From Bacteroidota bacterium (GTDB lineage: Bacteria; Bacteroidota; Ignavibacteria; UBA10030; UBA8401), in NCBI GenBank assembly GCA_030679145.1, contig JAUXTU010000036.1, forward strand, positions 22,480 to 86,479: a DNA stretch of 64,000 nucleotides, written 5' to 3'. Shown here one piece after another: positions 1 through 64,000 of this stretch. Positions within the stretch are counted from its first letter, which is position 1; the number at the start of each line of letters is the position of its first letter. The notes under the pieces are model-generated. The model did not search any database. It was not told the origin of the DNA and saw only the letters and a list, made by a program, of their open reading frames with translations. A program made the translations under genes and the position numbers.

Positions 1-196
1 TCAATCCAAAATCGTCTTCGGATAATTTGATCTGACGGAGGTCCATTGCATTTATTGTTCCGTTATGTACGGGAACTGCGTATTCTTTACCCGTACGGCT
101 GTCTATTATCGTCAGACTATCCGGAAAGATAATATCTCCGGGAACATCATAGTGCTTACCAGTTCGGCTGTCGGTTACAACAATATTGTTATTCAT
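1..196 (-). CDS. gltA: Citrate synthase, N-terminal part (cut by window edge)
   Basis: Partial gene missing from the ORF track; its first 65 residues were read from the minus strand. They include SRTGKEYAVPVHNGTINAMDLRQ and end in SEDDFGL, the characteristic N-terminal beta domain of bacterial type II citrate synthase (acetyl-CoA plus oxaloacetate to citrate, TCA cycle, cytoplasm). The start ATG at 196 follows a good Shine-Dalgarno (GAAAGGAGTG). Oddly, the DSRTGK.Y.VP element occurs twice, at residues 9-19 and 32-42, as if the N-terminal beta-hairpin were duplicated. The catalytic residues lie outside the window. Confidence 0.88.
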   Translation of the reverse strand, partial: MNNNIVVTDSRTGKHYDVPGDIIFPDSLTIIDSRTGKEYAVPVHNGTINAMDLRQIKLSEDDFGL

Positions 197-739
197 ACAA
201 CACTCCTTTCAAATAAGTTGACGTCAAGAAATATCATGACCCTGCTGTTCCTGAAGATAAATCATTGATGTTCTTTTCTTGACGTCGATACAGGAACGCA
301 GGTGGTACTAATGAAAGAGAAAACTTAGAGTCATTGTTATAGAAATGACGACCGAATACAAATGAGACAATGAAGTCGCTATTTAGAAAAAAACGAGATT
401 TCGTAATCGAGCAATTGCAGGTTTGAGATGGAAGAAAGGAATATTTCGGCTGGTTGAGAGTATCGTTGTACGACTCAATCAAACCGTTCATCGAGGAAAC
501 CATTGAGCGGTTCCTCTCTTCAAAGTTTTATAAATTATTCACTATGAAGTGTAGGAAAATCGTACACAAACTTGGACAATTCTACATAAAAAAGCAATAG
601 CGTAGATATGCTATGTTGAAATTTCAGAATTTATTCGAAATTACAGATTCATTTTGCTAATTTTCAATGTCCAATCTTGGTAATAAGAAGTTCAATATTG
701 AGAGTGATGATCTACAACCTATAGAGAGTTACCCTGTAA
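197..739. other. 540-base non-coding stretch between gltA and a TonB receptor
   Basis: No convincing gene on either strand. The 89-residue minus-strand ORF (234-503) has no recognisable family, signal or good ribosome site. The stretch holds the leader of the leftward citrate synthase gene, including an inverted repeat at 220-286, and an imperfect hairpin at 493-516 (gaggaaacc / ggttcctc) without a T-run. It also contains the downstream end of the TonB receptor transcript. Confidence 0.5.
220..286. promoter_or_regulatory. Inverted repeat GACGTCAAGAA / TTCTTGACGTC upstream of gltA
   Basis: An 11-bp perfect inverted repeat with a 45-base spacer (220-230 and 276-286), each arm containing the self-palindrome GACGTC. 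It starts about 24 bases upstream of the citrate synthase start codon, so a paired operator or a leader structure is possible. No known regulator motif was recognised. Confidence 0.35.
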
Positions 740-3046
740 TTACAATTCATATTCCACACCAAAGATCGGCAGAAGATTCCATTGATAGATCGTATCCTGC
801 TTGTTCTCTTTTTCATTCCAGAAATATGTTGCAACGTTCTTTCTGTTGTAGACATTCCAGGCGCTCAGATACAGAACCAGATTCGATGATTCAAAATGGA
901 ATCGTTTATCCAACCGTACATTCATTGAATGATATGCAGGATAGCGCGCGCCGTTAATGTTGTTTGCTTCAAACACGCCGCGTTTTAACTGTGCAGATTG
1001 TGCAAGATCGAACGGAGTGAACGGCGTTCCTCCGGCATAGATCCATCGTGCGCTGAATTCCCATTCTGCATTTGGTTTGTATCCTCCTTCGGCACTGACG
1101 ATGAAACGGTTATCGAAGACTCGTTTTCTCCACACATCATCGGCACCTTTGTATTCTGTTCGAAAGAATGTCGCGCTCGCAAGCCCGTAAAAATCTTCCG
1201 CTAATTTCTTTTGCAGAGTTACTTCAATTCCTCCTGAACGTGCTTTTCCGCTGTTGGATAATGCGCCGTGATTTAAAAAGAAGCCATACCGATAAAAAAC
1301 TTCATCCACTAAGAACAATGATGGATCAGCAGGATCGACGGGGAAGTCGTAATATTCTTTCATATATACTTCCACACTCAGCTTGGTATCTTCAGACAAC
1401 AAATGATCAATACCGGCAATGTAATGCACTGCGTACGGATCGTTCAGTGATTTATTTGCATTGTTCTGCGAGATTAACAACAGCGGAAGATTTTGATAAT
1501 ATACGCCTGACGACATTTTGAATGTTGTCAGTTCATCGAATTGATATGCCAGCGATGCGCGGGGCGAAACCGCAACTCTGCTGTTGATCGAAAAATAATC
1601 AACGCGCGATCCTACGGTCATTGTTAATCCACCGAACGGCTGAACGATATAATTAAAGAATCCGCCGATCTTTGATGCGGAAATATTTTTGGAAATTGAT
1701 GCCGCACTGGTGGAATCTCCGACCGCATCGCTGAATGCTCCGTAGAAATTATTATACTTATTCATCAATCGTTTAATGTCGATGCCGAATTCAACGGAAT
1801 GAGCGGCGGAGAATTTTACATGATTGATATTGCGGAGATTGACCGCCGCTTCGGTCGATCTGTTTTGCACAAGGTGAATTCCCGTATTTGTTTCGAAAAA
1901 GTCCTCGTTGAATTTCGATGAGAGATATCCAAGTGTTGTTGTGGAATATGCATTCTGACTCCACAACGCGCGCCAGACAATTCCGCCGGCACTTTGATAG
2001 ATATCTTGATTGCCGTATGCAAGCATATCATTTTCGAGCGCCGCTTTCAGATCAGGATTGTTATGATCATCGCCGTATAATCCCACGACGCTCAGTTTGT
2101 GCTTTGGAGAAAGATCATAAACGATCTTCCCTTGCACATCGCCGTAGGTTGGAGCTACCGATGTGCCGACATTGAACATCTTCATCACGAATTCCAGATA
2201 ACTTCTCCGAGCAGAAAAAACGTACGAGCCGTGCTTGCCCAACGGACCTTCTACAACGCCGCCGAATCCGGCAATGTTTAGATCCAACTGTCCGTCGAAT
2301 TCTTTTCTGTTTCCTTCGCGAAAACGAATATCCAAAATTGAGGAAAGCTTGTCGCCATACGTCGGTGAAAATCCTCCGGTGTGAAAATTCACCACGTCGA
2401 CCAGGTCAACATTCACCATACCAATCGGTCCGCCGGTTGCACCTTGCGTGGGGAAGTGGTTGATGTTCGGGATCTCGATACCGTCGATGTAGAACGCATT
2501 CTCCAGCGGACTTCCGCCGCGGACGATGAGACTGTTCGACTGGTCGTTCACTTTTGCAAGACTCGGCAGACTCATGATAATTCTGCTCACATCACCGCCC
2601 GAACCGGGCGCGCGGCGAATTTCTTCGCGGCTGAATCCGACAGAGTTCATCGACTGCACATCATTCTGCTGAAAATATCCGGCGGTAACAACCACCTGTT
2701 CCGATTCCACCGCGCTCTCGGAAAGTTCTGCTGATGCTGTTGTGATGCGCGCGGGACGAACGATCACGTCCGTTTTGCTAACGATTGAATATCCGATCAT
2801 TCTGAATTGAATGGAATAATTTCCAATAAGAACATTATTGATTGTGAATTTCCCGTCAGCATCCGTGATTGAACCGAGCGAAGTATTCACAACAATAACA
2901 TTTGCACCGATGAGAGGCGTTTGTGTTGCCTGATCGAGTGCAATCCCTTCGATCGTTCCGGTTGAAGGCTGCTGCGGGAAAAGAAAATATGAAAAGACAA
3001 AAACGGTGAAAAATGATTTGAAGAACTGTTTCATTGTATATTCCAT
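740..3046 (-). CDS. TonB-dependent receptor with carboxypeptidase-like regulatory domain
   Basis: Outer-membrane receptor that would import a large or scarce substrate using TonB energy. After a signal peptide (MKQFFKSFFTVFVFSYFLF) comes a carboxypeptidase-regulatory-like beta-sandwich (about residues 30-95: IEGIALDQATQTPLIGANV...DADGKFTINNV). A plug domain follows (about 130-235, SNSLIVRGGSPLENAFYIDGIEIP), and then a beta-barrel to the C-terminus. The 768-residue length is normal for the family. Two in-frame ATGs, 3046 and 3034, are possible and neither has a clear ribosome site. It stands alone, with no SusD-like partner, so the substrate cannot be told. Confidence 0.88.
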   Translation of the reverse strand: MEYTMKQFFKSFFTVFVFSYFLFPQQPSTGTIEGIALDQATQTPLIGANVIVVNTSLGSITDADGKFTINNVLIGNYSIQFRMIGYSIVSKTDVIVRPARITTASAELSESAVESEQVVVTAGYFQQNDVQSMNSVGFSREEIRRAPGSGGDVSRIIMSLPSLAKVNDQSNSLIVRGGSPLENAFYIDGIEIPNINHFPTQGATGGPIGMVNVDLVDVVNFHTGGFSPTYGDKLSSILDIRFREGNRKEFDGQLDLNIAGFGGVVEGPLGKHGSYVFSARRSYLEFVMKMFNVGTSVAPTYGDVQGKIVYDLSPKHKLSVVGLYGDDHNNPDLKAALENDMLAYGNQDIYQSAGGIVWRALWSQNAYSTTTLGYLSSKFNEDFFETNTGIHLVQNRSTEAAVNLRNINHVKFSAAHSVEFGIDIKRLMNKYNNFYGAFSDAVGDSTSAASISKNISASKIGGFFNYIVQPFGGLTMTVGSRVDYFSINSRVAVSPRASLAYQFDELTTFKMSSGVYYQNLPLLLISQNNANKSLNDPYAVHYIAGIDHLLSEDTKLSVEVYMKEYYDFPVDPADPSLFLVDEVFYRYGFFLNHGALSNSGKARSGGIEVTLQKKLAEDFYGLASATFFRTEYKGADDVWRKRVFDNRFIVSAEGGYKPNAEWEFSARWIYAGGTPFTPFDLAQSAQLKRGVFEANNINGARYPAYHSMNVRLDKRFHFESSNLVLYLSAWNVYNRKNVATYFWNEKENKQDTIYQWNLLPIFGVEYEL

Positions 3047-3123
3047 ACTTTTTTGGACAAATCTTTAATTAATTGCACAACAAAGTTACGGGATATTGGA
3101 AGGTATTTCGCTTTTGCCGATGG

Positions 3124-3150
3124 GATTGAACTCTAAAGTGAGGTTCAATC
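3124..3150. repeat. Hairpin GATTGAAC-N11-GTTCAATC
   Basis: An 8-bp perfect inverted repeat in the gap between the saccharopine-dehydrogenase-like gene and the TonB receptor gene. Both flanking genes point left. It has no T-run, so it may be an mRNA-end stabiliser or weak terminator. Confidence 0.35.
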
Positions 3151-3184
3151 CGGTTGGGGTGGACGGAGTATCGCATTTTAAACT

Positions 3185-4324
3185 TTATTTCACTATTTCT
3201 ATCGTTTCCTTATAAATAACTCCACGTTCTTTCAATCCATTCAGAATAAACTCAACACATTCGGGTTTTTGTCCAATATATTCTGGCGGACAAATTCCTT
3301 TTCGATCAAACAATCCTTTGGAGAGCATTCGCAGAACGGTTGTAGCGGTATATCCCGTTACTCTTGCCATTGAATGAACATTTGTAACCTTATCATGCCG
3401 ATCAAACAGATCATAGGTGTAGCGGAGTTTTTTATTTTCTTTTGTTCCTTCAATAATAATTTTCATCACGGTAAATTCTTCATCGTCACACTTCAATTCC
3501 CACATCGGGAAGAGCAATTTTGTTGTAACATCGATCGGTCTGATCTTCACTCCTTTAATATCAATTTCTTTTTCACTGAAAAATCCTGAATCACGCAACA
3601 CTTTAATTTTTTCAATATGTTCCGGGTAGCGCAAAGTCTTTTCTTTCATGTTTGGCGCGTGCAGAGTTTCAGCAAGCGTCCGCAGTCCGTCGCTGTTAAA
3701 TGCTTCAAGTATTCCAATTTCGGGAAATGATAATAATTCAGGATCAGATAACGCGGGACGGACAACAAGTTTTCCATTCTCAACATATCGCGCGGGACGT
3801 GTGTACTCTTCAATCACATCAATAGGAGAGAAGGGCGCTTTGTATTCATACGGCCAATCACGAACGACGGGAAGTCCGCCGACGTAGATCAATATTGTTT
3901 CGGTTTTATCAAGAAGATGATTGACATAACCGGCTAAGAGATTGCTCATTCCTGGAGCAATACCGCAATCAACAACGGCGGTTACATTGTGTTTCTTTGC
4001 AAGTTCGTCAAGCTCAAAACAATTTTCGGGGAAGAAGGCGATATCAACAACATTCTTTCCTGCGGTGATGATCTCTTTCATGGTGGAAAATCCCATGAAT
4101 CCCGGAACAGCATTCAGAACAATATCGCAATCGGAGAGAAGAGTGTGGAGTTTTTCTTTATTCAAAAGATCTGTTTCAATTTTTCGGATGGTAAGTTCGG
4201 TGGGAATTTTGTCAAGATTTTTTCCATTCAGGTCGGCAACCGTAACGTGGAACGACGGATCTTTTGCAAGATCAACAGACATTGGTCTGCCAACAAGACC
4301 GGAACCTAAAACCAAAACTTTCAT
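3185..4324 (-). CDS. Saccharopine dehydrogenase family oxidoreductase
   Basis: NAD(P)-dependent dehydrogenase of the saccharopine/lysine-6-dehydrogenase family, probably cytosolic. An N-terminal Rossmann motif (VLGSGLVGRP, residues 5-14) and DIVLNAVPGFMG are followed by DCGIAPGMSNLL and the C-terminal saccharopine-dehydrogenase domain (GGLPVVRDWPYEYKAPFSPIDVIEEYTRPA). The 379-residue length fits the short lysine-dehydrogenase-like subgroup rather than the fused eukaryotic enzymes. The start is supported by TGGAGAACAG directly upstream. It may oxidise lysine or a related amino acid or polyamine intermediate; the neighbours do not decide this. Confidence 0.82.
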   Translation of the reverse strand: MKVLVLGSGLVGRPMSVDLAKDPSFHVTVADLNGKNLDKIPTELTIRKIETDLLNKEKLHTLLSDCDIVLNAVPGFMGFSTMKEIITAGKNVVDIAFFPENCFELDELAKKHNVTAVVDCGIAPGMSNLLAGYVNHLLDKTETILIYVGGLPVVRDWPYEYKAPFSPIDVIEEYTRPARYVENGKLVVRPALSDPELLSFPEIGILEAFNSDGLRTLAETLHAPNMKEKTLRYPEHIEKIKVLRDSGFFSEKEIDIKGVKIRPIDVTTKLLFPMWELKCDDEEFTVMKIIIEGTKENKKLRYTYDLFDRHDKVTNVHSMARVTGYTATTVLRMLSKGLFDRKGICPPEYIGQKPECVEFILNGLKERGVIYKETIEIVK

Positions 4325-4364
4325 CTGTTCTCCAAAAAATTAATTGTCTGAAACCTCTGAAAAA

Positions 4365-4451
4365 GTCATTGCGAGGAGCGAAGCGACGAAGCAATCTCCT
4401 TAAAACAAACGAAAAACAAGATTGCTTCGACAAAAAACGTCTCGGAATGAC
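4365..4451. repeat. Dispersed palindromic repeat, family A copy 1
   Basis: The ends are GTCATT and AATGAC. Inside is an 11-bp stem, CGAAGCAATCT (4387-4397) / AGATTGCTTCG (4419-4429). Similar units lie at 37396-37517, 38341-38406 and 41081-41217. Intergenic, non-coding, REP-like. Confidence 0.7.
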
Positions 4452-4454
4452 GAA

Positions 4455-6389
4455 TCATTTTAGCAACAACAGTTTATTTGTCCGCACAAAATCACCCGCT
4501 TGTAATCGATAAAAATATACTCCCCCAGAAATAGTTGCAGTCCATCGCACTTGATACGTCCCCGCATCTTTTTGTTCATCAACCAATGTTTCCACAATTT
4601 GACCGAGCACATTATAAATTTGCAATTTCACGTACGAATTGCGCGGCAATTGATATTGAAACGTCGTAATTGGATTGAACGGATTAGGATAATTTTGAAA
4701 GAGCTTGAATTCTTTCGGTACAACCAAACTTGCATTGGCAAATGCAGGCGAGAGAGTTGTAATTTGAATATTATCTAACCACAGCTCTTTGCCGACACCA
4801 CCGGTATCTTCGGCAACAACATCGAAACGGTCGATCGCTTTCCAATCGAAAGCGCCGACAGGCGTATACCAACTGTTATTGTCCCACGAACCGTGCTCAA
4901 CAAAATTGATCAACGGAATGCGTACCTGATGCCACCCACCATCCCAAAAGACATCGGATGATTTGATTGTTTTTCTCATCCGCCACGGATGATCTATTGA
5001 ATCAGTCTTCGTATCAACAAAGCGAACGTCGAATTGTAATCCAGGAGAACTGCTTCGAACCCAAAAATCCAGAACGTATCCATTGTTCTTGAGAACGGAA
5101 AGGTCTTTTGTCGGCTTAAAATCAAAACCGATCTGTTCGTACTGCAGAGCATTGCTCCATCGAATACAATATTTTCCTTCAACAGGTGAATCAACCGAAT
5201 AGAAATCTAAACCATTGTCACTGGAATAACTTGATTCAATAATGCGAGTCCCGACATAGTCTTTGTACAGATAAAGCCCAACGGAATCCGGAGCGATGGT
5301 AAATTCCTTTTGCGGCGGCGCGTTGAACCCGAGCGCATTGATCAATGGAATATTAAGATTGTAATCGAACAGCTCATCTGTATTTGCTTTGAAAAGACCG
5401 AAACCTCCTTGATAATCCCACGATGTCCAGGCAATTTCTTTTTCTTTAAAATATGTCCGCATAAATTCATACCACAATACACGATCTTGATTATTGCTAT
5501 TGGGAATAAACACGCCGAATTCACCACAGAAGAGCCGTACATTTCGGCTGTTCTTGAAATTCACAGCAATATCAACGAGACTTTTCACTTTATTGAACGT
5601 TCCATTGACTGCATAATTATTGAATTCGTTTTGAATCCATGTCCCTGTTAACGATGATGGAAACACAGGCATTCGTGCAGCATCGTACGGAAACGGAACA
5701 CCCGCCAGCGGAACCATTGACGGGTCTGACCAGCTTGCTCCCTGATGTGTGAAGATGAACGGATCGTAGAAATGAAATGTATAGATGAGATTTGTGTCGG
5801 CATATTCAGGCATAAGAGAAAGGTTTCCATAACTATTCCATCCCGCAGGACCCACGATGATCGTATGAAATTTGTCCACAGAACGAATCGAATCGATAAC
5901 GATTTGTTGAATTGCGTTCCATGTAATATCGGCGATGCCATGCGGTTCGTTCAACACTTCGTAATATATAAGAGCGGAACGGTTCTTCATATGTTCCGCA
6001 ATTTGTTTCCAGACCGGAACAAGAATATACACAACGGAAGGAGCTGTGCTTACAGCCGGATCGAAGCTATGATTATCGAGGATGATGTGAAGACCTAATT
6101 CTTCAGCCCAATCAACTGCTCGATCGAGAAAATCAAAGAGAAGAGGATCGATTGTGTAGTTCGGGCTTCCGCTTGTCATTCCATGCATATTGATCGGCAG
6201 ACGAATGATATCGCATCCAAGCGATTTAATGTTTTCAAAATCTGTTTTTGTGAATTTTGTAAATTGAATTTTTTTTGCACTTGATTCCTGAAACCACATG
6301 GAGAGATTAACTCCGCGGGAGAAAGGAACTTCACCGCTGTATACAAAAGAAATTGCTATAAGTTGAATTAGGAATAAATATTTTATCAT
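4455..6389 (-). CDS. Secreted GH5 glycoside hydrolase with carbohydrate-binding-like domain and T9SS tail
   Basis: Retaining endo-beta-glycanase of family GH5 (cellulase or mannanase type). A signal peptide (1-19) precedes a TIM barrel containing NEP with proposed acid/base E148 (YYEVLNEPHG) and nucleophile E290 (FCGEFGVF). Residues about 370-540 look like a jelly-roll carbohydrate-binding domain (GWHQVRIPL, LWLDNIQI). The last 85 residues (NYPNPFNPITTFQYQLP...GVYFYRLQAG) are a T9SS sorting domain, so the enzyme is probably exported and attached at the cell surface. Its ATG overlaps the stop of the upstream AraC regulator (ATGA), which implies translational coupling. Confidence 0.88.
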   Translation of the reverse strand: MIKYLFLIQLIAISFVYSGEVPFSRGVNLSMWFQESSAKKIQFTKFTKTDFENIKSLGCDIIRLPINMHGMTSGSPNYTIDPLLFDFLDRAVDWAEELGLHIILDNHSFDPAVSTAPSVVYILVPVWKQIAEHMKNRSALIYYEVLNEPHGIADITWNAIQQIVIDSIRSVDKFHTIIVGPAGWNSYGNLSLMPEYADTNLIYTFHFYDPFIFTHQGASWSDPSMVPLAGVPFPYDAARMPVFPSSLTGTWIQNEFNNYAVNGTFNKVKSLVDIAVNFKNSRNVRLFCGEFGVFIPNSNNQDRVLWYEFMRTYFKEKEIAWTSWDYQGGFGLFKANTDELFDYNLNIPLINALGFNAPPQKEFTIAPDSVGLYLYKDYVGTRIIESSYSSDNGLDFYSVDSPVEGKYCIRWSNALQYEQIGFDFKPTKDLSVLKNNGYVLDFWVRSSSPGLQFDVRFVDTKTDSIDHPWRMRKTIKSSDVFWDGGWHQVRIPLINFVEHGSWDNNSWYTPVGAFDWKAIDRFDVVAEDTGGVGKELWLDNIQITTLSPAFANASLVVPKEFKLFQNYPNPFNPITTFQYQLPRNSYVKLQIYNVLGQIVETLVDEQKDAGTYQVRWTATISGGVYFYRLQAGDFVRTNKLLLLK

Positions 6390-7558
6390 TCATCACCAAT
6401 TGTTTGCAATACACTTCTTCTGTATTCCGAAGGGGTTTTTTCAATCTGTTCTTTGAACAATGTATTGAATGTCGCTTTCGAATTGAATCCAGCATCGAAC
6501 GCAATAGAAAGAATTTTGAGATGCTGCTTGGAAGGATCAGCAAGATCTTTTTTAACCTGCTCGATGCGGTAACTGTTGATGAAGTCGTAAAAATTTTGAC
6601 GGCGCAACGAATTAATAATTTCCGAAAGATTATGGGGAGAGATTCCTGCGACCGATGCTAATTGCGACAGTGTTAATTGGCTGTTGAGATATGGCTTTTG
6701 ACCATCCATCACTTGCAGCAATTGTTGAAGATGTGTTTGCGCCGTTTCTTCGGAAAGTCCTGACCGTTCGTATTTTCCGGATGATTCATTTATTTCGACC
6801 GATTCAATCTTCACAACTTCATTCATTTCCCGTTCAACATTCGGTGATGCGAAGATTTCCGTTTTCAATAAACCAACATATCCCATTCCATAGACGTAAA
6901 CCGCAAAAACAATCGAGGAGAGTACGAAATCAGAAACATTCATACCGTATGCAAGAAGTAATAACTCCGCCAGAAAAAGCACTTGAGCGGAGATTCCAGC
7001 AATGGTAATATTTCTCAGCCAATGAAGCTGCACATGTTCGATTGATGAAAGGATGTCTTTGATATGCTTATTATAATTGAGAATAAGCCGGTAGCTCGTT
7101 CCGAAATACATCAAGCCCTGTATAATGATAGCCACATTAAAGAGTTGAAAGAGTATCGGAGTTTCTGTTGGGCCAGCCATTGATATTGCCGAAAAATCCA
7201 TAGTTCCCGAAACATTCCCGCTAAGAAGGATAAGTTCAAAACAGATGAAAGGGAGAAAGTGGAACCAATCGTTTTTTCGAAATGTGATCGCTCGAGTGAT
7301 GAGATATTTTGTATAAAAATAATGGAGAGGAAAAGCTGCCAACGGAATTCCGACAACAATAAAGAGCTGTGGAATATATTTGTAGTATCCGGCGTCTTGA
7401 AGAAGCAGGTGAATCAAAATTATCGTATAGCTTCCCATCAGCAGCGCGAGGAAACGATTAGCAAAAAGGTTTTGATGCTTCTGAAAAATTAATAGTGATA
7501 ACAGAGAAGCTTGCGCCGCAGCAATGATCAATACAATATTGGAGAGTGTTAGAACCAT
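6386..7558 (-). CDS. Membrane-embedded AraC-family regulator
   Basis: About 390 residues when started at the ATG at 7558. An N-terminal half of roughly seven hydrophobic helices (MVLTLSNIVLIIAAAQASLLSLLIF...) is joined to a C-terminal AraC helix-turn-helix domain (LTLSQLASVAGISPHNLSEIIN...IAFDAGFNSKATFNTLFKEQIEKTPSEYR). The ORF track start at 7705 is rejected because it would run through the typA terminator (7602-7628) and into the typA coding end. The gene overlaps the GH5 gene by four bases, so the likely job is sensing a glycan product at the membrane and controlling that hydrolase. That role is inference. Confidence 0.85.
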   Translation of the reverse strand: MVLTLSNIVLIIAAAQASLLSLLIFQKHQNLFANRFLALLMGSYTIILIHLLLQDAGYYKYIPQLFIVVGIPLAAFPLHYFYTKYLITRAITFRKNDWFHFLPFICFELILLSGNVSGTMDFSAISMAGPTETPILFQLFNVAIIIQGLMYFGTSYRLILNYNKHIKDILSSIEHVQLHWLRNITIAGISAQVLFLAELLLLAYGMNVSDFVLSSIVFAVYVYGMGYVGLLKTEIFASPNVEREMNEVVKIESVEINESSGKYERSGLSEETAQTHLQQLLQVMDGQKPYLNSQLTLSQLASVAGISPHNLSEIINSLRRQNFYDFINSYRIEQVKKDLADPSKQHLKILSIAFDAGFNSKATFNTLFKEQIEKTPSEYRRSVLQTIGDE

Positions 7559-7601
7559 TAATGAAAAGATACGGCATATTTGAATGGAACTCCAATAAAC
7601 A

Positions 7602-7628
7602 AAAAATCCCGCGCGAGGCGGGATTTTT
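7602..7628 (-). terminator. Intrinsic terminator of typA
   Basis: AAAAATCCCGC / GCGGGATTTTT, an 11-bp stem with a 5-base loop and a T-run on the minus strand, about 20 bases after the typA stop codon. It also fixes the downstream regulator start at 7558. Confidence 0.88.
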
Positions 7629-7649
7629 ATTGTATTGAGGTAATTCGAT

Positions 7650-9497
7650 CTATTCTTCAACCGTATTTTTTTTCTTTGAAGCGCGGTTACGTTCGTTCTG
7701 ATCAAGGATCTTTTTACGAAGGCGGATGAAATTCGGCGTTACTTCAACAAATTCATCATCGCCGATCCATTCAATTGCCTGTTCAAGCGTCATTAATAGT
7801 GCCGGTTCAAGCCGTACGGATTCATCAGTTCCAGATGCACGCATATTGGTCAATTGTTTTGCTTTACAAACATTTACGGTCATATCACCTTCGCGTGAAT
7901 TCTCGCCGACGATCATTCCGGAATAGACCTTTGTCTGCGGTTCAATAAAGAATGTTGAACGATCCTGCAGTTTGAACATTCCGTATGCAACTGCTTCGCC
8001 GGTTTCCAGCGCAACCAACGCGCCGCGTGTGCGGTGAGATAATTCACCTTTGAACGGTTCGTATCCATGAAAATTATGATGGAGAATGCCTGTTCCTTTT
8101 GTTTGCGTCATGAATTCATTTCGGAATCCGATGAGTCCCCGGGCAGGAACGAAGAATTCCAGACGGGTATTATTGTTGGAAGAGATCATATTCTTCATCT
8201 CGCCTTTGCGTTTACCGAGATTTTCAATGACGGCTCCGGTAAATTCATCGGGAACATCAATAACAACATGCTCGATAGGTTCGGAAAGGACATCATCGAT
8301 CCGCTTTAAGATTACCTGCGGACGGGAAACCTGCAGTTCAAATCCTTCGCGTCGCATGTTCTCGATCAACACACCAAGATGCAATTCGCCGCGGCCGCTC
8401 ACTCTAAATGTATCCTGTGAATCGGTCAGCTCGACCTGCAGGCTTACATTCGAGCGAAGTTCTTTCATCAATCGTTCCTGAAGATTTCGTGTTGTAACAT
8501 ATTTTCCATCTTGTCCTGCGAACGGAGAATTGTTCACGACAAAATTCATTGACAGTGTCGGTTCTTCAATTGCAACGAACGGTAATGGTGTTGGATCTGC
8601 CGCATCAACAATCGTCTCGCCGATATCAACATCTTCCATTCCGGAGATCGCAATAATGTCGCCGACGCTTGATTCTTCCACTTCAACACGTTTTAAACCT
8701 TCAAATGTATAAATTTTTGCTACACGCGCATCTTCCGTAACACCGTTACGATGGATGATCTTCATTTGGTTCTTGATGTGAATCTTGCCGCGGTGTACTT
8801 TTCCGATTCCAAGACGTCCGAGATAATCATTATAGTCAATGGTTGTCACAAGCATCTGGAACGGTTCATCGCCGTCCCCCTTCGGCGGCGGAATCTTTGA
8901 AACGATTGTGTCGAACAACGGTTCGAGAGACGTTCCTTTATCTTCCAATTCAAGCTGCGCAATTCCTTGTTTGGAAATTGCATAGATGGTCGGGAAATCC
9001 AATTGTTGATCGTTTGCACCGAGCGATAAGAATAATTCAAACACTTCATCCAGCACTTCATGAGCGCGGGCGTCTTTACGGTCGATCTTGTTGATAACGA
9101 CGATCGGCTGCAGATTCAGATCCAATGATTTTTTAAGTACGAATTTTGTTCCGGGAAGAGGACCTTCCGAAGCATCAACAAGAAGAAGAACGCCGTCCAC
9201 CATTTTCAGTGTGCGTTCAACTTCGCCGGCAAAATCAGAGTGACCGGGAGTATCAACGATGTTGATCTTATATTTTTCTTTGGTTGTCTTGTCGGTATAG
9301 AAGACGGAAGTATTCTTTGCAAGAATGGTGATACCACGTTCTTTTTCCTGCGCATTCGAATCCATTACGCGTGTTACCATTTGCTGATTGTCGCGAAATG
9401 TTCCGGTTTGTCTCAATAATTGGTCAACGAGTGTTGTCTTGCCATGATCCACGTGTGCGATGATTGCGATGTTTCGGATATTGCTTTGTTTGAACAT
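7650..9497 (-). CDS. typA: TypA/BipA ribosome-associated GTPase
   Basis: Translational GTPase of the EF-G/LepA superfamily that acts on the 50S ribosomal subunit under stress or cold. G1 AHVDHGKT, G2 region ERGITI, G3 DTPGHSDF and G4 NKID are intact. The C-terminal part ([41 protein letters not shown]) is typical of TypA. Length is about 615 residues, as usual. I take the ATG at 9497 ([21 protein letters not shown]), because the upstream start at 9521 lies inside a dispersed palindrome. Confidence 0.95.
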
Positions 9498-9515
9498 TGT
9501 TCTTCTCTTGTTTAA

Positions 9516-9546
9516 CGTCATTCCCGCGTGCTTTTAGCGGGAATCC
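9516..9546. repeat. Dispersed palindromic repeat, family B copy 1
   Basis: CGTCATTCCCGC-N9-GCGGGAATCC, with an 8-bp stem at 9520-9527 / 9537-9544, just upstream of typA. A longer relative lies at 60887-60973. Confidence 0.65.
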
Positions 9547-9571
9547 ACAAACGTATGATTCTATAATAAAA

Positions 9572-9598
9572 AACGTCCCGAATTGCGTGCGGGACGTT
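9572..9598 (-). terminator. Terminator of the amidase gene
   Basis: AACGTCCCG / CGGGACGTT stem (9 bp) followed on the minus strand by TTTTTTA. Confidence 0.82.
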
Positions 9599-9675
9599 CA
9601 ATTGACTACATCAATATACGAAAATTATTCGAATTTCTAAATTAAAAAATCTTTACCAAAGAGATGTTACTTCTC

Positions 9676-10299
9676 TCATTGATATTGTACCAACTTCAAA
9701 TTCTTCTCAACATTTTGCCGAAAATACCCATTTTCAAGATATGGATACAGATTTTTTCCCGGACAAACCGTCTTTGAAGAATAATCTTTGTGTCCGCGGA
9801 TTGAATCTATCGGGACATTATATTTTGCAGCAAGCAGTGTCATTAGGCTTACTGTTGCATCAAGCTGTTCTTGATTTGGCTCAACCTCTTCAAAATTTCC
9901 AACAACTTCGATCAGCGCGTGTCCTGCGGGATCGTATTCTGTGTTTGTATCACCTGCGTAATTGATGTTCCGTCCTTCATAGATTTTTCCGTCAAGATCA
10001 ATAATGTAATGGTAGGGAATATCGATCCATTTTTTCTCTCTTCGAGACCAGCTCTGAAGATTGCGCAGATATTGAATTGGATCTTTTCCCTTCGGGAATG
10101 GTTCGCCTTGATGATGAAGCGTGATATGAGTGATCGAATGTTTTTTAGCGAGAGAATCATTTGCTGGAGTTCCGCCCCATTGTTGAACGGAAATAATTTG
10201 AGATTCAACATTTCGCGCAAAAAATTCTTTTGACGAAGAACAGCCGTTGAAATAATACAAACTGATTGCTGCGGTGATGATAAGTAGAATACGTTTCAT
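9676..10299 (-). CDS. N-acetylmuramoyl-L-alanine amidase, lipoprotein
   Basis: Zinc amidase of the Amidase_2/PGRP fold, cleaving the bond between MurNAc and the peptide stem. A lipoprotein-type signal (MKRILLIITAAISLYYFNGC) ends at Cys20. The domain shows LHHQGEP (first zinc His), PYHYIIDLDGKIYEGRN, ALIEVVGNFE, and GHKDY with VCPG (second His and Cys ligands). At 207 residues it is a single-domain enzyme with no cell-wall binding repeats. It probably acts in the periplasm, in peptidoglycan turnover. It is monocistronic with its own terminator. Confidence 0.9.
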   Translation of the reverse strand: MKRILLIITAAISLYYFNGCSSSKEFFARNVESQIISVQQWGGTPANDSLAKKHSITHITLHHQGEPFPKGKDPIQYLRNLQSWSRREKKWIDIPYHYIIDLDGKIYEGRNINYAGDTNTEYDPAGHALIEVVGNFEEVEPNQEQLDATVSLMTLLAAKYNVPIDSIRGHKDYSSKTVCPGKNLYPYLENGYFRQNVEKNLKLVQYQ

Positions 10300-10408
10300 A
10301 AGTGTTTTTACGAAAGGTACATTAGTTACAACGAAACAGCAAAATATTTTTCAGCAAAACATTACTATAATTTTTTAGAAAGATTATGGTAATGTAAAGC
10401 ATTTTACA

Positions 10409-10444
10409 AAAAAGGCCATCCTCCCAAATAAGGACAGCCTTTTC
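10409..10444 (-). terminator. Terminator downstream of the split-Soret cytochrome gene
   Basis: AAAAAGGC..TCCT cccaaata AGGA..GCCTTTTC, a long hairpin with a small internal mismatch. The A/T flanks allow it to work in both directions. Confidence 0.72.
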
Positions 10445-10472
10445 ATCATGAATGAAGCTAACCGCAATTTTG

Positions 10473-11600
10473 TTATTTCAACAGATTGAGTTTGATTGTT
10501 TTCATGAAGTTATCCGTTGTAATTCTAGCAAAGTACGTTCCGCTGGATACCGAAGAACCCAAGCCATCTGTTCCATTCCAGTCTACTGTAAAAGTTCCAG
10601 CGGATATCACTTCGTGATCAACTAATTTTTTTATCAACTGGCCTTTTATATCGTACACTTCTACCGCTACTTTTTGTTCGGTTGGGACTGAAAATCTAAT
10701 GGTTGTAGAAGGATTGAATGGATTCGGATAATTCTGATCTAGGGCAAACCCTTCTGGATTGTTATTGGTCTTTTCCATAACAACCTTTGTTGTTTTATGT
10801 GGATCTCCATGGCACGGTTCACAATTCATTTCAGTCATTACATTGTTTTTCACACTTGGTCCGTGACAAGTCAGACATTGTGCAGCATATGCATTACGTG
10901 CATATGTTGCCGTAAACGTAGAAGCAAAATGAGCATTTAATACTTCAACGGTTTTTGCTGCCAGATCACCAGCCAACCGCGCACATCGTTCTTTTCTTTC
11001 AACATCAGCAACCTTTTTACCCGCCATGTTACACCATTGACTTACTGATGCATGACAAATTACACTACCGCTGATTGATTGTGGTAATGCTCCATCAAAT
11101 TTCTTATCAACATATTTTCCGTCGATGGATGCTTGATTGGCAGCATCAGTTGGAAATTTTTCCGATGTCGACCATCCCCATACTTCATTAATCAACTTTC
11201 CTGAGTCAGCCTTTGTTGCAACCAAACTAATGACTGCCGCCGCACCGTTCACCGCGCCACACAATGTTCCCCAACCATTTCCGCCACCTCTGCCAAAAAG
11301 CATAACTTCAATCGGTAACCCGGCCCAAGGATCTGGTGTTTTTTCTGCAAGTAATTGAACGATACCTCCAAAAACTCCGGAAGCACAATCTTTATCAGTC
11401 CAATATAAATGATGTGCCAGAAGTCGAGCCGCTTCGGCATCTAATGTTGTATATGGCCACGGCCACGATGTAACCTTAGGATTTGCCAACATTTGATCAC
11501 TGGTTAATATATTCAATCCTGCAACACCTACTGCTGAACCAACAGCGATTTTTGCTCCGTTTGCTAAAAACGTTTTTCTATCCATTGTAGTATTTTTCAT
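10473..11600 (-). CDS. Split-Soret-type dihaem cytochrome c with T9SS sorting domain
   Basis: Resembles the split-Soret cytochrome c of Desulfovibrio: cysteine-rich C_GC-type core (DCASGV at 72, TLCGAVNGA at 114), then ICHASVSQWC and ERKERCARLAGD, then two haem c sites CLTCH (242-246) and CEPCH (260-264, CHGDPH). It begins with a Tat-like signal (MDRKTFLANGAKIAVGSAVGVAG, with RK in place of RR). It ends in a T9SS sorting domain (residues about 285-375, NYPNPFNPSTTIRFSVP), which is not part of the Desulfovibrio protein as I recall it. It is translated from an ATG overlapping the TPR gene stop (ATGA), with AAGAGGAATGT as ribosome site. It is likely an exported electron carrier; its redox partner is unknown. 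Confidence 0.85.
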   Translation of the reverse strand: MKNTTMDRKTFLANGAKIAVGSAVGVAGLNILTSDQMLANPKVTSWPWPYTTLDAEAARLLAHHLYWTDKDCASGVFGGIVQLLAEKTPDPWAGLPIEVMLFGRGGGNGWGTLCGAVNGAAAVISLVATKADSGKLINEVWGWSTSEKFPTDAANQASIDGKYVDKKFDGALPQSISGSVICHASVSQWCNMAGKKVADVERKERCARLAGDLAAKTVEVLNAHFASTFTATYARNAYAAQCLTCHGPSVKNNVMTEMNCEPCHGDPHKTTKVVMEKTNNNPEGFALDQNYPNPFNPSTTIRFSVPTEQKVAVEVYDIKGQLIKKLVDHEVISAGTFTVDWNGTDGLGSSVSSGTYFARITTDNFMKTIKLNLLK

Positions 11601-12043
11601 ACATTCCTCTTGAGTTGTAATTGTTGTATTGTTAATTGTAGTTGAGCGATGATTCGTTGTACTTTTTCATCAGGTTTGTTGATCGACAAGAAATATTTGT
11701 ATGCTGGTTCTATATCGCAGTATAACCACAACATACCCAAAGCAAGTTTCCTTTCGTTTTCATCTTTTGTATCAATCGTATTTTCCATATCTAATACTAA
11801 TTGTGGGCATGGACAATTATCAAATATGGGATCAGTATCAATGATGGAATGAATATCCTGCGTGATTACATCAATAAATAAATCTACTGCTCTGGTAATT
11901 GTATGGGTTTGGATATGACAAATGATGAGTTTTTTTTTGATGGCAACACTCAGAGGTTTGTGTGCCAACGCAGTTTCCAATTCTTTCTCTGCTTGAGTGT
12001 AATTACGAGCTAAAAAATATTGATTACCGAGCATCTCATTCAT
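11597..12043 (-). CDS. Small TPR-type protein, partner of the split-Soret cytochrome
   Basis: Not assignable to a named family. The N-terminal half is a tetratricopeptide-like hairpin (LGNQYFLARNYTQAEKELETALAHKPLSVAIKKKL). The rest is helical with NCPCPQLVLDMENTI and no signal peptide. I start at the ATG at 12043 (MNEMLGNQ); the ORF track start at 12076 is a TTG with no better ribosome site. Its stop overlaps the start of the cytochrome gene, so the two are co-expressed; a chaperone or assembly role is a guess. Confidence 0.65.
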   Translation of the reverse strand: MNEMLGNQYFLARNYTQAEKELETALAHKPLSVAIKKKLIICHIQTHTITRAVDLFIDVITQDIHSIIDTDPIFDNCPCPQLVLDMENTIDTKDENERKLALGMLWLYCDIEPAYKYFLSINKPDEKVQRIIAQLQLTIQQLQLKRNV

Positions 12044-12120
12044 ATCTGCCAATCTACGGCAACTATGATGCCTCAATTATTCATTGAATATTTATTGTTT
12101 TAACAAAATGGAAAACGAAA

Positions 12121-12203
12121 TTGCAACACTTTGCAACGGTGCAGATGTATTGTTAGAGAAATGAAAAGAATGGATGTGCAACGTTTTGCAACGAGTGTTG
12201 CAA
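12121..12203. promoter_or_regulatory. Array of TTGCAA operator-like motifs
   Basis: TTGCAAC at 12121 and 12131, TGCAAC at 12177, TTGCAAC at 12186 and TTGCAA at 12198, in the 134-base gap between the PAS/AAA+ regulator and the TPR-cytochrome pair. Spacings of 10, 10 and 12 bases put neighbours on about the same DNA face. Probable binding site for the adjacent regulator. No clear -24/-12 sigma-54 promoter was found next to it. Confidence 0.55.
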
Positions 12204-12210
12204 AATTATG

Positions 12211-13539
12211 CTATTTCTGATCGAGGTCTTTTAATCTTCTGTGAATAGTACTACGGTCAATACCGAGAAGGCGGGCAACTTTCGTTTTGTTCCAATTATT
12301 TTGACGTAGGAGAGAAAGGAGTTTTTCAGTTTTATGATCTTCTTCAATATCTTTGATATCCTTGTGCTCCTCACATCGTTCTAAATTTTGTATGTGAGGG
12401 GGTAGGGAGCATTCACATAAAACATCAGTTCGTTTTGAGCGTACAAAAGCATATTCAATTGCATTTTCAAGTTCGCGGATATTTCCATTCCATTCATATC
12501 TCAATAATATATCCAGCGCTTGCGGAGAAATACTTTGAATTTGTTTGTTGTACCGCTGTGCAAATTTTTTCAAAAAATGTTCCGCAAGAAGCGGTATGTC
12601 CTCTTTGCGTTCGCGCAACGGCGGTACCATTATTGGAATTACATTCAAACGATAGTATAAATCTTGCCGAAAACGGTGATTGAAAATTTCATTCACTAAA
12701 TTCTTGTTTGTTGCCGCAATGACACGAACATTGACTTTTCTGGTCACCGATTCACCAATACGTTCAAATGTTCCCTCCTGAAGAATCCGCAACAATTGAT
12801 TTTGCATTGAAAGCGACATCTCACCAATTTCATCAAGAAAGATCGTCCCGCCATCCGCAATTTCAAATCTCCCAATTCTGTCTTTCATGGCATCGGTAAA
12901 CGAACCCTTTACATGTCCAAATAATTCGGATCCCAACAATGTATCAGGCAAAGCGGCGCAATTGACCTTTATAAAAAGCTGTTCACGGCGTTTGCTTGTT
13001 TTATGAATAGCATCGGCGATTAACTCTTTTCCGGTTCCGGTCTCCCCAAAGATCAATACGGTTGCATCACTCACGGCAATTTGTTCGATCGATTTAAATA
13101 TATTCTTCATTGGTTCAGATTTTCCAATGATGCCGTAAAAATGTGGATGACGGATTAAGTAGTCTTCAAAATCCGTCTTAAAATTTCTTCTGAATGATAT
13201 AATTCCACCTACAGGTTCATCTTTTGCATTTTTTAGCAGAGAAGCGTTAAGTGTAATAGGAATAATAGTGCCATCGTTGCTTTGTAATGTAGATTCAAGA
13301 TCAAGAATATTTTTATTGGAACGAAGTACCTCAGTAATTGGACAACCGATCTCACATCGCTCCGATCTACAAAATGAACGGCATATTTTTCCAATCACCT
13401 CATCTCGTGAAATACCAGTAATGGCGGAAGCTGCTTTGTTGACATATACAATGTGAAATTCTTTATCCACGACATACACTCCCTCTGGAAGTGATTCTAA
13501 AATGCCAATACTGTGTTCGGTAAGAAATGAGTTTTCCAT
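12211..13539 (-). CDS. PAS - AAA+ - Fis HTH transcriptional regulator (NtrC-like)
   Basis: Bacterial enhancer-binding-type regulator. A PAS domain (ESLPEGVYVVDKEFHIVYVNKAASAITG) carries a cysteine cluster, CRSFCRSERCEIGC, that could hold a metal or sense redox. The AAA+ domain has Walker A GETGTGKE and Walker B GGTIFLDEIGEM. The C-terminal Fis-type helix-turn-helix is NNWNKTKVARLLGIDRSTIHRRL. The sigma-54 contact loop reads GSFTDA instead of GAFTGA. The start at 13539 (MENSFL) is preferred because it lies just past the ccdA stop; the 13575 start would overlap ccdA. It is last in a seven-gene operon and faces the TTGCAA array. Confidence 0.88.
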   Translation of the reverse strand: MENSFLTEHSIGILESLPEGVYVVDKEFHIVYVNKAASAITGISRDEVIGKICRSFCRSERCEIGCPITEVLRSNKNILDLESTLQSNDGTIIPITLNASLLKNAKDEPVGGIISFRRNFKTDFEDYLIRHPHFYGIIGKSEPMKNIFKSIEQIAVSDATVLIFGETGTGKELIADAIHKTSKRREQLFIKVNCAALPDTLLGSELFGHVKGSFTDAMKDRIGRFEIADGGTIFLDEIGEMSLSMQNQLLRILQEGTFERIGESVTRKVNVRVIAATNKNLVNEIFNHRFRQDLYYRLNVIPIMVPPLRERKEDIPLLAEHFLKKFAQRYNKQIQSISPQALDILLRYEWNGNIRELENAIEYAFVRSKRTDVLCECSLPPHIQNLERCEEHKDIKDIEEDHKTEKLLSLLRQNNWNKTKVARLLGIDRSTIHRRLKDLDQK

Positions 13540-13543
13540 AGTG

Positions 13544-14242
13544 TTATGAAATATATAGTAAATATATTCCGCCAAAGATTACCAACAAGCCGCATATCCT
13601 TTTTAGCCAAATCAGAGTTTTTGAAGAATCGCTCCAATTCAAATAACACTGTACTTTGTTTGTCAACGTTCCTGCTCCAACAATTACGGCGCAATGACCG
13701 ACGCCAAACGATAGAAGAAGAAGGACGGAAAGAAGATAATCTGTTTGTGCTGTTTGAAATACAACTCCGAGCACCGGAGCCATATATGCAAATGTGCATG
13801 GACCCAGTGCAATACCAAACAATAATCCGAGTATTAATGCAGCGGGTAATCCCTGTAACAATGTCCGTCGCAGACCGGCGGTATTCCAATCGAATTTTAG
13901 TACATCCAGCAGATATAATCCAACGATAAAAAATATTCCCGCAACAAGATAATTACCGACACTTCCGACATCACCCATCAATCTTCCCATCGAAGCAGTG
14001 ATAACGCCGATAAGCGCAATCGTGATTAATATTCCGACTGCAAAGACTAACGAGATCGTAAAGGTTCGTCGCAAGGATATTTTCCCTTGCGACGCGATAT
14101 AACCGACCACCAGGGGAATACTTGAGAGATGGCATGGCGAAAGTAGAATGCTCAACACTCCCCATCCAAATGAGGCAGCAATTGCTATCCAAAGAGAACC
14201 GGTCATTGCATCATATAATGCGGTGAAGATTGTATCAAACAT
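13544..14242 (-). CDS. ccdA: CcdA-like thiol-disulfide transport membrane protein
   Basis: About six transmembrane helices with the two conserved cysteines in LLSPCHLSSIPLVVGYI and ALGPCTFAYMAPVLG, as in CcdA and the DsbD membrane core. The role is to pass electrons from cytoplasmic thioredoxin across the inner membrane to periplasmic thiol proteins, for example for cytochrome c maturation. It is 232 residues, normal for CcdA. It follows a periplasmic-type thioredoxin gene by one base, which is a natural electron acceptor. Cytochromes downstream (split-Soret) may benefit. Confidence 0.87.
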   Translation of the reverse strand: MFDTIFTALYDAMTGSLWIAIAASFGWGVLSILLSPCHLSSIPLVVGYIASQGKISLRRTFTISLVFAVGILITIALIGVITASMGRLMGDVGSVGNYLVAGIFFIVGLYLLDVLKFDWNTAGLRRTLLQGLPAALILGLLFGIALGPCTFAYMAPVLGVVFQTAQTDYLLSVLLLLSFGVGHCAVIVGAGTLTNKVQCYLNWSDSSKTLIWLKRICGLLVIFGGIYLLYIS

Positions 14243-14243
14243 A

Positions 14244-14639
14244 TCAACTTCCCAGCGTTTTGGGTATCACACCACGCTGCTTGAAGATCTTGTGAATCTC
14301 TTCTTCGGGATAAAATCCTTCGTGACGAAAAAATTCTTTTCCATTTTCATCTAAAAAAACTTGTGTCGGAATTAATCGAATACCGTACTTCTTGGCGAAC
14401 GGTTTTTGTTCTTCGGTCCACACATCATAAAAAACTACTTTAACAGCATCACCGTATTTCTGTTCGATCGCTTTCATTACCGGCTGCATTTTTTTGCAAG
14501 GAATGCAATTGACCGAGCCAAGTTCGATGAATGTGATCGCTGGTTTTACATTTTGCTTTTCTTTTGTTTGTTTTGGTTGAGGAAAGAGAGTGAGTGAAAA
14601 TGTGATAAGTATAACGCTGACTAAATAAATTGATTTCAT
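14244..14639 (-). CDS. Exported thioredoxin-fold protein (CIPC)
   Basis: A signal peptide (MKSIYLVSVILITFSLTLFPQ) leads into a 100-residue thioredoxin fold with active-site CIPC (GSVNCIPCKKMQPVM) and the cis-proline loop RLIPTQVF. It is probably a periplasmic reductant fed by the adjacent CcdA. It sits four bases after the preceding small thioredoxin-like gene and one base before ccdA. Confidence 0.87.
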   Translation of the reverse strand: MKSIYLVSVILITFSLTLFPQPKQTKEKQNVKPAITFIELGSVNCIPCKKMQPVMKAIEQKYGDAVKVVFYDVWTEEQKPFAKKYGIRLIPTQVFLDENGKEFFRHEGFYPEEEIHKIFKQRGVIPKTLGS

Positions 14640-14642
14640 ATG

Positions 14643-14882
14643 CTATCCTTCATTGATCCACGTGAGTATTTGTTCGTCTTTAGGGATATTGCCGACACTT
14701 TTTACTTTTTCGTTGATGACCAAACCGGGAGTGGAAAGTATTCCATATTTCATAATCTCCATAATATCTTCCACTTTGATAACCATTGCGGGAAGATTAT
14801 TCTTTGCAACGAGTTCTTGCACTTTTGCATTGAGTGTTTTGCATTTAGCGCAGCCTGAACCGAGTATTTTTATTGAGACCAT
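14643..14882 (-). CDS. Small thioredoxin-like protein (redox-active disulfide type, CAKC)
   Basis: A 79-residue cytoplasmic glutaredoxin/thioredoxin-like fold of the thioredoxin_3 family: KILGSGCAKCKTLNAKVQEL with a CAKC active site and STPGLVINEKV as the cis-Pro segment. Such proteins commonly accompany DUF318 permeases. It follows the permease by 14 bases. It is paralogous to the protein encoded at 15920-16162, so the operon carries two. Confidence 0.87.
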   Translation of the reverse strand: MVSIKILGSGCAKCKTLNAKVQELVAKNNLPAMVIKVEDIMEIMKYGILSTPGLVINEKVKSVGNIPKDEQILTWINEG

Positions 14883-14896
14883 AGTGTTAGAGTTGA

Positions 14897-15910
14897 TCAG
14901 TAAAGTATATTAAAAATATAACCGACGATAATTATTCCCGAGCCGACAATTCCGACAAACGCAAAAATGAGAGGGAGCTTCAATACTTTTTTGAGGATAA
15001 TTATTTCGGGAAGGGAAAGTCCGATCACAGACATCATAAAAGCCAGCACGGTTCCGAGTGATGCACCTTTTTCAAGCAATACTTGAACAACAGGAATAAT
15101 TCCGGCAGCATTGGAATACATCGGGATGCCGATCAATACCGAAACCGGCACTGACCACCATGCAGATTTTCCCATCAGTGATGCCATAAAATTTTCAGGA
15201 ACATAACCGTGAACACCGGCGCCAACCGCAATACCAATTAAAATATAGATCCATACTTTAGCAACGATCTCCTTCACTGCTTCAATCCCCGCATTGATCC
15301 TGTCGGATACGGTAAGCTGCTCTTCTGCTATTTCTGTTGTGCCGGCTTTAATCGTGTATACCCAATCTTCAACAAACCGTTCTAATTTTAAACGACCGAT
15401 GATATAGCCTGAAATTATTGCGATCAATAATCCGGTAGACATATATAACAAAGCGGTTTTCCATCCGAAGAGTCCGAATAATAACACGAGTGCAACTTCA
15501 TTGATCATTGGTGCTGCAATCAGGAATGAAAATGTCACACCGAGCGGAACTCCCGATTCAACAAAGCCGAGAAAGAGAGGAATTGCGGAACATGAACAGA
15601 ACGGGGTGACGATCCCAAGCGTGCTTGCCATAACGTTGCCGGCAAAATGTTTTTTCCCTCCGAGCATCTTCCGTGTTCGTTCCGGGGAGAAATACGAGCG
15701 GATAATGCCGACAATAAAAACGATCAGCGTCAACAACAGGAGAACTTTGGGGACTTCATAAATAAAAAAATGAATCGCCGAAGTAAGCGGTGCTTCCTTG
15801 TCTAATTGGATCAAAGAATAGACAAGCAGATCGGTCAATCGTTCCAAATTGTTATAGAGTGCTATCCACACTGCAAATAGAATTGTTATAACAATCACTT
15901 TCTTTCTCAT
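14897..15910 (-). CDS. ArsP/DUF318-family permease
   Basis: About eight to ten transmembrane helices with the family signature PFCSCSAIPLFLGFVESGVPLGVTFSFLIAAPMINEVAL. Members include ArsP, an efflux permease for trivalent organoarsenicals, but most are uncharacterised. The double cysteine (FCSCS) could bind thiophilic metalloids. The gene is flanked on both sides by thioredoxin-like genes and is controlled by an ArsR regulator, which favours export of a metalloid or a thiol-linked compound. The exact substrate is not known. Confidence 0.85.
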   Translation of the reverse strand: MRKKVIVITILFAVWIALYNNLERLTDLLVYSLIQLDKEAPLTSAIHFFIYEVPKVLLLLTLIVFIVGIIRSYFSPERTRKMLGGKKHFAGNVMASTLGIVTPFCSCSAIPLFLGFVESGVPLGVTFSFLIAAPMINEVALVLLFGLFGWKTALLYMSTGLLIAIISGYIIGRLKLERFVEDWVYTIKAGTTEIAEEQLTVSDRINAGIEAVKEIVAKVWIYILIGIAVGAGVHGYVPENFMASLMGKSAWWSVPVSVLIGIPMYSNAAGIIPVVQVLLEKGASLGTVLAFMMSVIGLSLPEIIILKKVLKLPLIFAFVGIVGSGIIIVGYIFNILY

Positions 15911-15919
15911 GATACCCTT

Positions 15920-16162
15920 TTATGCTGCATGACTCGTTAACAATTCTTGAATTTGCTCCACCGTCGGCATCCGTCCTTGAACGATGACTTTATTATCAAC
16001 GACAAGTCCCGGAGTACGCATAACGCCGTACGTTGCGATTTGTTGATAGTCCGTTACTTTCTCAATAGCTGCATCAATGTTTAAATTTTTCAATGCATCA
16101 ACGGTGCGCTGCTCCAGTGTTTTGCAATTCATACAGCCTGAACCTAATACTTTAATAATCAT
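15920..16162 (-). CDS. Small thioredoxin-like protein (CMNC)
   Basis: An 80-residue thioredoxin_3-type protein: IKVLGSGCMNCKTLEQRTVDAL with CMNC active site and RTPGLVVDNKV. The start at 16162 is chosen because it follows a good ribosome site (AAAAGGATAAC) and avoids the overlap with arsR that the track start (16210) would create. It is the second of a pair of paralogues flanking the permease. Confidence 0.87.
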   Translation of the reverse strand: MIIKVLGSGCMNCKTLEQRTVDALKNLNIDAAIEKVTDYQQIATYGVMRTPGLVVDNKVIVQGRMPTVEQIQELLTSHAA

Positions 16163-16187
16163 GATAGTTATCCTTTTAATAATTGTT

Positions 16188-16505
16188 TTACGCCTCTTCC
16201 AAAACTTCAACGCCTACTTTTGCTTCCATATGAGCTACGTTTCCGGCAAGATCGAGAATGGCAAAGATACGTTTATCAGAAACTTTATAATTCACCCGTA
16301 AGCCGTCTTTCCATGAAACAACGATACCTTCCTGAACAAGAATTTTCATGTGACGGGAAAGATTTGATTGTTCGAGTTCCAATTCTGGACCAATCTCGCA
16401 ATTGCATTTTGTGCCGTTTTTCAGCAATTCTATGATCCGAATTCTATTGGGATGAGCAAGTGCGGATAAGATATTCGCTTTAAATTCTTCCTGTGTTTTT
16501 TGCAT
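16188..16505 (-). CDS. ArsR-family repressor of the thioredoxin/permease operon
   Basis: A 105-residue winged-helix repressor (LSALAHPNRIRIIELLKNG...EQSNLSRHMKILVQEGIV). KCNCEI sits at the position of the classical metalloid-binding CVC site in the recognition-helix region, so it probably releases DNA on binding As(III)/Sb(III) or another thiophile. It heads a seven-gene operon and has a perfect 10-bp inverted repeat 22 bases upstream of its start. Confidence 0.88.
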   Translation of the reverse strand: MQKTQEEFKANILSALAHPNRIRIIELLKNGTKCNCEIGPELELEQSNLSRHMKILVQEGIVVSWKDGLRVNYKVSDKRIFAILDLAGNVAHMEAKVGVEVLEEA

Positions 16506-16526
16506 TCAACCGTTCTCCATTAATGA

Positions 16527-16550
16527 CTATATGAGTAATCACTCATATAG
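16527..16550 (-). promoter_or_regulatory. ArsR operator CTATATGAGT-AATC-ACTCATATAG
   Basis: A perfect 10-bp inverted repeat with a 4-base centre, 22 bases upstream of the ArsR gene at 16505. The position suggests autoregulation of the operon. Its sequence differs from the ATCGTAATATTACGAT box of the neighbouring ars operon, so the two repressors should not cross-bind. Confidence 0.75.
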
Positions 16551-16561
16551 CGTGCCAAAAT

Positions 16562-16585
16562 AAATCCCTCAAATGGGAGGGATTT
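16562..16585 (-). terminator. Probable terminator of the acr3 transcript
   Basis: AAATCCCTC / GAGGGATTT hairpin (9 bp) about 70 bases beyond the acr3 stop, followed on the minus strand by a weak ATTTT run. Confidence 0.6.
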
Positions 16586-16654
16586 GCTACATTATATAAA
16601 CTGTTTTCTTTGTTTTGGAAATTATCAGGTTGTAGAATCTTATCTGTGAGAATA

Positions 16655-17710
16655 TTAAATCGCTAGTTCAGTGCCAAAATATTTTTTCTTAAAGCGGAGC
16701 GCTACATTAACAAGCAATATCAACACCGGTACTTCAACTAAAGGACCGATCACTGTTGCAAACGCCGCTTGTGAATTTATTCCAAATACGGCAACAGCAA
16801 CAGCGATAGCCAATTCAAAATCGTTACTGCCTGCGGTAAACGCGGTTGTTGTTGTCTTTTCATAACTGTACCCCATTTTTTTCGCAATAAAGAATGTTAC
16901 AAAAAACATTCCTGCAAAATAAAATAAGTATGGGATCGCAACCCGAACGACATCAAGTGGAAGTTCAACGATTTTTTCACCCCTCAGCGAGAACATCACA
17001 AAAATAGTAAACAACAATGCAATCGGGGTAAGAATCGAAATCTTCGGAACGAACTTTTTTTGATACCATTCTTTGTCTTTTATTTTCACTAACGTGGCTC
17101 GCGTTATCATTCCGCCGAAGAAAGGAATACCAAGATAAATAAGTACTGTAACAGCAATTTCCCAAATAGATATTTCTACTAATGTGCCCTGAAATCCAAA
17201 TAAGGGGGGAAGTACAGTGATAAAAACGTAGGCATACACCGAATACAAAAACACTTGAAAGATTGCGTTGAAGGCGACCAATCCGGCTGCAAGTTCGGAA
17301 TCCCCCTTTGCCAAATCATTCCACACCAGTACCATCGCGATACATCGTGCCAATCCGACAAGAATTACACCAATCATCATTTCCGGTTTGTCAGGCAAAA
17401 AAATCATCGCTAAAAAGAACATCACCAACGGACCAACGATCCAATTTTGGATTAACGACAATGAGAGCAATTTTACATTTTTGAAAACAACTGGAAGCTC
17501 TTCATATTTTACTTTTGCAAGAGGCGGATACATCATTAAAATGAGACCGATAGCAATTGGAATATTAGTAGTACCGGAACTCAGTGAATCCCAGAAACCT
17601 GCAATACCGGGAAACAGAGCGCCGGCAGCAACACCAAACGCCATCACAAGAAAAATCCAGAGAGTTAAATAACGGTCAAAGAACGAAAGCTTACCAGATA
17701 TTGTACTCAT
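16655..17710 (-). CDS. acr3: ACR3-type arsenite efflux transporter
   Basis: Ten-helix permease of the BART superfamily that expels arsenite using the membrane potential. Diagnostic motifs are [19 protein letters not shown], with the essential cysteine of helix 4, and [24 protein letters not shown] in helix 9. The 351-residue length is typical. The start overlaps the arsC stop by four bases and has AAGGAATCGCT as ribosome site. It is the last gene of the ars operon. Confidence 0.94.
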
Positions 17711-18141
17711 AGCGATTCCTTTAAAATATTTTCAGTATAGAAACGATAAAAATCTCTTTTGATTTCATCTCTGACTCTTCTAAACACCGCAATGATTTCT
17801 TCTTCTGTTCCCGTTGCATCAGCAGGATCATCGAAGCCGATATGCAGACGATGTTTAACGTTGCCGAAAAACACCGGACAGCTTTCTTTTGCATTATCGC
17901 AGACGGTGATGACATAATCAAATGATTGAGAAAGAAATTGCTCAACAGTCTTTGGATAATTCTGGCTGAGATCGATTCCAATTTTACTCATCACCTGGAT
18001 TGCTTTGGGATGAACCCGCGATGCCGCCTTTGTTCCGGCAGACAACACTTCTAATGATGGATCGAACGATTTGAGAAAACCTTCCGCCATTTGAGAACGG
18101 CAGGAATTTCCGGTGCAGAGAATAAGGATTCGTTTTTTCAT
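17707..18141 (-). CDS. arsC: Arsenate reductase, thioredoxin-coupled (LMW-phosphatase fold)
   Basis: Reduces arsenate to arsenite in the cytoplasm. The P-loop CTGNSCRS holds nucleophile Cys9. The resolving pair Cys81 and Cys88 ([10 protein letters not shown]) marks the thioredoxin-dependent S. aureus type rather than the glutaredoxin type. The 144-residue length is normal. It overlaps acr3 (ATGA), so reduction and efflux are co-produced. A strong hairpin separates it from arsM upstream. Confidence 0.94.
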
Positions 18142-18163
18142 GGGTTCTGTATTTGTAAAAAAA

Positions 18164-18195
18164 TTGTAGAGACGGATAATTATCCGTCTCTACAA
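18164..18195 (-). terminator. 32-bp perfect palindrome with T-run between arsM and arsC
   Basis: TTGTAGAGACGGATAA joined to its exact complement, followed on the minus strand by TTTTTTT. It has the form of an intrinsic terminator or attenuator inside the ars operon, and it may let arsM and arsC-acr3 be expressed at different levels. The GTAGAGACG motif also resembles dispersed repeats of other genomes (from memory). Confidence 0.72.
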
Positions 18196-18211
18196 AATAT
18201 ATTGTAATTGG

Positions 18212-19021
18212 TTATGATTTATCAGCATAAACGTTGATACTGAAAATGCCGACATTATTTTTCTTCAGATCGCGTAATTGATCAAGCGAGATGAATTGAA
18301 GAAGGAGATCGTTCGGAAGATGAATTTCTCTCTCCTTTTGTACTGTGATGTTGATAAATCCTGCGTTCTTAATGATATCAAGATATTCATCCATTTGCTG
18401 TGCACCTGCAACACAGCCGGCATACATCACCGCAGCATTTTTTAATCCGGCTGGAAGTTCTCCCTTTAAGACAATGTCAGAGATTGAAAAATGTCCTCCT
18501 GGTTTTATGATGCGGAATGTTTCCACAAACGCTTTCTCTTTGTTTGGAACGAGGTTCATCACGCAATTGCTCACGACAACATCCACGGAATTGTCTTCAA
18601 CAGGCATCTGTTCAATATCACCAAACCGGAATTCAACATTATTGAATTTCAATTTCAACGCATTTGCACGCGCCTTGTTGATCATCGCTTCGGTCATATC
18701 GACACCGATCACTTTTCCGGTGTTTCCCACGATCGATCGTGCGACGAACGCGTCGTTTCCTGCTCCTGAACCGAGATCGACAACCGTATCGCCGGATTTA
18801 ATCTGAGCAAATTCTGTCGGCAGACCGCAGCCCAAGCCCAGATCGGCATCAGCAACATATCCGGGGAGTTTTGCGTAATCTTCCGCCATCACAACAAAAT
18901 CGGAAGAATTGCATCCGCACGTGCTGCCGCAGCAGGATGTTTCGTTCTGTTCTTTTGATTGCAGTGCGATCTCGCCGTATTTTTCCCTAACGAGATCCTT
19001 CAATTCCTGATCGGTGGACAT
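18212..19021 (-). CDS. arsM: Arsenite S-adenosylmethionine methyltransferase
   Basis: Class I methyltransferase that turns As(III) into methylated arsenicals. SAM motif VVDLGSGAGNDAF; cysteines 65 (LGCGLP), 153 (SNCVMN) and 203 (AGCVAGA) match the As(III)-binding set of ArsM. The N-terminus carries an extra cluster, SCCGSTCGC (29-37). The 269-residue length suits the short bacterial form. An unusually strong ribosome site (AAAGGAGGAAAG) lies within the preceding 23-codon gene, indicating coupled translation. Confidence 0.93.
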   Translation of the reverse strand: MSTDQELKDLVREKYGEIALQSKEQNETSCCGSTCGCNSSDFVVMAEDYAKLPGYVADADLGLGCGLPTEFAQIKSGDTVVDLGSGAGNDAFVARSIVGNTGKVIGVDMTEAMINKARANALKLKFNNVEFRFGDIEQMPVEDNSVDVVVSNCVMNLVPNKEKAFVETFRIIKPGGHFSISDIVLKGELPAGLKNAAVMYAGCVAGAQQMDEYLDIIKNAGFINITVQKEREIHLPNDLLLQFISLDQLRDLKKNNVGIFSINVYADKS

Positions 19022-19022
19022 A

Positions 19023-19094
19023 TTACTTTCCTCCTTTGGAAGGAGAGCAGCAATCTGTTCCGCAGCATGGTTCTTTTGTTTCGGTCGCGTTCAT
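19023..19094 (-). CDS. 23-residue cysteine-rich peptide gene upstream of arsM
   Basis: Too short for the ORF track. It reads MNATETKEPCCGTDCCSPSK followed by GGK and a stop, starting after CAGAGAGGACTTCGTT and ending one base before the arsM ATG. Four of 23 residues are cysteines in a CC-x3-CC pattern resembling the extra N-terminal cluster of ArsM (CCGSTCGC). The ArsR box lies 22 bases upstream. It may be a translated leader that opens the arsM ribosome site, or a real metalloid-binding peptide; the sequence cannot separate these. Confidence 0.6.
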   Translation of the reverse strand: MNATETKEPCCGTDCCSPSKGGK

Positions 19095-19116
19095 AACGAA
19101 GTCCTCTCTGTATAGT

Positions 19117-19132
19117 ATCGTAATATTACGAT
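19117..19132 (-). promoter_or_regulatory. ArsR box ATCGTAATATTACGAT (copy 1)
   Basis: A perfect 16-bp palindrome between arsR and the mini-gene/arsM. It is identical to the core of the box at 19482-19503. A -10-like TACTAT lies just downstream on the minus strand. Confidence 0.8.
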
Positions 19133-19150
19133 TAATGGAAGAAATTTTTT

Positions 19151-19471
19151 TTAACAGCACTTTTTAACGGAAACAACAAAGTTGCCAAGCATCGATTGAA
19201 TTTCAGTCCATCCTTTTACATCGATACAGTAGCAGACCGACGTTCCTTCGATCTCGCCTTTGATCAATCCGGCATTTTTTAATTCACGCAAATGCTGTGA
19301 GACCGTCGATTGTGAGAGTGGAAGTTCGTCTACGATATCACCGCATACGCAGGAATTGCTTTTGGAAAGATATTCCAAAATCGCTATGCGGGCAGGATGA
19401 CCGATTGCTTTTGCCAGTTCTGCAAGGCGATTCTGTTTTGCGGTGAATTCTTCTTTTTTTGTCGTTCCCAT
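19151..19471 (-). CDS. arsR: ArsR-family arsenic-responsive repressor
   Basis: A 106-residue winged-helix repressor: LAKAIGHPARIAILEYLSKSNSCVCGDIVDELPLSQSTVSQHLRELKNAGLI. The NSCVCGDIV segment is the classical As(III)-binding CVC site, and a terminal KKCC gives two more thiols. It is flanked by two identical palindromic boxes, one before itself and one before the mini-gene/arsM, so it should repress both. Confidence 0.9.
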   Translation of the reverse strand: MGTTKKEEFTAKQNRLAELAKAIGHPARIAILEYLSKSNSCVCGDIVDELPLSQSTVSQHLRELKNAGLIKGEIEGTSVCYCIDVKGWTEIQSMLGNFVVSVKKCC

Positions 19472-19481
19472 AGGTATTATC

Positions 19482-19503
19482 TTTATCGTAATATTACGAT
19501 AAA
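19482..19503 (-). promoter_or_regulatory. ArsR box TTTATCGTAAT/ATTACGATAAA (copy 2)
   Basis: A perfect 22-bp palindrome 11 bases upstream of the arsR start codon. Its 16-bp core is identical to the box at 19117-19132. This indicates autoregulation. Confidence 0.82.
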
Positions 19504-19538
19504 AGTTTCATTGAAGCAAGAAATATTTTTGAAAAAGT

Positions 19539-20228
19539 TTACACACTCAATAATTGTTCAAAAAAACCACCGAAGGTCTTCTCTTTGTTTACGAAATGAA
19601 TCTCTAGAATCCAGTCGCGTGGATTTCCATTGACATCGAGTTCGGAGAGTTTGATGTGATTGTTCGGATGGAGATAATTGTGTTCTTCATCTCCGAGTAT
19701 ACGTTCGTGAGGAAAATTCCCGATTAGATGACCGCAATGAATGTTGCCAAAATACCATCCGTATCGTTCGGCAAGGGAAGAGATGTATTGATAATATTGC
19801 GCACCGGTTAACGTAGAAGAATGTGCATCATAATATTTTTTTCCTTCGGACCATGCTGACTCGATATCATTTTTGAGTTTTATCTTTTGCGGATCATTTC
19901 CGAGGACATATGTTCTGCCGAAATCAGCTTCCCAATCCTCGAATACGGGACCAAAATCGAAGAATAAAATATCGTCTGCTTGAATAATAAGGTCTGGCGG
20001 ATTTTCTTTGTACGGAAGAAGAGTATTTTTTCCGGCGCGAACAATCCGTTTGTGCCAGTATTTTCGGATACCAAACATTTGAAATGCGAGTTCGTATACT
20101 TCATCGTTCAATACTTTTTCGGATTTGCCGGCCATGATCAGTCCGCGTTTCTCAATTTGTTGAAACAACAGTTCAGCGTTGTGCTGCGCTTTCAGCAGAT
20201 GTTGTTTTCGTTCTGAAAGAGCTGCCAT
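19539..20228 (-). CDS. M24-family metallopeptidase (Xaa-Pro peptidase-like)
   Basis: Pita-bread fold peptidase domain only, 229 residues. Likely metal ligands are the aspartates of LFFDFGPVFEDWEADFGRTY, the histidine in NIHCGHLIG, and the glutamate in WILEIHF. It lacks the N-terminal creatinase domain of full prolidases. The last expected Glu near the C-terminus is not obvious (EKTFGGFFEQLL), so the substrate and activity are uncertain. It lies three bases from the upstream esterase gene, so the two are probably co-transcribed. Confidence 0.78.
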   Translation of the reverse strand: MAALSERKQHLLKAQHNAELLFQQIEKRGLIMAGKSEKVLNDEVYELAFQMFGIRKYWHKRIVRAGKNTLLPYKENPPDLIIQADDILFFDFGPVFEDWEADFGRTYVLGNDPQKIKLKNDIESAWSEGKKYYDAHSSTLTGAQYYQYISSLAERYGWYFGNIHCGHLIGNFPHERILGDEEHNYLHPNNHIKLSELDVNGNPRDWILEIHFVNKEKTFGGFFEQLLSV

Positions 20229-20231
20229 AAT

Positions 20232-21449
20232 TTACCGTCCAAAAAAATAAATAAGCATTTCGGGAATATGCTCACGCCAGTTTGCCCACTCGTGTCCATC
20301 ATTCACTTCTCTGTAATAGTGCGGAATTCTTAATGAAGAAAGGAGATCACTGTAATTCCGATGCATCTGTAAAAAATTGCCAAACCCATTATTGATATCA
20401 TATCGTCCGCAGTCGAGATAGATCTTCATCGAAAGAGAAAATGTATTTTCATCAGCCCGTTGTTTGGTAAGTGCGCGCAACTGCGGTGTGATTGCTGAAG
20501 ATTGTCCCCCTACATTCAGGAAAACATCCGGTCTATTAATGACAGTGTACAAGGATATATGTCCTCCGGCGGAAATTCCGATCATTGCACGTTTAAGCGG
20601 AGAGCGTTCTGTCTTGTATTGTTTGTCAATCGCAGGAACAAGAACATCAGATATTAATTTTACAAACCGGTCAACGTGTATCCCCATATATTCATCTCCC
20701 CGTTGAACCGGAGGAATAAAAACAGCAATGACGGGTGGAATTCTTTTTTCAGCGATCAGATTATCAATGATCGTCGGCATCAACGCAAAATCGATCGCTT
20801 CAAGTCCATCATGAACATATACCGCAGGTAAGCGAGAGAGGCTTTCGTAACCCGGAGGAAGATAGATCTTGATATTCCTTCCCCCAATAGAATATTTTTG
20901 CAATGGGGGCAAAATATGATTGTTCAAGCCTGCATTAATTATTGTGCCGTGCGGAATAGAATCACGATGGATCAAATATGGCGATGGAACAAATTTTGGC
21001 ATTCTCACTTCGGAATGAGGACCAAAACCGCTGGGAGTGATTCTTGGATTACGCGGATCTGTTTGATATTTGCCGTCAACAACCAATTGATAATCGAGCC
21101 GGGCGTTTGACGGGGCGATGAATGTCCGATAATAGAATGCACTATCGCTGCATTCGATCTTTATTAATTCATCAGGCGCATTCCAGTGCTGCAGATTGCC
21201 GTTCACACCGACCGATCCGGCTTTTCCATAGAATACAAAATGAAGAAGTGAATCCTGTTCTATAATGGGAGTGTTGTGATGTACGGAAAAGAATTTTTTT
21301 ACACTGCCAGATCGTTGAGCCGGAGAAAGTTTTTGGAGCCGCTGAATGAACTGAGTGAACGTCTGGGCAGACAGTGTTGAAAGCGAAAGGATCATCAACA
21401 ATATGATGCCGCAATATCGTGTGCTAATATGATTTTCCTGGAAGATCAT
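20232..21449 (-). CDS. Exported esterase of the enterochelin-esterase (Esterase D) family
   Basis: An alpha/beta hydrolase. The signal peptide ends near LSLSTLSAQ, an N-terminal beta-sandwich of CBM48 or glycogen-debranching type follows (FYGKAGSVGVNGNLQHWNAPDELIKI), then the catalytic part. The nucleophile serine is in GISAGGHIS; a likely acid lies in DCGRYD and a His in NDGHEWANW. Relatives hydrolyse siderophore trilactones or acylated sugars. No siderophore genes are near, so the substrate is open. The start overlaps the preceding gene by 26 bases. Confidence 0.8.
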   Translation of the reverse strand: MIFQENHISTRYCGIILLMILSLSTLSAQTFTQFIQRLQKLSPAQRSGSVKKFFSVHHNTPIIEQDSLLHFVFYGKAGSVGVNGNLQHWNAPDELIKIECSDSAFYYRTFIAPSNARLDYQLVVDGKYQTDPRNPRITPSGFGPHSEVRMPKFVPSPYLIHRDSIPHGTIINAGLNNHILPPLQKYSIGGRNIKIYLPPGYESLSRLPAVYVHDGLEAIDFALMPTIIDNLIAEKRIPPVIAVFIPPVQRGDEYMGIHVDRFVKLISDVLVPAIDKQYKTERSPLKRAMIGISAGGHISLYTVINRPDVFLNVGGQSSAITPQLRALTKQRADENTFSLSMKIYLDCGRYDINNGFGNFLQMHRNYSDLLSSLRIPHYYREVNDGHEWANWREHIPEMLIYFFGR

Positions 21450-22308
21450 TGTTGAACCGTTCCATTCCTTTTCTGTCTTGTAACGTTACAAATATCGTTC
21501 TTCCGTCATTTCCACCGAAGACGAGATTACTGCAGTTTTTTCCTTTTAATTGAACTTCACGGATCAATGTTCCTTTAGGAGAGAGAACCGCAATTGTTCC
21601 TTTTCCGTAACGCGTAATATAGAGATTTCCATCTCTGTCGCATTTCATTCCATCCATTCCAAAATCATCGAATTGATGAAACAGTGTTTTGTTTGAGATA
21701 TTTCCATTATCGTCAACAGCATATTTCCATACTGAGCGTTGAATGCTTTCGTTTACATATAATATTTTTTCATCAGGACTCAATTCAATTCCGTTTGTTG
21801 TTCCCATACTGTCTTCAAGCAATGTAGAGGAACCATCCGGATCGATACGCCATAATTTTCCGGTATTTGTTTTCCAGTGCGGATCGGACGCAAAGAGTTG
21901 ATCGCGTTTATTGATACAAAGATCGTTTGGCTGATTGAACTGTTCGTTGTGAGAAAAAGTCGAAACGCTTTTTGTTTTCATATCAACTTTTAAAACATTA
22001 TGCATTGGATAGTCTGCCAACAGCATATCACCATTTGAATTGAATTGAATGCTGTTTGCAACGCTTCCTTGCGGCAGTTCAACAAACAATTCTGCATTTC
22101 CAGTCATATCAACTTTGCCGATGGTACCGTTCTTTTGAAAATTGACAACATAGAGATTTCCGCTGATATCGAATGCGGGTCCTTCAATACTTCCGGTGAA
22201 AATATTTTCCGCAGTAAAGTCAATCGATTGCGTATCAGCAACGTAGCGTGTGCCTGAGCAAGAGAGTAATATGAAAACAAAAAGAGCAGAAAGATTTAGT
22301 TTTATCAT
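21424..22308 (-). CDS. SMP-30/gluconolactonase-like beta-propeller lipoprotein
   Basis: Starts at the ATG at 22308 (MIKLNLSALFVFILLSCSG), giving a lipobox LLSC; the track start at 22371 would run back into the NUDIX gene. The body is a six-bladed propeller of the SMP-30/LRE type with SIEGPAFDISGNLYVVN, QPNDLCINKRDQLFASDP and TNGIELSPDEKILYVNES. In this family the corresponding Glu, Asn and Asp bind a divalent metal for lactone hydrolysis. It is probably periplasmic. Confidence 0.82.
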   Translation of the reverse strand: MIKLNLSALFVFILLSCSGTRYVADTQSIDFTAENIFTGSIEGPAFDISGNLYVVNFQKNGTIGKVDMTGNAELFVELPQGSVANSIQFNSNGDMLLADYPMHNVLKVDMKTKSVSTFSHNEQFNQPNDLCINKRDQLFASDPHWKTNTGKLWRIDPDGSSTLLEDSMGTTNGIELSPDEKILYVNESIQRSVWKYAVDDNGNISNKTLFHQFDDFGMDGMKCDRDGNLYITRYGKGTIAVLSPKGTLIREVQLKGKNCSNLVFGGNDGRTIFVTLQDRKGMERFNNDLPGKSY

Positions 22309-22309
22309 A

Positions 22310-22852
22310 TCATGCGTGAAACAATGCCAACGCGACTGCCGTTGACCATGAAAGTACTTTGAATTCACCATCCAACAACGATTGCATCAATTCAGAGCGC
22401 GAAAGTTTGATAATTTCCTGTTCTTCAAGATCATCGACAATAATTTCACCCACCTGATGCGCGCCTCGGGCAAGGAAGAGGTTCGCAAAACCATTTCCGT
22501 GATTTCCATCGCACGGAAATCTTCCCAACGATACCCATTCACTTGCTTGATACCCTAACTCTTCACGAAGCTCCCGTTTTGCACATGTTAGCGGGTCTTC
22601 ATCCGGCTCAAGATATCCGCCGACAGGAGCAAGTGATATTCCATTGGCGGCATATTTTGTCTGCCGGAAACAGACAAAATTCTCATCTTCATCCTGAACA
22701 ACCACATTCACGTAATCCGGAGAAATGATCCAGCACCAATTGTCAATAGTTGTTCCGTTGGGCAGTTGAATGGAATGGTCTTCCACTTTCAACCATTTGC
22801 TATGGTCGAGAATTGTTTTTCGGGAAATTGTTATCCAAGGTTTCATATTCAT
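22310..22852 (-). CDS. NUDIX hydrolase (ADP-ribose pyrophosphatase-like)
   Basis: The 23-residue Nudix box is present as GYLEPDEDPLTCAKRELREELGY (G-x5-E-x7-REL-x-EELG). The N-terminal strand-rich region and 180-residue length match ADP-ribose or NDP-sugar pyrophosphatases. It is cytoplasmic and likely cleans up nucleotide-sugar or ADP-ribose compounds. The SMP-30 gene starts one base beyond its stop. Confidence 0.88.
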   Translation of the reverse strand: MNMKPWITISRKTILDHSKWLKVEDHSIQLPNGTTIDNWCWIISPDYVNVVVQDEDENFVCFRQTKYAANGISLAPVGGYLEPDEDPLTCAKRELREELGYQASEWVSLGRFPCDGNHGNGFANLFLARGAHQVGEIIVDDLEEQEIIKLSRSELMQSLLDGEFKVLSWSTAVALALFHA

Positions 22853-22927
22853 TTCTCAAATTTCGATGATTGAACACAGACAAGTCACTACAGATAATCA
22901 ATATAAACATCTATGCAATCAGTGTAA

Positions 22928-23443
22928 TCATTCTTTGATTTTTGCATACATCAATGCATCGGCTATCTTTCCGTCTTTGAAAACAGCTTTCTTCAATCGT
23001 GCTTCAAACTCATATCCGTTCTTCTCCAATACACGGATGGATGCTTTATTCCATTCGAACACATCTGCGTACAAACGAACAATGTCGAATTGATCGAAGG
23101 CATAATTTGAGACCGCACCAACTGCTTCGCTGATGATCCCTTGTCCCCAAAATTCTTCGCCGAGCCAATATCCAATCTCCATTGATTTCCGATAGACGTC
23201 AGCTTTCGGAACAAGTCCAACACTTCCGACCGCATTTCCGTTGACAACGATCGCAAAGACCGTCTGAGAAAGATTATGCGAAGCATGCTGCACCCATCGA
23301 ACAGCATCACCGTGGAAGTACGGATGCGGAAAATGGTCCCGCACATTCATCCAAATCTTCCGGTTGTTTGCGTGATGCTCCAGCGAAGTTTCGTCACCGA
23401 TACTCCATGGACGCAGCAATGATTTTTGTAATTGAAATTCCAT
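22928..23443 (-). CDS. GNAT acetyltransferase, RimJ/RimL type
   Basis: A 171-residue GCN5-related N-acetyltransferase with LRPWSIGDETSLEHHANN at the start, GYWLGEEFWGQGIISEAVGAVSNYAFDQFDIVRLYADVFEWNKASIRVLEKNGYEFEARLKKAVFKDG as the acetyl-CoA-binding and C-terminal motifs, typical of RimJ/RimL-like enzymes. The acceptor may be a protein N-terminus or a small amine. It lies six bases after a YhcH-family gene. Confidence 0.88.
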   Translation of the reverse strand: MEFQLQKSLLRPWSIGDETSLEHHANNRKIWMNVRDHFPHPYFHGDAVRWVQHASHNLSQTVFAIVVNGNAVGSVGLVPKADVYRKSMEIGYWLGEEFWGQGIISEAVGAVSNYAFDQFDIVRLYADVFEWNKASIRVLEKNGYEFEARLKKAVFKDGKIADALMYAKIKE

Positions 23444-23449
23444 TTACAT

Positions 23450-23893
23450 TTATACGGCAACTTTTACGATTGCTTTTTTAACAAATGTCATTGGAGGCTG
23501 CGCAGCATGAGCATCTTCGGGAAACAGTACGGCAAACATATCGGAAGCAAGATGCATGGTGAACAATGGCGGATCGTTGTAGAGCTTTACATCTTTTTCA
23601 TTGTCATACCGGCTTGAAACGTTCTTGCAAGAATCTTCATCGTGCCATTCAATAGGGAACGAACCTTCGATCGGTAATTGGATATCGATATATTTTCTGT
23701 GGGTTTCAAGTTTTCGCCGTTCATTTCCCACCGCATCGTTGGCAATAATAATGTAAAGATCATCTCCTTCAATATCATGTCTCCCTTCGGATAACGTACG
23801 CAGATCGGTCTGTTTCAGATAATCGAATGCATGTTTGAAACTGGAATGAACATCAAAATATTTTTCAGCACGGGAAAGATGATCTAATATCAT
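23450..23893 (-). CDS. YhcH/YjgK/YiaL family protein
   Basis: A 147-residue cupin-like protein of the DUF386 family. Motifs seen are LETHRKYIDIQLPIEG (potential metal-binding His) and MFAVLFPEDAHAAQPP. Relatives (EbgC, NanQ) help sugar anomer or sialic-acid metabolism. The ribosome site is AAAGGAATTTCC. It is likely cytoplasmic and co-transcribed with the acetyltransferase. Confidence 0.86.
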   Translation of the reverse strand: MILDHLSRAEKYFDVHSSFKHAFDYLKQTDLRTLSEGRHDIEGDDLYIIIANDAVGNERRKLETHRKYIDIQLPIEGSFPIEWHDEDSCKNVSSRYDNEKDVKLYNDPPLFTMHLASDMFAVLFPEDAHAAQPPMTFVKKAIVKVAV

Positions 23894-24006
23894 TGGGAAA
23901 TTCCTTTCAATCTTTTAAAAGAATGGATGGGAAAATATGCCGGGAAGGTAGAATTTTATCGTAACAACCACAAGTGACAACGCAATGAATGTTGAATACA
24001 CCACGA

Positions 24007-24636
24007 TCATTTGTGAAGAAGTTTAAAAGCGATATTTGAACCAATGCCCTGCTGATGTGCCAGCGTGAGCCATAATTTTGCGAGCGATTCCAACATTTCT
24101 GCACTTCGTAAATTACCAACATCAACAGCGTCGAATCCGATATCTTTTGCAAGCTGTGAAACGATCTTTTTTGCTTCAGCATCGTCGCCGCACATAAATG
24201 CATCTGCGTGAAGTACGCCAAAAGTGAGATCTGAAAAATTCTCCGCACCGATCGTGTTGAATGCTTTGACGACTTTAAAACCGGAAAGCCGTTTAGCAAT
24301 TTCTTCTGCAGCTGAACTTTCCTGAGCGAGCGGCCAATCAGGATTTGGATGGATTGGATTCGTGCAGTCGACGAGGATCTTTCCTTGCAGACCAACGAGC
24401 TGAAACACAACTTCACCCACGGCTTCCCATGGGGTTGCGAGGACAGCCACATCGGATTTTTGCACAGCATTTTTCACAAGCTCTGCTGTTGCAGAATGTC
24501 CGGTTTCCTGTAAAATTGTTTGCACTTTTGGCGTTAATGGGTTCCGGACACCGTATATAATGGTGTGTCCTTTTTCTGCCCAAAGTTTTCCTAATTTTCC
24601 GCCGACGTTGCCGGCGCCGATAATGCTGATCTTCAT
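24007..24636 (-). CDS. F420-dependent NADP reductase-like oxidoreductase
   Basis: A 209-residue Rossmann protein: MKISIIGAGNVGGKLGKLWAEKGHTIIYGVRNP (GxGNxG dinucleotide site), VAVLATPWEAV, DCTNPI and VVKAFNTIGAENF. This is the NAD(P)-binding, F420-oxidoreductase-type family found widely in organisms without F420, where it is probably an NADPH-dependent reductase. The substrate is not known. It is divergent from the M14 peptidase gene. Confidence 0.85.
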   Translation of the reverse strand: MKISIIGAGNVGGKLGKLWAEKGHTIIYGVRNPLTPKVQTILQETGHSATAELVKNAVQKSDVAVLATPWEAVGEVVFQLVGLQGKILVDCTNPIHPNPDWPLAQESSAAEEIAKRLSGFKVVKAFNTIGAENFSDLTFGVLHADAFMCGDDAEAKKIVSQLAKDIGFDAVDVGNLRSAEMLESLAKLWLTLAHQQGIGSNIAFKLLHK

Positions 24637-24864
24637 ATGCGAATCCTATTAATGTTCTGTGCAATGTAAAAAATATTTTCAGAGAACGCACGTTTCTTTT
24701 TTACAAAACATCTTTTTTACAAATCAACCATAGATCGCAAGAACAACTGTTGCTCTTTATATGAACATTTCTTTACTTACCACAACCACTATATCAGCAT
24801 TTACGGCACAAACCTCTTACGCAGCGTATATTTTTATCGATGATGATCCCACAAGGTTATTGAA

Positions 24865-26091
24865 ATGAAAAAAATATTTTCCGTTATTTTGTTACTGCTG
24901 ATATCTGCTGGTTATTTACTCGGTCAGGTGAAATTGGCAGACGATCCGTGCGGTTATCCCGATACGACATCACTTGCATTTAAAATTGCCGCATCGGGAA
25001 ATTGGGGATACGGTTACGACACACTGCTGTACGATCTTGTCCAATGGAAAAAAAGTCCGTTTGTAATAATAGATTCAGTCGGTGCAACCGTTCAGGGAAG
25101 AACAATGTTTGTATTGACAATTCAAGATACGACATCAGACTCGTTGAATCTTCGCCAGCGAATTTGGATTCACGCTCGTACTCATCCAAACGAAGTTCAA
25201 AGTACATGGGTAACAAACGAAATGATTAAAATGCTGCTCGCCGATACTGAGTTAGCACGGAAATTACGTCAACGATATATCTTCAATATTATGCCAATGT
25301 ATAATGCAGATGGAGTACAATTAGGTGTGGGATATGAGCGGTGGAATGCAAACAAGATTGACATTGAAAGCAATTGGAATGTAGCATCACCGGAAAAAGA
25401 AGTATTGGTTCTCCGCTCTCAATTCCAAAAATATATGGCAAAGCCAAACCCCATGCGGATAATGCTGAACATGCATTCTGCGTATGTGTGCACGCGATAC
25501 TTTGTATATCATTCACCAAATTTTACGTCAAACACGTTTGCACTTCTGGAACAGCGATTTATCAATTATGTTCGAATGAATTTTCCAGATAGTATTAGAC
25601 CGTACACATATTATGTCAGTTGGGTAAACTCATTCCCCACTCAGTATCCTGAAAGCTGGTGTTGGAGCAATTATAAAGAGAAAATTATGGCGTTGACGTA
25701 TGAAGACGGCAACTGTACCTCAGCTTCAATGTTCGACAACACCGCACAGGCAATTCTAAAGGGTGTAGATGCATATTTACACGATACAACTTCGGTTACG
25801 TCTGTACTTGCAACAAACAATATTCCCGAACAATATTTTCTGGAGCAGAACTTTCCAAACCCATTTAACCCTACAACAACCATCAATTATCAGTTACCAA
25901 TAACCAATCATGTCTCGTTGAAGGTGTATGATGTATTGGGAAGAGAAGTTGCATTGTTGGTGAATGAAGAGCAATCATCAGGAAAACACTCCATAACATT
26001 CAACGCATCATCATTGAGCAGCGGTGTCTATGTTTATCGATTGCATTCGGGCTCTATTCTAGAAACAAAACGGATGGTGTTGATGAAATAA
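24865..26091 (+). CDS. Secreted M14 zinc carboxypeptidase-like protein with T9SS tail
   Basis: A signal peptide (MKKIFSVILLLLISAGYLLGQ) precedes an M14 domain with zinc motif HARTHPNEVQ (HxxE) and a distal His in MLNMHSAYV. The catalytic Glu region may be YEDGNCT. The C-terminus (NFPNPFNPTTTINYQLPITNHVSLKVYD...YVYRLHSG) is a T9SS sorting domain, so the peptidase is expected on the outside. It is first in a plus-strand stretch but has no Pho box of its own that I can see. Confidence 0.86.
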   Translation: MKKIFSVILLLLISAGYLLGQVKLADDPCGYPDTTSLAFKIAASGNWGYGYDTLLYDLVQWKKSPFVIIDSVGATVQGRTMFVLTIQDTTSDSLNLRQRIWIHARTHPNEVQSTWVTNEMIKMLLADTELARKLRQRYIFNIMPMYNADGVQLGVGYERWNANKIDIESNWNVASPEKEVLVLRSQFQKYMAKPNPMRIMLNMHSAYVCTRYFVYHSPNFTSNTFALLEQRFINYVRMNFPDSIRPYTYYVSWVNSFPTQYPESWCWSNYKEKIMALTYEDGNCTSASMFDNTAQAILKGVDAYLHDTTSVTSVLATNNIPEQYFLEQNFPNPFNPTTTINYQLPITNHVSLKVYDVLGREVALLVNEEQSSGKHSITFNASSLSSGVYVYRLHSGSILETKRMVLMK

Positions 26092-26178
26092 ATTCACAAT
26101 GTGTAGAGTACCATCATTCAACTTTCATTCTTCTCGTTAAGATAACGTCAAGATTATGTTATGGAATATTAAACCAAT

Positions 26179-26206
26179 CGTAACCCTCCGGTAACATCAA
26201 CGTAAC
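26179..26206 (+). promoter_or_regulatory. Pho-box-like repeats upstream of the TonB receptor
   Basis: CGTAAC (26179), GGTAAC (26190) and CGTAAC (26201) at exactly 11-base intervals, 58 bases before the start codon. Same architecture as four other sites in this region. Confidence 0.72.
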
Positions 26207-26263
26207 ATCAAATTCGGATTTTTGTGCCATAAGATTTAATAAACTCTTAAAGGCATAATACCA

Positions 26264-29032
26264 ATGAAACATATCCGAATATCAACGATATCTTTTATAA
26301 CACTTCTTTTATCACTTACTGCTTTTTCGCAAGAACAAAGCGATTTAGACAAAATCAGACAACAACAAAATCAAACTGGAGGGACTTTATCCGGCAAGAT
26401 TGTCGATCAACAATCAGGCGAAGATATTATTGGAGCCAATATTTTTATTGTAAGCACAAAACTTGGTGCATCAACTGATATAGACGGCAAATTTATCATC
26501 AAAAAAATCCCTGAAGGAAAATACAATGTTCGAATTTCGTTTCTTGGCTATGAAACAAAGAATATTTCCGATGTTGAGATCAAATTGAGTGAAAATACAT
26601 CATTGAACGTAAGTATTGGCGAAGATCAAGGAATCCAACAGCAGGAAGTTGTTGTTAGCGCAAACGCAATTAAATCAGGCGAAGGAGCAATTCTTGCTGA
26701 GCGCAAAAAAGCAGCAAGTATAGGCGACGGCATCAGCTCCGAACAGATGAAAAAAGCTCCCGACGCAACCAGCGGTGATGCATTAAAACGGGTAACGGGT
26801 GTTACGATTGTGGATAATAAGTTTGTTTTTGTCCGCGGTGTTACCGACCGGTACAACCAAACAACATTGAATGGCGCATCTGTCCCTAGTACAAGCGTTG
26901 ATAAAAAGAGCTTCTCATTCGATATGCTCCCTTCAAATCTACTCGATAATATGAATATTGCAAAGACCGCTTCACCGGACCTTCCGGGAGATTTTACCGG
27001 CGGTTTGGTTCAGATCAATACGTTAGATATTCCAGAACAGTTATCAATTAAAATAATGTCAGGCGGATCGATGAATTCGATCACCACGTTCAAAGATTTT
27101 CACCGCTCTCAGGGTGGTGCATCAGATTGGATCGGAAACGATGATGGAACACGATTATATCCCGCGCAAAAAATCTCCATTTCTGATCTCGGAAAAACTC
27201 TTCCTAATTCCTGGGGATCGAATCTTAAGAAAGGTCTGATTGCGCAGTCGTTCAGTGTTTCAATAGGAGACAGGGTTGATTTTGAGGAAGATCAACTCGG
27301 GATCATTGCCGCGTTAACATACCGAAATAATTTTCAACACTCTAATTTCGGTATCAAAGAATACGGCGGCGGACAATTACGCAGGGATGTTAGCGGGTTT
27401 TCGGATAAAGTTTCTGTGTTGTGGGGAGGAATTTTTGATATGAGTTATAAACTTGGAGAGCTTAATAAGTTCAGTATCAAAAATAATTATAATCGCTCAG
27501 CAGAAGATAAAGTATATATCATGAGCGGATATAAAGCTGATGATGATGAAAATATAAGATCCTATCAAACAGAATGGGAACAACGAGGAATGTATTCCGG
27601 TCAGATATCCGGAGAACATCAGTTGCCGGAACTCTTCAACACAAAAATTGATTGGATGACTAATTTCTCACAGGCGCGAACAGAACAACCGGATAGAAAA
27701 GAACTGGTCTATTCTGCCTCACCATATTCAGATCAACCAATGATTGCAAAGCCCGGGGAACGATCATGGGGAAATATTTACGAAAAGACCGTCGGGCAGA
27801 AAATGAATATTGCCATTCCCACAGAAACAATGAAATTTAAATTCGGAGTATTCAATGAACGCCGGACAAAGAATTTCAGCATGAAGTTTTATCAAGTAAG
27901 CAGCAACAATCTTTCATCGGAAAACTTTATTATGACGACGTATGCTGTCGATTCAATTTATCGCCAGGAGAATTTTGGTCCCGGAAAATTCTCACTTATG
28001 TCTTTCGATAACTCCAGCGGTGCGTATGATGCTGAACAGGATCTATTCGCATACTACGGAATGATAGACATTCCATTTTCAATCATCGGTCAGAGTTTTC
28101 GTTTCACCGGCGGGGTGAGAATTGAAAAATCACGGCAGGAAATATCGACTGCTCAAGGCCGTTTAGGTTCTTCCTCGATCAGTTCATATCTCTATAATTC
28201 GGACATGCTTCCCTCGGCAAATATTACTTATATGATTGATGAACAGCAGAATATACGCGTTGCATACAGTCAAACCGTTAATCGTCCTGAATTTCGTGAA
28301 CGTTCAGCATTCTATTATTACGATTTCGATAAATCAGAATATGTACGAGGAAATTCCCAGCTTTCCCGAGCACTTATCAGAAATTACGATCTCCGATATG
28401 AAATATTTCCTTCGTTCGGAGATGTCATTGCCGCAAGCTATTTCTATAAATCATTCACCAATCCGATTGAAGAAGCGAGAACATACACTTCATTCGTGGA
28501 AAGAACCTGGATCAATGCTGTAAAGGGTAAAAATTATGGATGGGAATTTGAAGTCAGAAAGAATCTTTCATTCTTGAGTGAATATTTTATGTCATCTTCC
28601 ATTGTTGCGAATTATACAAGAATCATTTCTTCTATCCCATTCAGAGAGAACAAAGGAAATTCATCGCTTCAACAGATCATTGAAGGCGAACGCCAAATGC
28701 AGGGACAATCACCGTATATGTATAATATATCCTTCTCATTTGTTGAACCGACTCTTGGCACATCGTTAAACATTCTCTATAACGAATATGGTTCACGCAT
28801 TGATGCGATCGGAGATGTAAAAGCGGGAGACGGCGATGTGTATGAACAGAAACGAGGCACAGTTGATCTTTCAATTTCGCAGCCGTTGGGAATATTGATG
28901 AAAGGGCTTGAATGGAAATTCGCTGCAAAGAATCTCAACAACCAGCCGATCGTGTATACTCAAGGCAACGATGTATACCGAACAAACTTTGTTGGGACTA
29001 ATTATTCAATGCAGCTTAGTTATTCATTTTAA
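26264..29032 (+). CDS. TonB-dependent receptor, probable phosphate-starvation receptor
   Basis: 922-residue outer-membrane receptor: signal peptide (MKHIRISTISFITLLLSLTAFSQ), carboxypeptidase-like domain (GKIVDQQSGEDIIGANIFIV, about 40-120), plug (DATSGDALKRVTGVTIVDNKFVFVRGVTDRYNQTTLNGASVP), and barrel ending in TNYSMQLSYSF with terminal Phe. It is preceded by three 11-bp-spaced Pho-like repeats and followed by a beta-helix surface protein under a similar box. I infer uptake of a phosphorylated or phosphate-linked compound during starvation; the substrate itself is not visible. Confidence 0.88.
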   Translation: MKHIRISTISFITLLLSLTAFSQEQSDLDKIRQQQNQTGGTLSGKIVDQQSGEDIIGANIFIVSTKLGASTDIDGKFIIKKIPEGKYNVRISFLGYETKNISDVEIKLSENTSLNVSIGEDQGIQQQEVVVSANAIKSGEGAILAERKKAASIGDGISSEQMKKAPDATSGDALKRVTGVTIVDNKFVFVRGVTDRYNQTTLNGASVPSTSVDKKSFSFDMLPSNLLDNMNIAKTASPDLPGDFTGGLVQINTLDIPEQLSIKIMSGGSMNSITTFKDFHRSQGGASDWIGNDDGTRLYPAQKISISDLGKTLPNSWGSNLKKGLIAQSFSVSIGDRVDFEEDQLGIIAALTYRNNFQHSNFGIKEYGGGQLRRDVSGFSDKVSVLWGGIFDMSYKLGELNKFSIKNNYNRSAEDKVYIMSGYKADDDENIRSYQTEWEQRGMYSGQISGEHQLPELFNTKIDWMTNFSQARTEQPDRKELVYSASPYSDQPMIAKPGERSWGNIYEKTVGQKMNIAIPTETMKFKFGVFNERRTKNFSMKFYQVSSNNLSSENFIMTTYAVDSIYRQENFGPGKFSLMSFDNSSGAYDAEQDLFAYYGMIDIPFSIIGQSFRFTGGVRIEKSRQEISTAQGRLGSSSISSYLYNSDMLPSANITYMIDEQQNIRVAYSQTVNRPEFRERSAFYYYDFDKSEYVRGNSQLSRALIRNYDLRYEIFPSFGDVIAASYFYKSFTNPIEEARTYTSFVERTWINAVKGKNYGWEFEVRKNLSFLSEYFMSSSIVANYTRIISSIPFRENKGNSSLQQIIEGERQMQGQSPYMYNISFSFVEPTLGTSLNILYNEYGSRIDAIGDVKAGDGDVYEQKRGTVDLSISQPLGILMKGLEWKFAAKNLNNQPIVYTQGNDVYRTNFVGTNYSMQLSYSF

Positions 29033-29055
29033 CTTGATCGTATATATTTTATTTC

Positions 29056-29085
29056 AAAGGGAATCAGTTATTGATTCCTTTTTTT
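29056..29085 (+). terminator. Terminator of the TonB receptor gene
   Basis: AAAGGGAATCA gtta TTGATTCCTTTTTTT, a hairpin with T-run 24 bases after the stop codon. Confidence 0.8.
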
Positions 29086-29096
29086 ATTTACACAAA

Positions 29097-29124
29097 CGTA
29101 ACGTTACATTCACGGTAAGATAAA
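29097..29124 (+). promoter_or_regulatory. Pho-box-like repeats upstream of the beta-helix protein
   Basis: CGTAAC (29097), ATTCAC (29108) and GATAAA (29119), again 11 bases apart; weaker than the other sites. ATTCAC also appears as a half-site at 32067. Confidence 0.55.
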
Positions 29125-29214
29125 ACAGTATTAATAAATTGATGTGAAATAAAAAATTATTCCATTGCAAATTTTAATCACAATTCACATTCAATCAATA
29201 TGAAAGGATCCACA

Positions 29215-30909
29215 ATGAAGAAACTTTCACTGCTTGGCACACTGTTCCTTGTTGTGTCATTAGCGTTTGCCTTACCACGTCCCACAAAAGTGATCGGTGC
29301 CGGTTTAGGTGCTGCTGCCAAAACAGCGTTCAATCTTACTGCAGGAAAATCGATTACGCTTTCCCGCGACACCATCTATATCCTTACCGGTTTTTATTAT
29401 GTTGATTCTCTTGCAACACTAACGATACAATCCGGCACAGTGATCATGGGAGACAGTGCGACAAACGGTACATTGATCATTCGTCGCGGCGGGAAGATAT
29501 TTGCCGATGGAACAAAATCAGAGCCGATCGTTTTCACCTCTTCAAAACCTGCAGGTCAACGCAAACGCGGCGATTGGGGTGGAGTAATAATTCTTGGAAG
29601 CGCACCGACAAATAAACCGGTGACAAACAAGATCGAAGGAATTGATGTTGGGGGCGAATACGGCGGATCAGTTTCAAACGATAACAGCGGTATATTTCGA
29701 TATGTTCGTATTGAATATCCGGGAATTGTTATCTCGTTGAACAACGAGATCAATGGTTTAACAATGGGCGGTGTTGGAAGTGGAACAACGATTGAGTATG
29801 TGCAGGTCACAAATTCCGGTGATGATTCATTTGAATGGTTCGGCGGTACAGTTGATGCAAAATACCTTATTGCACTCAATGGTACGGATGATGAATTTGA
29901 TACCGACTTTGGTTATTCTGGAAAAGTACAATTTGCATTTGGAAAACGCGATCCTAATCTTTGGGATGCAGCCGGTCAGTCCAACGGATTCGAGTCGGAT
30001 AATGATGGAACACCGACAACGGCTGCACCATTAACATCACCCGTATTCTCAAATGTTACACTTGTAGGTCCTCAAGCTGATACGAACGTTGCTTTACCCG
30101 TCGGTCATAAATTTGAATATGGAGCGTTGATACGAAAAAATACAAGATTAAGCGTTCACAATTCAATCATTATAGGTTATCCATATGGAATCTCCATTCG
30201 TAATGATTCTACAGCAGCATATGCACTTCAAGGAAATTTACAGATCAGAAATGTAAGTCTGCAGGCTCGCACGAATGTTCTGAACACAGCAACTGTTGCC
30301 GGTGCAGTCGGATTTAATTTTGCTACATTCTTCGGAACCGCAGGATGGAATAATCTTGGCGATACTCCTCGTCAACCCGCTGCAATTGCGCTTGTCGATG
30401 CGTTCAATGCGTCGAATCCTGATGTCCGACCGACTGTTTCATCCGAAGCGACAACAACAGGAACAAATTACAGCAGTACGCAATTAACAAATCCATTCTT
30501 TACACAAGTAAGTTATCGCGGTGCATTCGATCCCTCGAAAGCGAAAGATCAGCAATGGGATTTTGGCTGGTCAAATTATGCACCGCAAAACAAAGATTAC
30601 AGCAACGGAACAACAGATGTTCAATCCATCGGTCAATTCATGCCAAATGAATATTCGCTCGGTCAGAATTTTCCGAATCCGTTCAATCCTGCAACGACCA
30701 TACAATATAAACTTCCGGTCAATGGAAACGTTACATTGAAAGTATTCAACATCATCGGGCAAGAAGTAACAACACTGGTGAATGAGTTTCAAACCACCGG
30801 TGCGTATTCAGTTTCGTTTGATGCATCGAAACTTTCGTCAGGGATTTATTTTTACAGCTTGAAAACTCAAGAGTATTCGCAAACCAAAAAAATGATGCTG
30901 TTGAAATAA
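29215..30909 (+). CDS. Secreted right-handed beta-helix protein with T9SS tail
   Basis: Start taken at the ATG at 29215 (MKKLSLLGTLFLVVSLAFA), which has GAAAGGATC in front; the track start at 29200 overlaps that ribosome site. The mature protein resembles repeat-rich parallel beta-helix surface proteins (LTIQSGTVIMGDSATNGTLIIRRGGKIFADGT, then GVIILGSAP, VTNSGDDSFEWFGGTVDAKYL). It ends in NFPNPFNPATTIQYKLPVNGNVTLKVFNIIG, a T9SS sorting domain. Sitting between a TonB receptor and a phosphoesterase under a Pho-like box, it may bind or present a phosphorus source at the surface. That is inference; no catalytic motif was seen. Confidence 0.82.
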   Translation: MKKLSLLGTLFLVVSLAFALPRPTKVIGAGLGAAAKTAFNLTAGKSITLSRDTIYILTGFYYVDSLATLTIQSGTVIMGDSATNGTLIIRRGGKIFADGTKSEPIVFTSSKPAGQRKRGDWGGVIILGSAPTNKPVTNKIEGIDVGGEYGGSVSNDNSGIFRYVRIEYPGIVISLNNEINGLTMGGVGSGTTIEYVQVTNSGDDSFEWFGGTVDAKYLIALNGTDDEFDTDFGYSGKVQFAFGKRDPNLWDAAGQSNGFESDNDGTPTTAAPLTSPVFSNVTLVGPQADTNVALPVGHKFEYGALIRKNTRLSVHNSIIIGYPYGISIRNDSTAAYALQGNLQIRNVSLQARTNVLNTATVAGAVGFNFATFFGTAGWNNLGDTPRQPAAIALVDAFNASNPDVRPTVSSEATTTGTNYSSTQLTNPFFTQVSYRGAFDPSKAKDQQWDFGWSNYAPQNKDYSNGTTDVQSIGQFMPNEYSLGQNFPNPFNPATTIQYKLPVNGNVTLKVFNIIGQEVTTLVNEFQTTGAYSVSFDASKLSSGIYFYSLKTQEYSQTKKMMLLK

Positions 30910-30931
30910 TATTGCTCCTTATACCAACGAC

Positions 30932-30956
30932 AAAAAGCCTCATCATGAGGCTTTTT
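30932..30956 (+). terminator. Terminator of the beta-helix protein gene
   Basis: AAAAAGCCTC atcat GAGGCTTTTT, a 10-bp perfect stem 22 bases after the stop. Confidence 0.88.
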
Positions 30957-30982
30957 GCGTTTCAGGAAACAGAATGATCTTT

Positions 30983-30999
30983 CATAACAAAAAGGTAAC
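30983..30999 (+). promoter_or_regulatory. Pho-box-like repeats upstream of the metallophosphoesterase
   Basis: CATAAC (30983) and GGTAAC (30994), 11 bases apart, 46 bases before the start codon. Confidence 0.6.
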
Positions 31000-31044
31000 A
31001 TCATCTTCAAGGAAGCATGATGTTGCAACGGTATCTTTGTTTCA

Positions 31045-31995
31045 ATGAAAAAGACATTTACCATTGCACATCTTTCGGATCTTCATTTAAGCCCAGATTT
31101 TTTTCCTGAACGTTCAAGGCATTTTCGTTCCATTCTTTCATTTTGCAAACAACGCCAGGTCGATCATATCATCATTACCGGAGATATTACGAATCAGGCA
31201 AAAGAAAATGAGTTCGATCATTTTCGAAAGATTTTAAGAGAGTTTTCACTGCTCGACAGCAAAAAAATAACAGTAATTAATGGTAATCATGATATTTTTG
31301 GTGGACCATATTATGCTGAGGATGTTCTCAGTTTTCCAACGGCATGCAAATCAACAGATTATGCAGAGAAGATGGATCAGTTCTATCGTTATACAAAAGA
31401 GACATTCACTTCAACAAAATTTTTCTCTGAAAAAAGCTTTTTTCCATTTCTTAAAGTTGTTGGAGACATTGCAATTGTAGGGTTAAACTCGGTGGCAGAG
31501 TGGCACGCCGTCAAGAATCCGATTGGCTCGAACGGGAAGATCAATAGTGAACAATTTAAAAGTCTGCGCGAGCTGCTCAACTGCGAAGAAATAAAAAAGA
31601 AAAAAATATTTATTGCAATTCATCACCACTTCTCGGCTAAAAGCGATGTTGATCATTCTTCAACAATGGAACGAATATGGTCTGCGGTAGAATCTGCGAC
31701 GTTAAAACTGCGAAAGAAGAAAAGACTGTTGAAATTATTTACCAAAGCGAATGTTGCCAAAGTGCTTCACGGTCATGTTCACCATCATGGAATGTATAAA
31801 AAAGAAGGAATCACATTTGTCAACGCCGGGGCCACGATTGTTCCCGCAAAAAACTCGCAACAAGCATTTCACTTTATCAACGTACGAGAAGAGTGTATCG
31901 AAACAGAGAATATTGTAATCCCGGCACAGTTGAAGTCATATCAAAAAAAAGAAATACCTTTACGCAATATTCGTAAAAGCCTTGCCATTGCGTGA
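31045..31995 (+). CDS. Calcineurin-like metallophosphoesterase
   Basis: A 316-residue dimetal phosphoesterase. Motifs appear in order: ISDLHLS-type AHLSDLHLSPD (about 8-18), GDITNQAKENEF, NGNHDIFGG, AIHHHF and HGHVHHHG. The overall form is closest to the CpdA/3',5'-cyclic phosphodiesterase class. There is no signal peptide, so it is probably cytoplasmic, releasing phosphate from imported phosphoesters or turning over a nucleotide signal. A Pho-like repeat lies directly upstream. Confidence 0.88.
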   Translation: MKKTFTIAHLSDLHLSPDFFPERSRHFRSILSFCKQRQVDHIIITGDITNQAKENEFDHFRKILREFSLLDSKKITVINGNHDIFGGPYYAEDVLSFPTACKSTDYAEKMDQFYRYTKETFTSTKFFSEKSFFPFLKVVGDIAIVGLNSVAEWHAVKNPIGSNGKINSEQFKSLRELLNCEEIKKKKIFIAIHHHFSAKSDVDHSSTMERIWSAVESATLKLRKKKRLLKLFTKANVAKVLHGHVHHHGMYKKEGITFVNAGATIVPAKNSQQAFHFINVREECIETENIVIPAQLKSYQKKEIPLRNIRKSLAIA

Positions 31996-32044
31996 TGATA
32001 GTAAACAGGACTTACCTCTCCATCTCTATTGCTTCATATAGAAT

Positions 32045-32072
32045 ATTAACAAAAAATTAACACTGTATTCAC
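32045..32072 (+). promoter_or_regulatory. Pho-box-like repeats upstream of the PhoB-like regulator
   Basis: ATTAAC (32045), ATTAAC (32056) and ATTCAC (32067), 11 bases apart. This is close to the TTAACA-N5-TTAACA form known from other phyla, and sits 52 bases before the start codon. Confidence 0.75.
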
Positions 32073-32123
32073 ATTAACCTAATGGTAAGCGATGATATTA
32101 TTGATATATAATCTGAGTCTACT

Positions 32124-32435
32124 ATGGAACGAATCGCAATAAAACAAATCATCATTGATCCGGAACGCTTCGTTGTTATGAAAGAAGGTTCGAAGGTTAT
32201 TCTGACAAAAACGGAGTTTTTTATTTTGTATCTCATGATGAGCACAAAAGGAAAGATCCAATCCAGAAATGCTATTTCTAAATTTGCATGGGGGTTGGAA
32301 TCATTGGACCGCCCAAGGACCATTGATACTCATATCAGTAATATTCGAAGAAAGATTGGAAGAATAGATGAAAAGGAGATCATCACCGTCATAAAAGGTG
32401 TTGGATATAAGTTGGACGATTCATTAGTTGAATAA
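32124..32435 (+). CDS. Stand-alone PhoB/OmpR-type DNA-binding domain (no receiver)
   Basis: 103 residues that are entirely a winged-helix Trans_reg_C domain: VILTKTEFFILYLMMSTKGKIQSRNAISKFAWG, then RPRTIDTHISNIRRKIG and ITVIKGVGYKL. The usual 120-residue receiver with its phospho-Asp is missing, and nothing upstream within 128 bases encodes one, so it is not a simple frameshift. Pho-like repeats precede it and a strong terminator follows. It may be the Pho activator working without phosphorylation, or a competitor for the boxes. Confidence 0.85.
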   Translation: MERIAIKQIIIDPERFVVMKEGSKVILTKTEFFILYLMMSTKGKIQSRNAISKFAWGLESLDRPRTIDTHISNIRRKIGRIDEKEIITVIKGVGYKLDDSLVE

Positions 32436-32494
32436 CGTCATCCGTTAAACAAAGCTCTTGGTGCATTTGAAATATCCCATTTCAAAATACTCGT

Positions 32495-32537
32495 AAAAAA
32501 ACAAAAGGCAGAATAGCATTCTGCCTTTTGTTTTTTT
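32495..32537 (+). terminator. Strong terminator after the PhoB-like gene
   Basis: AACAAAAGGCAGAAT agc ATTCTGCCTTTTGTT, a very long, nearly perfect stem with A/T tails on both sides. Confidence 0.9.
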
Positions 32538-32569
32538 ACATTATTCCCAAAATAATTGGGAGAATAAGT

Positions 32570-33001
32570 ATGAGCGACAAACGGGTTACATGGAACGAAT
32601 ATTTTATGAACATTGCGGAACAAGTGGCGACACGGAGTACGTGCAGCAGAAAAAATGTCGGTGCAGTGATCGTGCGTGACAAGACGATCCTTTCCACGGG
32701 GTATAACGGCAGTCTGCGCGGTGCACCGCATTGCGATGAAGCGGGACATGATATGGAGAATGATCATTGTGTCCGCACGGTGCATGCTGAAGCAAATGCA
32801 GTTGCGCAAGCCGCTAAACATGGCGTCAGGATTGATGAATCTGAAATCTATGTAACTGCGTCTCCATGCTTAACCTGCTTTAAATTGATTGCGAACAGCG
32901 GAATTCGAAAAATATTCTTTAAGGAATTTTATCGAGATAATCGAATTACGGAATATGCGCAACAGGCAGGAGTTACGCTGGTGTTCATGGAAAAGAGGTA
33001 A
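32570..33001 (+). CDS. Deoxycytidylate (dCMP) deaminase
   Basis: Zinc deaminase converting dCMP to dUMP for thymidylate synthesis. The zinc and catalytic motifs are TVHAEANAV (HAE) and SPCLTC (PCxxC); RSTCSRKNVGAVIVRD and GYNGSLRGAPHCDE are typical of the ComEB/dCMP deaminase family. The start is the ATG at 32570 with GGGAGAATA before it; the track start at 32528 lies inside the terminator. It is flanked by its own terminators and probably unrelated to the Pho genes around it. Confidence 0.92.
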   Translation: MSDKRVTWNEYFMNIAEQVATRSTCSRKNVGAVIVRDKTILSTGYNGSLRGAPHCDEAGHDMENDHCVRTVHAEANAVAQAAKHGVRIDESEIYVTASPCLTCFKLIANSGIRKIFFKEFYRDNRITEYAQQAGVTLVFMEKR

Positions 33002-33027
33002 GAAAATATTTATACAAGAACAACGAA

Positions 33028-33059
33028 TAAAAAAGTCAGGTGTAATGCCTGATTTTTTT
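33028..33059 (+). terminator. Terminator of the dCMP deaminase gene
   Basis: AAAAAGTCAGG tgtaatg CCTGATTTTTTT hairpin with T-run. Confidence 0.85.
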
Positions 33060-33072
33060 GTTTTAAACAAAT

Positions 33073-33111
33073 GTTAACAATTTAGTAATGCAGTGGTAAA
33101 CTATAGATAAT
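33073..33111 (+). promoter_or_regulatory. Pho-box-like repeats upstream of the porin-pst operon
   Basis: GTTAAC (33073), AGTAAT (33084), GGTAAA (33095) and GATAAT (33106), four half-sites at 11-base steps before the OprP-like gene. No similar box precedes pstS, so the porin and pst genes probably share this promoter. Confidence 0.7.
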
Positions 33112-33175
33112 GTATTTTTGGCAATTTCTTGACGTTATCTATACAATACAATCCGTCATTCTTAAGGAAAACATC

Positions 33176-34540
33176 GTGAAATCATTTTTTTCCCTTCTTA
33201 TTGCAGTATTTTTTTTCCATCTCACAATATTTGCTCAGGAGGAAAACCCTGATTCGGTAGTTGTTTCGACGAAAGAACTGCAAGAACAGATCGAACAGTT
33301 AAAATTGCACAACGAAAGTGTGAACGAGATTCTTCTTGATATGAAGAGTTATCTTGACATTGCTCGCAAACTTAAATTCACCGGATATATGCAGACACAG
33401 TATCAAGGGTCAAATGGTATTGGCAGCGCTCAATATCCGATTGGTAATTTTGCGGGAGGAACTTTTCCGACAAACGTTGGTTCGCGGTTTCAAGTTCGTC
33501 GCGGGCGTTTAAAGGTACAATTTGAGAACGATCTTACATTCTCCCAATATGTGTTACAATTTGATGTTACACAAAATGGTTTAGGAATAAAGGATGCGTA
33601 CATCAACATTAAAGATCCATGGGTAAAAAGCTGGAATATGAGAATGGGTGTGTTCGACAGACCGTTCGGTTTTGAAGTTGCATACTCATCCAATTTTCGA
33701 GAGACACCGGAACGGTCGAGAATGTCGCAGACATTGTTTCCCGGTGAACGTGAACTTGGTGCGATGATCGAATTTGCTCCCGAAATCGGCGACTGGACGA
33801 ATTACAATTTGAAACTCGGTGTATTCAACGGCGTGCTCCCGACTGCGAATGAAAATGACAACAGCAAAGATATCATCGGGCGGGCAGGATTTATCATTCC
33901 ATTTGATGAAATCAATTTTGCATTCGATGGCGGAGTTTCGGTCTATCAGGGAAGTGTGCGAAGTAATTCCAAATTCATCTATACGTTTAATGAATCGCAG
34001 AAACTGTTCCTTGTCGATTCAACAACGGCCAACGCCGGAAAGAATTATGAGCGCCAATATTTTGGAGTTGACGGTCAGATGATCTATGATATTCCGTTGC
34101 TTGGCGGAATATCTATTCGCGGTGAATATGATTTTGGCTCACAGCCCGGAACAGATGGATCCAACGTCTTCTATAATTCAACCGCACCTTTATACCAGCG
34201 AAAATTTTATGGTTATTATGTGAGTCTTTTACAAAATATCGGCACAAAACATCAACTGTTGCTTCGATACGATGTGCTTGATCCAAACAGTGAACTTGAA
34301 GGGAGCGATATCGGTGCTCCGGGGAAAAATGGAAAGATCGGAGATCTGAAATACAGTACTATTGGATTGGGTTATCTGTTCCATTTGGATGATAATGTGA
34401 AGTTCACATTCTATTATGAAATGGTAAAAAATGAAACCGTGAATAGTGGTGTAGCAGCAAGCAGTACACTTGCACCGTATAAAACTGATGTGAATGACAA
34501 TGTTTTTACATTTAGAATTCAGTATCGATTTCCGTTCTAA
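33176..34540 (+). CDS. Phosphate-selective porin (OprP/OprO family)
   Basis: I choose the GTG at 33176, preceded by AAGGAAAAC and followed by an ideal signal peptide (KSFFSLLIAVFFFHLTIFAQ). The ATG at 33110 in the track lies in the Pho-like box. The mature part has a short coiled-coil segment (KELQEQIEQLKLHNESVNEILLDMKSYLD) and then a 16-strand-type barrel of the phosphate-selective porin O/P family (RFQVRRGRLKVQFENDLTFSQYVLQFDVT, GAMIEFAPEIGDW, final Phe). It should let phosphate cross the outer membrane. It lies 52 bases before pstS. Confidence 0.87.
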   Translation: MKSFFSLLIAVFFFHLTIFAQEENPDSVVVSTKELQEQIEQLKLHNESVNEILLDMKSYLDIARKLKFTGYMQTQYQGSNGIGSAQYPIGNFAGGTFPTNVGSRFQVRRGRLKVQFENDLTFSQYVLQFDVTQNGLGIKDAYINIKDPWVKSWNMRMGVFDRPFGFEVAYSSNFRETPERSRMSQTLFPGERELGAMIEFAPEIGDWTNYNLKLGVFNGVLPTANENDNSKDIIGRAGFIIPFDEINFAFDGGVSVYQGSVRSNSKFIYTFNESQKLFLVDSTTANAGKNYERQYFGVDGQMIYDIPLLGGISIRGEYDFGSQPGTDGSNVFYNSTAPLYQRKFYGYYVSLLQNIGTKHQLLLRYDVLDPNSELEGSDIGAPGKNGKIGDLKYSTIGLGYLFHLDDNVKFTFYYEMVKNETVNSGVAASSTLAPYKTDVNDNVFTFRIQYRFPF

Positions 34541-34591
34541 TGCGAAATAATGACCATTTCAAATTTTTAAAATAAAAGGAACCATAACAGT

Positions 34592-35413
34592 ATGAAAAAA
34601 TTCATTGCAATTATTTTACTCTTTTCAATCTCCTCATTGTTATTTGCAGAAGATGTCATCACCGTAAAAGGTTCAGATACAATGGTGATCCTGGCGCAGC
34701 GATGGGCGGAATTGTATATGAAGAAAAACCCCGAAGTTACTATTCAAGTGACAGGCGGCGGATCCGGAACAGGAATTTCCGCATTGATCAACGGTACGAC
34801 CGATATCTGTAATGCCTCGCGTCCGATGAAACCGAGCGAAAAACAGAAATTGAAACACCGCTTCAGCAGTCTTGGTGTAGAAATTAAAACCGCAAAAGAT
34901 GGCATCGCGATCTACGTAAGTGAAAAGAATCCGATCAAAGAGTTGACCGTACAACAAGTGAAAGATATTTATACCGGAAAGATTACCAATTGGAAAGAAG
35001 TTGGCGGAATTGATTCACGAATTATTCTATACAGCCGTGAGAACAATTCCGGAACATATGTGTACTTCAAAGAGAATGTTTTAGATGATGAAGATTATTC
35101 CCCAAGTTGTCAGAATATGCCCGGAACAGCGGCTCTGGTAAACGCTATTTCAAAGGATCCGAATGGAATTGGTTATGGCGGAGCAGCTTATGCAAAGGGA
35201 ATTCGTGAAGTTCCAGTAAAAGCGGATGAGAATTCATCTGCATATTTACCGAATGCAGAAAATGTAAAGTCGGGACAATATCCGATCACACGGTTCTTGT
35301 TTATGTATGTGAAAAGCAAGCCAACCGGTGCGATGAAAGAATATATTGACTGGATATTGAGCGAAGAAGGACAAAGCATTGTTGTCAAGGTCGGTTATTT
35401 CCCGCTCCGATAA
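34592..35413 (+). CDS. pstS: Phosphate ABC transporter, substrate-binding protein
   Basis: Periplasmic phosphate-binding protein: signal peptide (MKKFIAIILLFSISSLLFA), then VKGSDTMVILAQRWAELYMKKNPEVTIQVTGGGSGTGISALINGTTDICNASR, the phosphate-binding core, and SRENNSGTYVYFKENVL. The 273-residue length is that of the short PstS class. The ribosome site is AAAAGGAACC. It passes phosphate to PstC/PstA/PstB encoded directly downstream. Confidence 0.95.
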   Translation: MKKFIAIILLFSISSLLFAEDVITVKGSDTMVILAQRWAELYMKKNPEVTIQVTGGGSGTGISALINGTTDICNASRPMKPSEKQKLKHRFSSLGVEIKTAKDGIAIYVSEKNPIKELTVQQVKDIYTGKITNWKEVGGIDSRIILYSRENNSGTYVYFKENVLDDEDYSPSCQNMPGTAALVNAISKDPNGIGYGGAAYAKGIREVPVKADENSSAYLPNAENVKSGQYPITRFLFMYVKSKPTGAMKEYIDWILSEEGQSIVVKVGYFPLR

Positions 35414-35440
35414 CAACACAAACACTATTTAAAAATGTAG

Positions 35441-36487
35441 ATGGAAATCCCCAAAACAATTACAAACACAATGATGAAAAAGCGATTCCGCTTGAGCGAA
35501 TTTCTGGCGGAAAAACTTATCACGGCAACGGCGTTCATTTCGTTCGCATTCATTGTGTTGATCTTTGTCTTCGTATTCAGGGAAACACTTCCAATTTTCT
35601 CTGCACCTGAACCGGCTGTTTCGTTGGAAGAATTGGGAGAGCAGGAAACGTACGGTGATATTGTTTTAAGTGATGCTGAACGTGCGGCAGAAGAAAAAGA
35701 AAAAACGAAAGTTGCAGCCGAAGAAGGGGTGACAGTAGAAAATCTTGCCGGTGACCGTTGGCAGCCGATCTCCGGTAAACCGAAATACGGGCTGCTTCCA
35801 TTGATCGTCGGAAGTTTAAAGATATCGCTTATTTCAATATTCTTTGCTGCGCCGATTGCAATTCTTGCAGCATTATTTACCGCGGCATTTGCTCCACGAT
35901 GGGCAAAGGAAACATTAAAACCGGCGATAGAAATCCTTGCAGGATTTCCATCTGTCGTTATCGGCTTTTTTGCTCTGGTAGTTCTTGCAACATTTGTTCA
36001 GGATATATTTGGTCTTGAATATCGGTTGAATGCATTTGTCGGTGGATTAGCATTGTCACTTGCAGTTATTCCGATTATTTACACAATTTCTGAAGATGCA
36101 ATCTCTGCAATTCCAAAATCTCTTACCGAAGCAAGCCTTGCACTTGGCGCAACAAAATGGCAGACAGCGTTGAAGGTAATTCTTCCCGCAGCTACGCCGG
36201 GAATATTTGCAGCAATATTACTTGGAGTTGGGCGAGCATTTGGTGAAACAATGATCGTGTTAATGGCAACCGGGAATGCGGCACTGTTGTCAGCGAATCC
36301 ATTCGAACCGGTTCGCACAATGTCAGCAACGATCGGTGCAGAGATGGCAGAAGTTGTTTTTGGCGAAACGCACTACAATGTCTTGTTCTTAATCGGTTCA
36401 ATTCTTTTTCTGTTCACTTTCACCCTTAACGCGATCGCTGAAATATTTATCCGGCAGCGGTTGATGAAAAAATTCAGAGGAAGCTGA
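35441..36487 (+). CDS. pstC: Phosphate ABC transporter permease PstC
   Basis: Inner-membrane permease with the ABC transporter loop SLTEASLALGATKWQTALKVILPAATPGI (EAA motif). After the first helix a long acidic extracytoplasmic insertion is seen (EELGEQETYGDIVLSDAERAAEEKEKTKVAAEEG), about 80 residues before the next membrane segment. The alternative start MMKKRF at 35471 is possible, as neither has a clear ribosome site. Its stop overlaps the pstA start by one base. Confidence 0.94.
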   Translation: MEIPKTITNTMMKKRFRLSEFLAEKLITATAFISFAFIVLIFVFVFRETLPIFSAPEPAVSLEELGEQETYGDIVLSDAERAAEEKEKTKVAAEEGVTVENLAGDRWQPISGKPKYGLLPLIVGSLKISLISIFFAAPIAILAALFTAAFAPRWAKETLKPAIEILAGFPSVVIGFFALVVLATFVQDIFGLEYRLNAFVGGLALSLAVIPIIYTISEDAISAIPKSLTEASLALGATKWQTALKVILPAATPGIFAAILLGVGRAFGETMIVLMATGNAALLSANPFEPVRTMSATIGAEMAEVVFGETHYNVLFLIGSILFLFTFTLNAIAEIFIRQRLMKKFRGS

Positions 36488-37389
36488 TGACCAAGAAAAA
36501 ACTCCTCGGCGGATTTGTGTATGGAACTACCGCATTCTTTGCGTTTATTATTATTGCGGCTGTTGTTATTGTTATGACCAATATTGTTGCCGGTGGATGG
36601 TCGAGTTTGACAAAAGATTTTTTACTTGGATCACCCGAAGAAGGAATGACCAAGGGAGGGATTTTCCCGGCGATCGTTGGAACATTCTTGTTGGTAATGA
36701 TCATGTCCATTGCAGGAGTGCCAATAGGAACAATGACAGCGATCTATTTGAGTGAATACGCAAGCCAAAAATCGATCTTTGCTCGATTGATTCGATTCGC
36801 AGTGAACACGCTCGCTGGTGTTCCCGCAATCGTGTTCGGATTGTTCGGTCTCGGTTTTTTCATTCAATTTATTGGAACTCGTGTTGACGGAGTTTTGTAT
36901 AATAATGGAGAGCTGCACTGGGGACAGCCAAATATTCTGTGGGCGAGTTTAACAATGGCGTTATTGACGCTTCCGGTTGTGATCGTTTCTGTTGAAGAGG
37001 CGATCAAAACCGTGCCGAGAGAATTGCGCGAAGCATCGTTGGCACTTGGCGCAACAAAATGGCAGACGATTAGAAAAGTGGTTATTCCAAATTCTATTAC
37101 CGGAATATTGACGGGAGCAATTCTTGCCGTGAGCCGCGGCGCAGGCGAGGTTGCACCGATCCTGTTCACTGGTGCGGCATATTTTCTTCCGCATCTTCCG
37201 TCGGGACTATCGGATCAGTTCATGGAATTAGGATATCATATCTATATTATGGCGACACAATCGCCGGATGTGGAAGCGACACGAGGAATTCAATATGCAA
37301 CGACACTCGTCTTGCTCATCTTGACATTTACATTGAATTTCTCAGCGATCTTTTTGCGGTATAAATTACGAAAACGAATAATAACGTAA
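36487..37389 (+). CDS. pstA: Phosphate ABC transporter permease PstA
   Basis: 300-residue inner-membrane partner of PstC, with the EAA loop PRELREASLALGATKWQTIRKVVIPNSITGILTGAILAVSRGAGEVAPIL. About six transmembrane helices. It is coupled to pstC by TGATG. The pstB gene follows after 144 bases occupied by a palindromic repeat. Confidence 0.95.
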   Translation: MTKKKLLGGFVYGTTAFFAFIIIAAVVIVMTNIVAGGWSSLTKDFLLGSPEEGMTKGGIFPAIVGTFLLVMIMSIAGVPIGTMTAIYLSEYASQKSIFARLIRFAVNTLAGVPAIVFGLFGLGFFIQFIGTRVDGVLYNNGELHWGQPNILWASLTMALLTLPVVIVSVEEAIKTVPRELREASLALGATKWQTIRKVVIPNSITGILTGAILAVSRGAGEVAPILFTGAAYFLPHLPSGLSDQFMELGYHIYIMATQSPDVEATRGIQYATTLVLLILTFTLNFSAIFLRYKLRKRIIT

Positions 37390-37395
37390 AGCGAT

Positions 37396-37517
37396 GTCAT
37401 CGCGAGGAGTTCCGACGTTTTTTCGGAACGACGTGGCGATCTGCTTGTGCGTTGACAGATTGCTTCGTTCATAAAAAACACTCACTCGTCCCGAAGGGAC
37501 TCCTTCGGAGTAATGAC
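37396..37517. repeat. Dispersed palindromic repeat, family A copy 2 (between pstA and pstB)
   Basis: Begins GTCATCGCGAGGAG and ends AATGAC. It contains the hairpins GTTCCGA / TCGGAAC and CCGAAGG gact CCTTCGG. It fills almost the whole pstA-pstB gap. Confidence 0.7.
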
Positions 37518-37533
37518 ACGATAAAATAAAATT

Positions 37534-38322
37534 ATGTATTCACATTCTTACAAAACATTACAGCCGACAGATGTTAGGATCAAGACCGAACATCTCAATA
37601 TTTATTACGGAAAAAAACAAGCAATAAAAGATGTAAGTCTTGATATGTTCACTCATCGTGTAACAGCGCTGATCGGACCTTCGGGGTGCGGGAAGTCGAC
37701 GTATCTCCGATCGTTGAACAGGATGAATGATCTGATCGAAAATTCCCGGACGGAGGGAAACGTTCTTCTTGACGGAGTGAATATCTACGATAAACAAGTG
37801 GATGTTGTGGAACTTCGAAAAAAAGTAGGAATGATCTTCCAAAAATCGAATCCATTTCCGAAATCGATCTTTGAAAATGTTGCGTACGGACCGCGCATCA
37901 ACGGCATGAACGATAAAAAGAAATTAGAGGATATCGTTGAACGCTCGTTGAAGCAAGCCGCGCTGTGGGAAGAAGTGAAAGACGATCTTGCAAAGAGCGG
38001 TCTCTCGCTTTCCGGTGGACAGCAGCAGCGTTTATGTATCGCTCGTGCACTCGCTGTGGATCCCGAAATATTGCTGATGGATGAACCGGCAAGCGCTCTT
38101 GATCCCATTGCAACCGCAAAGATCGAAGAACTGATCTATGAGTTGAAAAATACATATACTATCGTTATCGTTACTCACAACATGCAGCAGGCAGCACGCG
38201 TGAGCGATTACACCGGATTTTTTTATATGGGTGAATTGATCGAGTTCGATGAGACAAAAAAAATATTTACCATGCCTGCAAAGAAACAGACAGAAGATTA
38301 TATTACAGGACGATTCGGGTGA
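37534..38322 (+). CDS. pstB: Phosphate ABC transporter ATP-binding protein
   Basis: ATPase of the Pst importer: Walker [10 protein letters not shown], PstB-specific [10 protein letters not shown], signature LSGGQQQR, Walker [13 protein letters not shown] and H-loop VTHNMQQA. 262 residues, usual length. It is cytoplasmic at the membrane. Confidence 0.96.
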
Positions 38323-38340
38323 TTATTTTATTACCACAAG

Positions 38341-38406
38341 GTCACGAAGAATCTTGCTTTTTTACTCAAGAATAAAAACGAGATTCTTCGCTTCGCTCAG
38401 AATGAC
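38341..38406. repeat. Dispersed palindromic repeat, family A copy 3 (between pstB and phoU)
   Basis: Stem CGAAGAATCT (38345-38354) / AGATTCTTCG (38381-38390), with outer ends GTCA and TGAC. It fills the pstB-phoU gap. Confidence 0.68.
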
Positions 38407-38458
38407 AATTGACAACCAATTTTTCAGGTGTCTCTCAGAATGAATTAAGGAAAAAATT

Positions 38459-39121
38459 ATGGAACGACATTTTCAACGGGATCTTGAACAGTTAAAATCC
38501 AATGTCATCAAAATGGGAAGTGCGGTGGAACAAAATCTGATCGATGCGTTGGATGCTGTACTCAATAACGATCCGGTACTTGCATCTAAAGTGATCTCAT
38601 CAGACGGGAAGATCAATCAATTTGAGATCGATATCGACAATGGTGTTGTAGATATTCTCGCGCTGCAGCAGCCAGTTGCAAGTGATCTCCGTTTAATACT
38701 GGCAATACAAAAGATCAATAACGACCTGGAGCGCATTGGCGATCATGCGGTGAACATTGCGGAATCTGCATACCGATTGACAGAAACGCCGCAAGATGAA
38801 CCTCTGTTGGAAATTCCGAACATGGCAAAGATTGCAAAAGAGATGTTTCAGCAAGCGCTGGATAGTTTCATCCACTTAAATGCTCAGCTTGCGCAAAGCG
38901 TATTGGAGAGTGATGACCGTATTGACGCGCTCAATCGCGGAATGAACTCACAGGTGGTCAAGTTCATTAAAAAAGATCTGAAGAGCATCGAAGGTGGATT
39001 GGAACTTCTTCGCATCAGCAGAAATTTGGAACGCGTTGCCGATCTTACAACGAACATTGCGGAAGAAGTGCTCTTCCATACACAAGCGAGAGTTGTAAAA
39101 CATCATGCTGAAGAGAAATGA
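38459..39121 (+). CDS. phoU: Phosphate-signalling protein PhoU
   Basis: A 220-residue double three-helix bundle: ERHFQRDLEQLKSNVIKMGSAVEQNL at the start, and the two metal-binding motifs DLRLILAIQKINNDLERIGDHAVNIAE and GLELLRISRNLERVADLTTNIAEE. It restrains Pst uptake and kinase signalling when phosphate is sufficient. AAGGAAAAAATT precedes the ATG. It is last in the pst operon; the next gene converges. Confidence 0.96.
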   Translation: MERHFQRDLEQLKSNVIKMGSAVEQNLIDALDAVLNNDPVLASKVISSDGKINQFEIDIDNGVVDILALQQPVASDLRLILAIQKINNDLERIGDHAVNIAESAYRLTETPQDEPLLEIPNMAKIAKEMFQQALDSFIHLNAQLAQSVLESDDRIDALNRGMNSQVVKFIKKDLKSIEGGLELLRISRNLERVADLTTNIAEEVLFHTQARVVKHHAEEK

Positions 39122-39146
39122 TGCTTCACTTCACCGTGACTGAATA

Positions 39147-41051
39147 TTATCTCTCAACCCTCCTCTGCAATTCATCTCTTTTCAACGTGATCAAGTGACC
39201 GATTGGTTTTCCGTTTCGGTATGTGATTGCTCGAAGTGTGATCTGTCCATCGGGAAGCTCAACCGGACTTGTGTATTGCAGTGAATGATCGTCAGGCATA
39301 GTATCATCAATCGTGTAATAGATCTTCAGATCAGATATTTCTTTTTCTATTTCAAGAATCAATGTATTATTTCGTAACGACGTTTTTATGATCGCATCGT
39401 ATGCAGCTCGGCTGTAATTGATATCAGCGGCGTCCGCGCGGCTGAAATGTGTTTCCATTCTCTGCGAAAAATTCTTCCAATCCTTTTTTTCTTTCGGCGA
39501 CCAATAGACTTCCGCTAACGCCCACGCGCGTGGATAGGTCATGTATTCTACGGCGCGAAAATTCGGAACCTGCTCAGTCCAGAGATTTCCCTGTCCGCCT
39601 AAAATATATTTTGCATCAACACCGTCAGGAACCGGCTCAAAACTATAACTTTTTTTCACACGCAAACCTGCATATATTGGCGGATCGACCGTTTGGTCAC
39701 CTTGATTGTAATCCAAATACGCAAATGTTGTCGGCGTCATCACAACATCATGTCCCATTTTTGCTGCTTCAATTCCTCCATTCACTCCGCGCCAACTCAT
39801 AACTGTCGCTTCAGGGGAGATGCCACCTTCTAAAATTTCATCCCATCCAAGAAGTTTTTTTCCTTTTGTTTTCAGAATTTTTTCCAGCCGATTCATAAAA
39901 TATCCCTGCAGATCTTCAACATGCCGGATGTTCAATTTTTTCATCAATGCTTTACATCCAGCATCCTGCGCCCAGTAACCTTTGTAACATTCATCACCGC
40001 CAACGTGGATGTACGGACTTGGAAACAATGCTGCGACCTCCCCAAACACTTTTTCCAAAAAATCATACACCTTCTCGTCAGAAGGATTGAGCGTATTCTC
40101 GACATTCATTTTGAAGGTTCCGTTTCCGTACCATTCCATAAAATGAGTTCCGGGATTTACGCGGGTGTTTGTATCTTTTCTACAGCTCAATTCAGGATAT
40201 GATGCGATCGCTGCCATGCTATGTCCGGGAAAGTCGATCTCCGGAACGATCGTGACATTGTGCTGCTGAGCGAATTGAACAATTTCTTTAATGTCGTCCT
40301 GCGTGTAATATCCGCCGATGGTTGCCGCTTCACCCGGCAACGGATCTGTACGTGAACCGAATGCACCTGCACGGTCTACGCGCCATGCGCCGACTTCAGT
40401 AAGTTTTGGAAATGATTTGATCTCAATGCGCCAGCCATGATCATCCGTTAAATGCCAGTGGAAAATATTGTATTTGTACCGCGCAATCTGTTCGATGTAT
40501 GTTTTTACATCTTCTTTGGAAAAGAAATACCTGCTGACATCGAGCATGATCCCGCGCCATCCAAATCGGGGATAGTCAATTATTTTTACTGCAGGGATCG
40601 TCCATTCAATTTTTGAGATACCCTCACGTTCAATTTCCTTTGGTAACAACTGCAGAAGAGTTTGCATGCCATAAAATAATCCTGCGTTGGTATTTGCAGA
40701 AATGACAGCACCCTGAGAAGAAGTTTCAAGAATATATCCTTCTTTCCCAATCTGTTGATTCTGTTTTTCCAATAATGTGAATTGGATCGAAGCAGTTGTT
40801 CCTTTTTGTGCCAAAAAGGAAAATCCTGTCGGAACATTTATTTTTTGCACAAACATTTCTGCGATAGGACGAGATTCAGTTTTATTATAGCCGATCGTTG
40901 TCGCCGGTGTGATTGCAAATGTTCCGTTCAATTGCTGCATCTCAACCGGCTGGGGAATCAGTTGCAGTGAATTGTTCTGTGCAGAACTGACTGACATTGC
41001 CAGAAGCAGAACAAGAATTATGGAATATATTTTTTGTGATGTGGTTTTCAT
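39147..41051 (-). CDS. GH20 beta-N-acetylhexosaminidase
   Basis: Exported (signal MKTTSQKIYSIILVLLLAMSVSSAQ) exo-enzyme removing terminal GlcNAc/GalNAc. It has the GH20b N-terminal domain (LIPQPVEMQQLNGTFAITP), then the barrel RGIMLDVSRYFFSKEDVKTYIEQIARYKYNIFHWHLTDDHGWRIEI. The catalytic Asp-Glu pair is in YIHVGGDECYKGYW. A short C-terminal beta domain follows. No T9SS tail, so it is periplasmic. It lies beside a GH2 enzyme, with a palindromic repeat between them. Confidence 0.93.
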   Translation of the reverse strand: MKTTSQKIYSIILVLLLAMSVSSAQNNSLQLIPQPVEMQQLNGTFAITPATTIGYNKTESRPIAEMFVQKINVPTGFSFLAQKGTTASIQFTLLEKQNQQIGKEGYILETSSQGAVISANTNAGLFYGMQTLLQLLPKEIEREGISKIEWTIPAVKIIDYPRFGWRGIMLDVSRYFFSKEDVKTYIEQIARYKYNIFHWHLTDDHGWRIEIKSFPKLTEVGAWRVDRAGAFGSRTDPLPGEAATIGGYYTQDDIKEIVQFAQQHNVTIVPEIDFPGHSMAAIASYPELSCRKDTNTRVNPGTHFMEWYGNGTFKMNVENTLNPSDEKVYDFLEKVFGEVAALFPSPYIHVGGDECYKGYWAQDAGCKALMKKLNIRHVEDLQGYFMNRLEKILKTKGKKLLGWDEILEGGISPEATVMSWRGVNGGIEAAKMGHDVVMTPTTFAYLDYNQGDQTVDPPIYAGLRVKKSYSFEPVPDGVDAKYILGGQGNLWTEQVPNFRAVEYMTYPRAWALAEVYWSPKEKKDWKNFSQRMETHFSRADAADINYSRAAYDAIIKTSLRNNTLILEIEKEISDLKIYYTIDDTMPDDHSLQYTSPVELPDGQITLRAITYRNGKPIGHLITLKRDELQRRVER

Positions 41052-41080
41052 GTGTTTAGATATTTTATTAAAAGTAAATG

Positions 41081-41217
41081 GTCATTGCGAGAGAGAGTAG
41101 CGACCGAAGTTCCGCTTTTTGAATCCCGCACTGCGCAGAATCTAAAAAAGCGGGACAATCTTTCAATTAAAAAAGAGAAAAACGAGATCGCCACGTCGCT
41201 TCGCTCATCGCGATGAC
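41081..41217. repeat. Dispersed palindromic repeat, family A copy 4
   Basis: Runs from GTCATTGCGAGAG to CATCGCGATGAC in the gap between the GH20 and GH2 genes. Confidence 0.65.
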
Positions 41218-41261
41218 AATGATTAGGTATTGTTGAGACGCCTCTTGTTATTTTGCCGCAA

Positions 41262-43091
41262 TTATTTTTTGTTCATCGCTGCTTTGGTATTATAGAATTT
41301 CTGCAGCACAAAAAATGCTTTTTTCTTTTTCCCGTCATCGGAGATCAATCCTTTACGATTCCACCCATCTTGAATATTCGGCAGCGTTCTTCTGGGCGAA
41401 CGAAAATCAACCAATATCCACGGCGAGATACCGCGAAGCTGCGGAATAGCGCTGATCATTTCTAACGTTTCTTTATAAAGATATTCCTGATATTCTTCAG
41501 AGAATCTTGTTAACGTATCGGCGTGAAATCCGTACTTTGCATCCGCACCGAATTCGGAGATCACAACCGGCTTGTTTTGAGTTATATTCCAGCGAATATC
41601 TTTACATTTATTCGGCAGACCATCGTACCATCCGATGTATTGATTGAAGCTGAGAATGTCTACAACATTTGCAAATGGATCGCTGATGATCTTAACATTC
41701 GGATTTCCCGGAACACTGCTCTGCTCCAGCGCCGCGCTGATCAATCGAGTTGGATCAAGCGCACGCGTTTTTGCAGCCAACTTACCAAGAAAAATATTTC
41801 GCAGATCACTCGTGGGAGTTTCATTCGCCATCGACCAGATGATCACCGATGCTCTATTCTTATCCCGGTTGATCATTGTTGTCAATTGATGTTCAGCGTT
41901 GCGGTATGTCTCTTCATTGTCCCACGAAATTGTCCAGTATACCGGAATCTCTTCCCACACTAATATTCCCATTTTATCCGCTAGCCGCGCCATGTGTTCG
42001 TTGTGCGGATAATGCGCTAGACGGACATAATTGCATCCCAATTCTTTTGCCCACGTCAATAATTGTTTTGCATCGTCCAACGAATGCGCTCTTCCATGGC
42101 GAACAGGACTTTCTTCATGAATGGAAATGCCGCGTAAAAATATTTCGGTATTATTCAATAGAATATTTTGCTCTTTTGTTGTAATGGTGCGGAAACCGAT
42201 CTGATCGACAACTTCGTCTTTTTGTGTTTGAACGATCACATTATAGACATGCGGATTCTGCGTTGTCCAGTAGCTGATCTTTTGACTTTGCATTTCTACC
42301 GAAGCAGTTCCTGAACTGTCGGTAACGATCATTTGGTCCAGTCCGAGTTCCGGAATGATGATGCGTATTTTTTTCTGAGCGATGTCGGAACCATTCAGCG
42401 TCACCGTTCCTTTGATCTTTTTTCTATCGTTCGGATCTAATTGGATGACATAATCTTGAATAAAATCATCGGAGGTTTCTACCAATTTTACATCTCTGGT
42501 CAATCCGCCGTAATTCCACCAGTCGGTGTTCAGCGTCGGGACTCCTTCTTTTTTCCGCTTGTTATCCACTTTTACTACAAGAAAATTATCTTTTTCTTTT
42601 AGAAGTTTCGTTACTTCATAGTTAAAAGGAGTGAATCCGCCAATATGTTTGCCGAGTTTTGTTCCGTTCAGATAGACATCCGCCTGATAGTTTGCCGCTT
42701 CAAAATAGACGAATACGCGGTTTGTATTTTTTTTCTTTCGATAATCAAATGACTTTTTATACCAGATCGTTCCTTCATAATAAAAGAGCTTTTCTTTTTG
42801 CGTGTTCCAGTCTCCGGGAACAGCAATCGTATCAGACTTATCAAAATCATATTCCACCAGTTCCGTTTTGTCTTTTGGTTTGGCGTTAGTGAAATATGCT
42901 CCTTTGCCGGGATCTTTGGCATTGTCGTACGGCTCGTAGCGGTAGTTGTAAAAACCGTTCTCGTATGGATCGACGATATAATTCCATTGCCCGCTTAAAC
43001 TTTTTGCGGGACGGTTGTAGACGTTGATGAGAAGATTCTCTTGAGCACTGATGAGTTGCAGAAGAGCGGCGAAGAGAAATATTTTTTTCAT
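41262..43091 (-). CDS. GH2 glycoside hydrolase (beta-glucuronidase/galactosidase type)
   Basis: 609 residues, signal peptide MKKIFLFAALLQLISAQ. GH2 order: sugar-binding jelly roll (VYFEAANYQADVYLNGTKLGKHIGGFTPFNYEVT), immunoglobulin-like domain, and TIM barrel (LRGISIHEESPVRHGRAHSLDDAKQLLTWAKELGCNYVRLAHYPH). The acid/base Glu is in SMANETP and the nucleophile Glu in VISEFGAD. The length and NYVRLAHYP suit beta-glucuronidase-like enzymes. Probably periplasmic, working with the GH20 enzyme on a glycosaminoglycan or glycoprotein sugar (inference). Confidence 0.9.
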   Translation of the reverse strand: MKKIFLFAALLQLISAQENLLINVYNRPAKSLSGQWNYIVDPYENGFYNYRYEPYDNAKDPGKGAYFTNAKPKDKTELVEYDFDKSDTIAVPGDWNTQKEKLFYYEGTIWYKKSFDYRKKKNTNRVFVYFEAANYQADVYLNGTKLGKHIGGFTPFNYEVTKLLKEKDNFLVVKVDNKRKKEGVPTLNTDWWNYGGLTRDVKLVETSDDFIQDYVIQLDPNDRKKIKGTVTLNGSDIAQKKIRIIIPELGLDQMIVTDSSGTASVEMQSQKISYWTTQNPHVYNVIVQTQKDEVVDQIGFRTITTKEQNILLNNTEIFLRGISIHEESPVRHGRAHSLDDAKQLLTWAKELGCNYVRLAHYPHNEHMARLADKMGILVWEEIPVYWTISWDNEETYRNAEHQLTTMINRDKNRASVIIWSMANETPTSDLRNIFLGKLAAKTRALDPTRLISAALEQSSVPGNPNVKIISDPFANVVDILSFNQYIGWYDGLPNKCKDIRWNITQNKPVVISEFGADAKYGFHADTLTRFSEEYQEYLYKETLEMISAIPQLRGISPWILVDFRSPRRTLPNIQDGWNRKGLISDDGKKKKAFFVLQKFYNTKAAMNKK

Positions 43092-43120
43092 AAATAGAAG
43101 AGAGTGATTATAAAAATTAT

Positions 43121-45904
43121 TTATTCATTAGCGAACAATCCTGAAGTATATGTATCGTATAGTTTAAATAAAAATTCAATTCGTTTTGGTTCTGTTGCAA
43201 AAGAAGCGTCTCGATAACATTTATCAACGGCTTTGTCTAATAACTGATGCGCTTTTAATAGCTCGTTTGGCATTAATAAAGGATTATAAATATCTGCCAG
43301 AGAACTTCCACTGTCAATATGTTTCTGTCTAATATCTAACACGGATTGGGCATCACTTTCTACAGCAGCTTTCTGCTTTTTAGAAATTCCATCGGGCCAT
43401 GGGAAATTATTGTAAACCACTTCATTACTATATCTGTAATCACTCTTTATTCTTCCACATACATATCTAACCCAAGTCATGTGCATTTCAGACATCATTA
43501 TTCCGAAATGAAATAACGAAGCATTGGAAATTACGCTTGTTGAATTATTTGCAATGTGACTTTTTGGAAAAAATCCAAGCGGAATATATTTCCTGTTTTC
43601 AGAAGAATGAAGTGGTATTAGAATGTAATCGGAATTTGGTTGTCTTATTTCTCCAAATAAATATGGTGTAGCAGCTAATTTTTTTGTTGCTTCTCTATCA
43701 CTATCTGTTCGGTGTTTCTTTACTGCCTGCACACGTTTATAAATTGCGGTTAAATCTTTTAATTCTTTTGGTGAAATTCCGACTAACCATAAGCACCATC
43801 TTTTTTTACCGTTAAGATATTCATGAGCGCTTAATAAAGGCTTAATCCATTTTTTTGCTTCCGGTTCTTCTTTTAATAATTCCTTTTTTTCTTCATCTGA
43901 AAGTAATAAATGTCCACCATCATTTGGCATACTGCCAAATGATATTTCTGCTACATTACAAATTGGAGTTCTTCTTTTTAAGATAGTAGTGTCATTTCCT
44001 TGAACCAAGTAAGGATTAATATTTTTTACTTTGATTTTTATAGGTTCTGCTGTAATGTCGGTGTATTCAAAGACAAATTTTTCTTTCAGATTCTCTTTGC
44101 CAAAACCAATAACAACACAATGAACTGCCGCAACACCTTCTGCCTCGTTATGCCACCTAAATGTTTGGTGAGCAAATTGAATTTTCAATTTATAGGTTCT
44201 AAATAAGTAATTCCATAAAATCCCCGGTTGCTCGCCCTGGGCAATACTATTTGTGCTTACTAAAGCAGCTCGCGTTGTAGGATTTGCTTTCATGTATTCC
44301 GCAGCTTTGTAATACCAGCAAGCTACATAGTCTAAAACGCCTGCACCGTTAACTTCCACTAATATTTTATCAACATCTTTTTTTTGATCTGGTGATTGAT
44401 GTTGTTTTCCAACAAAGGGAGGATTCCCAAGTATATATTTAAAGGATGAAGTTACATTGCCTTGTCCTTTAATAAATTTCTTCTTTGCTTCCCAATTTTT
44501 GTGTAATGAATTACAGTTTTCAATTATCGCCGCTTCACTCAATGGAATAGTAGGAACGGGTTTGCCAAATTCACTTTCTAATCTCATATTCATTTGATGT
44601 TGCGTAAGCCACATTGCAACTTCTGCAATCATTGCCGATGTTGGATCAATTTCGTATCCGTAAAAATTGCCTAATGGAACATTACTTAATATGCTGGAAT
44701 CTGTAATGTATGTGCCTTTATATTTTTTCCTGATTATTTCTATATCCAACAATCTCAATTCGCGATACGTAACAACTAAAAAATTACCACATCCGCAGGT
44801 TGGGTCTAAAAAAGTTAATTCATTGAGTTTTTTTCTGAATTTTTCAAGCGCATTCATATTAGATTTTATAGAATCAAATTCTTCCTGCAATTTATCAAGA
44901 AACAAAGGTCTTACAACTCTTAGAATATTTCTTTCAGAAGTGTAATGAGCACCCAACGATCTTCTTTCTGTGTCGTTCATTACTGCCTGAAAGAGAGAGC
45001 CAAAAATTACAGGAGAAATATCTGACCAGTCATATGCGCAACAATCTAACAGGGCATCTCTTAATGCATTTGTAGTTGACGGAACTTTGATTAATCGGGT
45101 ATCAAATAAGTCGCCATTTACATAAGGGAATTTATTAAGATCTTTATTCGTTGCTTTACGATTTTTGTCTGCTGTATTTAATGTTTCAAATAATTTTAAA
45201 AAGTGATCGCCAAGCGTCTTGCCGGTTGTTTTTTCTCTAACATAGTTTTCAAATTGTTTTCTTCCAAAAATTCCTGTGTCATCTGCAAAGAGACAAAAAA
45301 GAATACGTGCCAATAGAACTGCAATGTCATTGGAGTTGTATCCTTTATGTTCAATAGCATCATAAACATTTGCAATTCGTCTTGCCGCCTCTTGGTTTAC
45401 TTTTTCTTCATCAGATTCTAAACGGTTTGCAAATTCAATAAGAAAGACAAACTCATCGAGTTTTGTTGCTAAGTCTTCTATCGCAACTTCGGTGCGAAAA
45501 ATTATTTTGACCTTATTAGATTTACTTACTTCGACCGCATATTTTTTTATGCGTTTAAAATTCATTAACAAAATAAACTGTGGTTGTTGATGAGGTAGAA
45601 GGTTTTCAATATATTCTTCAGCCTGAATTAATGTCTTGTCCCAGTGTTTCGGATTATCAAAATGAGCAGACTTAGATTCGATAATTAATTTACCCGACCA
45701 GAATAAATCTGCAAAACCTGTTCCTGTTTCATCTCTTTTTTGAATCGGCTTTTCAAATTGAGCAAAATTTTTTCTGTCTAATCCAAAAATCTGAAAGAAT
45801 TCGTTGGTAAAAGTTTGTGCTTCAGCACGTTCAGCAATTGTTCCACGCCAGCGCAATATAAATGCCTCAGCGTTTTCACGCATCTGTTTATCTATTATTG
45901 TCAT
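43121..45904 (-). CDS. MmeI-like (type IIL) restriction-methylation fusion enzyme
   Basis: 927 residues in the order expected for MmeI. An N-terminal nuclease shows D66-x9-E76-S-K78 (ADLFWSGKLIIESK), then a helical spacer, an adenine methyltransferase (FLDPTCGCGNFL SAM motif, then GNPPFVGKQ as NPPF motif IV), a target-recognition region and a C-terminal helical domain (YNPLLMPNELLKAHQLLDKAVDKCYRD). All key residues are present, so cutting and modification by one polypeptide are likely. No partner gene is adjacent. The DNA target cannot be read from sequence. Confidence 0.88.
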   Translation of the reverse strand: MTIIDKQMRENAEAFILRWRGTIAERAEAQTFTNEFFQIFGLDRKNFAQFEKPIQKRDETGTGFADLFWSGKLIIESKSAHFDNPKHWDKTLIQAEEYIENLLPHQQPQFILLMNFKRIKKYAVEVSKSNKVKIIFRTEVAIEDLATKLDEFVFLIEFANRLESDEEKVNQEAARRIANVYDAIEHKGYNSNDIAVLLARILFCLFADDTGIFGRKQFENYVREKTTGKTLGDHFLKLFETLNTADKNRKATNKDLNKFPYVNGDLFDTRLIKVPSTTNALRDALLDCCAYDWSDISPVIFGSLFQAVMNDTERRSLGAHYTSERNILRVVRPLFLDKLQEEFDSIKSNMNALEKFRKKLNELTFLDPTCGCGNFLVVTYRELRLLDIEIIRKKYKGTYITDSSILSNVPLGNFYGYEIDPTSAMIAEVAMWLTQHQMNMRLESEFGKPVPTIPLSEAAIIENCNSLHKNWEAKKKFIKGQGNVTSSFKYILGNPPFVGKQHQSPDQKKDVDKILVEVNGAGVLDYVACWYYKAAEYMKANPTTRAALVSTNSIAQGEQPGILWNYLFRTYKLKIQFAHQTFRWHNEAEGVAAVHCVVIGFGKENLKEKFVFEYTDITAEPIKIKVKNINPYLVQGNDTTILKRRTPICNVAEISFGSMPNDGGHLLLSDEEKKELLKEEPEAKKWIKPLLSAHEYLNGKKRWCLWLVGISPKELKDLTAIYKRVQAVKKHRTDSDREATKKLAATPYLFGEIRQPNSDYILIPLHSSENRKYIPLGFFPKSHIANNSTSVISNASLFHFGIMMSEMHMTWVRYVCGRIKSDYRYSNEVVYNNFPWPDGISKKQKAAVESDAQSVLDIRQKHIDSGSSLADIYNPLLMPNELLKAHQLLDKAVDKCYRDASFATEPKRIEFLFKLYDTYTSGLFANE

Positions 45905-45957
45905 TGTTTGATAGGTATCAAATTATTTTAAGTGTATCCAAGATATTTTATTAAAAA

Positions 45958-46344
45958 TCAAAGCTCTTTCTTAGCAGGATTTCTATACATCACCAGCGAA
46001 AACAACACTGCAAAAATAGCATAAACAATCGCCGCAATCCAAATCAACATTTGATTGTTTTGCAAAAGAACTTTGAGCAATGCAAGTGCGCCAATAACAA
46101 AATGTGTTACGTTTCCCGCAACAATCGGTCTACCGTAAATTCCGCCGAGAAGAGAATCTTTTGCAAGCCAATTGAGCATTGCAAAACCAAAATAGAGTGC
46201 GCCGAGCAGTTGCAGTATCACGGTAAGCGTTGTTGTTGTATGTGCATGAAGAAGCGTAGATATCTCTTGAGGGAAAAAGGAGAGAGCAATTCCTGTTACA
46301 CCAAGCACAATTGAAGCGGCGGTCATTAAAAGTTTTGTGTTCAT
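45958..46344 (-). CDS. Small four-helix membrane protein
   Basis: 128 residues with four hydrophobic segments (LMTAASIVLGVTGIALSFF, TVILQLLGALYFGFAML, VAGNVTHFVIGALALLKVLL, MLIWIAAIVYAIFAVLFSLVMY). No known functional motif was recognised. It is cytoplasmic-membrane located. The gene lies alone between the restriction enzyme and an antirepressor fragment. Confidence 0.7.
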   Translation of the reverse strand: MNTKLLMTAASIVLGVTGIALSFFPQEISTLLHAHTTTTLTVILQLLGALYFGFAMLNWLAKDSLLGGIYGRPIVAGNVTHFVIGALALLKVLLQNNQMLIWIAAIVYAIFAVLFSLVMYRNPAKKEL

Positions 46345-46363
46345 AACGCTTTCTTATATACTC

Positions 46364-46594
46364 TTATTTTACAGCAATCATTTTCAAAGCGTGACAGTTC
46401 GTCACGGTTTCATTCCCCTCCTTTTTTAAACGTTCCTTTAACTTACGCCAATAGGCTAAAGAGTCTATACTTTCGGTAAGAATCAAGATAATATCCGTGA
46501 TACTGAAGTACCATATTTCTTTTTCAGCATCCCACTGACTTCGTACCTTTTTTTCCTCAAAAAGTTTTATAGATGTCTCTTTACTCATTCCCAT
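46364..46594 (-). pseudogene. Truncated BRO/phage-antirepressor-type gene fragment
   Basis: The 76 residues match only the first part of the BRO-N/antirepressor family as I know it (SIKLFEEKKVRSQWDAEKEIWYFSITDIILILT...YWRKLKERLKKEGNETVTNCHALKM). A stop follows immediately after KMIAVK, where full proteins continue with a much longer body. So the gene is cut off, a probable remnant of a mobile or phage-derived gene next to the restriction enzyme. Confidence 0.72.
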
Positions 46595-46629
46595 AGATAT
46601 TTCCTCATCAATTTTAAAAAATGTGCTTT

Positions 46630-47118
46630 TTATCTTATCTCTTCAAACTCGCCGGCGGATTTATTTTTGCGGACGTTATTCCACATAAAATATCGTCCGT
46701 TCATGGAAATATAAATTCCTTTCGGTAGAGTCTGCACAAATGCAAGCGCGCTTCCGAGGTTAAACAATCCATCAGAGCTTCCGAATTTGTACGGAACCAT
46801 CGCGCCGGTCAGCACAATTGTTTTATCATTTATTTTTCCCGCAAGATAGCGCGCAGTTTCTACCATCGTATCGGTTCCGTGTGTAACAACGATCTTATCT
46901 TCCTGCGTTGCAATGCAGTTGTCGGAAATTATTTTGCGGTCGGCATCGGTCATATCAAGGCTGTCGATCATCATGAGCGTTGCAATGTGCGCATCAATAC
47001 GAGAGCGGCCAAGAGAGAGCATTTCGCTGAGATGCGTCTCTTTGAAGAAGAGTTTTCCGTTCAATTCGTTGTATTCTTTATCGAACGTTCCGCCGGTAAC
47101 GAAGATTTTTATTGGCAT
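46630..47118 (-). CDS. Short asparaginase-domain protein
   Basis: 162 residues that match only the N-terminal domain of type I/II L-asparaginase: VTGGTFDKEYNE (nucleophile Thr in TGGT), VVTHGTDTMVETARYLA and VLTGAMVPYKFGSSDGLFNLGSALA. The C-terminal domain is absent. Similar half-size proteins exist in other bacteria, so this is likely a genuine gene rather than a truncation. Cytoplasmic; whether it hydrolyses asparagine is unclear. Confidence 0.8.
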   Translation of the reverse strand: MPIKIFVTGGTFDKEYNELNGKLFFKETHLSEMLSLGRSRIDAHIATLMMIDSLDMTDADRKIISDNCIATQEDKIVVTHGTDTMVETARYLAGKINDKTIVLTGAMVPYKFGSSDGLFNLGSALAFVQTLPKGIYISMNGRYFMWNNVRKNKSAGEFEEIR

Positions 47119-47230
47119 AATGGAAAATATTTTTTACCGCAAAGTCGCAAAAACGCGAAGAATTATTGGGGTAATGTAATCCGAGTTTGGTAGAATATCA
47201 ACGGCGGAGAATGTTTCATTTGCTTAGCAC

Positions 47231-47259
47231 ATCCCCGAAATCTTTGAGATTTCGGGGAT
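47231..47259. repeat. Perfect hairpin ATCCCCGAAATCT-TTG-AGATTTCGGGGAT
   Basis: A 13-bp perfect stem with a 3-base loop downstream of the AP2-like gene. No long T-run, so it is either a terminator of modest strength or a dispersed palindrome. Confidence 0.65.
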
Positions 47260-47277
47260 ATTAATGATAACGATGTA

Positions 47278-47718
47278 TTACAAACTCATCTCTCGCAATC
47301 CTTTTTTGCGGGCTACGGCGGCGAGTTTGTATGCAAGCTGTTTTCCATATTTGGAAATGGAAAACTTTCTGCTTTTGTGGACTCCTTTTGCGGGACTCCA
47401 ATACGCCTGATAAAATAGATGCGTGTAACTTTTATTGTTCCTCACGCTTTTTTGTCGTACCAGCGAAATACCGACTCCTTCTTCCAGATTATTTTTCTTT
47501 GGAAGATTGACAATCTCTTTTCGATTGAGTTTGGGGATTTTTTTGAGGACAAGATCACGGAATTTTTTTGCTTTTTGAAGCGCTTTGTTTTTTCCGCCGT
47601 ACATTGAGTCGCTAAATAATTCAAGCACATTTCCTTTTGTGCGACGAATACGGACTTCCCAGCCGCGAGTACTATTATTCTCTCTTCGCAAAATGTATCG
47701 ATTACTCTTGGCGATCAT
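47278..47718 (-). CDS. Tandem AP2/ERF-like DNA-binding protein
   Basis: I start at the ATG at 47718 because ATAGGAGGAACT lies directly in front. The 146-residue product has two copies of a strand-strand-strand-helix pattern. The first is YILRRENNSTRGWEVRIRRTKGNVLELFSDSMYGGKNKALQKAKKFRD; the second is VRNNKSYTHLFYQAYWSPAKGVHKSRKFSISKYGKQLAYKLAAVARKKG. Both resemble the AP2 fold known from plant factors, phage integrases and homing endonucleases. Very basic; no nuclease motif was seen. Probably binds DNA; the function is unknown. Confidence 0.6.
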   Translation of the reverse strand: MIAKSNRYILRRENNSTRGWEVRIRRTKGNVLELFSDSMYGGKNKALQKAKKFRDLVLKKIPKLNRKEIVNLPKKNNLEEGVGISLVRQKSVRNNKSYTHLFYQAYWSPAKGVHKSRKFSISKYGKQLAYKLAAVARKKGLREMSL

Positions 47719-47797
47719 AGTTCCTCCTATGATGAATTGATCCAATGTAATTTATTGCCGGTGCAATTTCAAATAGTAAAAAAATACCGTTCTATTA

Positions 47798-48190
47798 CTA
47801 TTTGTTCTGTTGTTCCAGTAATACGCGAATTGCTTTCATCTCAGTTTCAAGTCTGTCCATCTGTTCGTTATGGCGCGTCCACACTTCGCTTCGTTTAACG
47901 GACTGCCGTTCACCCATTTGCGCTGCGCGGACGACCTTGTCCATAAAATATCCAAAAAACCACACACCAATGAATCCGAGCGGAACAATTACGATGAGCA
48001 ATGACCGTAACCGCGGTATACCAAAAAAGATCTGCAATTTATCGCTTGCGGTAATGATGAGCAGCGTGAAATTGAGAATGACAAGGAACGATTGTCCGAG
48101 ATCGAACCGGTATTTTTGAGCGAAAAATATTTCGCGCCATCGCGCAAGACGAACGCGGATGCCGTGTTGATCGTTGTTGATTTGTTTCAT
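47798..48190 (-). CDS. Small two-helix membrane protein with C-terminal coiled coil
   Basis: 130 residues: a basic N-terminal part (RVRLARWREIFFAQKYRFDLGQ), two transmembrane helices (FLVILNFTLLIITA and LLIVIVPLGFIGVWFFGYFM), then a charged heptad-like helix (EVWTRHNEQMDRLETEMKAIRVLLEQQ). AAAGGAGATTC supports the start. No recognised family. Divergent from the large T9SS protein gene. Confidence 0.7.
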   Translation of the reverse strand: MKQINNDQHGIRVRLARWREIFFAQKYRFDLGQSFLVILNFTLLIITASDKLQIFFGIPRLRSLLIVIVPLGFIGVWFFGYFMDKVVRAAQMGERQSVKRSEVWTRHNEQMDRLETEMKAIRVLLEQQNK

Positions 48191-48421
48191 CGTGAATCTC
48201 CTTTAAGTTGAATTTCCATTTTTTTCATCAAACGAAAAGAATTTATTTCATTTTACTTTTTTTTCAGAGCCTGCGATTAAAAATGGTAATTTGCCAAACA
48301 GGATTCAACTTTATATTTCATACCAATTTGTCCGATTCCGGTGTGTTTTAGAGCAATTGCACGTTGCTTGCATTGATTGCTCGTAGTATATTCCCTTACC
48401 TTAAAATAAGACGGAGTGGTC

Positions 48422-51400
48422 ATGATTCGATTCTTTACTGTATTATTTTTCTTTTTCCTTATTCCTTCTCTCAGTTTTAGTCAAAAAATTCCAAAAGACT
48501 CAACAGCAAAAAAAATGAGTGCCATTGCATTTACAGTAAATGCACCTGGTGCAACCAGTGCATTTGATGATCCAGATACAGATCCGGATGAAAGCATGGA
48601 TGGCATTTGTGCGGATGAAAACGGTAACTGCACAATTACTGCGGCAGTAGGAGAAGCAACCAATATAGGAGTACCCGTTACGATTACATTCTCATCTTCT
48701 ATGACAATTGGGCTTAAGTATGGCATTCTGTTTTTGAGTGGATCGAAAATTCTTGGTGAAGACCATGATGTAAAAATACAATTCAGCACGCCGGAGTTAT
48801 TTGAATTTGAAGACAACAACGAAGTGAAAAATATCACCATTGAAAATGGCGGCATGACACTGCACAACAATAATACCGTTACAGGATGCACATTTATCGG
48901 ATCACCAGAATTAACTATTGTTGGCAGTAACAATATTATCGGCGGTCTTAATTCAGTGGATCGAAATGTTTTTAGAAGCGGTACTATGGGAATTATTATT
49001 GCAATGGATGAAACAATGTCCGGTGGGTTTAATCAGATACTCGGAAATTATATTGGTGTTGATGCCACCGGCGCGGTAGCGAACGGCAACATGATTGGGA
49101 TTGTGGTTCAGGGTGAAAGCGGACAGGGTGAAAATATTATTGACGGCAACGTCATATCGGGAAGTACCACTCACGGAATTTTGATTTCATCATCCGACAA
49201 GAATATTATTCGAAACAATAAGATCGGAACAGATGCAACCGGCTTCTTTGCGTTAGGGAATAAAAACAATGGCATTCATTTCTATAATTCTCAGCAAAAT
49301 CTTATTGAAAAAAATGTTATCGCGGGAAACGGCTGGAGCGGCATTTCATTCAACGGTTCTTCGGAAACTGCAGGAGAATCTTCTTTTAATACAGTTAAAT
49401 TTAATTTTATCGGGGTGAACAAAGATACGCTTCCAATTCCAAACCAGAAACATGGCATTGAAATCATCGGAAAAAGTAATAACAACATCATCGGTTCCAC
49501 GCTGGCAACCGATAGTGATACGAACGTGATTGCCCACAACACAATGTATGGAATCATCACTATCCCCGACACCTTATTAGGTCCGGATTTTCCTCACAAT
49601 AATATTTTCCGTCGCAACAGAATGTACGGCAACAGCGATCCGGGAATTTTAGTGAATTCGAAAACGCAGGAAGATATTACACGTCCGGTGATCGATAGTA
49701 TTCAATTAAATCTTCTTCAAGAATTGATCGTTCATGGTTCGGCAAAACCAAAATCGATTGTTGATGTTTACATGGCATCGTCTTCTGATCCGAACAAGTA
49801 CGGTGAGGGAAGGGATTGGCTTGGAAAAGGAATAACGAACGACAGTGGTCGGTTTGCAGTCAATATCGGTTCGCCGCAATTGAATTGCGATCTGATCACT
49901 GCACTTCAAACGGATGAACAGAAAAATACTTCAGGGAATGCGAAGAATGTAGGAATTGCGCCCCTGATCACATCGCTTACTCAGCATTGTGAACCCCCCT
50001 TATTTGGGGGAATTGCATATGCGAATAATAAATATACTATCCATATCAACTGGAAAAATTTGCCGAAAACAGGAGTGGTGGAATTTAATCTGAACGGAAA
50101 TGTAAAACCGGGCATCATTAATGGAGATATTGCTGACGTTGAATACAATATGAATCAAACAGTAGTTGGGACGAACACATTATCTTGGAAATTGACCACC
50201 TGTGAAAATCGTTTTGCAAGCGGATTAAATAGTTATCAATTCTGCGGAACTCCAGTTCCTGGATGGCTTGATCCGGTTACTGCAATGTGCAGCAGCGGTC
50301 ATTTTAAATACACTCACGAAGAGACATTTCCCGATGTTCCGGGAATAGCAGCAGGTTTGGGAATTCCACCATCGATGGCTTTTGTCGGAGGACTGATCTT
50401 ATCGTTTGCGGATGCTCCGACGTTCACAACAACATTGAACATTCCCGGAGAGTCAACACCGATAGATGCAAATACGTCGTTCAAAATTGGAGAGTATAGC
50501 ACCAGTTTATCCATCTCCGGAACTGCTTCTACAACATTTGCAAACTGCGACAACATTGATCTGACCGGTACTGTTACAATGACCGCTGGCGTATCAAAAG
50601 ATTTTACGTATGGTTTTAATTTTGGCACAATTCCAAGTCCACCAATCCCCGGAATTCAACAATTAGTAGATGTTGCCAATGCCATTTCGCATTCACTCCG
50701 TGTAGGTGCAACTCTATCCGGAGAGATCAGCGGAACAGCAACGCTTGCCGAAGGAATTGAAATTACCGGCGGCAGCGGCGGAGCTACGCTTGCACTTTCT
50801 CCGTTCTTAGATGTTGCAACATTTCACGCGCGTGGAACAGGACAGGTTAAATTTAGTTTTGCAGTTCCATCGTTTTCAGTGACCAGTGTTGATGCATCTG
50901 TTACCGTTACTATTTCAGAATCTATTTCCGGACTTTCAAGATCGTGGTCATTTCCTACCGGTGGAGGGCGCGTACAAGGAGAAGAGGGACAAATTGGTGT
51001 TGAAAATATTTTACGAACGACCATACCGTACAAAGCATTTTCAGGAAAAAGTATTGGTACGGATACAACACTTGAACATGCAATTGCTTGGAATGCAAAA
51101 CCTGCATTCGCCGTGGGACCGAACAATACAAAAGCATTTGCATGGGTTTCGTATCGGATAAGTGGTGCAAATAAAGTGAGCGACATCGCCATAAAATTTT
51201 TTAACGGCATAGAATGGAGTTCAGTCATTGCTGTAACGAACGATGACAATGTGGATAGAAACCCTGCAATTGTTTTTGATAATAGCGGAAATATCGTTGT
51301 GAGTTGGGAACGCAATACATCAGCACAGGCAATACCGGATTCATTACAATATTCTTTTGCCGCCATGAAGAATTTTAATATTATGTATTCCGTTCGTATG

Positions 51401-52513
51401 TCCATCACCGGTTCACAGATCGGTTCGGGAATATTGGGAAATGCTGATACGTATGATGCATCGCCAAAACTTGCAAAAGGAAAAGATGGAAACATCATGC
51501 TTGCATGGCAAGTTGGCAACGGAGAAAATCTTTTTGGTACCGATGCCGCTCCTATGCAATTGGTCGTTGCACATCAATGGAACGGTTCGCAATGGAGCTC
51601 ATTCGATACTATTCCTGCAGCGCAATCGAAAATGTTCCAATGGGATTTTGCCGTGCATGACGGACAGAATGCAATACTTGCATTGGGAAAGGATACGCAA
51701 GACGATCTTTCTACAGGAAACGATTGGGAGATATTTACGATCAAAAAAACAAATGGTGCATGGAGTTCGATTCAACAATTAACAACGAATGCGATAATGG
51801 AATACGGCGTAAACGCTGCATTCACTTACGATGGTATTCCGATTATTACATGGATGCGTGACACATCTATCTTAGGCAGTTATGGCGCTGTTTCTGCATC
51901 TCAAGAGATTTGGATTCCGAATGCCGGAATGGGATTTTTCAACAATTCCTTCGCAGTCGGAAAAGATACAATGGTATTGATCTGGAACGAGGGAACATGC
52001 GCGGTGATATCAATGTCATCCGTGACTCAGCGGAAGTGGAGTGTTCCGAAGTTTGCGCACTTTACTACGGATATACAACGCTCACTGACCGCACAATTTG
52101 CAACGAACGGATCGCTTCATATTGGATATCAGCAATCGCCGTACAACACGCTGCCAAATCAATTTTCCGATTCCGGTTCATTGCAATTGATCTCGATCGA
52201 AAAAGTGTCTTCGCCGCTCGGCATCAATGCGCCGAAGAATCAATCTCCGAAGAATTTTGCATTGCTCGATGCATATCCAAATCCATTCAATGCGTCGGCG
52301 ACCATCAAGTTCATCCTTCCAAAACAAGCGTACAGTGTGTTGACCGTAACAAATATTTTAGGACGGGAAGTCGCGCGGTTAGTTGACGGTGTAACTGCAG
52401 AAGGAGAACATACTGTGGTATTCAACGCAGATCGATTGGCAAGCGGAGTATATTTCTACACACTGCGTTCAGGAAATATCATGCAGACGAAAAAAATAAT
52501 GTTGGTAAAATAA
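48422..52513 (+). CDS. Giant T9SS-secreted surface protein with parallel beta-helix
   Basis: About 1363 residues, starting at the ATG at 48422 (GGAG eight bases before). Signal peptide MIRFFTVLFFFFLIPSLSFS. Residues about 30-75 look like a CSLREA-type leader (DGICADENGNCTITAAVGEAT). About 90-450 is a right-handed beta-helix with N-rich ladders (NIIGGLN, NNKIGTDATG, NLIEKNVIAGNGWSGI). A middle beta-rich region and a sialidase-like propeller segment (KLAKGKDGNIMLAWQVGNG) follow, then a T9SS sorting domain (AYPNPFNASATIKFILP). A palindrome lies inside the coding region at 49994-50010. Probably adhesion or polysaccharide interaction; no catalytic site was seen. Confidence 0.83.
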   Translation: MIRFFTVLFFFFLIPSLSFSQKIPKDSTAKKMSAIAFTVNAPGATSAFDDPDTDPDESMDGICADENGNCTITAAVGEATNIGVPVTITFSSSMTIGLKYGILFLSGSKILGEDHDVKIQFSTPELFEFEDNNEVKNITIENGGMTLHNNNTVTGCTFIGSPELTIVGSNNIIGGLNSVDRNVFRSGTMGIIIAMDETMSGGFNQILGNYIGVDATGAVANGNMIGIVVQGESGQGENIIDGNVISGSTTHGILISSSDKNIIRNNKIGTDATGFFALGNKNNGIHFYNSQQNLIEKNVIAGNGWSGISFNGSSETAGESSFNTVKFNFIGVNKDTLPIPNQKHGIEIIGKSNNNIIGSTLATDSDTNVIAHNTMYGIITIPDTLLGPDFPHNNIFRRNRMYGNSDPGILVNSKTQEDITRPVIDSIQLNLLQELIVHGSAKPKSIVDVYMASSSDPNKYGEGRDWLGKGITNDSGRFAVNIGSPQLNCDLITALQTDEQKNTSGNAKNVGIAPLITSLTQHCEPPLFGGIAYANNKYTIHINWKNLPKTGVVEFNLNGNVKPGIINGDIADVEYNMNQTVVGTNTLSWKLTTCENRFASGLNSYQFCGTPVPGWLDPVTAMCSSGHFKYTHEETFPDVPGIAAGLGIPPSMAFVGGLILSFADAPTFTTTLNIPGESTPIDANTSFKIGEYSTSLSISGTASTTFANCDNIDLTGTVTMTAGVSKDFTYGFNFGTIPSPPIPGIQQLVDVANAISHSLRVGATLSGEISGTATLAEGIEITGGSGGATLALSPFLDVATFHARGTGQVKFSFAVPSFSVTSVDASVTVTISESISGLSRSWSFPTGGGRVQGEEGQIGVENILRTTIPYKAFSGKSIGTDTTLEHAIAWNAKPAFAVGPNNTKAFAWVSYRISGANKVSDIAIKFFNGIEWSSVIAVTNDDNVDRNPAIVFDNSGNIVVSWERNTSAQAIPDSLQYSFAAMKNFNIMYSVRMSITGSQIGSGILGNADTYDASPKLAKGKDGNIMLAWQVGNGENLFGTDAAPMQLVVAHQWNGSQWSSFDTIPAAQSKMFQWDFAVHDGQNAILALGKDTQDDLSTGNDWEIFTIKKTNGAWSSIQQLTTNAIMEYGVNAAFTYDGIPIITWMRDTSILGSYGAVSASQEIWIPNAGMGFFNNSFAVGKDTMVLIWNEGTCAVISMSSVTQRKWSVPKFAHFTTDIQRSLTAQFATNGSLHIGYQQSPYNTLPNQFSDSGSLQLISIEKVSSPLGINAPKNQSPKNFALLDAYPNPFNASATIKFILPKQAYSVLTVTNILGREVARLVDGVTAEGEHTVVFNADRLASGVYFYTLRSGNIMQTKKIMLVK

Positions 52514-52536
52514 TTCTACCATTTCTTAATAATACT

Positions 52537-52576
52537 AAAAAGTCCGATTTCAATTTTGGATTGTAACGGACTTTTT
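52537..52576 (+). terminator. Terminator of the giant surface protein gene
   Basis: AAAAAGTCCG N20 CGGACTTTTT stem-loop, 23 bases after the stop. Confidence 0.8.
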
Positions 52577-52615
52577 CTTTTTCACGATACTGTGCTCTGT
52601 AATACATCCAAATAA

Positions 52616-52644
52616 TTGACTCTCCTGTCCGATTTAACTATGTT
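52616..52644 (+). promoter_or_regulatory. Possible housekeeping-type promoter
   Basis: TTGACT, 17-base spacer, TATGTT, about 50 bases upstream of the next start codon. Weak evidence, based on the hexamers only. Confidence 0.3.
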
Positions 52645-52695
52645 CCTTCACATAGATATCATCTTTTTGCTCTCACTTCAAAATATGGAGCTCAA

Positions 52696-55059
52696 ATGAA
52701 ACTCTCCACAAACTCTATTCACCTGTTCTTCGTTCTATTTTTAATTCTCTCTTTTCAACTTTCTGCACAGTGGTCCACAAACCCCGCAGTAAACAATGCA
52801 ATTTCAACTGCGGCCGGTGAACAAACTAATCCAGCAATAATCAGCGACGGTCTGGGAGGAGCGATCATAACGTGGAGGGATAATCACAACGGTGCGAGTT
52901 ATGATATCTATGCGCAGAGGATCAATGCATACGGGGTAATTCAATGGACAGCAAATGGAGTTGCCATTTCAATTGCCCCAAGTAATCAATCCATTCCAGC
53001 AATAGTCAGCGATGGATCAGGAGGAGCGATCATTACGTGGTTTGACTCTCGCAGTGGTGTGGACAATGACATTTTTGCACAAAAGATCAATGGGTCCGGA
53101 ACGGTGCAATGGAAAGCTGATGGAGTTACCATTTCAAATGCTGCAGGTAGTCAATCCAGCCCGGCAATTGTCAGTGACGGTTCAGGCGGAGCTATTATTA
53201 CTTGGCAAGATGATAGCCTTAACAATGGAGCAAATAATAACATCTATGCACAGAAGATCAATGCATCCGGAGTTACCCAGTGGGCAGTAAATGGAGTTTC
53301 TATTTCAAGAGCGGCAAATAATCAATGGAGTCCAACAATGGTAAGTGATGGATTTGGTGGAGCGATCATTACGTGGCAAGATTACCGCAGCAATGGAGTG
53401 GAATCTGATGTGTATGCACAGAAGATCAATGCGTCGGGAGTGGTGCAATGGACCCCCGATGGTGTTGCAATAGGCGTTTCATTGGGCAATGAACAAAATC
53501 CAACTATTGTAAACGATGGATCAGGAGGAGCGATTATAACGTGGTACCATTTTACCGGATCAAATTATGACATCAAGGCACAGAAGATCAACGCATCCGG
53601 AATTGTGCGATGGACAGCAAATGGTGTCGTTATTTCAGCAGCAACTAGTCATCAGGTTGTTCCGACACTGGTCAGCGATGGTTCGGGTGGAGCGATTATT
53701 ACGTGGTATGATGAACGCAGTGGAAAGGCTGACATTTATGCGCAGAGGATCAACGCATCCGGAACTGTGCAGTGGACAGCCGATGGAGTTGCTATTTCAA
53801 CAGCAGCTGGTGAGCAATATTCTCCAAAAATAGTCAGTGATGGTTCAGGAGGAACGATAATTACTTGGCAAGATTTTCGCAGTGGAATATATTTTGACAT
53901 TTATGCGCAGAGAATCAACAGCTCCGGAGTTGTGCAGTGGACAGCAGATGGAGTTGCAATTTCGACCTTGACATTTGATCAAACCGGTCCAAAAATGGTT
54001 AGTGACGGTTCTGGCGGAGCAATTATTACGTGGAATGATTATCGCAATGGAACGAATTATGACATTTTTGCACAGCGAATTGATCCGTTAGGAAATTTGT
54101 ATCCCGCGCCATGGATCAAAAAAGCAGGAGATATTGCCAATGATCAGGGAGGAAAATTACGGATACTTTGGGATCCATCCGCTATTGATGTGTGGGGTAA
54201 TTCAACGGTAAAGTCGTACACAATAAACCTTGGTGCAAAAGCGACTGGCATTCTCGGCAAGAGTTCCGAAGCATTTGGTTCTGGTATTTATTGGCAGACG
54301 GTCGATATTGTCCGAGCAGATCAATTGGAAGGTTATAGCGCTGTAGTAAAAACGTACGCCGATTCAGGGTTGCAGGGAATACCGATGTATTATTTTCAAG
54401 TGATTGCAAAGAATTCAGATTCAACCATCTATTGGTATTCTAATATTGACAGTGGTTATTCGGTAGATAATATCCCGCCGGTTGGTGTTGGTGGAGCGGC
54501 AATTATGGCGATCAACAATGGAAGTATTAAATTGCAATGGAATAAAAATAATATTGATAAAGATCTGATGGGATATGTCATCTATCGCAGTACAACAAGC
54601 GGTGTATTACTGAATAACTTTACAAAGATCAAACAGACTGCAGATACTTCGTATGTTGATACATCAACTACACACGGAGCTACGTACTATTATAAAATTG
54701 CGGGAATCGACAATCATGGAAATGTTGGAACACCAAGTGCGGAAGTAAGCCAAATTGTTTTATCAGTAAACGGTACAAAAGGTGTTGCACCGAAAGAATT
54801 TGCGCTTGCACAGAACTATCCAAATCCATTTAATCCATCTACAATAATTGAATTCACTGTTCCTGCAACAGGACGGGCGACGCTGAAAATATTCAATGCA
54901 ATCGGACAGGAAGTTGCAACGTTGTTCAACGGAGAAGCGGAAGCAGGAAAATATCATCAATTACAGTTCAACGCATCAGGATTTGCCAGCGGAATCTATT
55001 TTGCTCGGTTGCAAAATGATGATAAAGTGCAAATGATGAAAATGATGATGATGAAATAA
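52696..55059 (+). CDS. T9SS-secreted repeat protein with eight propeller-like repeats
   Basis: 787 residues. Signal peptide ending LILSFQLSAQ. Eight repeats of about 50 residues follow (consensus VSDGSGGAIITWxDxRSG...DIYAQKINASGVVQWTADGVAIS), together resembling a beta-propeller. Then a linker (about 475-590), a fibronectin type III-like domain (GSIKLQWNKNNIDKDLMGYVIYRSTTSG...YYYKIAGIDNHGNVGTPSAEV) and a T9SS sorting domain (NYPNPFNPSTIIEFTVP). Probable surface-binding protein; no active site was recognised. Confidence 0.85.
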   Translation: MKLSTNSIHLFFVLFLILSFQLSAQWSTNPAVNNAISTAAGEQTNPAIISDGLGGAIITWRDNHNGASYDIYAQRINAYGVIQWTANGVAISIAPSNQSIPAIVSDGSGGAIITWFDSRSGVDNDIFAQKINGSGTVQWKADGVTISNAAGSQSSPAIVSDGSGGAIITWQDDSLNNGANNNIYAQKINASGVTQWAVNGVSISRAANNQWSPTMVSDGFGGAIITWQDYRSNGVESDVYAQKINASGVVQWTPDGVAIGVSLGNEQNPTIVNDGSGGAIITWYHFTGSNYDIKAQKINASGIVRWTANGVVISAATSHQVVPTLVSDGSGGAIITWYDERSGKADIYAQRINASGTVQWTADGVAISTAAGEQYSPKIVSDGSGGTIITWQDFRSGIYFDIYAQRINSSGVVQWTADGVAISTLTFDQTGPKMVSDGSGGAIITWNDYRNGTNYDIFAQRIDPLGNLYPAPWIKKAGDIANDQGGKLRILWDPSAIDVWGNSTVKSYTINLGAKATGILGKSSEAFGSGIYWQTVDIVRADQLEGYSAVVKTYADSGLQGIPMYYFQVIAKNSDSTIYWYSNIDSGYSVDNIPPVGVGGAAIMAINNGSIKLQWNKNNIDKDLMGYVIYRSTTSGVLLNNFTKIKQTADTSYVDTSTTHGATYYYKIAGIDNHGNVGTPSAEVSQIVLSVNGTKGVAPKEFALAQNYPNPFNPSTIIEFTVPATGRATLKIFNAIGQEVATLFNGEAEAGKYHQLQFNASGFASGIYFARLQNDDKVQMMKMMMMK

Positions 55060-55072
55060 CGAAAACAAATAA

Positions 55073-55100
55073 AAAAGCGCGGAATAATATCCGCGCTTTT
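55073..55100. terminator. Bidirectional terminator between convergent genes
   Basis: AAAAGCGCGG aataatat CCGCGCTTTT, serving the T9SS protein gene from the left and the outer-membrane-type gene from the right. Confidence 0.85.
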
Positions 55101-55123
55101 AATATCATTTTGCAAAAAAACTT

Positions 55124-55624
55124 CTATTTGAAATACCAACCAATACTGTATAATAAAATTACAGCAGGCGGATTTGCGATCCCTTTATCTCTGTAATAAT
55201 CATCCATTAATTTGCCCCGGGTAATAACAGAACCCAATCCGATCTGTGCCGTGAATCCACTCGTTTCGGATCGATAGAGATAAGTTACGCCAGCAACACG
55301 CTGACTTAATTTATCTCCGCTTGTTCCTTGATTCCAAAATTGAATTGAAATTGCAGAACTGTTTGATGTTGGTAGAAAATGATAGTTGACTCCCGCGCCA
55401 AAACCGATAAGACCTGCCCCTACTTGAACACCGATTTTGTCCCCGATCAATTGTTCAAAATCAACGCCGATCAGTGAACCGCCTCCTTGCAAAACGCCGA
55501 CAGTGATTGCGTGATCGAATCGTTCGACTGGTTTCTGTTCTTCCTGAACCTGAATTGATTCTTGAGAAAGTGCGAACGAAAAACAAACGATACAGAAAAG
55601 AAATGTAGTTTTAAAAAAATGCAT
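55124..55624 (-). CDS. Small outer-membrane beta-barrel-like protein
   Basis: 166 residues: signal peptide MHFFKTTFLFCIVCFSFALSQ, then alternating hydrophobic strands rich in Gly (VGVLQGGGSLIGVDFEQLIGDKIGVQVGAGLIGFGAGVNYHFL) and a terminal aromatic strand (LLYSIGWYFK). Looks like an eight-stranded outer-membrane barrel. The family is not recognised. CGGAGCATTC precedes the ATG. Confidence 0.68.
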   Translation of the reverse strand: MHFFKTTFLFCIVCFSFALSQESIQVQEEQKPVERFDHAITVGVLQGGGSLIGVDFEQLIGDKIGVQVGAGLIGFGAGVNYHFLPTSNSSAISIQFWNQGTSGDKLSQRVAGVTYLYRSETSGFTAQIGLGSVITRGKLMDDYYRDKGIANPPAVILLYSIGWYFK

Positions 55625-55737
55625 AATGAATGCTCCGGGATGTTGAATTTAAAAATTTATTAACAGACAAAGATAAAAAAAGTTGCACAAAGATAAAACG
55701 GTAAATTATCCTGCGATAAGAAATTATTATAGGATAA

Positions 55738-57210
55738 TTAATATTTCACATCACCTTGCCGTTCTTTTGCTTTTGCATTCCACACCGGAAGAATTTTTTT
55801 TCTCCATTCGGTTTTTTCATCACTCAGCTTTTTCATATCTAAACCAATGTATGCCTGAGCTTTTGCTTTTGTGGAAAGATCGGGAAACGCAACGACCGGT
55901 GATGCATTATGTTTGATCAGCACTTGAGTGATGAATCTCCGTGCTTCTTCTGCTTTTTGGATTGATGTTCCCAGCACTCGTGCTCCTTCGAGCGGAGAGT
56001 GGAATCCAACGGCGTTTGCTGCAGAAACCCAATCCCACCGCCATTGTGCGTGACGGATCAATTTCAACGCTGGAACAAGTTCGGCAGAATCTGCACCGGC
56101 TTTATACGCCGCCGCCGCTTCAATATGTGCGGCCACGATAGATTTTTCAGCAAGCTGTTTCAGTTCTGTGATCTTATCTTGTCTGTCGCTTACATTTTTC
56201 GTCAGCGTTTGTTCGCTTTCTCGGTGACAGATCTGGCACGAACCGGAAATATTTTCCAATGGTGAAGCGATCTTATGATTGGTGAATTTTACACCTCCCT
56301 CATTTTTATACGGCATGTGGCAGTCTGCGCATGCAACACCGCGCTCAGCATGAATTCCTGTGCGATACAATTCATAATCAGGATGCTGCGCCTTTAAGAT
56401 CGGCGCTTTGCTCAGTTTGTGAACGAAATCGACATGACCGACAGAATCGTAATATGCTTCCATTGCGTCGGCTGAAAATCCTTTATCCCACGGGAAAGTG
56501 AGATATTTTTCCACTTTTCCTTTGAAATAATATTCAACGTGGCATTGTGCGCAGACGAGTGAACGCATTTCCTGCCGCGTTGCGTTATTGATATCTTTCC
56601 CTTGTCGCTGCCATGCTTCGGCAAGAGCGGGACGAGTGATTCTCAAATTCATTGTTTTAGGATCGTGACAATCCTGGCAGCCGATGTTATTTACAATTTC
56701 ATGACCAAGTGAATCCCATGAACCCTTATAAAATTTTGCCGGACCCATGATGTTCATCAACCGCGGAACATCGGGACTCTTGCACGACCAGCATGTTGCA
56801 GGCTGCGGAACTGCGGTGCGAAGCGTATTTCGAATATCATTGATCGCATAATAGTGTCCGCGTGCCTGATTGTAATCTCGCGAGAAAGCGTACCCTGCCC
56901 AGAGCACAACATTCAACGGATCCTCTTCAAGAAGATCACGTTTTTTGTTCCCGCCGTATTTGCTCAGATATGTAGTATCCTTTGTGCTTTTGTATGTTTC
57001 ATATTCACGTGGATAATTTTCTCCCCACACTTCGTTTCTCGGCTCCCAATCAGCGATCGGTTTCACTATTTGATACTGCATCATTGCTTCATTACGCCGT
57101 TCCATGATCGATGCGCCGAGCCAGCCGACGAGAAATACGATAACGATCGTTCCGATGAACAATATCCATGCTGTCCATGGTTTTTTTTCTATGAGTTCAG
57201 TGATTTTCAT
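55738..57210 (-). CDS. nrfA: Cytochrome c nitrite reductase (ammonia-forming), catalytic subunit
   Basis: Pentahaem periplasmic enzyme reducing nitrite to ammonium in anaerobic respiration. The catalytic haem site is CWSCK (140-144) with the lysine ligand. The four others are CQDCH (178), CAQCH (220), CADCH (294) and CQICH (325). ALKLIRHAQWRWDWVSAANAVGFH is the conserved C-terminal helix region. 490 residues, with a signal-anchor (WTAWILFIGTIVIVFLVGWLGA). It lies downstream of nrfH, its quinol-oxidising partner. Confidence 0.96.
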   Translation of the reverse strand: MKITELIEKKPWTAWILFIGTIVIVFLVGWLGASIMERRNEAMMQYQIVKPIADWEPRNEVWGENYPREYETYKSTKDTTYLSKYGGNKKRDLLEEDPLNVVLWAGYAFSRDYNQARGHYYAINDIRNTLRTAVPQPATCWSCKSPDVPRLMNIMGPAKFYKGSWDSLGHEIVNNIGCQDCHDPKTMNLRITRPALAEAWQRQGKDINNATRQEMRSLVCAQCHVEYYFKGKVEKYLTFPWDKGFSADAMEAYYDSVGHVDFVHKLSKAPILKAQHPDYELYRTGIHAERGVACADCHMPYKNEGGVKFTNHKIASPLENISGSCQICHRESEQTLTKNVSDRQDKITELKQLAEKSIVAAHIEAAAAYKAGADSAELVPALKLIRHAQWRWDWVSAANAVGFHSPLEGARVLGTSIQKAEEARRFITQVLIKHNASPVVAFPDLSTKAKAQAYIGLDMKKLSDEKTEWRKKILPVWNAKAKERQGDVKY

Positions 57211-57264
57211 GAGAGACCTCTATGATAATTTATAATGTTACAACGTCAGAATTTACCTGAGACA

Positions 57265-57855
57265 CTATTTTTCCAAATACTTCTTCATCCATTCCGGCGT
57301 CACTTCCGATGGAACTGGGACGCGGGCGTATGGAACCGATGCCAGACTGTTCACCCGTCCGTGTGGTGTTTCGCGGTGACATTCCCAGCACAATTTTCCT
57401 CCGCCATGTTTTTGCGTATCAAGCGTTACAAACCGTTCTTGAATATTCTGGGTAAGCAATGAATGACAACGAATGCAATTTTCCTGCACAACGGCAGTTC
57501 CTGCATCATGAATATGAATAACCTGCGGTTCCATTCGAAATGTAAACATGAATGAGTGCCTAGTTCCATCCATTGCTTTGAATGCATATTTGCGAAATGG
57601 ATTATCGTGCGGAACATGACAATCGTTACAGACGGTAACGCGAGCATGACTTCCTCGTTCCCATGTTGCATATTGCGGTGCCATTACATGGCAATTCATG
57701 CATGCTTTCGGGTCGTCAGATAGATACGATGTTGCATTGCCAACATACAGTGTTAACGCGCCAAAACCGAATAGTACGCCGCTTACAATAAAAACCTGAA
57801 CGCGCCATTCTTTTGGCGGACGGAAAAAACTTCGTATCGGTTGAATTATTTGCAT
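57265..57855 (-). CDS. nrfH: Tetrahaem quinol dehydrogenase NrfH (NapC/NirT family)
   Basis: A membrane-anchored tetrahaem cytochrome delivering electrons from menaquinol to NrfA. One N-terminal helix (VQVFIVSGVLFGFGALTLYVG) is followed by CMNCH (52), CNDCH (76), CIRCH (127) and CWECH (156). 196 residues is within the family range. It is 54 bases upstream of nrfA, same strand, so one operon. Confidence 0.94.
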   Translation of the reverse strand: MQIIQPIRSFFRPPKEWRVQVFIVSGVLFGFGALTLYVGNATSYLSDDPKACMNCHVMAPQYATWERGSHARVTVCNDCHVPHDNPFRKYAFKAMDGTRHSFMFTFRMEPQVIHIHDAGTAVVQENCIRCHSLLTQNIQERFVTLDTQKHGGGKLCWECHRETPHGRVNSLASVPYARVPVPSEVTPEWMKKYLEK

Positions 57856-57873
57856 AAGTTTTTTATACGTTAT

Positions 57874-58022
57874 TTAGTGCAACGGCACAAAGAACTCGAA
57901 ACCAAGTGTTTCATTGTATTTGTAATTTGCTACAATGTCAACTTCAAGTCCGAGATTGGCAATATTCTGTGGTTAAACATAGGAGGCAGTTTCAATTGTC
58001 GAGAAGGTGGATCCGCTGTAAG
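57874..58022 (-). pseudogene. Decayed C-terminal end of an outer-membrane-protein gene
   Basis: Reading the minus strand just after the NapH-like stop gives TYSGSTFSTIETASYV, an in-frame stop, then PQNIANLGLEVDIVANYKYN and ETLGFEFFVPLH. This alternation of polar and hydrophobic residues looks like the last strands of an outer-membrane barrel (alginate-export-like). No start, no ribosome site and an internal stop argue that it is a remnant of a gene once lying between the NapH-like gene and nrfH. The family assignment is tentative. Confidence 0.5.
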
Positions 58023-59246
58023 TTAATCAGTTGGTCCATACTGCGGAACGGAACCGCGCGCGTGATTGTTGAGCGGCGAATCAAGATTTTGAAAGCGGAA
58101 CTGATACTCATCTTTTGAAATGGAATTCTTCCAATGTCCCGTCAATATACCAAGTCCGGTAACAGCAATGAATACACCGACAATCAGTGAACCAAAGACG
58201 AATGGTGTGACACTTGTCGATTTTTTTGTGGACCGAATCACAAGCGTTTCTTTTACGGGACACTCTTCAACGCATCGCATGCAGCTTGTACATTCATCAC
58301 TCCATACTTGCCCGACTTCATTGTTCAGGCGGGCCTGTCCAATCTGATGAACTTTAATATTAGAAGGACAGACTTTGGTACAGAGTTCGCAATCAATACA
58401 CGTTTCTTTAACACGAGTAATGCGAAACGGCGAAAACAATCCTGCGATACCGAGCAGTGCGCCATACGGACAGAGGAATCTGCACCAAAAGTTTTTGATC
58501 ACAACGGAAGCAAGCATCAGAATAATGATCGTCCATAATGCAAAGGGTGTGATCTCTGCAAAGAAAAGATACATTTTAATATCTGCAACTTTGTTGTACG
58601 GACTGTTAATGAACATATTCAGATCATACACACTCATTGATGCGATAGAGTAGGTGAAGAAGAATAGCAATAAATATTTTAACGAACGGAGCGGATAGTC
58701 GAGCCATTGCCACACGGTAATATTCTTTTTGAACAATTGCTGTCCGAGCATCCATAATGATTCGCTTAATGTTCCGATAGGGCACATCCAGCTGCAGAAT
58801 GCTTTTTTCATAACAACACTAACAGCAATAATAGCGATAAGAATAATTGTTGCGGCGGGATGGATCGTATTCAGCATTCCTGTAAAACCCCAATGGAGTA
58901 AACCCATGAATGCGCTGATGGGAAGAAATCCTTCAGCACCCGGCGGGCGTTCAATAAATGACGCAATTCCATCCGACATTCCCCATTGCATAAAAAGATA
59001 AAATTCTATTCCAATCCACGCGCAGAGTAATACGAATGCTAACTGCACGGACGAACGAAAAAATTGCGAATCATTCTTCAATCGGTCAATAAGCCGTTTG
59101 TACCAAGGGAAAGAAATGTCATCTTTGAATTTTTTTCTTCTCAATTCCTTCGGAATTTTTTTTACTGCGGGTGAAGAAGAATTGCTTTCAGAGTTTTTTG
59201 TCTGATTATTACCCGCAAGCTTAAGAATATTAATATCATTATCCAT
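58023..59246 (-). CDS. NapH/NosR-like polyferredoxin membrane protein
   Basis: The ATG at 59246 (MDNDINILKLAG) is preferred over the upstream start. About 407 residues: a hydrophilic N-terminus, four to five transmembrane helices with FCSWMCPIGTLSE and WCRFLCPYGALLG (CxxxCP motifs as in NapH/NosR), then two [4Fe-4S] sites, CIDCELCTKVCP and CTSCMRCVEECP, and a last helix (FGSLIVGVFIAVTGLGIL). It probably carries electrons to the periplasmic nitrite-reducing system; it is same-strand and just upstream of nrfHA. Confidence 0.85.
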   Translation of the reverse strand: MDNDINILKLAGNNQTKNSESNSSSPAVKKIPKELRRKKFKDDISFPWYKRLIDRLKNDSQFFRSSVQLAFVLLCAWIGIEFYLFMQWGMSDGIASFIERPPGAEGFLPISAFMGLLHWGFTGMLNTIHPAATIILIAIIAVSVVMKKAFCSWMCPIGTLSESLWMLGQQLFKKNITVWQWLDYPLRSLKYLLLFFFTYSIASMSVYDLNMFINSPYNKVADIKMYLFFAEITPFALWTIIILMLASVVIKNFWCRFLCPYGALLGIAGLFSPFRITRVKETCIDCELCTKVCPSNIKVHQIGQARLNNEVGQVWSDECTSCMRCVEECPVKETLVIRSTKKSTSVTPFVFGSLIVGVFIAVTGLGILTGHWKNSISKDEYQFRFQNLDSPLNNHARGSVPQYGPTD

Positions 59247-59324
59247 ATACGTAAAGGCTGATCTATTATGAAAAACTATAAAAATGAACGGCAACAACAA
59301 AAGGCAATGCGCTGAAGTATACTA

Positions 59325-59358
59325 TGACAACACATAACTCCGCGGTCAAGTGTTGTCA
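59325..59358 (-). promoter_or_regulatory. Inverted repeat TGACAACAC-N16-GTGTTGTCA
   Basis: A 9-bp perfect inverted repeat in the gap between the Rrf2 gene and the NapH-like gene, about 80 bases before the latter start. On the minus strand TTGACA overlaps one arm. Candidate operator and promoter for the nitrite-reduction operon. Confidence 0.45.
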
Positions 59359-59367
59359 AAGATACCG

Positions 59368-59796
59368 TTACTTGTATCCTTCTTTTTTTATGTCTTTGCC
59401 AATATCTAAAATGTTCTTTTTGCTTAACGACGCAAAAAATGTTTCTTTAGTTTCTTTCCACTCTTTGTGCATCGGGCAAGGCTCTGTAACGCTGCATTCT
59501 TTATAACCAAGCACACACAAGTTCATCACATCCGATCCGTCAACCGCTAAAATAATATCCATCAAGACGATCTCTTCTGCCGGCTTTGCGAGCCAAAATC
59601 CACCGGAGACGCCTTTCATTGAATGCAGCAATCCTTTGCGCGATAATTTTTGGAATATCTTACCAAGAAAATGGAATGGAATTTTCAGATGAGATGAAAT
59701 CTCTTTAATGGTCGTCATCTGTCCTTCTTTTTTCTGTGCAAGGTAGATTATAGATTGTATTGCGTATTCACATTGTCTGCTGAAAAAAACTGACAT
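59368..59796 (-). CDS. Rrf2-family regulator with probable Fe-S cluster
   Basis: 142-residue winged-helix regulator (SRQCEYAIQSIIYLAQKK...TIKEISSHLKIPFHFLGKIFQKLSRKGLLHSMKGVSGGFWLAKP). Cysteines 94, 101 and 107 (LCVLGYKECSVTEPCPMH) match the three-Cys cluster site of NsrR/IscR-type members. Placed directly upstream of the NapH-like gene and nrfHA, it may sense nitric oxide or redox state and control them. Inverted repeats on both sides are candidate operators. Confidence 0.87.
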   Translation of the reverse strand: MSVFFSRQCEYAIQSIIYLAQKKEGQMTTIKEISSHLKIPFHFLGKIFQKLSRKGLLHSMKGVSGGFWLAKPAEEIVLMDIILAVDGSDVMNLCVLGYKECSVTEPCPMHKEWKETKETFFASLSKKNILDIGKDIKKEGYK

Positions 59797-59837
59797 AAAA
59801 TCCTCACTTCTTACATTGATTAACTATTACATTTGTT

Positions 59838-59866
59838 ATCGGTCAGACGACGATCGCTTGACCGAT
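59838..59866. promoter_or_regulatory. Inverted repeat ATCGGTCA-N13-TGACCGAT
   Basis: An 8-bp perfect inverted repeat in the gap between the dihydroorotate-dehydrogenase-like gene and the Rrf2 gene. No T-run, so an operator for the Rrf2 protein is as likely as a terminator. Confidence 0.4.
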
Positions 59867-59875
59867 GGAATTGAT

Positions 59876-60865
59876 TTACATATACGATTGTAATGCCTTC
59901 ATATAATTTGCACGTTCAAATGATGATGGATCCGCGACTGATTGATGGCTCATGCTTCCGCGCATATCATTCAACGATGCATATTCATGTTCCACCATCC
60001 ATTGTTGAACACCGGTAAGCACTTCACGGATCTTTCTTGGACCGTGACGAAGTAACGCTGAGCACATCATTGTTACATTTGCGCCCGCCATGATCAATTT
60101 TAAAACATCTTCGGCAGTGTGAACCCCTGTTGTTGCAGCAAGATCGGCATTGATTTTTTTGTATAAGATACCGATCCATCGAAGCGGCAGCCGAAGAGAA
60201 TCTGAACTGCTAAGGATAACCCCGGGTTCTACGTTCAATGTATCAAGATTGATATCCGGTTGATAAAAACGATTGAACAATACTAGTCCATTCACGCCTA
60301 TTTTGTCGAGACGTTTAGCAATATTGGATAACGATGTAAAATACGGCGACAATTTTACAGCAACGGGAATGGAAACCTGATTGCGCACATCTTTCACGAT
60401 ATCCAGATATGATTGTTCGATGTCATCGCTGCTCATATTCGGATCGGTGGGGATGTAGTAGATGTTCAATTCCAGCGCATCAGCACCTGCTTGCTGAATC
60501 AGTTTTGCATATTCCACCCAGCCGCCGTCCGTAACGCCGTTAATGCTTCCAATAATGGGAATTGAAACTGCTTCTTTCAATTTTCGAATGTGGTTCAGAT
60601 ATTCATCAGGTCCACTATGGTATTCATGCATTTCAGGAAAATATGATGTGGCTTCCGCATAACTTTCCGCATGATACGTGAGATGGTGATACATTTCTTT
60701 TGTTTCATGACGGATCTGCTCTTCAAAGATCGAATATAATACAACTGCCGAAGCACCGTAATCTTCCATTAACCGAACACTGCCGACTGTACGTGACATT
60801 GGCGATGCCGATGGAACGATTGGATTTTTGAGATTCAGTCCGAGGTAACTAGTTGATAGATCCAT
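59876..60865 (-). CDS. Dihydroorotate dehydrogenase-like flavoprotein
   Basis: 329 residues when started at the ATG at 60865 (AGGAGAG in front). FMN-binding TIM barrel of the PyrD superfamily: MDLSTSYLGLNLKNPIVPSASPM, IPIIGSINGVTDGGWVEYAKLIQQAGADALELNIYY and VAVKLSPYFT, then TGVHTAEDVLKLIMAGANVTMMCSALL. Members of this subgroup often lie beside pyruvate:ferredoxin oxidoreductase, as here, and are not established pyrimidine enzymes. The reaction is unknown; a catabolic dihydropyrimidine or ferredoxin-linked role is possible. Confidence 0.85.
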   Translation of the reverse strand: MDLSTSYLGLNLKNPIVPSASPMSRTVGSVRLMEDYGASAVVLYSIFEEQIRHETKEMYHHLTYHAESYAEATSYFPEMHEYHSGPDEYLNHIRKLKEAVSIPIIGSINGVTDGGWVEYAKLIQQAGADALELNIYYIPTDPNMSSDDIEQSYLDIVKDVRNQVSIPVAVKLSPYFTSLSNIAKRLDKIGVNGLVLFNRFYQPDINLDTLNVEPGVILSSSDSLRLPLRWIGILYKKINADLAATTGVHTAEDVLKLIMAGANVTMMCSALLRHGPRKIREVLTGVQQWMVEHEYASLNDMRGSMSHQSVADPSSFERANYMKALQSYM

Positions 60866-60886
60866 AAAAATTCTCTCCTGTGAAAA

Positions 60887-60973
60887 CGTCATTCCCGAAT
60901 GTTTTTAACGGGAATCCCCGCCTGCGTCGGGCAGGTATTTCTGGATGCCCGACTGGAACGTTAGGGCATGACG
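60887..60973. repeat. Dispersed palindromic repeat, family B copy 2
   Basis: CGTCATTCCCG...CGGGAATCC plus a second hairpin (CCTGCgtcggGCAGG) and the end GGGCATGACG. It lies between nifJ and the flavoprotein gene. Confidence 0.65.
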
Positions 60974-60984
60974 TAAAAATAAAA

Positions 60985-64000
<3,016 letters not shown>

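Follow-up and report, generated by a model that had tools for sequence, protein, structure and literature searches.

Architecture of the Repeat Sites

Do the repeats of a TAAC-containing hexamer, which stand at five places in a 64-kb stretch of DNA (the whole analyzed sequence, in the following called the window), represent promoters of one Pho regulon? All five sites of the initial annotation were found at their places on the plus strand, each in the intergenic region in front of the gene named for it. The exact repetition of TAAC in 11-base steps, as initially described, was present in full at site 1, while the other sites combined one to three good units with degenerate ones (e.g., ATTCAC, CTTCAA, CATGAT). 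The architecture comprises 3–5 hexamers resembling [CG][GT]TAAC in 11-bp steps and a TAnnTTTG-like element 16 bp past the start of the last hexamer.

Site 1 (26168–26206, +; four hexamers starting at 26168/26179/26190/26201) lies before a TonB receptor gene and represents with 30.2 bits (E 2.1e-6) the best match of the genome to the profile R1 introduced below. Its -7 element GATTTTTG (26217–26224, +), 16 bp downstream of where the last hexamer begins, was assigned using the sequence and offset statistics from other genomes. Site 2 (29086–29124, +; ATTTAC, CGTAAC, ATTCAC and GATAAA starting at 29086/29097/29108/29119; 19.7 bits, E 0.0045 genome-wide) precedes the gene for a T9SS protein and is followed by the -7-like element TAAATTGA (29135–29142, +), as deduced from sequence and cmsearch alignment. 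Site 3 (30983–31021, +; CATAAC, GGTAAC, CTTCAA and CATGAT starting at 30983/30994/31005/31016; 20.3 bits, E 0.003 genome-wide) lies in front of a metallophosphoesterase gene, with the -7 element TATCTTTG (31032–31039, +) recognized from the sequence. Site 4 (32045–32094, +; 20.3 bits, E 0.003) precedes a receiver-less PhoB-like gene and carries the units ATTAAC, ATTAAC, ATTCAC, CCTAAT and GCGATG, starting at 32045/32056/32067/32078 and, for a possible fifth, 32089. In phase with the array, TATATAAT (32105–32112, +) may be its -10/-7 element; the assignment is uncertain, with 32094–32101 as the alternative. An out-of-phase pair ATTAAC/GGTAAG at 32073/32084 overlaps this array. Site 5 (33073–33111, +; GTTAAC, AGTAAT, GGTAAA and GATAAT starting at 33073/33084/33095/33106; 19.7 bits, E 0.0045) stands before oprP-pst; its in-phase slot (33122–33131, +) holds the -7-like element CAATTTCTTG, which is similar in the genomes G001, G006, and G007. 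The distance of about 16 bp from the last repeat to the -10/-7 element was clear for TATCTTTG and GATTTTTG and weak at the winged-helix and oprP sites.

Statistical Evaluation

Allowing one mismatch, TAAC-N7-TAAC was counted 41 times in the window versus 40 expected, and GGTAA pairs 45 times versus 37 expected. As bare 11-bp pairs occurred at chance frequency, they provide by themselves no evidence, and the simple patterns GGTAA-N6-GGTAA and TAAC-N7-TAAC were dropped. Searching the whole genome for GTAAC pairs yielded 150 matches with at most one mismatch and was uninformative. The significance of a first matrix, scored on the window itself, was circular, so models from other genomes were used instead. 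Profile R1 (58 columns, other genomes only) scores three to four units together with the downstream promoter element. Scanning the 3.83-Mb genome, with genome-wide E-values taken from the search tool and only roughly calibrated, seven matches at E < 0.01 were obtained, namely the five sites, the phoB promoter on another contig and the promoter of one small ORF. Within the window the five sites ranked top with 30.2, 20.3, 20.2, 19.8, and 19.7 bits, followed by an array on the opposite strand as sixth and a next match of 10.2 bits. The mirror-image control profile R2 found nothing above 13.8 bits (E 0.29) in the genome. A stricter profile (R3) without any sequence from the family again placed the five sites and the opposite-strand array as the top six in the window, with 25.6 bits for site 1; genome-wide, sites 2, 3, and 5 dropped to E 0.3–1.7. 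Sites 2–5 are degenerate and reached only 19.7–20.3 bits with R1. Low genome matches of R1 on C49, C28, C75, C13, and C53, located inside or away from phosphate genes, were discarded as noise. Another low match (C21:967) lies before a TonB receptor gene and is a weak candidate site.

Upstream of 40 pst loci the distances between [GT]TAAC pairs peaked at 11, 22, and 33 bp (counts 10, 5, and 10), with 0–3 counts at all other distances from 5 to 45 bp. The TAnnTTTG consensus was enriched in other genomes at two offsets from the third hexamer, +16 and +27; at the latter, at least 5 of 6 positions matched in 9 of 34 cases, compared to a maximum of 4 in 2,000 shuffles. A chance landing of TAAC words from AT-rich intergenic DNA at 11-bp steps agrees with the frequency of bare pairs in the window, but for the five-site set as a whole it is refuted by the mirror-image control, the profiles from independent genomes, the 11/22/33 periodicity, the phase-locked -7 element and the conservation described below, which leaves it a practically negligible probability.

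Genes Downstream of the Boxes

The TonB-dependent receptor behind site 1 (26264–29032, +) showed CarbopepD_reg_2, Plug and beta-barrel domains in Pfam, and homologues were found near oprP-pst in L032, L033, L035, L046, and Flavobacterium soyangense (L049). The secreted protein behind site 2 (29200–30909, +) carries a T9SS sorting tail (Por_Secre_tail) and is homologous to the neighbor of the TonB receptor in Flavobacterium (36% over 565 aa, L049). Site 3 is followed by a calcineurin-like metallophosphoesterase (31045–31995, +; PF12850/PF00149 by Pfam). For this protein no NCBIfam model scored above its cutoff, and the PDB sequence search gave no match. It may be of the type of PlcP, a cytoplasmic lipid-remodeling phosphoesterase of PF12850 induced at low phosphate; PF12850 is present and the gene lies behind a Pho box. 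The -7 element TATCTTTG ends only 5 bp upstream of the ATG at 31045, hence its mRNA may be leaderless.

Site 5 precedes genes for high-affinity phosphate transport. The OprP/OprO-type porin (33176–34540, +; PF07396) likely starts with the GTG at 33176, as suggested by the signal peptide. The start at 33110 given by the ORF caller overlaps the Pho box. Downstream follow PstS (34592–35413, +; TIGR02136), PstC (35441–36487, +; TIGR02138), PstA (36487–37389, +; TIGR00974), PstB (37534–38322, +; TIGR00972) and PhoU (38459–39121, +; TIGR02135), all above the curated cutoffs. Elsewhere in the genome, a 30-residue membrane protein is likely a new member of the regulon.

Back to back with the array of the TonB receptor lies the opposite-strand Pho array (26120–26172, -; units CATAAC/CTTGAC/CTTAAC), detected with R1 at 16.4 bits (genome-wide E 0.05). 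Its half-sites are invariant in four genomes (G000, G004, G006, and G007). Among the ORFs, no minus-strand gene of at least 80 aa was found at this array.

Distribution of the Box and Comparison With Known Systems

Across the order, the box was detected at E ≤ 0.001 in 75 of 98 genomes. Outside the family, 18 of the 19 readable strong matches face pst or porin-pst genes, and within it boxes stand before pst, phoB, porin, PAP2, and phosphodiesterase genes. The phoB gene is preceded by a box in five family genomes (G000, G004, G005, G010, and G015), and in G018 this also holds for the metallophosphoesterase homologue. The general form, CTTAACA-N4/5, was observed throughout the order and also in Flavobacterium and loci labeled Zixibacteria and Thermodesulfovibrionales. 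Of the lineage-specific form proposed initially, the frequent G at hexamer position 2 remains as a feature of the genus, while the box as such is widespread and close to the cyanobacterial one. The latter, the SphR box CTTAACCT, consists of three tandem 8-bp repeats with a 3-bp linker and shares the TTAAC core, at least three repeats, the 11-bp period and the pst genes (PMC1906773); it differs from the boxes of the genus studied here, which often carry G at position 2 and are coupled to a Bacteroidota-type -7 element.

As in Escherichia coli, at least two direct 11-bp units are located upstream of a -10 element, with the last unit about 10 bp before it in E. coli, and targets include pst-phoU and phoB (PMC4415409, PMC1906773). 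In contrast to the E. coli core TGTCAT, the hexamer is [CG][GT]TAAC in usually four units, and the downstream element resembles TAnnTTTG, not TATAAT. The boxes lack an E. coli-type CTGTCAT core and have TAAC instead; the core of the Pho box is known to differ among species (PMC4415409). No described Bacteroidetes Pho box was found in the literature searched, which left most subscription journals outside its coverage.

In Flavobacterium johnsoniae, a TonB-receptor/pectin-lyase-fold pair of the phoBR cluster was induced by phosphate depletion with log2 values of 8.0 and 9.9, while OprP itself was not induced (PMC8115612). That cluster (PUSIV) likewise combines a TonB receptor (PF07715, PF13715) and a neighboring pectin-lyase-fold exoprotein with oprP and phoBR (PMC8115612). 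It differs in containing phoBR, which lies on another contig here and is replaced in the cluster by the receiver-less PhoB domain. The exoprotein studied here further differs by its T9SS tail. Neither a Pho box nor a motif is mentioned in the text of the F. johnsoniae study (PMC8115612). The FI–FIII proteins of F. johnsoniae were reported to be related to ElpS of Caulobacter, a phosphate-starvation surface lipoprotein whose release is T2SS-dependent (PMC8115612, PMC2996285).

The Proposed Pho Regulon

Support for the Pho-box interpretation comes from the profiles built on independent genomes, from the mirror-image control, from phosphate genes that follow such boxes in other genera and families as well, from the box at the phoB of this genome and from the fixed -7 spacing. 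We put at roughly 93% the probability that all five sites belong to one Pho regulon as PhoB-operator promoters. The boxes with their spacing and conservation, the coupling to a promoter element and the gene content were established by computation; PhoB as the binding protein, the phosphate response and the sigma contact we infer. OmpR/PhoB-family proteins in general bind direct repeats of roughly 10–11 bp, and the genome encodes six full-length members besides the receiver-less one. Operators of another such regulator, whose targets are merely shared with the Pho system, are nevertheless very improbable, given that in different families and outside them the box stands before genes for Pst, PhoB, porins and phosphatases, and given the boxed phoB of the five family genomes.

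For the PhoB-dependent regulon the following mechanism is proposed. At low phosphate a PhoR-type kinase would phosphorylate PhoB, both encoded on contig C76. PhoB would bind head to tail to the 3–5 hexamers, one per helical turn of 11 bp. The last hexamer would replace the -33 element, its start lying 16 bp upstream of that of the TAnnTTTG-like -7 element, so that bound PhoB could contact the housekeeping sigma factor. This contact would start transcription of the genes for the TonB receptor, the T9SS-secreted protein, the metallophosphoesterase, the receiver-less PhoB-like protein and oprP-pstSCAB-phoU, and PhoB would also drive its own gene. Upon return of phosphate, PstSCAB and PhoU would turn the kinase off.

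The Receiver-Less PhoB-Like Protein

The PhoB-like protein of the initial annotation turned out not to be PhoB itself. The gene (32124–32435, +) encodes a 103-aa winged-helix DNA-binding protein, in which only Trans_reg_C and no receiver domain with a phosphorylatable Asp was found. Of the 22 family genomes, 8 carry an orthologue; all of these lack a receiver, and the in-frame sequence upstream is too short in every case. Among the NCBIfam regulator models the DNA-binding half of Bacteroidetes PhoB matched best; the PDB matches include PhoB (1gxp), with ArlR and others scoring higher. The recognition helix RT(I/V)DxHI is that of PhoB. The full-length phoB (L132) resides on contig C76, with Bacteroidetes PhoB as best match (241 bits, below the cutoff of 270) and a Pho box upstream. 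Its neighbor encodes a PhoR/PnpS-type kinase, which matched PhoR-type models best, below the curated cutoffs.

The receiver-less protein would be made only after the regulon is switched on. Its most likely role is to bind these boxes, or ones like them, without being phosphorylated and to prolong or boost the response, the direction of the effect being speculative. A damper, which occupies the boxes, recruits polymerase poorly and limits the response by competing with PhoB, is a less likely but plausible role: the receiver by which PhoB pairs on DNA is missing from the protein, the two residues after the conserved HI of its recognition helix are mostly SN versus RK/RR, its gene is itself preceded by a Pho box and negative feedback is common. 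The constitutive DNA binding of the E. coli PhoB effector domain without receiver (PMC4415409), however, suits an activator equally well. Tentatively, the protein could form a second regulatory tier under PhoB, dedicated to assuming control of these 11-bp arrays without being phosphorylated and providing a memory (or a brake), with the TonB-receptor promoter, where seven half-sites lie in phase in two orientations, as a high-occupancy node.

Biological Implications

According to the sequence evidence, Pho control in this organism, an uncultured Bacteroidota-type bacterium, appears ordinary in kind apart from one odd addition, a reduced copy of the master regulator. New details are the receiver-less PhoB domain, the opposite array at the TonB promoter and the 30-residue membrane-type protein, the first being an unstudied part of the regulon and the last a likely one, equally unstudied. 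Pairs of TonB receptor and exoprotein were known from expression data on Flavobacterium, and in another lineage they can now be linked to a defined operator. For a large, mostly uncultured Bacteroidota-type group a tested Pho-promoter profile of box and -7 element is provided, which allows genes of phosphate starvation to be predicted with nothing but the sequence.

Five Predicted Pho Box Arrays and Their Promoters

Computational analysis of the window sequence, its open reading frames and their Pfam assignments confirmed the five repeat sites at the places described in the initial annotation (first hexamers at 26168, 29086, 30983, 32045 and 33073, plus strand). In order, the sites lead into genes for a TonB-dependent receptor, a secreted protein carrying a T9SS sorting tail, a metallophosphoesterase of the calcineurin-like kind, a winged-helix protein of 103 residues and a porin of the O/P type; pstS, pstC, pstA, pstB and phoU come after the porin gene, and these five score above curated NCBIfam cut-offs. 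Bare motif pairs were not enriched within the window, so the claim needed a stronger test. From a collection of 84,980 genomes, in which the relatives of this genome are labelled Ignavibacteriae/Bacteroidota MAGs, 57 loci encoding PstS relatives were drawn, and the regions upstream of 40 of them were counted. Pairs of [GT]TAAC on the gene strand occurred 10 times at 11 bp, 5 times at 22 bp and 10 times at 33 bp; no other spacing between 5 and 45 gave more than 3. Where a locus had a clear match, the best three-unit match mostly stood immediately ahead of the porin or pst operon. A gapless alignment of 32 boxes drawn from other genomes spans 58 columns, giving four n[TG]TAACA units at 11-bp steps and then GTATnTTT, whose TA begins 16 bp past the start of the last hexamer.

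The matrix scan proposed earlier bore the five sites out. Across the whole genome the profile from other genomes (R1) found seven places at E<0.01 (profile E-values are rough). Five of these are the sites themselves; the other two lie at phoB (contig C76) and on contig C120. The control with its columns reversed reached only E 0.29 (13.8 bits). Because R1 takes in promoters of the same genus, a stricter profile was built from 14 sequences, all from outside the family. With it, the five sites and a further array on the opposite strand were the top six of the window; genome-wide they stayed in the top ten, three of them dropping to E 0.3-1.7.

This second array (26120-26172, minus strand) stands back to back with that of the TonB receptor. 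The receptor promoters of this genome and three relatives (G004, G006, G007) carry three more upstream half-sites that read best on the opposite strand; their words TTAA, GTCAAGA and TTA are invariant and keep the same 11-bp register. Since no gene of at least 80 aa on the minus side of the window is served by it, we infer an operator extension.

The Bacteroidetes -7 consensus is TAnnTTTG. It was used as a fixed query, the boxes at that step being picked by their hexamers independently of the -7 element; counted from the third hexamer, matches concentrated at +16 and +27, exceeding all 2000 shuffles. The slots at the five sites read GATTTTTG, TAAATTGA, TATCTTTG, TATATAAT and CAATTTCTTG (plus strand). 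Before the metallophosphoesterase, TATCTTTG (from 31032) ends only 5 bp from the ATG at 31045, which suggests a leaderless transcript. The called ATG of oprP (33110) falls inside the box, so the true start is likely GTG 33176, where the signal peptide begins. In E. coli, PhoB boxes sit roughly 10 bp ahead of the -10 element (PMC1906773); given the -7 spacing, the last hexamer here would match that position.

A Receiver-Less PhoB Domain

The "PhoB-like protein" of the initial annotation (32124..32435, plus strand; 103 aa) is not PhoB itself: the family it matches best is Bacteroidetes PhoB, in its DNA-binding half, and of the genome's seven Trans_reg_C proteins it alone lacks a receiver. Of 22 family genomes, 8 have orthologues that stand clearly apart from every response regulator, and these mostly adjoin oprP; in G006 the gene ends the pst operon, and in G015 it diverges from the metallophosphoesterase gene with pst not nearby. 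R1 scored a box upstream in G000 (the genome under study), G006, G007, G015 and G019. By eye, a degenerate in-phase array was seen in the upstream DNA of G001 and G012; G004 has no clear box. As the E. coli PhoB effector domain binds DNA constitutively after receiver removal (PMC4415409), the protein would most likely be an amplifier, a role as competitor being nearly as likely.

The Predicted Regulon Among Relatives

Boxes were found in 20 of 22 family genomes (E<=0.01) and 75 of 98 genomes of the order (E<=0.001). The expected link to phosphate genes in relatives was recovered: of the strong out-of-family matches, 19 had sufficient flanking DNA to be read, and 18 of these point towards pst or porin-pst genes. 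Among the family genes behind boxes are pst operons, whose PstS is of one or the other of two types, PAP2 phosphatases, one type I phosphodiesterase and, in five genomes including this one, phoB. In G007 the TonB receptor is preceded by olsB and olsA, genes for ornithine lipids (L126:13042-14627, minus strand), with an extra box before olsB, pointing to membrane lipid replacement within the same regulon; neither gene was found in the window. Similar reading frames occur in G004. Between the T9SS-protein and winged-helix genes, relatives also hold another PstS-like gene, which runs in the opposite orientation (L125:8119-8940, L126:7349-8083, L127:3543-4355, L129:11922-12665), missing from the window. 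In the genome itself, a weak box (C21:967-1002, L182; E 0.18) precedes a second TonB-dependent receptor. Translations at 17707-19471, a few kb away from the phosphate cluster, resemble an ArsR regulator, arsenate reductase and arsenite methyltransferase. A 927-aa putative DNA methyltransferase or combined restriction-modification enzyme with an NPPF motif lies at 43121-45904 (minus strand).

The C120 box (691-747) precedes a 30-codon reading frame (C120:582-671, L181, minus strand; MEHKELIYFALACLFLFVTLWDSSRSKRSL), overlooked by ordinary gene calling. Eight family genomes encode the protein, seven with the box at the same place, and in pairwise comparisons codon second positions were least variable. 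The product resembles a small membrane protein and is likely a new member of the phosphate-starvation regulon.

Flavobacterium johnsoniae encodes a pectin-lyase-fold exoprotein and a TonB receptor beside oprP and phoBR; both are strongly induced on phosphate depletion, as is the PF12850 phosphoesterase PlcP (PMC8115612). Homologues of the window's receptor/T9SS-protein pair (31% and 36%) lie near oprP-pst in F. soyangense. The TAAC core is close to that of the cyanobacterial CTTAACCT box (PMC1906773). Given these counterparts, the box form is not lineage-specific, contrary to the first proposal, and extends beyond the lineage; judged by such comparisons, the regulon is ordinary in kind.
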